Assembly (NCBI RefSeq): GCF_900103535.1
Contig: NZ_FNHQ01000024.1
Span: forward strand, 1 to 38,814
DNA length: 38,814 nucleotides
From: Megasphaera paucivorans
GTDB taxonomy: Bacteria; Bacillota; Negativicutes; Veillonellales; Megasphaeraceae
Direction of reading: 5' to 3'
Shown here: positions 1 through 38,814 of the stretch, piece after piece
Position numbering within the stretch: the first letter of the stretch is position 1
Layout: every line of letters begins with the position of its first letter
The notes under the pieces: generated by a model
Told to the model about the DNA's origin: nothing
The model's input: the letters and a program-made list of their open reading frames with translations, nothing else
The model's database searches: none
Program-made: the position numbers and the translations under genes

Positions 1-249
1 TTTCCGTATGCGACGGCGCTGATAGGTAACGGTGCCGAATAGTCCTTGTATCGTACGGCGATCCCGCCGTTCTATCTGATATCCTTGTTTCTTGTACTGT
101 TCCACCAATTCTGTATCCATGATTTCTAACGCACAAACCAGTGCCTCTGTGAAAATCCGCATAAACAGCTGCAATAATTTTGTTTCGCGTATGATCGCGG
201 TATCGGATTCCTTTATTGTTTTGATAATTTCTGCTATAATATATTCCAT
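1..249 (-). mobile_element. ISLre2-family (UPF0236) transposase, 5' part only
   Basis: On the minus strand an ATG at 249 opens a frame that runs uninterrupted to the window edge (83 codons). It begins MEYIIAEIIKTIKES, then has a segment ending EQYKKQGYQIERRDRRT, then GLFGTVTYQRRR. This is the characteristic N-terminus of ISLre2/UPF0236 transposases. The rest of the gene lies outside the window, so I cannot tell whether the element is intact. The outer end of the element is probably in 290-360, where a run of T and the string TTTACACTA resemble ISLre2 ends, but no terminal repeat can be confirmed without the other end. Confidence 0.82.
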
Positions 250-550
250 GAGAAGACCTTCGGTTGTGATATATTTTGCTGGCTAGGCAATATATCTATT
301 ATCTAGGTCTTTTCTTTTTTTTGCAATATCTTACCGAGAACTATTTTACACTAAGGCGGAACGATAACTTCCTGCCGTGAATATTTACAGGATTAAGCAG
401 CCTGCCATGGACTGTATGTATGCCAAAACCGCACAACTTCAAATAAAATTGCATTTAATGTTTTGATAAATAACAAACCGAAAGATATATCAATCAAAAT
501 AATCTATTCAGGTTTTTCCATATAACTTATATATAAGGAGTTGAACAAAC
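250..550. other. Intergenic: IS end and leader of the permease gene
   Basis: There is no convincing gene here. The left part (about 250-360) probably holds the outer end of the ISLre2 element. The right part is the AT-rich leader of the permease gene, with an AAGGAG ribosome binding site at about 535-541 ahead of the ATG at 551. A short frame over 92-286 on the plus strand is a shadow of the transposase. Confidence 0.5.
463..491 (+). promoter_or_regulatory. Candidate sigma-70 promoter of the permease/aldolase-like pair
   Basis: A TTGATA -35 box (463-468) and a TATATC -10 box (486-491) are separated by exactly 17 bases, about 60 bp before the ATG at 551. The boxes match 5/6 and 4/6 of consensus. 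In such AT-rich DNA this is only suggestive. Confidence 0.35.
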
Positions 551-1957
551 ATGGATCAAAATAGTCAGCCCAAAGTGGATGCGATGCATGAAGATCTGCA
601 CCGAGGTCTTCAAGAACGGCATATTCAATTAATTGCATTAGGGGGTGCTATTGGCGTTGGTTTGTTTTTAGGGTCTGCCTCTAGTATTGAAAAAGCAGGA
701 CCTGCCGTTACATTAGCCTATCTGATTGGTGGCATTGCAATTTTTTTCGTTATGCGTGCCATGGGAGAATTAACCCTCGAATATCCTGTATCCGGTTCAT
801 TTAGCGCTCATGCATATAAATTTTTAAGTCCTTTGATGGGCTACATTACTGGTTGGAATTATTGGTATGTATGGATCGTTACCTGCATGGCTGAAGTTAC
901 GGCAGTCGGAATTTATATTCATTTCTGGATTCCGGATATGCCGCAATGGATATCTGCACTGGCTGCATTAGCCATCATGACATGTGTCAATATGATTGCC
1001 GTAGAAGCATACGGAGAATTTGAATTTTGGTTTGCTTTGATAAAAGTTGTAACAATTATTTTTCTGATTGTTATTGGTTGTGCTATGATTTTCTTTGGAT
1101 TCAGTAATGGTGGAGTCGCTATCGGCATCAGCAATCTTTTTTCTCACGGCGGTTTTATGCCATATGGCTTTAGTGGTGTTTTTGATACACTCCTGATGAT
1201 TATGTTTGCCTACGTTGGCATAGAAGTAATCGGAATCACTGCCGGAGAAGCCCAAAATCCGGAACACACCTTACCTTCCGCAATTAATAAAGTAATTTAT
1301 CGTATTTTATTGTTCTATATTTGTGCCTTACTTGTTATTATGTCTATTTATCCCTGGAATCAGATAGGGAACTCCGGAAGTCCTTTTGTTTTAGTTTTTG
1401 AAAAAGTAGGAATCAGCGGTGCTGCAAATATCATCAACTTTGTTGTCGTTACTGCCGCACTTTCATCCTGTAACTCCGGCATTTATAGTACGGGCCGCAT
1501 GCTGTATAATTTATCTCTGCAGGGAAAAGCGCCTAAATGTTTCGGAAAAGTCAACAAACGCAAAGTACCTGCCCGAGCCATTCAAATATCTGTACTTTTT
1601 ATGCTTATCGGAGTCGCTTTAAACTATTTTGTACCTGCCTCTGTATTTGAAATCATTACCAGCGTCAGCGCATTCGCAGGAATACTAACATGGGGAATTA
1701 TCATAGTATGCCAGATGAATTTCCGTAAACAATTATCTCCGGAACAAGTCAAAAATTTGAAATTTAAAATGCCCTTCTATCCCTATGCAAATTGGTGCGT
1801 CTTAGCTTTCTTTGGCATTGTTCTTTTTTCAGCATTTTTTAATGCAAATACACGTATCGGGATTATCTCTACCGTAATATGGATAGGTCTACTTCTTGGA
1901 ATATATTATGCAATGGGTATGAATAAAAAAGAACGTAAGGATAGCTTGGAGGAATAA
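551..1957 (+). CDS. Amino-acid permease, APC superfamily (AAT/GABA-permease type)
   Basis: This is a 468-residue inner-membrane transporter with about 12 hydrophobic segments. The N-terminus shows the AAT-family signature: HRGLQERHIQLIALGGAIGV, then GLFLGSAS. MGELTLEYPVSGSFSAHA follows in TM2-3 and GRMLYNLS near residue 320. The length is normal for proton-coupled permeases of the ProY/AnsP/CycA/GabP group. The substrate cannot be read from sequence. The start is fixed by AAGGAG about 10 bp upstream. The ribosome binding site of the next gene lies in its last codons and only 9 bp separate the two, so they are surely co-transcribed. The substrate is therefore likely the precursor of whatever the aldolase-like protein acts on (inference). 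Confidence 0.9.
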   Translation: MDQNSQPKVDAMHEDLHRGLQERHIQLIALGGAIGVGLFLGSASSIEKAGPAVTLAYLIGGIAIFFVMRAMGELTLEYPVSGSFSAHAYKFLSPLMGYITGWNYWYVWIVTCMAEVTAVGIYIHFWIPDMPQWISALAALAIMTCVNMIAVEAYGEFEFWFALIKVVTIIFLIVIGCAMIFFGFSNGGVAIGISNLFSHGGFMPYGFSGVFDTLLMIMFAYVGIEVIGITAGEAQNPEHTLPSAINKVIYRILLFYICALLVIMSIYPWNQIGNSGSPFVLVFEKVGISGAANIINFVVVTAALSSCNSGIYSTGRMLYNLSLQGKAPKCFGKVNKRKVPARAIQISVLFMLIGVALNYFVPASVFEIITSVSAFAGILTWGIIIVCQMNFRKQLSPEQVKNLKFKMPFYPYANWCVLAFFGIVLFSAFFNANTRIGIISTVIWIGLLLGIYYAMGMNKKERKDSLEE

Positions 1958-1966
1958 CGATATATC

Positions 1967-2947
1967 ATGAGTAAAACCATGGAAATGATTACCGACATTG
2001 GACTTATTCCGCAAATTTCTCTTGATGATCCAGCGGACGCCGAACCGTTAGGCCGTGCTTTAGTAAAAGGCGGCATTCCCCTTGCAGAAGTTGTACTTCA
2101 CCAAGATACCTCTACCTCTTTAAAAGTAATTCAAATATTATCTAAACAAGTGCCGGATATAATCGTTGGCGCCGGAATGATCCATACGGTAGATCAAGCT
2201 CGCCGTGCGGTAAAAGCAGGTGCTCAATTTATTATTACACCGTTCTTTAACCCCGCCGTTACAAGATGGTGTCTTGTAAATACCGCCAACACGGTGGAAA
2301 TTATCCCAGGCATTACATCTCCTTCTGATATCGAAAGAGCCTGGGACATCGGACTTACCGTATATAATTTTTTTCCAGAAATCTCCGGAGGTATGGCGGC
2401 ATTAAAAACGTTGTCCGATCTGTTTGAAGATATAAAATTTATACCGATGGGCGGCATTGACAGAACTGTCATGAACGATTATCTCGACCTTCCTAATGTT
2501 GCAGCTGTCACCGGAAACTTCATGACACCCTCGAATATAATAAAAAACAAAAATTGGGATGAAATTACAGCACTATGCAAAAAAGTATTCAAACAACTGC
2601 TCCGTTTTGAATTAGGGCATATCGGACTGCATGCCGATACACATAATCATGCGGAAATCATTACAAAGGACCTATGTACTCTCATGCTGCAAAATAAGTG
2701 TATCCGGGACGATCGTTGTTTTGTTGGTTCCGCCATTGAAGTATATGATCGTTCTATACCGGGATCCACCGGATATATTTGTATTGATACCCGAGATATA
2801 GAAAGAGCCATGGCCTATTATAAACGCCGGGGAGTAGCGTTTGATCAAGAACAGTGTATAAAAGATGAAACAGGAAAAATAAATATAATATATTTAAAAA
2901 AAGAAGTACATGGACTAGCCATTCACCTTCACCAAAAAGCAAAATAA
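1967..2947 (+). CDS. KDPG/KHG aldolase-like protein fused to a C-terminal VOC-like domain; catalytic lysine absent
   Basis: The protein has 326 residues, about 110 more than ordinary Eda. Residues about 8-210 align end to end with KDPG/KHG aldolases (GGIPLAEVVL, IIVGAGMI, GAQFIITP, IPGITSPSDIE, NFFPEISGG, PMGGID). In E. coli Eda the Schiff-base lysine lies in EFKFFPAE. Here the equivalent is VYNFFPE, with Asn134 in place of Lys. The TLR arginine is also changed (VLH) and the Thr residues of GAGT and PTGG are Met. The general-base Glu (LAEVV) is kept. Residues about 215-324 look like a VOC/glyoxalase-type module: GHIGLHAD, then STGYICIDTRDIERAMAYYK and LAIHLHQ. The family is clear, but ordinary aldolase activity is unlikely. 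It is co-transcribed with the permease and uses a GGAGG site inside that gene. General annotation as bifunctional KHG/KDPG aldolase would be misleading. Confidence 0.85.
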   Translation: MSKTMEMITDIGLIPQISLDDPADAEPLGRALVKGGIPLAEVVLHQDTSTSLKVIQILSKQVPDIIVGAGMIHTVDQARRAVKAGAQFIITPFFNPAVTRWCLVNTANTVEIIPGITSPSDIERAWDIGLTVYNFFPEISGGMAALKTLSDLFEDIKFIPMGGIDRTVMNDYLDLPNVAAVTGNFMTPSNIIKNKNWDEITALCKKVFKQLLRFELGHIGLHADTHNHAEIITKDLCTLMLQNKCIRDDRCFVGSAIEVYDRSIPGSTGYICIDTRDIERAMAYYKRRGVAFDQEQCIKDETGKINIIYLKKEVHGLAIHLHQKAK

Positions 2948-2955
2948 TTTTTCTT

Positions 2956-3013
2956 AAAGACAAAAGACTGTTGCCGAAGTGAAAAATCACTTCGGCAACA
3001 GTCTTTTGTCTTT
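2956..3013. terminator. Long perfect hairpin terminator
   Basis: A 26-bp perfect inverted repeat (arms 2956-2981 and 2988-3013, loop 2982-2987) starts 9 bp after the stop of the aldolase-like gene. The arms begin AAAGACAAAAGACTG and end in TTTTGTCTTT. It can act on the plus transcript and, less clearly, on the ilvE transcript arriving from the right. Confidence 0.85.
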
Positions 3014-3282
3014 ATATGTTCAATACCATTTTTCTTTCATTTTTCCCATTCTGTTTCTGCCATTTTTTATGGTATCTATTTCATCAGTTGCCAGTATTTT
3101 AAATCTTTTCTGAATTTTTAAATAGCACACCTCTTATCAAATTTTTTGATTATTCAGCTTAATATTTACTATTTCCACATTTAGGTAAAGACCATAAGCC
3201 ACGATCAACTACCAAATTTCCTACACAAAACGTTTTTTACTGAATCGTTTATCACATTACGAACTACACATTATGAAGAGTA
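3014..3282. other. Convergent intergenic stretch, no gene seen
   Basis: This is the AT-rich space between the long hairpin and the ilvE stop codon. A minus-strand frame of about 35 codons around 3045-3155 has coding-like composition but no start site and no match I recognise. I do not call it. Confidence 0.5.
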
Positions 3283-4320
3283 TTAGTCTATAATTTTTAT
3301 CCAGCCCTTCGGAGCTTCAATAAGTCCCTGCTGAATTCCTGTCAATGTATCATATAATTTTTGGGTAATAGGTCCCATTTTTTCCATGCCGCTCGGAAAA
3401 CAAATTTCTTTTCCGTGATCTACCACTTTGCCAACCGGTGAAATAACTGCTGCGGTCCCGCACAAACCACATTCCGCAAACTCTTCTACTTCTGTAAGTT
3501 TAACAGGGCGCTGCGTAACCTTGAGTCCCAAGTAGTGTTCTGCAATATAAAGCATAGAACGCCGTGTAATTGACGGTAAAATGGAATCTGATTTAGGCGT
3601 TACAAGTTCATTATCCTTCGTTACAAATAAAATATTAGCCCCGCCAGTCTCTTCTACATAAGTTCTAGTAGCTGAATCAAGAAATATATTTTCATCAAAA
3701 CCATTTTGATGGGCTAAAACATAGGGATATAAACTCATGGCATAATTCAGACCGGCCTTTACATTTCCCGTACCCTTGGGTGCCGCACGGTCAAAATCAC
3801 TCACACAAAGAGTAAGCGGCTTAGCTCCTCCTTTGAAGTAAGGACCTACGGGTGTGCCAAACACACGGAATTGATATTCATCGGAAGGTTTTACCCCAAT
3901 AACCGGACCAGACGCAAACATATAGGGGCGCAAATATAAAGAAGCACCCGTTCCATAAGGTGGTACCCATGCAGCATTAGCCTTTACGACAGCCACTACA
4001 GCCTGTAAAAACATTTCTTTTGAATACGGCGGCATTTCCAACCGTTTAGCAGAATCTATCATTCGTTCCGCATTCAAATCCGGTCTGAATGCAACGATAT
4101 GTCCATCTTGCGTCGTATATGCCTTTAATCCTTCAAAAACTTCTTGGCAATATTGCAAAATACCCGCAGATTCATGTAAAACAACGGTTTCATCAGTTGT
4201 CAGATACCCGTTCTCCCATTTGCCGTTTCTATAATTTGCGACATAGCGCTGCGGTGTTTTACGATAGTTAAAACCAATCGATGCCCAATCAAGATTTACT
4301 TTTTCCACGCTAATCATCAT
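3283..4320 (-). CDS. ilvE: Branched-chain amino-acid aminotransferase
   Basis: This is a fold-type IV PLP aminotransferase of 345 residues, of the long BCAT type. It interconverts Leu/Ile/Val and their 2-oxo acids with 2-oxoglutarate. Visible landmarks are VFEGLKAYTTQDG near residues 61-73, LYLRPYMFASG near 128-138, the PLP-lysine region KGTGNVKAGLNYA (Lys188), and SITRRS and CGTAAVISPVG towards the C-terminus. Length and motifs are complete. Two ATGs at 4320 and 4317 directly abut the AAAGG site. A GTG at 4308 (EKVNLDWASIGF) has more natural spacing and may be the true start. It stands alone, with a short leader and its own promoter. Confidence 0.93.
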   Translation of the reverse strand: MMISVEKVNLDWASIGFNYRKTPQRYVANYRNGKWENGYLTTDETVVLHESAGILQYCQEVFEGLKAYTTQDGHIVAFRPDLNAERMIDSAKRLEMPPYSKEMFLQAVVAVVKANAAWVPPYGTGASLYLRPYMFASGPVIGVKPSDEYQFRVFGTPVGPYFKGGAKPLTLCVSDFDRAAPKGTGNVKAGLNYAMSLYPYVLAHQNGFDENIFLDSATRTYVEETGGANILFVTKDNELVTPKSDSILPSITRRSMLYIAEHYLGLKVTQRPVKLTEVEEFAECGLCGTAAVISPVGKVVDHGKEICFPSGMEKMGPITQKLYDTLTGIQQGLIEAPKGWIKIID

Positions 4321-4334
4321 CCTTTTTTATTTAC

Positions 4335-4363
4335 ATCATATCAAGTTATATGAGATTTAGCAA
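4335..4363 (-). promoter_or_regulatory. Promoter of ilvE
   Basis: Reading the minus strand, TTGCTA (4363-4358), a 17-base spacer and TATGAT (4340-4335) lie just upstream of the ilvE ribosome binding site. The predicted 5' leader would be only about 10-25 bases, so there is no room for a leader attenuator or T-box. Confidence 0.55.
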
Positions 4364-4489
4364 ATAAATTTGAGCTGTACCGCGGTTGACTCGATACAGT
4401 ATTACAATATTTCTACAAATTAAAATAGTTTGGTAAACTTTGAAAAAACCATCACGGGTTTACTTGATAATTTTTATTGGATATGTAAA

Positions 4490-4533
4490 AAAACAACAGA
4501 CTATATGCAATAAAAATTCAAGCCTGTTGTTTT
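4490..4533 (-). terminator. Terminator of the BKACE-adc operon
   Basis: Arms AAAACAACAG (4490-4499) and CTGTTGTTTT (4524-4533) form a 10-bp stem. On the minus strand the stem ends in a run of seven T. It lies about 125 bp after the adc stop codon. The rest of 4364-4659 shows no gene. Confidence 0.65.
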
Positions 4534-4659
4534 CTATACAATTTTCTCCTAAATGATTTATATGCTATATATAAATCATTTAAAATTCAAGAGGCTGTAA
4601 TAAACATGGATAACTTGTTAAATTACATTCCTGTATGAATAAAAACAATACATAATCAT

Positions 4660-5412
4660 TTATTTTAAGTAATCATAAATTGGTTTAGGCTGTGCTAATA
4701 TGACATTAGCTACTATATAACTACAAGATACAATTTCTTTTACAGGTAAATCATTCAATGGACAGTTTACATGATCGAATAATTGTAATCTGGCATCACC
4801 CGTCCATGCTTCTAGAATTTTTACATTAGACTCCCTAATTTGCGATAAGGTCATTTCAGCAATACGAAGAGTTCTATCATAATTTGGATACAATTTCAAC
4901 ATATATGTTGGCGCTGTTAATTGCTTAATTGCTTCAATATCCGAAATCTTTTTATATTTATACGTCATTGTAGCATTAGCAATACGAAACTTTTTATCTC
5001 TTCCATAATCCAAAGTTCCTACAATTGTATTGTTGTCAATATATAAGGATGGATATCCTATCTTTTTAGGGTATGCACTGCTTTCTTTGCCTGCCGCTAT
5101 CGCCTCAAAATTATCTAAGTACATCATATGCAAATAATCACCTTTTAACCCATTATATATTACCGGAATCGCCTGTCCCGACTCTGTGTAACAGCCAAAA
5201 CCAGTTGCATCTTGCATATACATAACCTCAAATCGAACAAGAGGTTCATCTAATAATTGTAATGGCTCCGGTACTACTTTTTCTAACGCCTTACGATCTG
5301 TTTTATAGACAATATATAAATAACCTCGATTATTGAATTTATGTGATATGTTAGGTACCGGATCAGAAATCAGGGGAGTTGTTAAATGTTGCAAGACTTC
5401 TTCTTTTTTCAT
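4660..5412 (-). CDS. adc: Acetoacetate decarboxylase
   Basis: The 250-residue protein matches the clostridial enzyme along its whole length. It converts acetoacetate to acetone and CO2 through a Schiff base. The active-site lysine pair sits in SAYPKKIGYPSLY and the key glutamate in GCYTESGQAIPV. GDYLHMMYLDN, EAWTGDARLQLFDH and LNDLPVKEIVS are near-invariant family blocks. GAGGTG lies 9 bp before the ATG. It is the last gene of the operon, 23 bp after the AtoE-type transporter gene. In this setting it probably removes the acetoacetate made by the BKACE enzyme and pulls that reversible reaction forward (inference). Confidence 0.95.
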   Translation of the reverse strand: MKKEEVLQHLTTPLISDPVPNISHKFNNRGYLYIVYKTDRKALEKVVPEPLQLLDEPLVRFEVMYMQDATGFGCYTESGQAIPVIYNGLKGDYLHMMYLDNFEAIAAGKESSAYPKKIGYPSLYIDNNTIVGTLDYGRDKKFRIANATMTYKYKKISDIEAIKQLTAPTYMLKLYPNYDRTLRIAEMTLSQIRESNVKILEAWTGDARLQLFDHVNCPLNDLPVKEIVSCSYIVANVILAQPKPIYDYLK

Positions 5413-5435
5413 TGTAAATTCACCTCATTATATTT

Positions 5436-6827
5436 TTACCAACCAAACGGGAAAATAAGAAAATAAGCACTACAAACAATTCCTACAAATAACCATAACA
5501 AAAACGTAAACGGCAAAATATCTTGAAATTTAATTTTAAACGCCGCCAAATACGCCAAAGCCCAAAATGGTTGTATCAAATTCGCCCATTGAGCCCCTGA
5601 TCCATAGGCATTGATAACCATTTGTACAGGTACTCCCAACTGTTGTGCAGCTGGAATTAAATAAGGTGCTTCAATGACAAACTTAGACCCAGCAGATGGT
5701 ACAAAGAAATCCATAATTCCAGTGTATATAAAAATTATCCATGGGTAAGTTCCTGGTGTTGCAATAGAAAGAAACCAATTTGTAATTACAATAGCAAGTC
5801 CGGAATAACTAATGATACCAAAAATACCCGCATACATTGGAAATTGAATAACAACACCATAAATAGTACTTGCTCCATCTTTAACAGAATTAATAAAACT
5901 ATTAGGAGAGTCATGCAATAATAATCCAAAACCAAAAAACGCAAAGTTAATAACGTTTAAATTGATATTGCCAATACCATCAACAATAATAAAATTAGCA
6001 ACCCACACTAGAATTAAAATAGCCGCCAAGAAAGTGAGAATACGTGATTTTTCCAACCGTTCAGCGGGTCGAATCCTTCTGTTTTCCACAATCTCTTTAG
6101 GAGTCACGTGAGTAAATTCTTTATAATTTTCTTCACTAATTTCCACAGCATTTTCCGCTTTAGGCTTAATTCCTAAATATATAAGAGGTAAAGACACCAA
6201 GAAAAACAACAACAATGTCATCATGAATGGTGATAAGGATGTCTGACTTATGGGAATAATTCCCATAATATTTTCCAGAAAGTTTCCTGGTGTAGCCGAA
6301 AGAAGAGGTGCTGCTTGAGAAATGCCATTAGCCATAATATTCATACTGGTATATGCAATAGCTACGATATAAGCATAGTGAATACCTCTTCCCTTTTTGC
6401 GAATAGCAATTTCTTTCCCCATAATGATAGTAAGCATAAGACCCATTCCCCAATGAATCCAAGAAACAACGCCGCAAACTAAGGCAAACATAACAATTGT
6501 AGCAGGAACAGATTTGGGTAAATTAATTAATTTAATAATCAGCTTTTTAACGGGTGGTGCATCTGCAATAACAAACCCAGTAACCATCATAATGCTCATC
6601 TGCATAGAAAAAGTCAACAAAGTCCAAAAACCTTTTGCATAATCATCAACTAGTTGCCAAACACCATGTTCCGTAAATCCTAACGAAAGCAAAAATACAA
6701 TTAAGGTTAATAACAAAACAAAAACCATTGAATCCGGAATCCAATCTAAACTCCATTGGATAAATTTATTCATTATTCTAGTTTTTCTATCTTCGCAAAC
6801 ACTTTTCTCTGTTGTTGGTGTTACCAT
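5436..6827 (-). CDS. atoE: Short-chain fatty-acid transporter, AtoE family
   Basis: This 463-residue polytopic membrane protein has about 12 hydrophobic segments and the hallmarks of the AtoE/short-chain fatty-acid transporter family: WSLDWIPDSMVFVLLLT at the N-terminus, GFWTLLTFSMQMSIMMVTG, and a C-terminal FFVPSAGSKFVIEAPYLIPA followed by GSGAQWANLIQPFWAL. The family moves short monocarboxylates such as acetoacetate and butyrate. Here it most likely imports the free beta-hydroxy or beta-keto acid that its neighbours use, though export of acetoacetate is an alternative. A GGAGG site precedes the ATG. A GC-rich hairpin separates it from the dehydrogenase gene upstream. Confidence 0.9.
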   Translation of the reverse strand: MVTPTTEKSVCEDRKTRIMNKFIQWSLDWIPDSMVFVLLLTLIVFLLSLGFTEHGVWQLVDDYAKGFWTLLTFSMQMSIMMVTGFVIADAPPVKKLIIKLINLPKSVPATIVMFALVCGVVSWIHWGMGLMLTIIMGKEIAIRKKGRGIHYAYIVAIAYTSMNIMANGISQAAPLLSATPGNFLENIMGIIPISQTSLSPFMMTLLLFFLVSLPLIYLGIKPKAENAVEISEENYKEFTHVTPKEIVENRRIRPAERLEKSRILTFLAAILILVWVANFIIVDGIGNINLNVINFAFFGFGLLLHDSPNSFINSVKDGASTIYGVVIQFPMYAGIFGIISYSGLAIVITNWFLSIATPGTYPWIIFIYTGIMDFFVPSAGSKFVIEAPYLIPAAQQLGVPVQMVINAYGSGAQWANLIQPFWALAYLAAFKIKFQDILPFTFLLWLFVGIVCSAYFLIFPFGW

Positions 6828-6868
6828 AAATATGACGCCTCCATTCTGCAGAAAATATACGATTATAA

Positions 6869-6901
6869 CCGGGCAGTTTACCTTGAAGCCAAACTGCCCG
6901 G
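6869..6901 (-). other. Intercistronic GC-rich hairpin without T-run
   Basis: An 11-bp perfect stem with arms CCGGGCAGTTT (6869-6879) and AAACTGCCCGG (6891-6901) lies between the dehydrogenase and transporter genes. On the coding (minus) strand it is followed by TTATAATCG, not a T-run. It looks like an mRNA-stabilising, processing or partial-attenuation element rather than a full terminator. Confidence 0.6.
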
Positions 6902-6922
6902 CCTGATAAACAATAAAGCAAT

Positions 6923-7849
6923 CTACTTTTGATACAACATTTTAATAAGATATTTATTTAAGTCATCATTTTCTTTTTTAATTGACGCTTCATCCCATTT
7001 AAAAAAACCTTCACCAGATTTAAATCCTAATTTTCCATTTTTTTTCATTTGTACAATAACGGGAGATGGTTTTGTATCATTGCAAAGATATTGTAAAATA
7101 TATTCATGAATATTATAGGTAAGATCTGTACCAACCATGTCAGAGTTAACCAATGGCGGTAATTGAGGCAGCCGCAGACCAAAACTATATTTAACAGCTT
7201 TATCAACTGTTTCCGCATCAGCAATACCTGCTTCGACAATATGAATTGCTTCTCTCCATAAAGCATGCTGCATGCGATTAGCAATAAAACCTGGTACATC
7301 TTTTTGACAAATAACCGGTTTTTTGCCGACACCCTCTAAAATATGCAATACTGTTTGTGCGGTTTCGTCCGATGATCCATCGGCTTTTACAATTTCAACT
7401 AATGGAATCAACTGCGCTGGATTCCAAAAATGTGTACCGACAAAACGTCTTTTTTCTTTTAGCTTTTTACCAATTTGAGTAGGACTCATAACAGATGTAT
7501 TGGTACAAAAAATGGTATCTTCACGGCAAAGGTCTTCTAATTTTTCAAATACGCCCTGTTTTAGTTCCATGTTTTCAAAAACAGCTTCGACAACTAAATC
7601 AATTTTCTGACAGAATTCTTTTGTTAATTCCGTTTGAAATGCAATGCGGTTTAATTGTGCAGATGCTTCTTTCTGAGACATTACCCCTTTCGCAGCAAAA
7701 TCTTCTAAAGAAGACTTTACTTTACATATCGTATCATTATCCACAATATCATATAAAAAAACTTTATATTCAGGATTACGTGCATATACTTGAGCAATGC
7801 CGCGTCCCATTAATCCTGCTCCATAAATTAATATATTTTTTATTGTCAT
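6923..7849 (-). CDS. 3-hydroxyacyl-CoA dehydrogenase-family enzyme, likely acting on a free 3-hydroxy acid
   Basis: This is a 308-residue NAD-dependent dehydrogenase. The Rossmann motif GAGLMGRGIAQVYA is at residues 10-23, followed by VEAVFENMELKQ. The catalytic region is TNTSVMSPTQIG and GTHFWNPAQLIPLVEIV, with the His/Glu dyad, and the C-terminal domain starts at DVPGFIANRMQHALWREA. The HFWNP...LIPLVE form resembles carnitine dehydrogenase and related enzymes that use free acids more than FadB-type enzymes with HFFNP (inference). It lies 26 bp after the BKACE gene. Together they would turn a beta-hydroxy acid into a beta-keto acid and then cleave it. L-carnitine is one possible substrate, but no betainyl-CoA thioesterase or CoA-transferase is visible. 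Confidence 0.88.
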   Translation of the reverse strand: MTIKNILIYGAGLMGRGIAQVYARNPEYKVFLYDIVDNDTICKVKSSLEDFAAKGVMSQKEASAQLNRIAFQTELTKEFCQKIDLVVEAVFENMELKQGVFEKLEDLCREDTIFCTNTSVMSPTQIGKKLKEKRRFVGTHFWNPAQLIPLVEIVKADGSSDETAQTVLHILEGVGKKPVICQKDVPGFIANRMQHALWREAIHIVEAGIADAETVDKAVKYSFGLRLPQLPPLVNSDMVGTDLTYNIHEYILQYLCNDTKPSPVIVQMKKNGKLGFKSGEGFFKWDEASIKKENDDLNKYLIKMLYQK

Positions 7850-7875
7850 TATATATCACCTTCTATTTTTAAAAA

Positions 7876-8736
7876 TCATTTCCCTAAAATTTCTTTTGTT
7901 TTATTTTTTACACCTAAAATTTTTCTAGCTTCATCAGGTGTTGCTACTTCCTTACCAAATTCATGAATCAATCGAATGGCACGTTCTACAAATTCCACAT
8001 TAGACTTTGCAAGAATTCCTTTGTGCATCATAACATTATCTTCCATTCCAACACGAAGATGCCCTCCCATTGCCAATGTAGTATATAAAATCGGCAATTG
8101 CCCTTTACCAACGGCTACGGCTCCCCATGTACAATCTTTTGGAAGTATGCTGTGCATCCAAACTAAATTATCTACAGTAGCAGCAATTCCACCTTTAACT
8201 CCTAATACTAATTGAAAATGCAGCGATCCTTGTGGTAAGAAACCACGTTTTTGTAAATCAATAGCATTGTAAATCATTCCAGGATCAAAACATTCTATTT
8301 CTGGTTTTACTTCTTGTTTTTGTAACTCTGTACCCAGTTTTTCCAAAAACTGAGGATTATTTTCAAAAATACAAGAATTTTGCCAATTCATAGTACCACA
8401 ATCATATGAAGCAACTTCCGGATGTAATTCAACAAAAGGTTTAATACGAACATCATCCGGCCATCCAGTTCCACCGGATGTCGTTAAATTAATAACAATA
8501 TTAGATTTTGGACGAACTGTATCAACTACTTTTTTAAATTGATCATAACGCATTGAAGCTTTTCCTTCATCATCACGAACATGAATATGTGCAATAGAAG
8601 CACCTGCTTCTGCACAAGCAATAATATCTGCTGTTATTTCTGATGGATCAATAGGCACTGCCGGATTATTTTTTTTTGTTGGATAACCACCAACTGGGGC
8701 AATTGTTAACATTACTTTGTTTGATAAATCTACCAT
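7876..8736 (-). CDS. Beta-keto acid cleavage enzyme (BKACE/KCE family, DUF849)
   Basis: BKACE enzymes are zinc TIM barrels that condense a beta-keto acid with acetyl-CoA to give acetoacetate plus a new acyl-CoA. The founding member, Kce, acts on 3-keto-5-aminohexanoate in lysine fermentation. Seen here: AHIHVRDDEG with the zinc histidines 50 and 52, INLTTSGG, and GGHLRVGMEDN with the zinc glutamate 232 and an arginine that holds the keto acid. The ATG at 8751 overlaps the GGAGG site, so the ATG at 8736 (MVDLSNKVML, 286 residues) is the real start with 8-base spacing. It is the first gene of the operon. No lysine-fermentation genes (kamA, kamD/E, kdd, kal) are nearby, so the substrate is probably a different short beta-keto acid. 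Confidence 0.92.
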   Translation of the reverse strand: MVDLSNKVMLTIAPVGGYPTKKNNPAVPIDPSEITADIIACAEAGASIAHIHVRDDEGKASMRYDQFKKVVDTVRPKSNIVINLTTSGGTGWPDDVRIKPFVELHPEVASYDCGTMNWQNSCIFENNPQFLEKLGTELQKQEVKPEIECFDPGMIYNAIDLQKRGFLPQGSLHFQLVLGVKGGIAATVDNLVWMHSILPKDCTWGAVAVGKGQLPILYTTLAMGGHLRVGMEDNVMMHKGILAKSNVEFVERAIRLIHEFGKEVATPDEARKILGVKNKTKEILGK

Positions 8737-8836
8737 GATAAATACCTCCATTATATAAAAGTAAATTTCGTTCCATAAATAACACCTGGCCAGGTTTCAT
8801 AGTTATTTATTTTACAATTTTTAACAAAATTATATA

Positions 8837-8852
8837 TGAAATTATTATGCCA
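8837..8852 (-). promoter_or_regulatory. Candidate sigma-54 (-24/-12) promoter of the BKACE operon
   Basis: On the minus strand the sequence TGGCATA-N4-TTTCA occupies 8852-8837. It has the exact sigma-54 spacing (consensus TGGCACG-N4-TTGCW) and keeps TGGCA. The -12 dinucleotide is TC instead of GC. It lies about 100 bp upstream of the BKACE start, downstream of the palindrome cluster and next to a gene for a sigma-54 activator. The position and context make it better than a chance match. Confidence 0.6.
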
Positions 8853-8889
8853 AATTAAAATCGTGCAAACAGTGCGGTTGATTATAATG

Positions 8890-8963
8890 CAATTGTAAAA
8901 TTACATTTACACATTTTACAATTGTAAATAAAAATTGTAATTTTATTTACAATTATTTACAAA
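8890..8963. promoter_or_regulatory. Cluster of AATTGTAAA / TTTACAATT sites (probable activator binding sites)
   Basis: A perfect 14-bp palindrome TTTACAATTGTAAA (8915-8928) is flanked by half-sites: AATTGTAAA at 8891-8899, AATTGTAA at about 8933-8940, TTTACAATT at 8946-8954 and TTTACAAA at 8956-8963. The cluster ends about 40 bp upstream of the sigma-54 promoter candidate. This is the usual placing of an enhancer for an adjacent activator. Confidence 0.6.
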
Positions 8964-8965
8964 CA

Positions 8966-8998
8966 AAAATCGGACAGATTTTTGTTTCTGCCCGATTA
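8966..8998 (-). terminator. Terminator of the sigma-54 activator gene
   Basis: Read on the minus strand, AATCGGGCAG and CTGTCCGATT form a 10-bp stem with one G-U pair around an AAACAAAAAT loop. The stem is followed by TTTTT. It lies about 10 bp after the stop codon at 9009 and separates the regulator from the operon it probably controls. Confidence 0.75.
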
Positions 8999-9008
8999 AA
9001 AATAAATA

Positions 9009-11051
9009 TCATGAGTAAATATTGTTGTTTTTTGAAATACCATATTTTTTTATTTTCTTATATAACGTGGGTCGGCTAAGTCCTAGATATTTAGCAGTTT
9101 TACTAATATTGTTATTGAATGTCTGTAATGTTTTTAGAATAACAAGCTTATCAGACTTTGTCGTCAATTTCTCCGATTCTATATTTTCCCCTCTATTCGT
9201 TTCAGTAATTAATTTATTAGAAAAATCTTCCAATTCAATATACTCGGTCTGACAGACGATCAATGCCCGGTCTACGGCATTTTCTAATTGTCGTATATTA
9301 CCGGGCCAATCATATTTATTTAACATCTGAAGTGCTTCACGAGAAAATCCTTTAACCTTTTTATTATATATTTTTTGATAGTTTGAGAAAAAATATTTTG
9401 CTAATATTTCAACATCTCCTTTCCTTTCACGCAACGGCGGCAGGGGAATAGTAAAAACATTTAAACGATAATATAAATCATCTCGAAATGTTTTATTCTT
9501 AATTTCTTCATCTAAGTCTTTATTTGTTGCCGATATAATTCGAACATTCACCTTGATTGGCTTTGTTCCCCCAATTCGCAATACCTGTCGTGTTTGTAAA
9601 ACACGAAGTAAAGTAATCTGTACATCATACGGCATATCTCCAATTTCATCAAGAAATACAGTTCCCCCATCTGCTAATTCAAATTTTCCGGGATGTCCAT
9701 TTTTATCAGCACCCGTAAATGCACCTTTTTCATAGCCAAAAAGTTCACTCTCAATTAATGTCCGCGGAATAGCTCCGCAATTAATAGCAACAAAAGGTCC
9801 TTTCGCCCTATTACTAGCATGATGAATTGCTTGAGCAAATAGTTCTTTTCCTGTACCACTTTCACCTAATATCATCACAGCAGGATCATGTTGTGCCGCC
9901 ATCTGCGCTAGCCTTTTTACTTTACTCATCTCCTCTGACTGACCAATAATATCCTCAAATGTAAACGATCCCGTAGGATAGACTATTTTAGCTGCTGTTT
10001 GATGAACTTCCGCTCTTTTTTTGATAATCATGATATATTCGGCTCGATCTTCCTGTATCGTATTTTGAATTGTTACATATAATGGATATTCTCCTTTACC
10101 AATAACATTAGCAGCCAATGGCGTTAACAAGTCATAATGATATATTTCATTCTTGTTAGTATGACAATGAATTTTATCAATAGTTAACTTATTATCAATA
10201 AAATTAAATATATTTTTACCCAATATCGCTTCATGACGCAATTGTATTCCTAATAATTGAACAGCATTTTTATTAATTGTTTTTATATTACCTTTATCAT
10301 CAAAATACACTAATCCAGAATCAACACTTTCAACAGTTGTATTTAATCTCCTGTTAATATTCTTGATTGACTTATTCATATCTAAAATTTTTCTATTAGC
10401 AGTCTGTAAAGCCAGTGCTTGAGAAATAGCTTCACCTGCTATAATCGCCATACCAAGTGTATGAACATGGGAATCCCACCAATGACCTGATATGCCAATA
10501 TATCCCAAAACTTTTTTTGTCCGAAGATCAATAATAGGACTGGCAGAACCTGCCAAATTATCGTCAATAGGAGAAGCATGTTCCGTTGCCACTAACATAA
10601 ATGGTTTTTTTAACTTATAGACTAAATGAAAAAGACCACAATAAGGTGCATCTTCACCTCGATTGGATCCCTCTATCAATCCGGTTGCCTTTAATTCCTC
10701 CAACATTTTTGGAGTACCAATTAACTTTAATATAACTCCCTCTGTGTGCATAAAAGTCAACCAAAAACTTTTATGATCAATAAAAGAAAAAATCTTTTTC
10801 ATATAAGGAATCGCAACATGCATAACTTGAGCATTTTTTTCAAGACGTCTTTGTAAATCTCTCACCACTGGTTTATTGGGATAAATATCGTCAAATCCAT
10901 GTTCATAAGATTCTTGCCAACCCATTAATATGTCAGGACGAACACCCACAATATCTTTAAGATTTCTAGTTCTAAAATATTTATCCCGCATTTCACTTAT
11001 ATATTTGACATGTTGGGGATTAAATAAATTTTTAATATCGTCTGTTAACAT
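9009..11051 (-). CDS. Sigma-54-dependent transcriptional activator (AcoR-like: GAF-type sensor, PAS, AAA+, Fis HTH)
   Basis: The 680-residue protein starts with an AcoR-like sensor region (residues about 30-215, with LMGWQESYEHG and HASPIDDNLAGSASPI as family blocks). A PAS domain follows at about 235-345. The sigma-54 AAA+ domain spans about 365-605: Walker A GESGTGKE at 396-403, the sigma-54-contacting GAFTGA at 443-448 and Walker B VFLDEIGD at 465-472. A Fis-type helix-turn-helix lies at 647-670 (NISKTAKYLGLSRPTLYKKI). All motifs needed for activation are intact. It lies immediately upstream of the BKACE operon on the same strand and is very likely its regulator, probably sensing the hydroxy acid or a related metabolite. 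Confidence 0.93.
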   Translation of the reverse strand: MLTDDIKNLFNPQHVKYISEMRDKYFRTRNLKDIVGVRPDILMGWQESYEHGFDDIYPNKPVVRDLQRRLEKNAQVMHVAIPYMKKIFSFIDHKSFWLTFMHTEGVILKLIGTPKMLEELKATGLIEGSNRGEDAPYCGLFHLVYKLKKPFMLVATEHASPIDDNLAGSASPIIDLRTKKVLGYIGISGHWWDSHVHTLGMAIIAGEAISQALALQTANRKILDMNKSIKNINRRLNTTVESVDSGLVYFDDKGNIKTINKNAVQLLGIQLRHEAILGKNIFNFIDNKLTIDKIHCHTNKNEIYHYDLLTPLAANVIGKGEYPLYVTIQNTIQEDRAEYIMIIKKRAEVHQTAAKIVYPTGSFTFEDIIGQSEEMSKVKRLAQMAAQHDPAVMILGESGTGKELFAQAIHHASNRAKGPFVAINCGAIPRTLIESELFGYEKGAFTGADKNGHPGKFELADGGTVFLDEIGDMPYDVQITLLRVLQTRQVLRIGGTKPIKVNVRIISATNKDLDEEIKNKTFRDDLYYRLNVFTIPLPPLRERKGDVEILAKYFFSNYQKIYNKKVKGFSREALQMLNKYDWPGNIRQLENAVDRALIVCQTEYIELEDFSNKLITETNRGENIESEKLTTKSDKLVILKTLQTFNNNISKTAKYLGLSRPTLYKKIKKYGISKNNNIYS

Positions 11052-11073
11052 GCATTATCACCAGCTTTATTAT

Positions 11074-11103
11074 TCTATATTTTAAATACAACATACTAAT
11101 CAA
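11074..11103 (-). promoter_or_regulatory. Weak candidate promoter of the sigma-54 activator gene
   Basis: On the minus strand TTGATT (11103-11098), an 18-base spacer and TATAGA (11079-11074) lie shortly upstream of the ATG at 11051. The DNA is very AT-rich, so this is tentative. Confidence 0.3.
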
Positions 11104-11425
11104 ATAAAATTGGAATAAATATATCACAACAGAACCACTCGTATAGTATAATTTATATTTTTTAACGCTCAGGTTCTTACACATCGCATGCAAATATTTA
11201 ATTTATAATATATTCCGTCTACTTACTTTATTATATAGTAAAATACACGTTCAGAACGACCCCATCACTATAAATTTTTCCCTAATAAATTTAATTTTTT
11301 ATCAACAGATGCTGCAATCGTTATTATATAATTTTACTGTACTAGTTACTTTATTGAATTGCTATTACAATGCAGACTATTGTTATAACTAAACTATAAT
11401 TTTTCACAAAAAAACTCTCTCCTCA
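11104..11425. other. AT-rich intergenic stretch, nothing recognised
   Basis: I see no reading frame, RNA gene or strong hairpin between the activator's promoter region and the end of the next minus-strand gene. Confidence 0.5.
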
Positions 11426-12052
11426 CTATGTCTCATCCAAAACATGCAAAAGTAATTTCTTTATCTCATCCGGCATCTGAAATGATGTCTCAAACTCTAT
11501 ATACCCCTCATGGGGTACAGCTCCATGGATACAGAGAACATCCATAAGACGATACCCGCCAATAGAAACTTGTGCTGCTTCAGATTTTTTTAGTGCCTCT
11601 TGATACTCAATGCGTACCGTATTCCCATGCACCTTTGTAATCACATCATTACTGAGTTTGATATGCCCCACGAGTTTTTCCAGCATAGAGACTGAAAGGT
11701 GAGAAAACATCCAGCCTATCATACCGCCATGGTCTTCCAGATCTTTATATTTTACCGTATACGACATATACGATGTATCGCCTTCGTGAATACAGGAATC
11801 AATTGTCCCGGAAATGTTAACCCCACCATAGTTGGATATATCTGCATAAATATCAAGTCGTCCATTTTCTCGTGATGTAATGTGCAAAGATTTCACCTTA
11901 TCACTGTCACTGATTTCTTGGGCAAGTACTGCATTAATCACTTCATCTGGTACATCTAATTTTCCCTGAATAATATGTTCCAAGGACTGCCTATCCCACG
12001 TTTTTTTTATGATTTCCGCATACAGTTCATACTCCGTTACCATCACATCCAC
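11426..12052 (-). CDS. Protein of unknown function, probably an exported protein cut off from its signal peptide by a frameshift
   Basis: The 208-residue reading frame (from a GTG at 12052) matches no family I recognise. It reads as a soluble alpha/beta domain, with blocks such as LDIYADISNYGGVNISGTID and GGYRLMDVLCIHGAVPHEGYIE, and no membrane segment. None of the possible starts (12052, 12046, 12043) has a ribosome binding site. The frame stays open upstream to about 12103 (PAASGDWIPQDV). A start with a signal-peptide-like sequence (12149) lies just upstream in another frame. The simplest reading is an exported protein of about 235 residues disrupted by one indel. It could also be a sequencing error. 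Confidence 0.55.
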   Translation of the reverse strand: MDVMVTEYELYAEIIKKTWDRQSLEHIIQGKLDVPDEVINAVLAQEISDSDKVKSLHITSRENGRLDIYADISNYGGVNISGTIDSCIHEGDTSYMSYTVKYKDLEDHGGMIGWMFSHLSVSMLEKLVGHIKLSNDVITKVHGNTVRIEYQEALKKSEAAQVSIGGYRLMDVLCIHGAVPHEGYIEFETSFQMPDEIKKLLLHVLDET

Positions 12053-12074
12053 ATCTTGTGGTATCCAGTCCCCG

Positions 12075-12149
12075 CTAGCTGCTGGACGTAGAGGTGGTTG
12101 AAATAAGCAATATCATCATTAAAATGCCAATTACCTGTCTTTTTACCAT
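12075..12149 (-). pseudogene. Signal-peptide fragment out of frame with the downstream unknown protein
   Basis: An ATG at 12149 encodes 24 residues: Met-Val-Lys-Arg, then a strongly hydrophobic core (VIGILMMILLI), then a Ser/Thr-rich tail, then TAG at 12077-12075. It has the charge and hydrophobicity pattern of a Sec signal peptide. It is shifted by one base relative to the 208-residue frame, which continues through the same region as PPLRPAASGDW, with a plausible signal-peptidase site at PAA/S. Confidence 0.5.
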
Positions 12150-12326
12150 ATTCCCAGCTTTCTTTTAGCAGTATTTACTCACCCTGTTATTATTTTTAAT
12201 TAATCCGATATTTTTTTATCATAACTTATATTTAAATTTATACGAATAAGGCTATAATTTTATTGTACTGCTTCACACTGAAAATTGCTATTGCAATAAA
12301 ATCAATTTTTTAGTATGTAAACTTAA

Positions 12327-12371
12327 ATACAGCCGTACGCTTTCGATTTATTCAGAAGCGTACGGCTGTAT
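12327..12371 (-). terminator. Hairpin terminator after the polysaccharide deacetylase gene
   Basis: Perfect 16-bp arms ATACAGCCGTACGCTT (12327-12342) and AAGCGTACGGCTGTAT (12356-12371) lie about 40 bp past the stop of the minus-strand deacetylase gene. The T-run on the minus strand is short (TATTTAAGTTT). The remainder of 12150-12412 shows nothing else. Confidence 0.65.
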
Positions 12372-12412
12372 ATGACATTTTCACACCTACCCTCGTATAT
12401 ATCCGATGCGGA

Positions 12413-13255
12413 TCATGGAAGCGGCACATACTGCGCCAGCGGTTTAAACCACTTTGTATTTTCCAAGTATACACGGACTCTCCATAGATGTGACGTTAAA
12501 TCCGAAAATATAAGCCGGAATTTAAAGTGCCAAAAACTGCCAAACCCTTCAAAAATAGGAATTCGATCCAAGGCATACGAATCCTCTCCCGGAAAATCTT
12601 TTCCAACATTTACAGTAAAAGCAGCTTCATAATGCGCACGTTTTGTTTCCAATTCAACAAGGTCATTATATTTTCCTTCCGGATAGGCAATACACGTCAC
12701 AGGTTTACCAAGCTGCTGTTCTATACGTGCCTTCGATTCTACCAATTCTTGTCTCAAATGGTCTTCATCCAACTGGGTAAGAGGTTTATGGCTTACCGTA
12801 TGCGACCCAAATTCAAATCCGTCTTTTGCCATTGCATGAACTTGATTCCAAGTCAAATAGCCAGTTTTTCCCATCAAATTGATGATAAGAAATATAGTAC
12901 CCGTCATATTATATTTTTTCATAATAGGATATGCCTGTTCATAATTATCAACATAACCATCGTCGAACGTGACCAATACCGGCTTATCCGGCAATGTACC
13001 TGTTCCGTTCATATATTGCAGCAGTTGTTCCTGTGTAATGGCATGATACCCATTATCATGCAGATACTTTATCTGTTTTTCAAAGTCAGCAGTTGTCATT
13101 GTCAACGGGGTTTTATATGTATCATTTACTTGGTGATAATTTAAAACCGGCACACCTGCTATACGATAATTATCTGCATTAACATACCAGTATGCAAATA
13201 TACCAACAATAGCTGCCACTACAACAAGTACTCCAGTAAGAATCCAACCTTTCAC
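12413..13255 (-). CDS. Membrane-anchored polysaccharide deacetylase (NodB domain, CE4)
   Basis: The protein has 280 residues. Residues 4-25 form one hydrophobic anchor, followed by an extracytoplasmic NodB domain. The metal and catalytic residues are visible: TFDDGYVDNY (Asp98/Asp99, residues 96-105), GSHTVSHKPL (His152 and His156) and CIAYPEGKYND near residue 190. The segment GVPVLNYHQVND before the domain is typical of IcaB/PgaB-like and YadE-like enzymes that de-N-acetylate cell-wall or exopolysaccharide sugars. The start is GTG, placed by GGAGG 7 bases upstream. The target polymer cannot be read from sequence. It follows the transglutaminase operon on the same strand but may be transcribed separately. 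Confidence 0.88.
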   Translation of the reverse strand: MKGWILTGVLVVVAAIVGIFAYWYVNADNYRIAGVPVLNYHQVNDTYKTPLTMTTADFEKQIKYLHDNGYHAITQEQLLQYMNGTGTLPDKPVLVTFDDGYVDNYEQAYPIMKKYNMTGTIFLIINLMGKTGYLTWNQVHAMAKDGFEFGSHTVSHKPLTQLDEDHLRQELVESKARIEQQLGKPVTCIAYPEGKYNDLVELETKRAHYEAAFTVNVGKDFPGEDSYALDRIPIFEGFGSFWHFKFRLIFSDLTSHLWRVRVYLENTKWFKPLAQYVPLP

Positions 13256-13345
13256 CGTTTGTCCTCCTTATCACCTTTCCAAAATACTAACACAGAAGAT
13301 GTCTATTTCTATTGATCAAGCAGACTCTATTCGTTATCCCCGTAA

Positions 13346-15751
13346 CTACAATCGATAAAAATAAGTAAATATGAGTCGTTGCCGCCTAGCGAGCACATGA
13401 TAAAGACACTGCCGCATTTGTTGTATAATACATAATGCAGTCATTATTTCCTCTTCACGTAATGTTTCCGGTGTATCAAACCGTGCTTTCAATGCTATCA
13501 TTATAAAAGTTTTAATTGCAACCTCGTTCCAACACCGCTCATTTTGCTGTAAATATTCTGCATAACAAAGATAATCCATTTCTTCCGGTCTTTCTTTCCC
13601 GCAATATGCTGCCAGTTTTTCCATATACGCATATAACCGGGCCATACGATCCTTTTGATTTTCTGCCGTGATATCACCTGCAAACAGACGCTGCCGTCTT
13701 TGGGAACAATATTTCCGCCAAAGGAAGGCCCCCCCTCCTATACTAAGTATCCCCGCTATAAAAGCCAGGTATGACGAGTGAGACTGTGGTACTGCAAAAA
13801 CCTTATGTTCCGCGGGAGACTTATTCGTATCGACTGGGGGTATCGATTTTTTATCACGGTTGTCTGTATGGTTTTGCGCTGTATGATCGGGATTCGTATT
13901 ATTTTGCAACTTCCGATGATTTTGTACGCCTGTACCTGCGGTACTTTTCGGCATAAACCCAGGAGTAAAATCTACAGGCCGCCACCCCCAGCCATCTTCA
14001 TAAATTTCAACCCATGCATGTGCCTGCTTATCTGTTACAGTAAAAGCATGAATAGGTTGTCCATCATCACTTGCCATCACGCTTCCAGCCTCAACAGCTT
14101 GCTTGGGTATCGCATATCCAACAACATACCGCGCCGGAATACCTGCTTGCCGCAGAATCAAAGTTGCCGCCGAGGCAAAGTAGGTACAATACCCTGCATG
14201 CGATTCATTTAAAAAGTAGCTTACAAAATCTTTTCCTTTTGGTACTCTGCCAGGAGAGCGAGTATATGTATAATGGTTTTGAAAATATTGCTGCAAATCC
14301 GTAATAAATTGCTGGCGTTCTTCTTCTGTTTGTACCTGTATAATCGGAAAATCCTTTGAAAAGCGACCTAATATTCCTTTGGGAACCTGTAAATAATAGG
14401 TATAAACAAAGTTACGATACATATTTTCAATATAACCATAAGATGATATGTTTTTGTTGTATTGCCCGTACTCTTGAATAAATGAATGAATCGTATCAAA
14501 ACGCGGCGGCATATCATATGCGGTTGCCTGATATACTTTTAATCCTTCTTCCTTCGCTGCTTTATCATATTTAAAACCAGAACTGGAAATATCCAGATTG
14601 TATGGGAAAAAATATTGATTTTGTTCCCTAAACAAATGATCTATCTTAAACAGCCGGGAAGAAAACATATCCGAATAGGACATACCGCTTTCAAGATAGG
14701 ACATAAGCTCCTTTTGCCCGCGTATATCTTGATCCAGTGATTCAAACATAATTACGCTTTGATCATACCATGCACCGGGTGAATACGCATTAAATAATCG
14801 GTTATACTGTCTATAAACAGTATCCGGTAAATCATTCCAAGAGTTATCGTTATACACCGCCCCGGAATAATTACGTAAATATAAGCAACTATCCACATGC
14901 AAGGATGTCTGCACATGCATTATACTACGTCCCGTTTGCGTCAATGTGTCCATATCGCCCAAATGGCCGTGCCCCTGTATGCCATGGCGAATATCATCTA
15001 AAGATGTAGCTCTGCCGCCGGGAGATAACCACGTATCCAAAAAATTCTGCAAACTCTGCGGAATATATTTCATAAATTGCGGATGCACATAATTGGCTTT
15101 AGGTATCACACATTGCAGGATTCCGGCACTGAAAAAAAGAATTGCAATAGCTAAAATAGCACGAAATCCTGCTTTTTTCTCAAATTGTTTGTCCAAAAAA
15201 ATCAAAACCGCCAGCCAAAAAGCGGCCATACTCATCAGACTATGCGAATTCGGCAATACATTAAAATACAAACCGAAAAAGCACCCCGGTATGGTGATCA
15301 GTAAAATAATAAGGCATCCTGCTCTATTCTTGATCAGTACATGAAACACAGCGGCAAGAATAAAAATCAGCAGCAACAGCATAGGTTCTTGATTAACTGC
15401 ATAAGATGTATGCGGTAATGGAAGCGTTAGCAATTGCAAATGATACGGTCGTTTCAATACCTCGATAAAACTATTTGCCATATACAACAAACTGGGATAA
15501 AACATATCGCTGTATTTATAAATAAAACAAAATGCAATACCTGCCGTTATGCTATAGCCAAGCAATCTCGTAACGCTGCCGCTGCAAGATAGCACATATA
15601 AAAAGGTGCAAACACTAAGTGAAAACGCAATTTCACCTGCATAAATCGTACATGTACTATAGGATAACATGCAGCTCAATACTGCCAATACTCCTAAATT
15701 AAGCACAAGGACACGTCCTATAGTATTACCATACAAATTAATATATTTCAT
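13346..15751 (-). CDS. Membrane transglutaminase-like protein (TgpA/DUF3488-type)
   Basis: This is an 801-residue protein. Residues 1 to about 235 contain about eight hydrophobic segments. A large external region follows, with a transglutaminase-like core near residues 520-615: HAGYCTYFASAATLILRQAG (Cys), HAFTVTDKQAHAWVEIY (His) and WRPVDFTPGF (Asp). One more membrane helix (about 670-690) leads to a cytoplasmic tail. The ATG at 15760 is too close to its AGAGG site. The ATG at 15751 overlaps the stop of the DUF58 gene as ATGA and indicates translational coupling. TgpA-like proteins with MoxR and DUF58 partners are linked to envelope functions, but the substrate is unknown. Confidence 0.88.
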   Translation of the reverse strand: MKYINLYGNTIGRVLVLNLGVLAVLSCMLSYSTCTIYAGEIAFSLSVCTFLYVLSCSGSVTRLLGYSITAGIAFCFIYKYSDMFYPSLLYMANSFIEVLKRPYHLQLLTLPLPHTSYAVNQEPMLLLLIFILAAVFHVLIKNRAGCLIILLITIPGCFFGLYFNVLPNSHSLMSMAAFWLAVLIFLDKQFEKKAGFRAILAIAILFFSAGILQCVIPKANYVHPQFMKYIPQSLQNFLDTWLSPGGRATSLDDIRHGIQGHGHLGDMDTLTQTGRSIMHVQTSLHVDSCLYLRNYSGAVYNDNSWNDLPDTVYRQYNRLFNAYSPGAWYDQSVIMFESLDQDIRGQKELMSYLESGMSYSDMFSSRLFKIDHLFREQNQYFFPYNLDISSSGFKYDKAAKEEGLKVYQATAYDMPPRFDTIHSFIQEYGQYNKNISSYGYIENMYRNFVYTYYLQVPKGILGRFSKDFPIIQVQTEEERQQFITDLQQYFQNHYTYTRSPGRVPKGKDFVSYFLNESHAGYCTYFASAATLILRQAGIPARYVVGYAIPKQAVEAGSVMASDDGQPIHAFTVTDKQAHAWVEIYEDGWGWRPVDFTPGFMPKSTAGTGVQNHRKLQNNTNPDHTAQNHTDNRDKKSIPPVDTNKSPAEHKVFAVPQSHSSYLAFIAGILSIGGGAFLWRKYCSQRRQRLFAGDITAENQKDRMARLYAYMEKLAAYCGKERPEEMDYLCYAEYLQQNERCWNEVAIKTFIMIALKARFDTPETLREEEIMTALCIIQQMRQCLYHVLARRQRLIFTYFYRL

Positions 15752-16872
15752 ATGTGCCATACCTCTGCCAGACTACCTGCCACATTCGCAGGATCAATAT
15801 ATATTACCTTATCCCCATATACATTACTTTCACGATTTCCCACAATAAAAAATGTCATTAAAGAATACAAATCCCCGCTGATATCCATAATCTCATTTTC
15901 AGAAGCCGCTGATATATAAAAAATGCAGCGGTAATTTTTTCTTCCACTTTCTACAAAACGATGAAGATTGCTTAGTGTTCCCTCCATGCGATCAGCACAC
16001 ATATACGCTGTCAATTGCTGATCTAAATCTGCCCTGTAATGAATATGTTTCGTATATAATACATCATTTTCTTGTCTGTAGGAAAAAACAAATCCGCCAT
16101 ACAGGGAAATAAGCCGAACACCTACAGCATAAAAAACTTCATATACAGCATTACAAACCTTTTCATCTGCCTGAAAGGGTATATCAAATAATAAAACGAT
16201 ATCCGCTTCTTGTTGTGCATAAAATTCTCTCATATATACATCGTCATGTGCAGCGCTTGCTTTCCAATGAATGTACCGGCTATTGTCTCCCGGGCGATAC
16301 AGCTTGATTCCGGCTAATTCTCCAGCAGTTCCCGTTGCCGCCAAAACCGTCCCGCACACGTTAATGTCGTCTGTACCTTGCCAAAGCTGCGGCATGACAA
16401 GTACTACATACGATCCCGGCACCTTGCGTTTATATGAAAAGAGATGCAGCAGATCTTGAAATATGACACTATCTATATATATTTCCATTCTGCCGCAGCA
16501 GGTCATATGATATGTATATACCATTGTATTAGTAGAATAAATAAACGAGTTAATAAAAAACAATGTATCTTCCAGTATTTTTCCGGATTTTTCCTTTTCC
16601 AAAATCCGTATGCTAATATCTGCTGCCGATACATAAAAACGATTTTTTATTTTGATTGGCACATGAATATCTTCGCCGCATACGACCGTGGCCAGCTCAT
16701 TATCAAAATCTATGGTAATGAACTTCTTTTCCATACACAGAAGGACCCAAGATAAAACAGGAATACTGCAGGTCAAGGCGAACAACAAAAATGCTTCATA
16801 TTGATCATACAAAAAATACAAACAGGCAGTAAAAAAGAACGTCAATATATATATCAGTCTAGGCCATGTCAT
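15748..16872 (-). CDS. DUF58 domain protein
   Basis: The protein has 374 residues with two N-terminal hydrophobic segments (residues about 5-45) and a DUF58 region whose signature is intact: LYRPGDNSRYIHWKASAAHD near residues 190-210, followed by REFYAQQEADIVLLFD, the start of a von Willebrand A-like fold. DUF58 proteins are encoded beside MoxR ATPases and are probably their membrane partners. The gene begins 5 bp after the moxR stop with a GGAG site inside moxR, and its own stop overlaps the next start. All three genes therefore form one transcript. Confidence 0.9.
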   Translation of the reverse strand: MTWPRLIYILTFFFTACLYFLYDQYEAFLLFALTCSIPVLSWVLLCMEKKFITIDFDNELATVVCGEDIHVPIKIKNRFYVSAADISIRILEKEKSGKILEDTLFFINSFIYSTNTMVYTYHMTCCGRMEIYIDSVIFQDLLHLFSYKRKVPGSYVVLVMPQLWQGTDDINVCGTVLAATGTAGELAGIKLYRPGDNSRYIHWKASAAHDDVYMREFYAQQEADIVLLFDIPFQADEKVCNAVYEVFYAVGVRLISLYGGFVFSYRQENDVLYTKHIHYRADLDQQLTAYMCADRMEGTLSNLHRFVESGRKNYRCIFYISAASENEIMDISGDLYSLMTFFIVGNRESNVYGDKVIYIDPANVAGSLAEVWHI

Positions 16873-16877
16873 CAGAA

Positions 16878-17822
16878 TTACTCCACAATTTTCGGCAACG
16901 GTATCGATTGAACGATCTCCGCAAAAATATCATCCACTGAACGATGTTTAAAGCGTGCTTGACTGGTAATAATCAAGCGATGCTGCAATACCGGTTTTAA
17001 AATAGCAGTCACATCATCCGGCCGGGCAAAAGACCGTCCGTCTAACATGGCTCTTGCTTGTATCATTTTAATAGCTGCCACGCTGCCACGCGGACTAATA
17101 CCAAACAAAATCAGCGGAGATCGTCTGGTAGCCGCTGCCAATTCGGCAATATACTCATATATGCTGTCGTCTACATATACACGCTTTGTAGCCTCTTGCA
17201 ATTGGATAATTATCTCTGCATTGACTATACTTTTGATCGTATGCAAGGCATGATCGTGGATCTCTTTTAGAATTTGGATTTCCTCTGCAACACCCGGATA
17301 GCCAATAGATAATCTGATCAAAAATCGATCTACCTGCGACTCCGGCAGCGCCTGTGTTCCGATAGAACCCGCAGGATTTTGTGTTGCTATAACGGTAAAA
17401 GGCTTTGGCACTGGCCTTGTTATTCCATCTACCGTTATATTTCCCTCCTCCATGACCTCCAGTAAAGCGGACTGTGTACGTGGAGATGTCCTATTGATTT
17501 CATCAGCCAGCAAAATATTTGTCATACCCGTTCCGGCAATATAACGAAACGTATTTGTATTTTTATCATACATAGAAAAACCCGTAATATCCGAGGGCAA
17601 CACATCCGGCGTAAACTGCATTCGTTTATGTGATACTCCCAAAGCTTTGGCAAAGGCAATGGATATGGTTGTCTTTCCTACCCCGGGAACATCGTCGATT
17701 AAAATATGACCGCCGGCTAAAATAGCCATCATGATCTTTTCTAATATATCAGTCTTGCCAACAACTGCCTTTTCAACCTCTGCTAATACTGCCTGTATAA
17801 CCGTATGTTCATCTGACATCAT
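16878..17822 (-). CDS. MoxR-family AAA+ ATPase
   Basis: The protein has 314 residues. Walker A is in DDVPGVGKTTISIAFAKAL (about residues 38-57) and Walker B in NILLADEINRTSPRTQSALL. MEEGNITVDG is the usual pre-sensor loop, and ATQNPAGSIGTQALPESQVD holds sensor 1. The C-terminal lid contains GISPRGSVAAIKMIQARA. MoxR ATPases act as chaperones for partner proteins of the DUF58/VWA type. Two adjacent ATGs (17822, 17819) follow GGAGGAG, and the second has the better spacing. It is the first gene of the three-gene operon. Confidence 0.93.
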   Translation of the reverse strand: MMSDEHTVIQAVLAEVEKAVVGKTDILEKIMMAILAGGHILIDDVPGVGKTTISIAFAKALGVSHKRMQFTPDVLPSDITGFSMYDKNTNTFRYIAGTGMTNILLADEINRTSPRTQSALLEVMEEGNITVDGITRPVPKPFTVIATQNPAGSIGTQALPESQVDRFLIRLSIGYPGVAEEIQILKEIHDHALHTIKSIVNAEIIIQLQEATKRVYVDDSIYEYIAELAAATRRSPLILFGISPRGSVAAIKMIQARAMLDGRSFARPDDVTAILKPVLQHRLIITSQARFKHRSVDDIFAEIVQSIPLPKIVE

Positions 17823-18214
17823 AAACTCCTCCAGAAAAATATTCTTGCATAAAACATGTATATTATTTTACCACTATCACTATAATTTTTATAGCATGAT
17901 ATATAGCTGGCTTATCCTCTGATACCCCTCCTAAAAACATAAATAATGAAATCCCATATTCTCTATTCAAATAGAAACCCCTTATAATTACTTGTTTTAC
18001 AGTCCCTTTCTCGGCACACGGTTCCCACTAAAATATATCACTGAAAAAAATACTTTAAAATTTTTCTAACGTATTCTATCCAAACTTCTTATAAACTTTC
18101 CGTTCCTTATATTAACGAATAATTAATCTATAAAAACGCGAAGAGGTATACCTCTCTATAAAAAATAATGGACTCCTGTTGTTTCAATCGATACCTGCGT
18201 AGAATTATTAAAAT

Positions 18215-18243
18215 TTGACAAGCATCATAAATAATAATATAAT
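18215..18243 (+). promoter_or_regulatory. Consensus sigma-70 promoter of the usp-MFS-marR operon
   Basis: TTGACA (18215-18220), a 17-base spacer and TATAAT (18238-18243) match the consensus in all 12 box positions. It lies 80 bp before the usp start. Such a promoter would be very strong unless repressed, which fits the inverted repeat just downstream. Confidence 0.85.
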
Positions 18244-18257
18244 GCAATTTATTAGCA

Positions 18258-18294
18258 AATAATGTACTAGTTAATTATATACTAGTGCATTATT
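18258..18294. promoter_or_regulatory. Inverted-repeat operator, probably bound by the operon's own MarR protein
   Basis: Arms AATAATGTACTAGT (18258-18271) and ACTAGTGCATTATT (18281-18294) are complementary at 13 of 14 positions with a 9-base centre. They start about 15 bp downstream of the -10 box, over the expected transcription start and early leader. A repressor here would block initiation or clearance. The marR gene at the end of the operon is the obvious candidate. Confidence 0.6.
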
Positions 18295-18322
18295 TATTTA
18301 TTTATTTAGAAAGGATGATACG

Positions 18323-18751
18323 ATGTTTAAAAAAATTTTAGTTCCAATTGACGGGTCAGCAGAAGCAATAGCAGCTATAACATATGCCAGAGAAATAGCT
18401 GAAAAATTTAATAGTACCATAACCGTAATTCACGTTATTCAACATCCCGCTTATCTCACTTCCGATTCTCACCCCTTACTAATCAAAAGTCTGGATGAAA
18501 GGGGAAATGAAATAATAGCTCAGGCTTTGACTTATTTTAAAAACTTTGAGGGACGCGTAGAAACACGTATTGAATACGGTCATCCCGGAATAAAAATTAC
18601 AGAAATCAGTAAAGAACATAACTATTCTTTAATTATCATGGGCCGACGTGGCATGAGTGATATTGCTAAGCTATTAATTGGCAGTGTTAGTAATTATGTG
18701 CTTCATTATGCTTGTTGTCCGACCCTGGTTATACAGGATACTGACTACTGA
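18323..18751 (+). CDS. Universal stress protein (UspA family)
   Basis: The protein has 142 residues and a single Usp domain. It starts MFKKILVPIDGSAEAIAAI and ends with the ATP-binding loop IIMGRRGMSDIAKLLIGSVS and CPTLVIQ, matching the G-2x-G-9x-G-S pattern of ATP-binding Usp proteins. Cytoplasmic; the exact role is unknown, but Usp proteins are made under stress. It is the first gene of an operon with an efflux-type MFS and a MarR regulator, 27 bp upstream of the MFS gene. An AAAGGATG site precedes the ATG. Confidence 0.92.
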   Translation: MFKKILVPIDGSAEAIAAITYAREIAEKFNSTITVIHVIQHPAYLTSDSHPLLIKSLDERGNEIIAQALTYFKNFEGRVETRIEYGHPGIKITEISKEHNYSLIIMGRRGMSDIAKLLIGSVSNYVLHYACCPTLVIQDTDY

Positions 18752-18778
18752 TTTTTTAGCAGAGGAGTTATACATACA

Positions 18779-19990
18779 ATGATGAATAAAAAAGAAAAAT
18801 TATGGACACCCAATTTTATTACACTTACTGTTACAAATGGCTTATTATTTGCAGGCTTCCATGGCTTATTACCCACCCTTCCTATCTATGTTTTGCAGCA
18901 GGGCGGAACAAATGCACAAGTAGGCCTTCTTGCTGGTATTTTTACGTTTTCCGCGATTATAATACGTTTTTTTACGGATTCAGGTATTGCTAAATTTGGC
19001 AAAACTCACTTTTTATTATTAGGCATTTTTATCTGCCTACTGTCTGCCCTATGTTATAATTTTATCAATGAGGTCGATCATATTTTATATATCCGGGTAT
19101 TGCATGGCATTGGATTTGGTATTGCGACCACCCTATATGCGACCATCGTAGTCGACATTGTTCCGAGTTCACGTCGAGGTGAAGGCATTGGCTACTTTGG
19201 TCTTGGAACCACTTTTATGATGGCGTTTGCCCCGGCTGCCGGCATATGGATTATTGATAATTTTAGTTTTTCTATATTATTTATTGTTGCAGCAGTATGT
19301 CAAGCATTCGCATTAGTTTGGATTTCTTTTTGTAAATTTACAATTTCTGATTCAATGACCGTCCCAACACAGACCGCTCCGCTTTCTGTGTTGGACAGAA
19401 TCGTTGAAACCAACGCACTTTTTCAAGCCTTTCTTACATTATTATTTGGTGCTTGTGTCGGTGGATTGCTTAGTTTTGTAGCTTTACTTGCCCGGGAAGT
19501 ACATATTCAAAACGCAGGATATTTCTTTTTAGTATGTACCGCTTGCGTGTTTATATCCAGAATTTTTACAGGCAAAATATTTGACGCTAAAGGACATGCC
19601 TGGGTCATTTTCCCCGGAGCGATTCTGTTAATGGTCGGCTCATTGTTGTTATCACAAACAACCACAATCACATTATTATTAGCCGCTGCTATATTATATG
19701 GACTAGGAATCGGGACGACGATGCCGGCTCTTCAGACTTGGATTATTAACGTTGTACCGGCAAATCGCCGTAGCATTGCAAGCGCAACATTTTATAATTT
19801 TATGGATATTGGCGTAGGTGGAGGTTCTATTATATTAGGACTATTTGCTGAAAAAACAGGGTATGCTTCTGTATATTATTATTCGGCCGCAATTATGGCA
19901 GTTTTTCTTATTAGTTATGGCTTTTATATTGTTCATCATAAAACTTCTGCTCAGAATGCACCTATCTTACAGACAACTCAAGATAATTAA
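18779..19990 (+). CDS. MFS transporter, drug-efflux-like
   Basis: The protein has 403 residues with twelve hydrophobic segments. The loop 2-3 motif is present in the form IIRFFTDSGIAKFGK. RVLHGIGFGIATTLYAT and IVPSSRRGEGIGYFGLG are typical of the sugar-efflux/multidrug branch of MFS. The best start is the first of two ATGs, 11 bases after GAGGAG. The pairing with a MarR repressor and a stress protein suggests export of a toxic compound that also acts as inducer (inference). The substrate is unknown. Confidence 0.85.
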   Translation: MMNKKEKLWTPNFITLTVTNGLLFAGFHGLLPTLPIYVLQQGGTNAQVGLLAGIFTFSAIIIRFFTDSGIAKFGKTHFLLLGIFICLLSALCYNFINEVDHILYIRVLHGIGFGIATTLYATIVVDIVPSSRRGEGIGYFGLGTTFMMAFAPAAGIWIIDNFSFSILFIVAAVCQAFALVWISFCKFTISDSMTVPTQTAPLSVLDRIVETNALFQAFLTLLFGACVGGLLSFVALLAREVHIQNAGYFFLVCTACVFISRIFTGKIFDAKGHAWVIFPGAILLMVGSLLLSQTTTITLLLAAAILYGLGIGTTMPALQTWIINVVPANRRSIASATFYNFMDIGVGGGSIILGLFAEKTGYASVYYYSAAIMAVFLISYGFYIVHHKTSAQNAPILQTTQDN

Positions 19991-20103
19991 TCCATATGAT
20001 GACGCTACTTGATTTTTCTGAATGATATATCTATGATATATATAAAGAATACTGTAAAATGATTGTTCGTGATGAAAATCCAACAATAATTAGGAGCGTT
20101 AAA

Positions 20104-20535
20104 ATGGAAAAAACAGATACTGTGGTTCATCAACTTTACCAAACCACTCGAATCATTACTAAGGAAATCAATCGTCTCTTAGAACAATATGAACTCCATA
20201 GTTCAGAATGGACAGTTATCGCAAGCATAAAAGAAAAGGGTGTTGTTTCTCAAATTGTATTAGCAGAACACCTGAATATTGAGCCATCGGCAATATCAAA
20301 AAGCTTAATTTCTTTAGAAAAAAAAGGATTAATTCAACGTGAAGAAGGATTGGATAAAAGGGAAAAAAGGGTTTCTTTAACCGAAAAAGCAATGGGTCTT
20401 TATCCTACTTGGGAACATATCGTCAAACAACATCGCAATCAACTTTTACAAGGTGTTTCCGCTGAAAAATTAGATGATCTATTTTTAACATTAAAAACTA
20501 TTTTTTTTAATGCACAGAACATAACAAAATCATAA
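20104..20535 (+). CDS. MarR-family transcriptional regulator
   Basis: The protein has 143 residues and a typical MarR winged helix: SSEWTVIASIKEKG, then VVSQIVLAEHLNIEPSAISK, SLISLEKKGLIQREE and the wing DKREKRVSLTEKA. AGGAG 8 bases upstream fixes the start at 20104. A start at 20059 would place that site inside the gene. It closes the usp-MFS-marR operon, 113 bp after the MFS gene. It probably represses the operon by binding the inverted repeat at 18258-18294. Confidence 0.88.
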   Translation: MEKTDTVVHQLYQTTRIITKEINRLLEQYELHSSEWTVIASIKEKGVVSQIVLAEHLNIEPSAISKSLISLEKKGLIQREEGLDKREKRVSLTEKAMGLYPTWEHIVKQHRNQLLQGVSAEKLDDLFLTLKTIFFNAQNITKS

Positions 20536-20725
20536 TAACCCGAGATACTATACAGGCCAATCATTATCGTTTTTTAATATATCCCGCTAACGCAGCAACG
20601 TCTTTTTTTACTATAAACTGCACGGTACTTCCAATGCTATATTACGACGTAAAGATAAATCTTTGGATGAAATAAACATGATAGCATGGGTTCAGCCAAC
20701 ATTATCAATACCACTCTTTACACAA
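20536..20725. other. Intergenic stretch with a possible gene remnant
   Basis: A frame without a start codon at about 20595-20750 on the plus strand reads NAILRRKDKSLDEINMIAWV followed by QPTLSIPLF. It looks protein-like but is too short to identify. It may be the tail of a decayed gene. No promoter or ribosome binding site is seen. Confidence 0.25.
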
Positions 20726-20777
20726 CAAAATACGCACGGCACCCCATGATTTCCTATAGGTCGCCGTGCGTATTTTG
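20726..20777. terminator. Bidirectional terminator between marR and ridA
   Basis: Perfect 15-bp arms CAAAATACGCACGGC (20726-20740) and GCCGTGCGTATTTTG (20763-20777) surround a 22-base loop. A-rich and T-rich arm ends serve the two convergent transcripts. Confidence 0.75.
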
Positions 20778-20858
20778 CTACTTCCTTATAATAAAGTGGG
20801 TGCATATTCTACTGCTCGCAAAGAAAAGATAACAAAAGTTTTAATGCATTCCATCATT

Positions 20859-21236
20859 TTACCGAGCCGCCACAACTTCAATTTCCACTTTTGCTCCTTT
20901 CGGCAGATCCGCTACCTGAAAAGCCGCCCGAGCGGGAAAAGGAGCTTGAAAAAACGTACCGTAAACATCATTCATTGCTCCGAAATCATGGATATCCGCC
21001 AACAAAACTGTTGATTTTACAATATTGGCAAAAGTTAAACCCGCTTCAGTCAAAATCGTTTCTATATTCATCAGAGAAACACGTGTTTGTTCTTTAATAT
21101 CATCAGAAGGAAATTCTCCCGTAGTCGTTACAATCGGAAGCTGTCCGGATACAAAAATCAATCCATCATGTTCAATAGCCTGCGAATACGGTCCGATAGC
21201 TGCCGGTGCTAATTTACTTTTAATTTCTTTATTCAT
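20859..21236 (-). CDS. ridA: RidA family enamine/imine deaminase
   Basis: The protein has 125 residues and the whole RidA/YjgF pattern: LAPAAIGPYSQAIEHDGLIF, VSGQLPI, NIETILTEAGLTFANIVKST, and the active-site arginine in FPARAAFQVADLPKGAKVEIE. RidA hydrolyses 2-aminoacrylate and related reactive enamines released by PLP enzymes. AAAGGAG 11 bases upstream makes the ATG at 21236 the start. It is the last gene of an operon with a C-S lyase-type PLP enzyme, a source of just such intermediates. The operon therefore appears to carry its own detoxification step. Confidence 0.93.
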   Translation of the reverse strand: MNKEIKSKLAPAAIGPYSQAIEHDGLIFVSGQLPIVTTTGEFPSDDIKEQTRVSLMNIETILTEAGLTFANIVKSTVLLADIHDFGAMNDVYGTFFQAPFPARAAFQVADLPKGAKVEIEVVAAR

Positions 21237-21252
21237 TAGGTGATACACTCCT

Positions 21253-22482
21253 TTACGCTTGGGAAACGCGAGAATTTTTTAACCAATTTTTCCCATGAAC
21301 AACGCGGGAAATAATCATTGCCAATCCGGTGTCGCCAGTAACATTAATGACTGTCGCCGGTGCGTCAGTAATCGTGCCGATAAGGACCATAATAGGAATA
21401 GAAACAGTTGGAAAACCAAAAACAGAGACAATAAATATTTCAGCCACATATCCCCCAGCAGGAATTCCCCCCATTACGACAGACGCAATGACTGCGACAA
21501 CAATAGACAGGAAAATGTTTTCCGGTGTCACATAGTTGATGCCAAAAGCTTCACAAAGTAACGATATTTTTAAAATTTGAATGATACAGGCTCCATCTTT
21601 ATGTAAGTTAGCGCCTAAAGGAATAGCCAAATCACCAACATCGGCAGGAATACCAATCTTTTTGGCATGGAGTAAGTTGACCGGCAACGTCGCTGCGGAT
21701 GAACAGGTTCCGAGCGCTGTCAGAGCCGGCGCGGCTGCCCCTTTCCACCACGTCTTTACCCCATTTTTACCAGCCCCGATATAAGCCATAACCGTTTGTG
21801 ACACGATAAAATAGACAACAACAACGAAAAGATATAATACAATCCCTTTACCAAGAGGGCCGACAACAGAATTACCATATTTGCCAATCAAGATCGCAAA
21901 GTAGCAACCCAGGCCCAGGGGAGCCAGCTTCATGACAATATTAATAACCTGAACAATGACTGCCGTCAAATCATTCATTGCTTTGACAATGGCCTTTCCT
22001 TTTTCTCCTGCTTTGATAATAGCAATAGAAAAGATGACCGTAAATACGATGAGTGCCATCAGATTCGCTTTGGAAAAGAGTTTTGGAAAGTCGTCTACAG
22101 CAAACATAGCTAATAAATTCATACTCCCCGACGCATTGGAAATATCTTGCGACATATCCAGAACCATTCCCTGCCCCGGATTGACGATAATGGCCGGAAT
22201 GATCATAAACAGGCAGGCGATTGTCCCGGTAATCAAGGTTCCCGCCAAAAAAGTTCCCATAATTTTTTTAAGTTTTGATAAATCATCCATTTGAGCAATT
22301 GCAGCTGTCAGCGAACAAAAAATGAGCGGTACAACACAACAATACAATAAGTCAAGAAACAAGTCGGCTATCGGTTGTAATATCGCGGCTCCTTCTCCCC
22401 AAAATTTCCCAACGACACCACCAATAATCATAGCGGCCAGTAAGATAAATGAAGATTTATAAGTTTTCCATATTTTTCCCAT
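21253..22482 (-). CDS. Dicarboxylate/amino acid:cation symporter (DAACS family)
   Basis: The protein has 409 residues with about eight membrane helices plus re-entrant loops. Family landmarks are visible: the serine-rich hairpin ALGTCSSAATLPVN (usually SSSTLP), AIPLGANLHKDGACI in place of the NMDGT region, and DAPATVINVTGDTGLAMIIS in helix 8. The altered NLHKDG and DTG positions set it apart from classical glutamate carriers and suggest a small neutral substrate such as serine or cysteine, or another amino acid (inference). It lies between the PLP enzyme and ridA genes with gaps of about 20 bp on each side, so it likely imports the substrate of the lyase. Confidence 0.88.
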   Translation of the reverse strand: MGKIWKTYKSSFILLAAMIIGGVVGKFWGEGAAILQPIADLFLDLLYCCVVPLIFCSLTAAIAQMDDLSKLKKIMGTFLAGTLITGTIACLFMIIPAIIVNPGQGMVLDMSQDISNASGSMNLLAMFAVDDFPKLFSKANLMALIVFTVIFSIAIIKAGEKGKAIVKAMNDLTAVIVQVINIVMKLAPLGLGCYFAILIGKYGNSVVGPLGKGIVLYLFVVVVYFIVSQTVMAYIGAGKNGVKTWWKGAAAPALTALGTCSSAATLPVNLLHAKKIGIPADVGDLAIPLGANLHKDGACIIQILKISLLCEAFGINYVTPENIFLSIVVAVIASVVMGGIPAGGYVAEIFIVSVFGFPTVSIPIMVLIGTITDAPATVINVTGDTGLAMIISRVVHGKNWLKNSRVSQA

Positions 22483-22503
22483 AATATATAATTCCCCCTT
22501 TAT

Positions 22504-23691
22504 TTACTTGATATGCAAATCAAAAGCTGTTTTCAGCTGATTGAACACTTGAATAACAGTCGATCGCGGACACGCCATATTAAAGCGTTCAAATTGTGCT
22601 GTCTCTTTACCAAATATTTTACCTGAATCAAGCCAAAGTTTTGCTTCATTAACAATGAGATTATCCAATTCATCATCACTGAAACCATAACCGGAAAAAT
22701 CAATCCAAATCAAATATGTCCCTTCTGTATCGACAAAAACAGCTTTGGGAAAATTCTTATCAACAAACTCTTTCGCATAGGTAATATTCCCAGCAATATA
22801 ATGTACCATTTCTTTAACCCACGTATCACCCTTAGTGTAACAAGATTTGACAGCCATCTGCCCCATAACACTGCCTTGGCTATAGCCGGATGCAGCATTG
22901 GCTTTGCGGTATTGCTCCCGTAATTTTGGGTTAGGAATGATAATGTTGGCCGGTTGGAATCCAGCAACATTGAATGTTTTACTTGGTGACGTATAAAGAA
23001 CAAGATTATCCCAATATCGGACATCCATACAAAGAAAGCTTGTAAAATGGTGCGGAGCATAAACAAAATCACAATGGATTTCATCATCCATGATAAGTAC
23101 CTGATGTTTCTGACAGATATCCCCGAGACGGGTCATTTCTTCTTTTGTCCATACGCGGCCAGCCGGATTATGCGGGCTGCACATCATAAAAACTTTTACA
23201 TCATTATCGACAATTTTCTTTTCAAAATCATCAAAATCAATGGTATATTTTCCATTTTCATAATGAAGTTGATTATTGATAAATCTGCGGCCGTTATCTT
23301 CAATAACTTCGCGGAACGGATAGTATACCGGTTGTTGAATCAAAATAGCATCTCCAGGTTTGGTAAAAGCTTTCACTCCCGTAGCCAATCCGTAGACAAC
23401 ACCGCATCCAAGCGTAACCCATTCCGATTTGACATGATACCCATGATGAACGAAAAACCAGCGATCAAGAGCTGCATAATATTCATCATCTGGATCTGTA
23501 TATCCAAAAATACCATGATCAATCCGGGTATGAAAATCAGCAAGAATTTCTTCCGGCAAAGAAAAATCCATATCAGCAATCCACATGGGGAGTAAATCCA
23601 TACGTCCTTTCCGCTGCATTCCAAAATCATACTTTAAACAACTTGTCCCTTTTCGATTAACCAACTTGTCAAAATCATACTGTCTTTCCAT
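22504..23691 (-). CDS. patB: MalY/PatB-type PLP C-S lyase/aminotransferase
   Basis: The protein has 395 residues and belongs to the fold-type I aminotransferase family of the MalY/PatB subgroup. That group includes cystathionine beta-lyases and cysteine desulfhydrases that make pyruvate, ammonia and thiols or sulfide via 2-aminoacrylate. Landmarks are LPMWIADMDF, then FGYTDPDDEYYAALDRWF, CSPHNPAGRVW, MDDEIHCDFVY, the PLP lysine in SPSKTFNVAGFQPAN, and FNMACPRS with the carboxylate arginine. A TTG at 23709 would overlap the GAGGG site. The ATG at 23691 (MERQYDFDKL) is the start. It is the first gene of the lyase-symporter-ridA operon, divergent from a marR gene. Confidence 0.9.
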   Translation of the reverse strand: MERQYDFDKLVNRKGTSCLKYDFGMQRKGRMDLLPMWIADMDFSLPEEILADFHTRIDHGIFGYTDPDDEYYAALDRWFFVHHGYHVKSEWVTLGCGVVYGLATGVKAFTKPGDAILIQQPVYYPFREVIEDNGRRFINNQLHYENGKYTIDFDDFEKKIVDNDVKVFMMCSPHNPAGRVWTKEEMTRLGDICQKHQVLIMDDEIHCDFVYAPHHFTSFLCMDVRYWDNLVLYTSPSKTFNVAGFQPANIIIPNPKLREQYRKANAASGYSQGSVMGQMAVKSCYTKGDTWVKEMVHYIAGNITYAKEFVDKNFPKAVFVDTEGTYLIWIDFSGYGFSDDELDNLIVNEAKLWLDSGKIFGKETAQFERFNMACPRSTVIQVFNQLKTAFDLHIK

Positions 23692-23717
23692 AGTGCATCC
23701 CTCTTTCAAAAAATTAT

Positions 23718-23740
23718 TATAGTTTAATAACTAAACTATA
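23718..23740. promoter_or_regulatory. Operator 1 in the patB-marR divergent region
   Basis: The perfect inverted repeat TATAGTTTA (23718-23726) / TAAACTATA (23732-23740) with a 5-base centre lies just downstream of the patB promoter. The TAGTTTA half-site recurs at the second operator near the marR gene, as expected for a shared regulator. Confidence 0.55.
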
Positions 23741-23750
23741 TATTAATTAA

Positions 23751-23779
23751 ACCATACACACTATACCAACATTTGTCAA
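23751..23779 (-). promoter_or_regulatory. Promoter of the patB operon
   Basis: On the minus strand TTGACA (23779-23774) is a perfect -35 box, followed by 17 bases and TATGGT (23756-23751). The ATG is about 60 bp downstream. Operator 1 covers the region just after the expected start point. Confidence 0.6.
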
Positions 23780-23880
23780 TTATTTTAATTTTAGTTGCTA
23801 AACTGTAATCGTTGAGCATAGCTTATTTACATTATGTAATTTTGCTTATTATGGGTTATTTATATAATCTTAATTGATTT

Positions 23881-23920
23881 ATCACATAATATAGTTTATA
23901 ATTAAACAATATTATGTGAT
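23881..23920. promoter_or_regulatory. Operator 2: 40-bp near-perfect palindrome before marR
   Basis: Perfect 12-bp outer arms ATCACATAATAT (23881-23892) and ATATTATGTGAT (23909-23920) enclose an inner inverted repeat GTTTA/TAAAC (TAGTTTATAATTAAACA). It ends 26 bp before the marR start, where it would control marR itself. The inner part shares TAGTTTA with operator 1. Confidence 0.6.
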
Positions 23921-23946
23921 AGAAATAATTATTCAGGAGAATTAAA

Positions 23947-24504
23947 ATGAGTCAAAATGATATACAAGAAAACAATCTGACATCAGAAACAAGCTACGTC
24001 AACGCGACGTTCCAAGCACTAAATAATCGGCATAGCATTATTTATTATTTTGTCATGCTATACAATGACTATATTTACGCTGATCATGATTATGGCAACG
24101 GCATGCCCATGACCATGATTGAAGTCCATACGCTAAGCTATATTGAAGACCATCCCGGTACGACAGTTACAACCTTATCAAAACATTGGCAAAAAACAAA
24201 AGGTGCTCTTTCCCAAATTGTCAGTCGTCTAGAAAAAGATGGCCTAGTCCGCAAAGATAAAAAAGAAGGTAATACAAAAACAGTTCTTCTCTACACAACC
24301 AAAACAGGCACAGAAATCAGCAAAGCTCATAAACTCTACGATACATTAGATATTGCTAAAACACTGGGAAAAATAGGGGAGACTTGTACCCCCGAAGAAA
24401 TTGACACATTTTTCAAAGTCATAAATTCTTACTACGGTGTCATTCTTAAAGATTTTGAAGAAAACAAGGTCACTAAACGCCAAGGCAGACGAAAAAATAA
24501 GTAA
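23947..24504 (+). CDS. MarR-family transcriptional regulator
   Basis: The protein has 185 residues, longer than most MarR proteins because of N- and C-terminal extensions. The winged helix is at about residues 57-115: TMIEVHTLSYIEDHPG, TVTTLSKHWQKTKGALSQIV, SRLEKDGLVRKDKKEG and a wing ending TVLLYTTKTG. The tail is rich in Lys/Arg. CAGGAG lies 7 bases before the ATG. It is divergent from the patB operon, with matching inverted repeats at both promoters, so it most likely regulates that operon and itself, possibly in response to sulfur amino acids (inference). Confidence 0.85.
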   Translation: MSQNDIQENNLTSETSYVNATFQALNNRHSIIYYFVMLYNDYIYADHDYGNGMPMTMIEVHTLSYIEDHPGTTVTTLSKHWQKTKGALSQIVSRLEKDGLVRKDKKEGNTKTVLLYTTKTGTEISKAHKLYDTLDIAKTLGKIGETCTPEEIDTFFKVINSYYGVILKDFEENKVTKRQGRRKNK

Positions 24505-24546
24505 GCGAATACTAAAAAAGGATACATACACAAAAATAAAATACTT

Positions 24547-24605
24547 AAAAATCAGGGCTGTTACATGAAGTGATTTTTTTACTTCATGTAACAGCCCTGA
24601 TTTTT
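24547..24605. terminator. Long perfect bidirectional terminator
   Basis: Perfect 25-bp arms (24547-24571 and 24581-24605) begin AAAAATCAGGGCTG and end CAGCCCTGATTTTT, with a 9-base loop. They lie between the convergent marR and 2-hydroxyacid dehydrogenase genes and carry A/T tracts on both sides. Confidence 0.85.
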
Positions 24606-24652
24606 TACGCTTATAATTTAATCCATATTCCTATGTTAATTAACATAAATTT

Positions 24653-25597
24653 TTACTGTAGTTTATTTCCTAAATTAGTCCATGTCGATTCTTTGTTTTT
24701 AAATCTAACAATTTCATCTACAGCCCCCGTTCCCATACGGATAAGGGCATCGCTGGTATTGGCTCCATTATGCGGCGTACCTACAAAGTTAAAAGATAAA
24801 AACAGTGCATGATCTTTCGGTACGGGTTCTTCAACAAATGCATCAATCGCTGCTCCAAAAATTTGTTTATTATCTAGGGCCGTTGCTAACGCTTCTTCAT
24901 TTACAATCCCTCCACGAGAAGCATTAATAAGAACCGCATTGGGTTTAAACATACTAAATTCTCTCGTATTTACCATATTTCGAGTTTGATCATTTAAAGG
25001 AACGGAAATCGAAATAACGTCACATGTTTTATAAATATCTTCAAGATTTTCGGTGTAGTTAAACCCTATTGCTTCTGTTTTTTCCCGGCCTAAAAAAGGA
25101 TCATATGCTAATACTTCCATATCAAATCCTGCCTGTAACCGCTTACCGACAATAACACCTATATGTCCAATACCAATAAGTCCTATCCTTTTACCGGAAA
25201 TTTCATGACCGCTGAGAAACATTGGCTGATTTTTTTCCAATCCTTTTATACAAGCTAAATGGCTGGCTGTAATCTTGCGTGCACAATCAAGAATAAGACC
25301 AATAATAAGTTCCGCAACAGAGTTTGAATTTGCTGTCGGCGTATTGGTTACAACAATACCTTTCGATTTTGCATAGGAAATATCAATATTATCTACACCA
25401 ACACCATGCTTAGCAATAATTTTCAACTTTGGCATATGATCTATAATTTCTGGAGTCATTTTATACGTACGAACAATTACGGCTTCTGCCTCCGCAAAAT
25501 TTTTAATTTCCGGGTCATCCCAGGTTACCACTTCCAACTGTTCCTTGGCATAGGCCAAGGCATCTTCGGAAATTGGGTCAAAAATATAAGTCTTCAT
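24653..25597 (-). CDS. NAD-dependent D-2-hydroxyacid dehydrogenase (phosphoglycerate dehydrogenase-like)
   Basis: The protein has 314 residues. The catalytic triad of the family is complete: Arg228 in LINASRGGIVNEEAL, Glu257 in DAFVEEPVP and His276 in GTPHNGANT. The nucleotide-binding motif is GLIGIGHIG (about 139-147) followed by YDPF. AKHGVGVDNIDI is also typical. It has no ACT regulatory domain, so it is not a dedicated serine-biosynthesis SerA. It reduces or oxidises a 2-hydroxy/2-oxo acid. As last gene of the module with an ACS-type importer and a DRE-TIM aldolase, it probably oxidises an imported hydroxy acid, or reduces a cleavage product (inference). Confidence 0.88.
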   Translation of the reverse strand: MKTYIFDPISEDALAYAKEQLEVVTWDDPEIKNFAEAEAVIVRTYKMTPEIIDHMPKLKIIAKHGVGVDNIDISYAKSKGIVVTNTPTANSNSVAELIIGLILDCARKITASHLACIKGLEKNQPMFLSGHEISGKRIGLIGIGHIGVIVGKRLQAGFDMEVLAYDPFLGREKTEAIGFNYTENLEDIYKTCDVISISVPLNDQTRNMVNTREFSMFKPNAVLINASRGGIVNEEALATALDNKQIFGAAIDAFVEEPVPKDHALFLSFNFVGTPHNGANTSDALIRMGTGAVDEIVRFKNKESTWTNLGNKLQ

Positions 25598-25634
25598 GAA
25601 CTATAGCCTCCTAGTTTTCATCTTCGAACTTAAC

Positions 25635-26960
25635 TTATTTCTGAATCGGTTCAATCATAGTAATTAACAATACAAATGTAATCAAAGAAATTATTGCTAA
25701 GAATACAAATACCGAATTCCAGCTAAAGGTATCCAATATAACGCCAACTACAAAAGGCGCAAACGCTCCTCCTAAAGAACCTGCTGTATTTACTATTGAA
25801 GCTGCAAATGGACATTTTTCTTTTGTAGTAATACCCATGGGATAAGCTAAAAACATAGAATACCCTAAATTCAAAAATATACCTGCTACAAGCAATAGCA
25901 ACCCCAGCGCAGTAGGATCAGCTGGTGCATATAATAAGGAGATCATAAGAAATACCGTACTGGCTGCCGTAATAAGCATTGTTGGTTTACGGCGGCTTTG
26001 AAACAGTTTATCTGAAATAATACCGCCAAGTAAATTGCCAATAACAGCTCCGACCCATGGAGCCGACGCTACAAGACCTACTTTAATAATAGAAAAATGC
26101 TTTACATGAACAAGATATGTAGGAATCCAAGTCATAATAGTATAGGTAATCCCTACCAGGAAAAAATACCCAAGCGCATCTGCCCATACATTCCATGACT
26201 TAAGAACGTCTTTATTAGTGGCCAACGGATCAATAACACGAGTACGAATCAGCGCATCAAGCGCACGATTTTGTTTAGCAGGTTGTATACTGTTATTTTT
26301 TGTTCCTTCCTTAACAGAAACTGCGGAAGTATTAATATAGTTAACCTCTGCTGCATTAATAAATTTACTATTTTCTGGACTATTACTAACAAAAATATAC
26401 CATAACACCGCTAAAAAAATGCCCGGAATCGCAAATACATAAAATACTTCACGCCAACCATATGTCATGATAATCCAAGCACAAAGGGGTGGTACAAATG
26501 CCGGAGCAAATTTGATAGACGCCATAAACACGCCTGTAGCAATACCTTTCTCTTGTTTCGGAAACCATTTATTAATAGTAGAAAGACATCCAATATTGAT
26601 TGGCCCTTCAGAAAAACCAAGCAAGGCCCTTGCCGCTTTTAAATGCGCTCCCGAATTTGCCAACCCCATAATTAGCGTAGCTGCAGAAGTAAGAACAACT
26701 GCCAATGAAAATAGTTTTTTAACACCATATTTTCCATATAAATGTCCTGACGGGACTTGTACCACTGCATAAGCAATATAAAAGAAACTAGCCATAGCGC
26801 CTATATCCGTATTGGTTAGATTAAAAGATTCCTTCAAATATGGCACAACCATACCAATATTAGAACGATCTGCACCCGCAACCATGTAAATTAAAAATAT
26901 TAACGCTAAAACAAACCAACGAACTTTTGTCTTTTTCATATTCAAAGACTTTGCAATCAT
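25635..26960 (-). CDS. MFS transporter, anion:cation symporter (ACS) family
   Basis: The protein has 441 residues and twelve membrane segments. The ACS signature AGADRSNIGMVVPYLKESF is in TM1-2, followed by GHLYGKYGVKK and GFSEGPINIGCLSTINKWFP. The family carries organic anions such as hexuronates, aldarates, tartrate and phthalate. It is a clear paralogue of the MFS at 34379-35737 (shared GWREVFYVFAIPG / GWRPIFYICAVPG and VASAPWVGAVIGNLLGG / VASAPWIGAVIGNLLGG). AAGGAG lies 8 bases before the ATG. It is the middle gene of module 1. Confidence 0.9.
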   Translation of the reverse strand: MIAKSLNMKKTKVRWFVLALIFLIYMVAGADRSNIGMVVPYLKESFNLTNTDIGAMASFFYIAYAVVQVPSGHLYGKYGVKKLFSLAVVLTSAATLIMGLANSGAHLKAARALLGFSEGPINIGCLSTINKWFPKQEKGIATGVFMASIKFAPAFVPPLCAWIIMTYGWREVFYVFAIPGIFLAVLWYIFVSNSPENSKFINAAEVNYINTSAVSVKEGTKNNSIQPAKQNRALDALIRTRVIDPLATNKDVLKSWNVWADALGYFFLVGITYTIMTWIPTYLVHVKHFSIIKVGLVASAPWVGAVIGNLLGGIISDKLFQSRRKPTMLITAASTVFLMISLLYAPADPTALGLLLLVAGIFLNLGYSMFLAYPMGITTKEKCPFAASIVNTAGSLGGAFAPFVVGVILDTFSWNSVFVFLAIISLITFVLLITMIEPIQK

Positions 26961-26972
26961 TATATATTCTCC

Positions 26973-27965
26973 TTATCTTAACGTATTTGCAATTTCTTCC
27001 ATCAAATCTTTTGATGGATTTTTTTGATTCTTAGCCGACACTTCTACGATTAGTTTATATAAATCAACACCTTTTTCCATCGCAACTTTTTTAAAAATCG
27101 GTAAAAAGCTAGAATGGCAGCCGGAATATCCCAGAATCAAATCAATCGGTGAAATAGGATTATGATATCCTTCCTTTTCCATAGCAGGCATCAATTCCTG
27201 ATCAATGAAATGTAACAAGGTATACAAATCATATTCTTGTACTTTTCCTTCCCGGCGGAACATGGCAATCGCACCTTCTGTCGTAATATTTCCTGCACTG
27301 CGGGCCATTCCCATAAGTCCACAATCAATAAAATCAGCCCCACTGCCTTCTGCTGCAAGCGCATTTGCCATTGCCAGTCCTAAATTGCTATGACCATGAA
27401 ATCCTACCGGTATCGTCACTGCTTCTTTAAGTTTTTTCGTATATTCTGCGGCCTGTGCTGGAAACATATATCCGGCAGAATCCATTATCGTTATCGCTTG
27501 TACCCCAAATGATTCCAACATAGCCGCTTCTGCTGCAAGTTCTTCCGGTGTACATACATACGCCTTCATTATGCTGTACTTTGCTTCCAATCCAGCTTCA
27601 CGTACTAGTTTGACTGCGCGTTCCGCATTTTTTCCATCACCCGCATTAGCGCCAATACGTAAAAAACTAAGTTTTTTAGATGCGGCCAGCATGATTAATT
27701 CTTTATCTGCATTGGCCGCTGCTTGAAACATACCAATACTTGCTTTATCGACAAAAGGTTGTATCACTTCTAAATATTCTTCATCTGTTACCGGAGACTT
27801 TTTACCGCCTGCTTTCATGCTTCCCAATCCAGTACAATGCCCCATTTCAATAATAGAAATATTACTTTGGATCAGACCTTTGATCATCAATGTTGTTAGT
27901 TCTTTAGAAAAACCTGCCCCTACAATATTTGCTCCATCACGAAGTGTACAATCCATTATATCCAT
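26973..27965 (-). CDS. DRE-TIM aldolase (HMGL-like; 4-hydroxy-2-oxovalerate aldolase-like)
   Basis: The protein has 330 residues and begins MDIMDCTLRDGANIVG, the DRE-TIM metallolyase motif (Arg9, Asp10). The two metal histidines are in VGFHGHSNLGLAMAN (His190/His192). DFIDCGLMGMARSAGNITTE is the typical C-terminal barrel block. MhpE/DmpG-type relatives cleave 4-hydroxy-2-oxo acids to pyruvate plus an aldehyde. No acylating aldehyde dehydrogenase partner (MhpF/DmpF) is encoded nearby, so the natural product aldehyde is probably handled otherwise. AGGAGG 7 bases upstream sets the start at 27965, not at an upstream ATG. It is the first gene of module 1, divergent from lysR. Confidence 0.87.
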   Translation of the reverse strand: MDIMDCTLRDGANIVGAGFSKELTTLMIKGLIQSNISIIEMGHCTGLGSMKAGGKKSPVTDEEYLEVIQPFVDKASIGMFQAAANADKELIMLAASKKLSFLRIGANAGDGKNAERAVKLVREAGLEAKYSIMKAYVCTPEELAAEAAMLESFGVQAITIMDSAGYMFPAQAAEYTKKLKEAVTIPVGFHGHSNLGLAMANALAAEGSGADFIDCGLMGMARSAGNITTEGAIAMFRREGKVQEYDLYTLLHFIDQELMPAMEKEGYHNPISPIDLILGYSGCHSSFLPIFKKVAMEKGVDLYKLIVEVSAKNQKNPSKDLMEEIANTLR

Positions 27966-28061
27966 GTTTTTTCCTCCTAATATATATAACTTTATCAGAT
28001 ACGTATCTTCAGTTAGTATCATATCACCCTACGAATTAAAATAAAAACAAATTAATTTTAT

Positions 28062-28090
28062 TGTAAATATTAATTATATTAATATTTACA
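28062..28090. promoter_or_regulatory. 29-bp palindromic operator between lysR and the aldolase module
   Basis: Perfect 12-bp arms TGTAAATATTAA (28062-28073) and TTAATATTTACA (28079-28090) have a 5-base centre. The central part fits the LysR T-N11-A pattern. It lies 47 bp before the lysR start and about 97 bp from the aldolase start, a classic site for a LysR protein. Confidence 0.65.
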
Positions 28091-28137
28091 GTATTGCATA
28101 GAATACGTTATTATATAAATAGATGGAAGGTGATTTT

Positions 28138-29109
28138 ATGAATACTGAACTAATTGAAACCTTTATAACTGTAGCAAATTCGAACAATATTACAAAAAGT
28201 GCGGCGCTTCTCCATGTCTCACAAGCAACGGTCAGTCACCGGATCAAACAATTAGAAACAAAAATGGGCGTTTCTCTTTTAGTGAGACATAAAGGTTCTA
28301 AACAGACAGAACTTACATTGGCCGGGAAAAACTTTCTTCCGTTAGCGCAAACCTGGTTAAACCTAAGTCACGAAATCGACGCTTTTCAATCACGTCCCCA
28401 AGCCATGGAATTAACGATAGGCTTAGTTAACAGCGCTAACAATTATCTATTTCCTGAATTCTATACTCAATTAAAAAAAGACGTTCTTGACTGGCACCTT
28501 ACGATTAAAACCATGCATACACCTGAAATATATGAACAGGTCAGGCTGAATATGATTGATATAGGATTTCCTTTAGCCGAACAGGTTATCCCCGGAATTA
28601 ATGTCAAAAAAGTTCATACGGAAAAATTAATGATCGTAAGCAAGAATCAAATTAAGGACAAAGCCACCCTCATGCCTATTGACCTTGATACCAATAACCA
28701 AATTTATATTAACTGGGGCCCTGATTATCGTCATTGGCATAATCGTTTTTTCCCTCCCAGTGGAACTCCTAAATTCTCTATTGACATGATAAAAGTCGCC
28801 TTAGATCTCCTTGACGAAAAAAGTTGGTTTTTTGCACCGTACAGCATTTGTCAACATTTACAATATAATCATAACTGTTATATATCTAAATTAGCACTCG
28901 ATACACCCTCACGTAACTTATACATGATAACCAGCCGCCTCACGGAGCAAACTAAACGCCGGCAAATTGTCTTATTTAAGCATAAAATCTTGCAATACAT
29001 CAGAAAACGCGAGGACTACATTCAAACAATGCTGGATAATTGTTCTCCCTATGGTACAAAAAAACATTCCTATGCAGCTTATATTCATGAATTTGAACCT
29101 TCAGAGTAG
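28138..29109 (+). CDS. LysR-family transcriptional regulator
   Basis: The protein has 323 residues. The N-terminal helix-turn-helix is LIETFITVANSNNITKSAAL and LHVSQATVSHRIKQLETKMG, followed by an effector domain from about residue 90. GGAAGG upstream makes the ATG at 28138 the start. It is divergent from module 1 with a palindrome between, so it should control that module in response to the imported acid. The effector domain resembles that of the broken LysR at 36940-37819 (shared YLFPEFY/YIFPPLF, PEIYEQVR/AELYPLVE and INWGPDYRHWHN/IPWTPNFKSWHD). The two probably sense related compounds. Confidence 0.92.
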   Translation: MNTELIETFITVANSNNITKSAALLHVSQATVSHRIKQLETKMGVSLLVRHKGSKQTELTLAGKNFLPLAQTWLNLSHEIDAFQSRPQAMELTIGLVNSANNYLFPEFYTQLKKDVLDWHLTIKTMHTPEIYEQVRLNMIDIGFPLAEQVIPGINVKKVHTEKLMIVSKNQIKDKATLMPIDLDTNNQIYINWGPDYRHWHNRFFPPSGTPKFSIDMIKVALDLLDEKSWFFAPYSICQHLQYNHNCYISKLALDTPSRNLYMITSRLTEQTKRRQIVLFKHKILQYIRKREDYIQTMLDNCSPYGTKKHSYAAYIHEFEPSE

Positions 29110-29224
29110 CATTCCACGAAATAATACATACAATTTTTACCTATAATAAAATTATTTAATATTTCCATATTTTAAACTATCCTGTATCTCATAAATATAT
29201 TTTATTGTATAGCAATAAAATATT

Positions 29225-29266
29225 AAAAACAGGGTTTCCTAATTAACTTTAGGAAACCCTGTTTTT
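29225..29266. terminator. Bidirectional terminator between lysR and module 2
   Basis: Perfect 18-bp arms AAAAACAGGGTTTCCTAA (29225-29242) and TTAGGAAACCCTGTTTTT (29249-29266) with a 6-base loop lie between the convergent lysR and dehydrogenase genes. Confidence 0.85.
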
Positions 29267-29287
29267 AGCAAATAAATATTTTTTATA

Positions 29288-30178
29288 TCATTTTAAATGA
29301 AGATTATTATGATCCCACAATATTGCTATATCTTTCCATTGTTCCGGTCGCTTTTCCTGAAAATGATCTCTTGCGTTTATATCCCGAAACCACTCCAGCC
29401 TCTTTGTCGTGGCTTGCGTCATAATAGGAGCTACGCCAATATCTTCAAGCATTTTTGTAACATCTCCCATTTCATGAACCTGTCTATCCGCATGCCAAGC
29501 GCTCGCTACGACAAGGTAATTATTATTAAATTCAAACGCTTTGCCATCAAGAGTATTGCCTATGGAGTCAATAACAAGTTTATCCACTCCGAGAATATTA
29601 GCCGCTTCCAACATTTCTGCTCCAAGAGCCGCAATCCCTTTCATATAAATACTGCGTACAAATTTAACGGCAATAGCATCTCCCGGATTTTTTGTAATTT
29701 CTTTAATATTCATGCCATATGGTGTAAGTGCTTCAATCATGGCTGCACAGTTTGTTCCTGATATTAGGATAGGTACTTTGTAGTGGGATTGACTAAGACT
29801 CGCCATGAGGGCTGCATCAATAAAACTGCCGCCGGTTGGCGCTATCAACCTGTTTTCTTCTTTTTTTACACTAGGCAGGCTGGTTGATGCATCTACAAAT
29901 ATCTTACCTGACCGCATTTGTCCTATAATGCTTTTTGCTGCATCTAAAGCAAACGCACCGGGTACAACAGCAATAATAATATCACACATATCAACAACAT
30001 CGCTATCAGATTCCAGTAAAGTAACCTTTGCCTTTTCCGCCCTTTCTTTTACAAATTTTCCTTTTTCCGCATGATGTTGCAGAGCATCATATGCATATAC
30101 TTCAGTAAGCCCTTGTGATACAAGACCAGAACTGATTTCATAACCAACTTCACCAAAGCCGATAAAACCTAATTTCAT
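29288..30178 (-). CDS. Beta-hydroxyacid dehydrogenase-like oxidoreductase with DUF1932 C-terminal domain
   Basis: The protein has 296 residues. An N-terminal 6-phosphogluconate-dehydrogenase-type Rossmann domain (MKLGFIGFGEVGYEIS; DIIIAVVPGAFALDAAK; FVDASTSLPS) is followed by a helical DUF1932-type domain (AVKFVRSIYMKGIAALGAEM, with the likely catalytic Lys). Relatives oxidise 3-hydroxy or 2-hydroxy sugar acids; the exact substrate is unknown. A GAGAGGCGG tract places the start at 30178 rather than at the TTG at 30202. It is the last gene of module 2, 39 bp after rraA copy A. A decayed copy of its 5' end lies behind rraA copy B. Confidence 0.82.
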   Translation of the reverse strand: MKLGFIGFGEVGYEISSGLVSQGLTEVYAYDALQHHAEKGKFVKERAEKAKVTLLESDSDVVDMCDIIIAVVPGAFALDAAKSIIGQMRSGKIFVDASTSLPSVKKEENRLIAPTGGSFIDAALMASLSQSHYKVPILISGTNCAAMIEALTPYGMNIKEITKNPGDAIAVKFVRSIYMKGIAALGAEMLEAANILGVDKLVIDSIGNTLDGKAFEFNNNYLVVASAWHADRQVHEMGDVTKMLEDIGVAPIMTQATTKRLEWFRDINARDHFQEKRPEQWKDIAILWDHNNLHLK

Positions 30179-30924
30179 TTTTTCTTCCGCCTCTCTAATC
30201 AATCTTATACTGACACATTAAATAATTTCACAACCGATTTCTTCAAGTTTTTCATCAACCCATGGACGCACATAAGAACATTCATTCACAATTTTATCCA
30301 TAATACCTGCTTCTTTTTCCATGACCTGCTTTGTTTTGGCCGCTAATTCTTCTGCTTCTTCTGGCTTTATAACAATAATGCCATCGCCATCTCCTACAAT
30401 AATGTCGCCCGGGCAAATCACTTTACCACCAAATGAAATTACCGTATTAATTTCTCCGGGACCATTTTTATATGGCCCATTGGGAATAGCCCCTTTTGCA
30501 TATACAGGAAAATCCATTGCTGCAATTTCATCATAATCGCGGATAACTCCATCGAGAATAACCCCGGCAAGTCCACGTTTATGACAATACGTAATCATAA
30601 GTTCTCCGAAAATAGCACGAGTTACATCCCCGCCGGCATCAATGACGATAACATCCCCAGGCTGTGCCATATCCATTGCTTTGTGAAACATAAGATTGTC
30701 GCCTTCCGGAACTTTTACGGTAAACGCGGTCCCTAAAAGCGGTGTCTTATTCATAGGAACAATATCCGAACGAACCGCTGCCGTCCGATTCATGCAATCA
30801 TCAATATTAGCTACAGGCATCCCCTTAAATAACTCGACAACCTTACGATCTGGTCTTTTAAAATCCTTAATAATTTTGCATCCAACATTTCCCATTATAC
30901 TGCGCCTCCTAATAAGTTAAATAT
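30149..30924. repeat. Direct repeat copy A (rraA plus 5' end of the DUF1932 gene)
   Basis: This segment aligns without any gap to 33579-34354 at a constant offset of 3430. By eye there are about 12 substitutions in the 678-bp rraA coding region, about 6 in the 40 bp covering the dehydrogenase start, and an abrupt loss of similarity at both ends. Confidence 0.9.
30218..30895 (-). CDS. RraA/HMG-aldolase-family protein, copy A
   Basis: The protein has 225 residues and belongs to the family of 4-hydroxy-4-methyl-2-oxoglutarate (HMG) aldolase/oxaloacetate decarboxylase and RraA-like proteins. The metal and substrate residues are present in FGELMITYCHKRGLAGVILD and DGVIRDYDEI (Arg and Asp). Family blocks PGDVIVIDAGGDVTRA and PGDIIVGDGDGIIVIKPEEA are also visible. 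Class II enzymes of this type make pyruvate from HMG or oxaloacetate. AGGAGG precedes the ATG. It is 21 bp after the amidohydrolase gene. It is nearly identical to copy B (one amino-acid change, Val in place of Ile in GDII(V/I)GDG), and the identity extends outside the gene. Confidence 0.9.
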   Translation of the reverse strand: MGNVGCKIIKDFKRPDRKVVELFKGMPVANIDDCMNRTAAVRSDIVPMNKTPLLGTAFTVKVPEGDNLMFHKAMDMAQPGDVIVIDAGGDVTRAIFGELMITYCHKRGLAGVILDGVIRDYDEIAAMDFPVYAKGAIPNGPYKNGPGEINTVISFGGKVICPGDIIVGDGDGIIVIKPEEAEELAAKTKQVMEKEAGIMDKIVNECSYVRPWVDEKLEEIGCEII

Positions 30925-32050
30925 TTTCATTTAAATACAGTATTTTTCCATTTAAAATTGTTGCCTCAGGTGATAAATAAATATCTCCTTTTTTTTCTTT
31001 CCCACACGCATCTGCGAAACTGTGTAATGTGGATTTGATTTCACAAATACAAACATCTGCTTGCGCACCTTCTTTTAATGTCCCAATGATATTTTCCATC
31101 CCCATTAAACGTGCCGGAATCTCTGTAACACTTTGAATAACACTATTTAACGGCACTCCAAGACTTAAATATTTTGACATTACAAATGGTAAATTTTTTA
31201 CCATGGACACTCCTGGAGTATTAAAACTTACACTTGTTAAATCAGTACTAATAATATCTGGAAAAAACTTTTCCGCCAAAGCCGATTGTGCTACATCATA
31301 GCTAAAATTTAAACGCCCATTCGCAGCATCAAAAATAATTCCCTTTTTCTTGGCTTCCCAAAATTCTTTTTTAACTACAGAGTTACTATTAATAATAGTA
31401 TTACCATTTCCTTGAAAAACATGGCAATAAATATCTCCCTTGCGTAACATAGATACAAGTTTTTCTGTTGCAATAGGTGGATTTGTTGTGTGAACACATA
31501 CAGGTACTTTAAGTTTTTCCGCAATATTTAACGTTTTTTGCAGCGGTTCAATGCCAAAATCGCCTACAGTGTTTTTACTAAATCTAATCTTAATTCCAAT
31601 TATATTATTTTTGTATTTGCAAATTATATTAGCTAATTGATTTTCATTAAAAATATTGGGATCTAAACATTCTTCTATGTTTCCCCCAGGTTGACCTATA
31701 GGATATATATTTACAAATGACTTAATTCTCATTGTTTTGGAAACAATTTCATTACAATAAAAATCCTCAAAATTAATATACCCTGCCGTGCCTTGATCTA
31801 CTACGGTAGTTACTCCGTAAGGAAATAATAAATCTGGATTCACTGCTAATGTACTTGCTTGATACACGTGCGTATGAAAATCAATAAATCCCGGAAATAC
31901 ATATTTTCCGCTGGCATCTATTTTATATATTGCATCTATATTAACTTTATAAGGTACAATGTATCCATCTTTAATAGCTATTGTCTTTTTCTCTTCGATT
32001 TTTTCATATGGATCTATAACAAACCCATTTTCAATAACTAAGTCATACAT
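30917..32050 (-). CDS. Amidohydrolase/dihydroorotase-like metallohydrolase
   Basis: The protein has 377 residues. The layout is of the amidohydrolase superfamily: an N-terminal beta-sandwich (MYDLVIENGFVIDPYEK), HxH in GFIDFHTHVYQ (His59/His61), a probable carbamylated lysine in IIGIKIRFSKN, further metal histidines in CVHTTNPP and IYCHVFQG, the active Asp in IISTDLTS, and a C-terminal GTLKEGAQADVCICE. It resembles the group annotated as EF_0837-like probable amidohydrolases, whose substrates are unknown. GGAG at about 8 bases sets the start at 32050, 30 bp after the MFS stop. It probably opens an amide or lactam to release the acid handled by the rest of module 2 (inference). Confidence 0.87.
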   Translation of the reverse strand: MYDLVIENGFVIDPYEKIEEKKTIAIKDGYIVPYKVNIDAIYKIDASGKYVFPGFIDFHTHVYQASTLAVNPDLLFPYGVTTVVDQGTAGYINFEDFYCNEIVSKTMRIKSFVNIYPIGQPGGNIEECLDPNIFNENQLANIICKYKNNIIGIKIRFSKNTVGDFGIEPLQKTLNIAEKLKVPVCVHTTNPPIATEKLVSMLRKGDIYCHVFQGNGNTIINSNSVVKKEFWEAKKKGIIFDAANGRLNFSYDVAQSALAEKFFPDIISTDLTSVSFNTPGVSMVKNLPFVMSKYLSLGVPLNSVIQSVTEIPARLMGMENIIGTLKEGAQADVCICEIKSTLHSFADACGKEKKGDIYLSPEATILNGKILYLNENI

Positions 32051-32079
32051 AGTTTCATCTCCATTAATCACACTGACAC

Positions 32080-33381
32080 TCACACTGACACATCAATTTC
32101 TTCTTTCTTAAACTTTACAAAAAATGCACAAATAACACCTATCAAACATATTGTCCCCGCTAAAACAAATCCTGCATTATATCCATAATTTGTTACCATA
32201 ATGCCCGTAATAGTTGGTGCCAACATAGCTGCCGTTTGCCCAAGGAAATGCATAATTCCGCCAAAAGCTCCGGTTCTAGTCGGATCAATATCAATTAAAT
32301 TACTCCAATAAATAGAATTCGAAGCTAAAGCCGCGGTATTTCCAAGTGCCATAAACGTTAAAGCTCCCGTCATGCTATTAACAGTCGGAATTAATATAAA
32401 ACAAACTCCCGATAATAAAAGAGATGCCATTGCAACGCTATTTCTAGCAATTCTGAGGTTTTTAGTTTTTTTAAAAATAAGATCTGCAATTTTACCACCA
32501 AAAGGGGTAGAAAAAATAGGTCCTAACCATGGAATCATTCCTAAATACCATAAGGATTTCAAGCTCATGCCATAAACATCCTGTAAATATTTAGGTGTCC
32601 ATGTTAAAAGCATAAAAATGATATAACTAATTGCAAAAAATCCTACTGTATTAAATAAATAGGATGAATTTTTAAAAAAATCATACCAATGAAAATTTTT
32701 AGCTTCTTGGGCCGTTGCTACTACTTTAGATGTTTCACCTTGTCTAATTTCTGCCAATTCCTCTTTAGATACTCTTGGGTTTTCTTCTGGTAAGTTTGTA
32801 AAAATACGTGAAAAAACAAGTACCCAAATAAGTCCCAAAAATCCTAACATCAAAAACGATATTTTCCAATTAAACATAGAAATCAAAAATACGGCAATGG
32901 GTGCTGTAATTACGGAACCAAGCGGAGTTCCTATTAACGTGATGGAGGCTGTAAACGTTCTTTCCTTTGGTGCTACCCAATTAGCAAGAGTACGACTCAT
33001 TGACACGAAAGATGGCCCTTCCGCAAAGCCAAACAACGCACGAACTACAAAAAAACCAGCCATGGCTGAACCGCCAAATATTGCAATACCTAAATTACCC
33101 GCATAAGCAGTTAATGCAACAAAAATTGACCAAATAGTCACAAATGTTAACCAAACAAAACGCGGCCCTTTTTTATCTGCTAATACTCCACCAAACAATC
33201 CCCCAAAAATATATCCATAACCAAAAAATCCTTGAATACTTCCCCATTGAGCCGGGGTAAATCCAAACTCTTCTATAATATCCTGCTGCGCATAAGCTAA
33301 AGCGCCCCGATCAATATAATTGATCGTCATAATAAGTAATACCATAAAAATAACCCAATAACGATATTTAGTTGTTCTCAT
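32080..33381 (-). CDS. MFS transporter, anion:cation symporter (ACS) family
   Basis: The protein has 433 residues and twelve membrane segments. The ACS pattern is INYIDRGALAYAQQDIIEEF in TM1, GGVLADKKGPRFVW in loop 2-3, and GFAEGPSFVSMSRTLANWVA. It is more distant from the other two MFS proteins of the region than they are from each other, so its substrate is likely different. AAAGGAGG precedes the ATG. It is the first gene of module 2, directly behind direct repeat copy B. Confidence 0.9.
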   Translation of the reverse strand: MRTTKYRYWVIFMVLLIMTINYIDRGALAYAQQDIIEEFGFTPAQWGSIQGFFGYGYIFGGLFGGVLADKKGPRFVWLTFVTIWSIFVALTAYAGNLGIAIFGGSAMAGFFVVRALFGFAEGPSFVSMSRTLANWVAPKERTFTASITLIGTPLGSVITAPIAVFLISMFNWKISFLMLGFLGLIWVLVFSRIFTNLPEENPRVSKEELAEIRQGETSKVVATAQEAKNFHWYDFFKNSSYLFNTVGFFAISYIIFMLLTWTPKYLQDVYGMSLKSLWYLGMIPWLGPIFSTPFGGKIADLIFKKTKNLRIARNSVAMASLLLSGVCFILIPTVNSMTGALTFMALGNTAALASNSIYWSNLIDIDPTRTGAFGGIMHFLGQTAAMLAPTITGIMVTNYGYNAGFVLAGTICLIGVICAFFVKFKKEEIDVSV

Positions 33382-33578
33382 AAATACACTATCCTCCTTT
33401 AATATTTTTAATTATTATTTTCTAAAATATAATTAAATATTAATTGTGAATAATTTATACGATTGAAATACTAATGCATCTCCTTTTTTTGTGAAATTAA
33501 AAGCACTTAATCTGTCATGCTAAACTACAGTTTTGTATATTACGTAATTAAAAGTCTATAAAATTAGATACGAGATTT

Positions 33579-33609
33579 TTCACCAAAACTGATAAAACCC
33601 AATTTTACT
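33579..33609 (-). pseudogene. Decayed 5' stub of the DUF1932 dehydrogenase gene
   Basis: On the minus strand, just behind rraA copy B, the frame reads VKLGFISFGE, matching MKLGFIGFGE at the start of the intact gene (30178). The start codon is lost (GTA in place of ATG) and similarity stops after about 10 codons. The stub shows that the duplication once reached into this gene. The rest of 33382-33578 is AT-rich with no gene. Confidence 0.75.
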
Positions 33610-33647
33610 TTTTCTTTCGCCTCTCTAATCAATCTTATACTGACACA

Positions 33648-34325
33648 TTAAATAATTTCACAACCAATTTCTTCAAGTTTTTCATCAACCCATGGACGCA
33701 CATAAGAACATTCATTCACAATTTTATCCATAATACCTGCTTCTTTTTCCATGACCTGTTTTGTTTTGGCCGCTAATTCTTCTGCTTCTTCTGGCTTTAT
33801 AACAATGATGCCATCGCCATCTCCTATAATAATGTCGCCAGGGCAAATCACTTTACCACCGAATGAAATTACCGTATTAATTTCTCCGGGACCATTTTTA
33901 TATGGCCCATTGGGAATAGCCCCTTTTGCATATACAGGAAAATCCATTGCTGCAATTTCATCATAATCGCGGATAACTCCATCGAGAATAACCCCGGCAA
34001 GTCCACGTTTATGACAATACGTAATCATAAGTTCTCCGAAAATAGCACGAGTTACATCCCCGCCGGCATCAATGACGATAACATCCCCAGGCTGTGCCAT
34101 ATCCATTGCTTTGTGAAACATAAGATTGTCGCCTTCCGGAACTTTTACGGTAAATGCGGTTCCCAAAAGCGGTGTCTTATTCATAGGAACAATATCCGAA
34201 CGAACCGCTGCCGTCCGATTCATACAATCATCAATATTAGCTACAGGCATCCCCTTGAATAACTCGACAACCTTACGATCCGGTCTTTTAAAATCCTTAA
34301 TAATTTTGCATCCAACATTTCCCAT
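33648..34325 (-). CDS. RraA/HMG-aldolase-family protein, copy B
   Basis: The protein has 225 residues and is identical to copy A except for one Val-to-Ile change (GDIIIGDG). It has the same metal and substrate motifs and the same AGGAGG site. Most of the roughly dozen base changes are silent, so both copies have been kept functional or are recently duplicated. It is the last gene of module 3, after the Ldh2-type dehydrogenase and MFS genes, where it would cleave or decarboxylate the 2-oxo acid made by the dehydrogenase (inference). Confidence 0.9.
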   Translation of the reverse strand: MGNVGCKIIKDFKRPDRKVVELFKGMPVANIDDCMNRTAAVRSDIVPMNKTPLLGTAFTVKVPEGDNLMFHKAMDMAQPGDVIVIDAGGDVTRAIFGELMITYCHKRGLAGVILDGVIRDYDEIAAMDFPVYAKGAIPNGPYKNGPGEINTVISFGGKVICPGDIIIGDGDGIIVIKPEEAEELAAKTKQVMEKEAGIMDKIVNECSYVRPWVDEKLEEIGCEII

Positions 34326-34378
34326 TATACTGTGCCTCCTAATAAGTTAAATATATATTGTCAATCTGTAAAACCATG

Positions 34379-35737
34379 TTAAGAATTTGATTTGTTTGCT
34401 GTCATATCCCCAGTAAGCGGTTCAACAATAGTAAACAAGACTATTAAAGTAACAAGACTACAAAGAGATAAAAAAATGAATACCGTATTCCAATTGAACA
34501 CGTCAAGGATAAACCCTACAACTAATGGAGCAACAGCCCCGCCAAATTGACCGCCTGTATTGACAATAGACATCGCAATGGGATATTTTTCTTTACTAGT
34601 GAGTCCCATTGGGTAAACCATAAAGGCGGAATAACCAAGGTTTAAGAAAATGCCGGCAATAAGAAGCAACATTCCCATATAGAAAGAGTCATTGGGTGAA
34701 GTAATCATAAGGTACATCATGATTGCGGTTGTAAGTGCGGTAACAATCATCATTGGTTTACGGCGCTTAGCGAGAATTCGGTCAGAAATCCATCCACCTA
34801 ATAAGTTCCCGATAACAGCACCAATCCAAGGTGCCGAAGCAACGAATCCCATTTTCATAATAGAGAAGTGTTTTACCGTTACAAGATACGTGGGAATCCA
34901 TGCATACAGAACATATACGATACCTGCAATAAAGAAATATCCAATGGCCGCCCCCCAAACATTCCATGAAGTGAGAATTTGATGGGTTGTATCTAGTTCG
35001 GCTGTCTTTTTCGAACGAATAAGTGTGTCTAGCCAACCAAATGAAAAAGCGTGGCTTTTTTCTTCGGATTCCTTTGTAATATCATTTTCATTTTTAATGT
35101 ATTCCTGTTCGACTTCATTGCAATATTTACTTTCTTCTGGTTTATTTCGTACGAAGATAAGCCAAATAATGGCAAAAACAATTCCTGGTACGGCACAAAT
35201 ATAAAAAATCGGACGCCATCCCCAATTGGCAATAATAAGTGCTGACAATAAAGGAACAAGAACTGGACCAAATTTTGCACCCGCTAAGAAAATACCGGAA
35301 GCAGTTCCTTTTTCTTTTGCCGGAAACCAGTTGTTAATAGTTGTTGTGATTCCTACGGGAAGCGCAGCTTCTGAAAGTCCGAGTCCAAGCCGTAATCCTT
35401 TGAGCGCAAACGCAGAATTAGCAGTTCCCATAAAACCGGTAAATACAGAGGTAGCAATTAAGGCCCATGAAAAAATCTTATGCACACCCAATTTGCTAAA
35501 CATGAATCCCGCAGGAACTTGTGCCAGTGCATACCCTACAGAAAATAAACTGGCAATAGCGCCTGCTTCTGTATTTGTCATTTGAAATTCCTGCCGCAAA
35601 AAAGGAAGAGCTACGCCCAGATTTGAACGATCTGCCGAGGCCACTGTGTAAATTAAAAAAATAAGAGAAATAATGAACCAACGAAATTTAGTTGCTTTTT
35701 TTGTTCCAGAGAGTGATTGCGCGTTAACTTGTGACAT
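34379..35737 (-). CDS. MFS transporter, anion:cation symporter (ACS) family
   Basis: The protein has 452 residues and twelve membrane segments. VASADRSNLGVALPFLRQEF is the TM1-2 signature. It is closely related to the module 1 transporter (25635-26960) over its full length. AGGAGG precedes the ATG. It lies 21 bp after the dehydrogenase gene and 53 bp before rraA copy B. It probably imports the hydroxy acid oxidised by the dehydrogenase. Confidence 0.9.
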   Translation of the reverse strand: MSQVNAQSLSGTKKATKFRWFIISLIFLIYTVASADRSNLGVALPFLRQEFQMTNTEAGAIASLFSVGYALAQVPAGFMFSKLGVHKIFSWALIATSVFTGFMGTANSAFALKGLRLGLGLSEAALPVGITTTINNWFPAKEKGTASGIFLAGAKFGPVLVPLLSALIIANWGWRPIFYICAVPGIVFAIIWLIFVRNKPEESKYCNEVEQEYIKNENDITKESEEKSHAFSFGWLDTLIRSKKTAELDTTHQILTSWNVWGAAIGYFFIAGIVYVLYAWIPTYLVTVKHFSIMKMGFVASAPWIGAVIGNLLGGWISDRILAKRRKPMMIVTALTTAIMMYLMITSPNDSFYMGMLLLIAGIFLNLGYSAFMVYPMGLTSKEKYPIAMSIVNTGGQFGGAVAPLVVGFILDVFNWNTVFIFLSLCSLVTLIVLFTIVEPLTGDMTANKSNS

Positions 35738-35758
35738 ATCGAGTCCTCCTAAAAAATG

Positions 35759-36799
35759 TTACAGTTCAAATTTAACGTTTAATTCTTTACAAGCTTGTTT
35801 TAATTCCTGTATTGTTACATCTGCCAAATGAATTCCCTGTTTCAGGCTAGTTTGTTTTTTCCTGAGTTCGATTTCGCCGGGAAGAAAAATTTCTTTTACT
35901 CCCGCTCCTTTTGGATTTGCTTTTACACTCAAAATAAATTCATCCATATGATTTTTAAATTCATCAATATCTTGAAAAAAGGCAATGTTGATCGCTCCAA
36001 AATAATGACTAGTATAACTAGGATGTTCAAAATCAGCATTTAAATCATTGATATCCGTTGTAAACATAGATCCACTTAAAATCCCGGTCAACACTTCAAT
36101 TACAGTTGAAATCGAATATCCTTTAGGACCTGCAAAAGGAAGTACGGTACCTTCAAGAGCTGCTTGTGCATCCGTTGTATCCCGACCATTTTTATCCCGA
36201 GCCCAACCAAGAGGAATCGGTTCTCCTTTTTTTGCTGCCAAAATAATTTTACCGCGAGCAACTAGTGATGTTGCCATATCTGCTACAATAGGCAAACATT
36301 TTCCTGCTGGAATTGCAAAAGCAAAGGGACTTGTTCCAAACATGGCCTTTTTGCCACCCCAAGGCGCAACACGTGCGGGACCATTGCTGCCAACGAAACC
36401 AATCATATCTTCCATTACTGCCAGTTGGGCATAATATGCTGCTGCAGAAAAATGATTGGAGTTACAAACGGTAATAAAAGAAATCCCCGTATTTCTTGCT
36501 TTATCAATGGCTATTTGCATTACTTTATAGCTTGCCGCAGCTCCCATACTATTATTTGCATCAATCAAGGCAGAACCCGGAGCTTCTTTAAGAATATCAA
36601 GTTTTACATCCGGTCTGACCAAACCAAGACGAAGACGTTTCAAATATACCGCCATTCGTGTTGCCCCATGCGAGCTAACGCCCTTTAAATCTGCATCATT
36701 CAAGTTGTCGGCGTTACGAAAAGCTTCGTCTTTGGGAACGCCTGCAGCTTCAAACAAATTCTGACATAAGACTCGCAGTTTTTTACTGTCAACAAGCAT
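35759..36799 (-). CDS. Malate/L-lactate/sulfolactate dehydrogenase-family enzyme (Ldh2 family)
   Basis: The protein has about 346 residues and the Ldh2 (YiaK/ComC/MdhII) fold, which is not the Rossmann fold. Landmarks are KGVSSHGATRMAVYLKRL, the catalytic histidine in VCNSNHFSAAAYYAQLA, SNGPARVAPWGGKKAMFGTS and PFAFAIPAGKCLPIVADMAT, and GPKGYSISTVIEVLTG. The family oxidises 2-hydroxy acids such as malate, sulfolactate, ureidoglycolate or 2,3-diketogulonate with NAD(P). Two ATGs (36811, 36808) abut the AAAGG site. The ATG at 36799 (MLVDSKKLRVL) aligns better with the family. It is the first gene of module 3 and divergent from the broken lysR. Confidence 0.88.
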   Translation of the reverse strand: MLVDSKKLRVLCQNLFEAAGVPKDEAFRNADNLNDADLKGVSSHGATRMAVYLKRLRLGLVRPDVKLDILKEAPGSALIDANNSMGAAASYKVMQIAIDKARNTGISFITVCNSNHFSAAAYYAQLAVMEDMIGFVGSNGPARVAPWGGKKAMFGTSPFAFAIPAGKCLPIVADMATSLVARGKIILAAKKGEPIPLGWARDKNGRDTTDAQAALEGTVLPFAGPKGYSISTVIEVLTGILSGSMFTTDINDLNADFEHPSYTSHYFGAINIAFFQDIDEFKNHMDEFILSVKANPKGAGVKEIFLPGEIELRKKQTSLKQGIHLADVTIQELKQACKELNVKFEL

Positions 36800-36847
36800 A
36801 TATACCATCATCCTTTACTAAAAAGTATGCAATGTATTACCTGGTGT

Positions 36848-36880
36848 CATTTTACAGTACTCTGTATATGAAGTAAAATG
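36848..36880. promoter_or_regulatory. Inverted repeat between the Ldh2 gene and the broken lysR
   Basis: CATTTTAC (36848-36855) and GTAAAATG (36873-36880) form perfect 8-bp arms 17 bases apart, between the two divergent starts. The placing fits a LysR binding site. Confidence 0.4.
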
Positions 36881-36939
36881 AATATTATAAGGTTGAATAA
36901 TTAAATATTTTCATATATAGTTTAAAAAAGGCGGTATAT

Positions 36940-37819
36940 ATGCACATTCATGACATTCAAGCATTTTTAACAGTTACAAAAACGCGTAATATCAGTAGAG
37001 CTGCTGACCGTTTATTTATATCTCAAACAGCCGTTACTCATCGACTAAAAAATTTAGAAGATGAATTAGGGGTGACACTTTTAGCTAGAGGCCGCGGTAT
37101 GAAAGAAATAGAAATAACCCCTTCGGGACAAGATTTTTTACCTATTGCCAAAAGATGGGACGCTCTTTGGGATGAAGTAGGCCATTTTAAAAAACAAGGA
37201 GAAAAACTTGCTTTATCTTTTGGATCTGTTCAAACACTTAACGGGTATATATTCCCCCCCCTTATTTGATAATCTTATTAAACATATTCCAAAAATAAAC
37301 TTGGCGATCCATACCGAACATACGGCGGAGTTATATCCGTTAGTAGAACAACGACAAATTGATGTAGCAGTAGCTTGGCAAAAAATTGTATATCCCAATG
37401 TTATTTGCTCGGAATGGAAAGAGACTCCCATGGTTATGCTAAAAAATGGCTCTCCCAAATATGCCGGAATCATTGTTGCAGAAAACAAGAAGCTTGACAC
37501 AAATAAAGAATTATATATTCCATGGACACCTAATTTTAAATCTTGGCATGATGAACATTGGCCAACGGGTTACTATGACCCTATACATATCACTGGGGCT
37601 CCTCTTGTACTGCAGCTCATAAAAGATAATGATTATTGGGCTATTGTTCCACTCTGGCTTGCTAACTATGCAGTAAGTTTCGGTGGATATACCTATAGCC
37701 TTCTTTCGGATCCACCAGATCCGTTAACTGCATATATTATTACACATAAATATCTTCGACCTAGTACAGAAAAAAGTTTGCGAGTATTTTATTATTACTT
37801 AAACAAGTTGGAAGTATAA
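36940..37819 (+). pseudogene. LysR-family regulator, frame broken at a C8 tract (pseudogene or phase-variable)
   Basis: The first frame (36940-37269, 109 residues) carries the complete LysR helix-turn-helix: AFLTVTKTRNISRAADRLFI and SQTAVTHRLKNLEDELG. It then runs to LNGYIFPPLI and stops at a TGA right after a tract of eight C. The effector domain continues in the next frame (FDNLIKHIPKINLAIHTEHT to the stop at 37819). With seven C the reading would be YIFPPLFDNLIKH, matching the homologous YLFPEFY region of the LysR at 28138. The intact protein would have about 292 residues. Everything else looks well preserved. It is divergent from module 3, which it should control. Confidence 0.85.
37254..37261 (+). 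repeat. C8 homopolymer inside the lysR coding region
   Basis: A run of eight C in otherwise AT-rich DNA lies exactly at the point where the LysR frame breaks. Loss of one C (or gain of two) restores the full-length frame. Confidence 0.9.
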
Positions 37820-37871
37820 TAACTTTAAAAACTTTAAATAAGAAATAGCATAGCTACTATAAAAAATAATG

Positions 37872-37905
37872 GGGGTAAGACAGACTTGTTTGTCTGTCTT
37901 ACCCC
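37872..37905. terminator. Hairpin after the broken lysR
   Basis: Perfect 14-bp arms GGGGTAAGACAGAC (37872-37885) and GTCTGTCTTACCCC (37892-37905) with a 6-base loop lie 50 bp after the stop codon. No long T-run follows, so termination may be partial. Between here and 38091 I see no gene. Confidence 0.55.
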
Positions 37906-38091
37906 ATTGTCAATAAAAAATAGACATAATCACATACAGTCCCTACGATCAACACGCTTCAACCGGATCAGATACGGATGATACATGATGTCCAGTTCTA
38001 TTATATTGAATAATTTTTCATCAAATTAGTGTCCCTAGTTGATTTACAGTCTTAATAAAGAAGCTCGCCTATTTGTATTCGTTCAACTATC

Positions 38092-38451
38092 TCATAATTT
38101 CAAAGCCATACACGTACTCGACATCGGGCATACATCACCGAGGGCTGAAGTCGTTAAAATATCAGACGGTATATCGTTTCGGTCTATGGGAACAAAGCCA
38201 TATGTACATAAATAATCAACAGCAGTATTCGTTAATAAATAGGCCGTATCGCATCTATGGTGTCGTACATTGTTTAATACATGTTCTATTAGTTGCTTTG
38301 CTATTCCTCTTTTTTTAAATGGCGGATATACGGCTAATGACCGCAGTAAAGCAGACGTATTATAAATTTCAAAACCTAAGACGCCCATAGAAGGCGCACT
38401 AAATTCTGTGTAAACTCCATATAGTGGTGCAAAATAATAAGAACGTACGAG
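38092..38451 (-). pseudogene. N-terminally truncated GNAT acetyltransferase, ArsN2-like
   Basis: On the minus strand, from an internal ATG at 38388, the frame reads MGVLGFEIYNTSALLRSLAV, then YPPFKKRGIAKQLIEHVL (the acetyl-CoA loop R/K-x-x-G-x-A), YLLTNTAVDYLCTYGF and a C-terminal DVCPMSSTCM. The CPxSxxCM tail and ALLRSLAV block are typical of ArsN2 arsenic-associated N-acetyltransferases. About 45 N-terminal residues of the GNAT fold are missing. The open frame upstream (to 38451) has no start codon or ribosome binding site and runs into the presumed IS256 end. It is most likely cut by the insertion and non-functional. Confidence 0.6.
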
Positions 38452-38509
38452 TCAGCGGCTATATCGTTGGCTCGTTTTCAATATAACCACAAGGGCATAC
38501 CCCTGTCAA

Positions 38510-38814
38510 TCAATCCGGTATCCGATCTGCAAAATACACCGCGAGTTGTGCATGAATCTTGCTCCAATCAGGCCGTCGCCCCGTCCATTTTTTAGTAATA
38601 TCCATCATAGCTAAATACAGCATTTTGAGCAAACTGTCATCCGTTGGGAATACAGACTTTGCTTTTGTCACTTTTCGTAGCTGCCGGTTAAATCCTTCGA
38701 TGGCATTGGTAGTATAAATCAGGCGGCGTAGTTCCTCTGGATACTTAAAATAAGGACTTAAATTTGCCCAGTTTGATCTCCAAGATAACGTAATGGATGG
38801 ATATTTAGTATCCC
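38510..38814 (-). mobile_element. IS256-family transposase, 3' part only
   Basis: From the window edge to the TGA at 38512-38510 the minus strand encodes the last 101 residues of a mutator-type transposase. TTNAIEGFNRQLRKVTKAKS holds the catalytic Glu of the DDE triad, followed by FPTDDSLLKMLYLAMMDITK, KWTGRRPDWSKIHAQLAVYF and ADRIPD at the end. The N-terminal part is outside the window. The IS end lies in 38389-38509, where an imperfect inverted repeat (GAGTCAGCG/CGTTGGCTC, about 38449-38474) is seen. The exact terminus cannot be set. Confidence 0.88.

Follow-up and report, generated by a model that had tools for sequence, protein, structure and literature searches.

We propose that a four-gene operon of Megasphaera paucivorans encodes the downstream half of anaerobic phloroglucinol breakdown together with an acetoacetate decarboxylase (ADC), and that it would provide acid import, a dehydrogenase (TfD) step, a triacetate acetoacetate-lyase (TAL) step and acetone formation; we regard this reading as probable, though well short of certain. 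The operon lies in the window, by which we mean the whole 38,814-nucleotide stretch of DNA analysed, in a genome of 2.9 Mb that is 99.97% complete and whose family is taken to be Megasphaeraceae, in the class Negativicutes. In operon order, its genes are:

7876..8736, minus strand: TAL-clade member of the BKACE family, probable triacetate acetoacetate-lyase (PF05853 at 2.9e-95, tree, pocket residues)
6923..7849, minus strand: TfD-clade free 3-hydroxyacid dehydrogenase (HADH) of the 3HCDH family, probable (S)-3-hydroxy-5-oxohexanoate dehydrogenase (PF02737, 3HCDH_N, at 2e-52, residues, tree)
5436..6827, minus strand: AtoE/SCFA_trans-family permease, probable importer of the inferred acid substrate (PF02667 at 1.1e-103)
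4660..5412, minus strand: ADC with intact active site (PF06314 at 3.3e-63, match to 3bh2 at 1.4e-94)

All four frames are intact, and coordinates, frames and Pfam matches bear out the four-gene operon recognized in a preliminary description of this DNA. The genes are separated by 26, 95 and 23 bp, and each is preceded by an RBS-like sequence. We also agree with the earlier placement of the BKACE start at 8736 rather than at the end of the longer ORF (8751), because the ATG at 8736 is preceded by GGAGG. The arrangement is not due to chance, since Colibacter and one other member genome of the family keep the BKACE-HADH-AtoE core.

The known counterpart of these enzymes is the phloroglucinol pathway of C. 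scatologenes, in which phloroglucinol is reduced by PGR and ring-opened by DPGC to (S)-3-hydroxy-5-oxohexanoate, TfD oxidises this acid to triacetate, and TAL, itself a BKACE, converts triacetate and acetyl-CoA to acetoacetyl-CoA and acetoacetate (PMC10470551). We read the neighbouring genes at the 80 BKACE loci nearest to that of the window and found a PF04199 cyclase at 37 of them, the commonest partner besides HADH. Many of the cyclase-bearing loci also carried an SDR, a 3HCDH-family enzyme, a cupin, two CoA-transferase subunits and a thiolase, which is the published C. scatologenes gene set (PMC10470551); a DAPG hydrolase was at times among the partners. In a tree built by maximum likelihood, the BKACE of the window and the orthologue from Colibacter were nested in a 72-row clade with the TALs of phloroglucinol clusters (support 100/99), with Enterococcus and Isobaculum sequences as their sister group (92/88), while Kce of lysine fermentation stood apart. 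CsTAL itself was absent from the tree, and the TAL clade is therefore named by its phloroglucinol gene content and residues.

The fold and pocket of the enzyme are already fixed by its solved homologue Kce (2y7d), a member of the same family. The Zn ligands and catalytic residues (His, His, Glu, Arg and Asp, at the Kce positions His46, His48, Glu230, Arg226 and Asp231) are kept in the window BKACE. Glu14 of Kce, which binds the 5-amino group, is replaced by Trp in CsTAL (PMC10470551) and by Tyr in the window enzyme, in Colibacter and in most members of the Enterococcus sister clade; the remaining pocket positions checked carry the letters of the TAL clade. The protein scored 299.7 bits against an NCBIfam equivalog cut-off of 382 bits. 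A role in lysine fermentation was rejected on the missing Glu14, and no lysine-fermentation genes adjoin the window BKACE, which also lies outside the Kce branch. Collectively, these features point to a probable TAL. The beta-keto acid could nevertheless differ, given Tyr rather than Trp at position 14 and an Enterococcus sister clade with a different gene set that lacks HADH and SDR. Specifically, TAL-clade BKACEs with Tyr or Phe at this position occur in Enterococcus/Isobaculum (L009, L014, L016) and Orbaceae (L034, L039, L044, L076), beside a cyclase and other genes and without HADH or SDR; owing to that lack, these BKACEs may use a different ring or lactone that gives triacetate directly.

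The dehydrogenase resembles CsTfD, which has lost the CoA-contacting Lys56 and Asn221 and retains Ser, His and Asn (PMC10470551). Likewise, the window HADH keeps the Ser, His and Asn of 3-hydroxybutyryl-CoA dehydrogenase, with Val in place of Lys56 and Gly in place of Asn221; the numbering is that of a C. butyricum Hbd sequence whose residues 56, 117, 138, 188 and 221 matched the published ones. The contrast in CoA-contact residues was repeated with the HADH homologues of the source genome itself: two CoA-type enzymes retain Asn221 and carry Lys or Arg at position 56. In an HADH tree, the window protein fell inside the TfD clade, with whose members it shares the motifs TNTSVMSPT, THFWNPAQLIP and PGFIANRMQH. 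It looks like a free-acid rather than a CoA-ester enzyme, in keeping with the oxidation of a free 3-hydroxy acid suggested earlier, and is a probable (S)-3-hydroxy-5-oxohexanoate dehydrogenase.

With both enzymes in the TfD and TAL clades, the acid is likely to be (S)-3-hydroxy-5-oxohexanoate, and the acyl-CoA would be acetoacetyl-CoA. The general chemistry of the preliminary description thus stands, in that the BKACE falls in a clade whose characterised member moves an acyl part to CoA and sets free acetoacetate, which an intact ADC could remove; its named substrates, 3-hydroxyvalerate, branched acids and carnitine, probably give way to the TfD/TAL substrate. Degradation of carnitine by CdhA/CdhC-type enzymes also employs a free 3-hydroxy acid dehydrogenase followed by a BKACE, but the window operon has neither a thioesterase nor a quaternary-amine carrier. 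Carnitine was rejected because carnitine dehydrogenase models gave the window HADH only 114-134 bits, compared with about 227 for 3HCDH models, and their equivalog cut-offs were missed (133.7 of 592 and 114.3 of 414 bits). Elsewhere in the same genome (L100, G000:C72:8000-19000), a second AtoE-family carrier gene adjoins those of a CoA-transferase and a 3HCDH-family enzyme whose motifs are in part TfD-like; these genes may serve a further route for a free 3-hydroxy acid.

Like the C. scatologenes cluster, the window operon places a TAL-clade BKACE next to a 3HCDH enzyme with TfD residues, with acetoacetate and acetoacetyl-CoA as the expected products. In contrast, it lacks PGR, DPGC, CoA-transferase and thiolase genes, and has an AtoE-type carrier and ADC. 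The source genome contains no DPGC; its sole PF04199 protein is 27% identical to the cyclases of DPGC clusters, most of which share 70-90% identity with their closest relatives. Nor is there a close PGR, the best SDR being 43% identical to an SDR in the PGR position. A DPGC query, which recovered all four genomes with phloroglucinol clusters used as positive control, had no match across 61 genomes from the order at a threshold of 1e-15. Colibacter likewise gave no match, nor did the genomes of L046, L055, L066, L071 and L049, and those of L062 and L070 gave only distant cyclases (39-41%). The genome thus lacks the DPGC and PGR that a complete phloroglucinol pathway of the known kind requires.

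The cyclase-less arrangement recurs. HADH and BKACE together with an AtoE-family carrier but no cyclase were found at 11 of the 80 loci, Colibacter included, some of them from incomplete assemblies and one (L050) with an HADH outside the TfD clade. The window carrier is 75% identical to its orthologue in the same Colibacter operon. Within the family, the locus of G020 is identical to that of Colibacter massiliensis, and another genome (G026) has the same gene order with broken genes. In this single-contig genome, HADH and BKACE are both split by frame breaks (L101, G026:C1:2080500-2090000), reflecting either decay or sequencing error. The cyclase-less carrier loci are scattered over the BKACE tree, and outside the family their AtoE carriers are only about 26-32% identical to that of the window, so HADH, BKACE and carrier seem to have come together on more than one occasion; the low carrier identity also counts against our reading.

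ADC, by contrast with the other three genes, was found beside BKACE in this genome alone among those sampled. The window protein aligns over its full length with the C. acetobutylicum-type ADC 3bh2 (about 60% identity) and scores above both family cut-offs (213.8 against 29.8 bits; 288 against 150). It keeps the active-site residues Arg29, Glu76, Lys115 and Lys116, the two lysines being catalytic. In solvent-forming C. acetobutylicum, acetoacetate comes from acetoacetyl-CoA by CoA-transferase, whereas here it would come from the BKACE reaction. No ADC gene adjoined BKACE at any of the 80 loci. The same held for the 379 other genomes of the class, among which 16 carry an ADC and 42 a BKACE match (17 and 43 among all 380 with the window's own). 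Conversely, no BKACE lay within the flanks of about 1.5 kb read beside nine ADC genes from a set of 391 genomes belonging to the class of G380, and we discarded the idea of a conserved BKACE-ADC partnership. A literature search on BKACE with ADC, or on ADC in Megasphaera, returned nothing relevant. The preliminary description had named a lack of conserved BKACE-ADC co-occurrence in other genomes as one ground for refutation, and no such co-occurrence was seen in any collection sampled; this does not refute the mechanism in the window genome, since the other three genes are conserved together. The pairing is an addition in one lineage, so far in a single genome, and the ADC gene was probably acquired horizontally.

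It is improbable that the ADC gene is a recent hitch-hiker serving general acetoacetate disposal apart from the BKACE step. Such a view would account for its pairing with BKACE in no other genome sampled and for its nearest relatives found, which are Clostridium-type (58-60% identity, 58% to L179) as against 52% for the nearest others of its own class. Nevertheless, the gene starts 23 bp after AtoE on the same strand with its own RBS, no terminator lies between the two, and the enzyme encoded upstream is expected to produce acetoacetate. If the BKACE releases acetoacetate here, ADC has a role, because TAL is reversible (PMC10470551) and another BKACE is inhibited by acetoacetate with an IC50 of 1.45 mM (PMC11961710). 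Counting against our explanation, the genome has CoA-transferases, and decarboxylation of acetoacetate wastes carbon compared with activation by such an enzyme.

The region upstream of the operon contains the following features:

9009..11051, minus strand: sigma-54-dependent activator (PAS, AAA+, Fis-type HTH), probable operon regulator (PF00158 at 1.3e-72)
8968..8997, minus strand: intrinsic terminator behind the regulator gene (stem of 11 bp followed by a T run)
8892..8962, minus strand: TTGTAAA/TTTACAA repeat cluster, probable upstream activator sites (repeats in relatives)
8837..8852, minus strand: sigma-54 promoter-like element TGGCATAATAATTTCA (recurs at the same place in relatives)

The activator gene has a homologue beside the operon in Colibacter and G026. 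In both relatives, similar GTGTAAA..TTTACAC repeats precede the operon, and a promoter-like element occupies the same place (TGGCACGAAAGTTTCA in Colibacter, TGGCATGAAAATTTCG in G026); all three operons are thus headed by TGGCAYNNNNNTTTCR elements preceded by TGTAAA/TTTACA repeats. Support for the element comes from this recurrence, as counts of sigma-54 motifs within the window are at chance level. Elements and repeats fit the adjacent activator, which would switch the operon on. Sigma-54 activator genes also adjoin cyclase-less TfD-TAL-carrier loci in unrelated bacteria (L062, L065, L067, L070, L055, L049 and L066).

Elsewhere in the window, a gene for a KDPG/KHG aldolase-family protein (1967-2947), of which about 120 C-terminal residues had no Pfam match at the threshold used, sits behind an amino acid permease gene. 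Genes on one strand at 24653-35737 (three MFS carriers, an HMGL/DmpG-like aldolase, a 2-hydroxyacid dehydrogenase and an amidohydrolase) form a possible further catabolic cluster.

In the mechanism that we favour, the AtoE-type carrier would import a ring-opened 3-hydroxy acid, most likely (S)-3-hydroxy-5-oxohexanoate from phloroglucinol-degrading neighbours. TfD would oxidise it with NAD+ to triacetate (3,5-dioxohexanoate), and TAL would convert triacetate and acetyl-CoA to acetoacetyl-CoA and acetoacetate. By turning acetoacetate into acetone and CO2, ADC would pull the reversible TAL step. Acetoacetyl-CoA could pass to thiolase, giving acetyl-CoA, or to butyrate formation; thiolase and CoA-transferases are encoded elsewhere in the genome. 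Down to thiolase, the net conversion would be acid + NAD+ + CoA to acetyl-CoA + acetone + CO2 + NADH.

The same type of reaction, still forming acetone, might instead serve another short 3-hydroxy acid (e.g. 3-hydroxyhexanoate, 3-hydroxyvalerate or a hydroxylated relative), with the TfD/TAL scaffold retuned through Tyr 14. The Tyr-for-Trp exchange that the window enzyme shares with Colibacter and with most sequences of the Enterococcus sister clade would suit such retuning, as would the promiscuity of BKACEs (PMC4922564, PMC11961710) and a genome without ring-opening enzymes. We consider it rather unlikely, as every other pocket position checked is that of the TAL clade, the active-site motifs of HADH are TfD-like, and the relative activity of CsTfD on acetoacetate is only 0.02% (PMC10470551), so that a homologue makes poor use of simple 3-keto acids. 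3-Hydroxybutyrate was rejected both for this very weak activity and because the BKACE step would be futile. Much less probable still is a reverse or redox role, in which acetoacetyl-CoA and acetoacetate would be joined to triacetate and a 3-hydroxy acid secreted, with ADC as an overflow outlet. TAL and TfD are indeed reversible in vitro (PMC10470551), and AtoE-family carriers could in principle run either way; yet the homologues stand in catabolic clusters, and ADC would drain the substrate of the reverse pathway.

The lower phloroglucinol pathway with ADC remains our preferred reading, and suggests a variant of the known route in which the downstream half is joined to a carrier and an acetone-forming enzyme and the ring-opening half is missing. 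More tentatively, and with somewhat less than even confidence, several unrelated gut bacteria may have kept or gained the downstream half with a carrier as cross-feeders on 3-hydroxy-5-oxohexanoate, with the ADC pull of the Megasphaera relative creating an interspecies route from dietary polyphenols to acetone; as a point against our reading, we found no paper showing the free acid in gut contents. If true, gut phloroglucinol, a hub of flavonoid and tannin breakdown, would be degraded in part through shared work, one species handing a free intermediate to another. Bacterial ADC could then supply a second, CoA-transferase-free source of acetone, and genes now labelled as lysine-fermentation or 3-hydroxyacyl-CoA enzymes would receive a concrete annotation.
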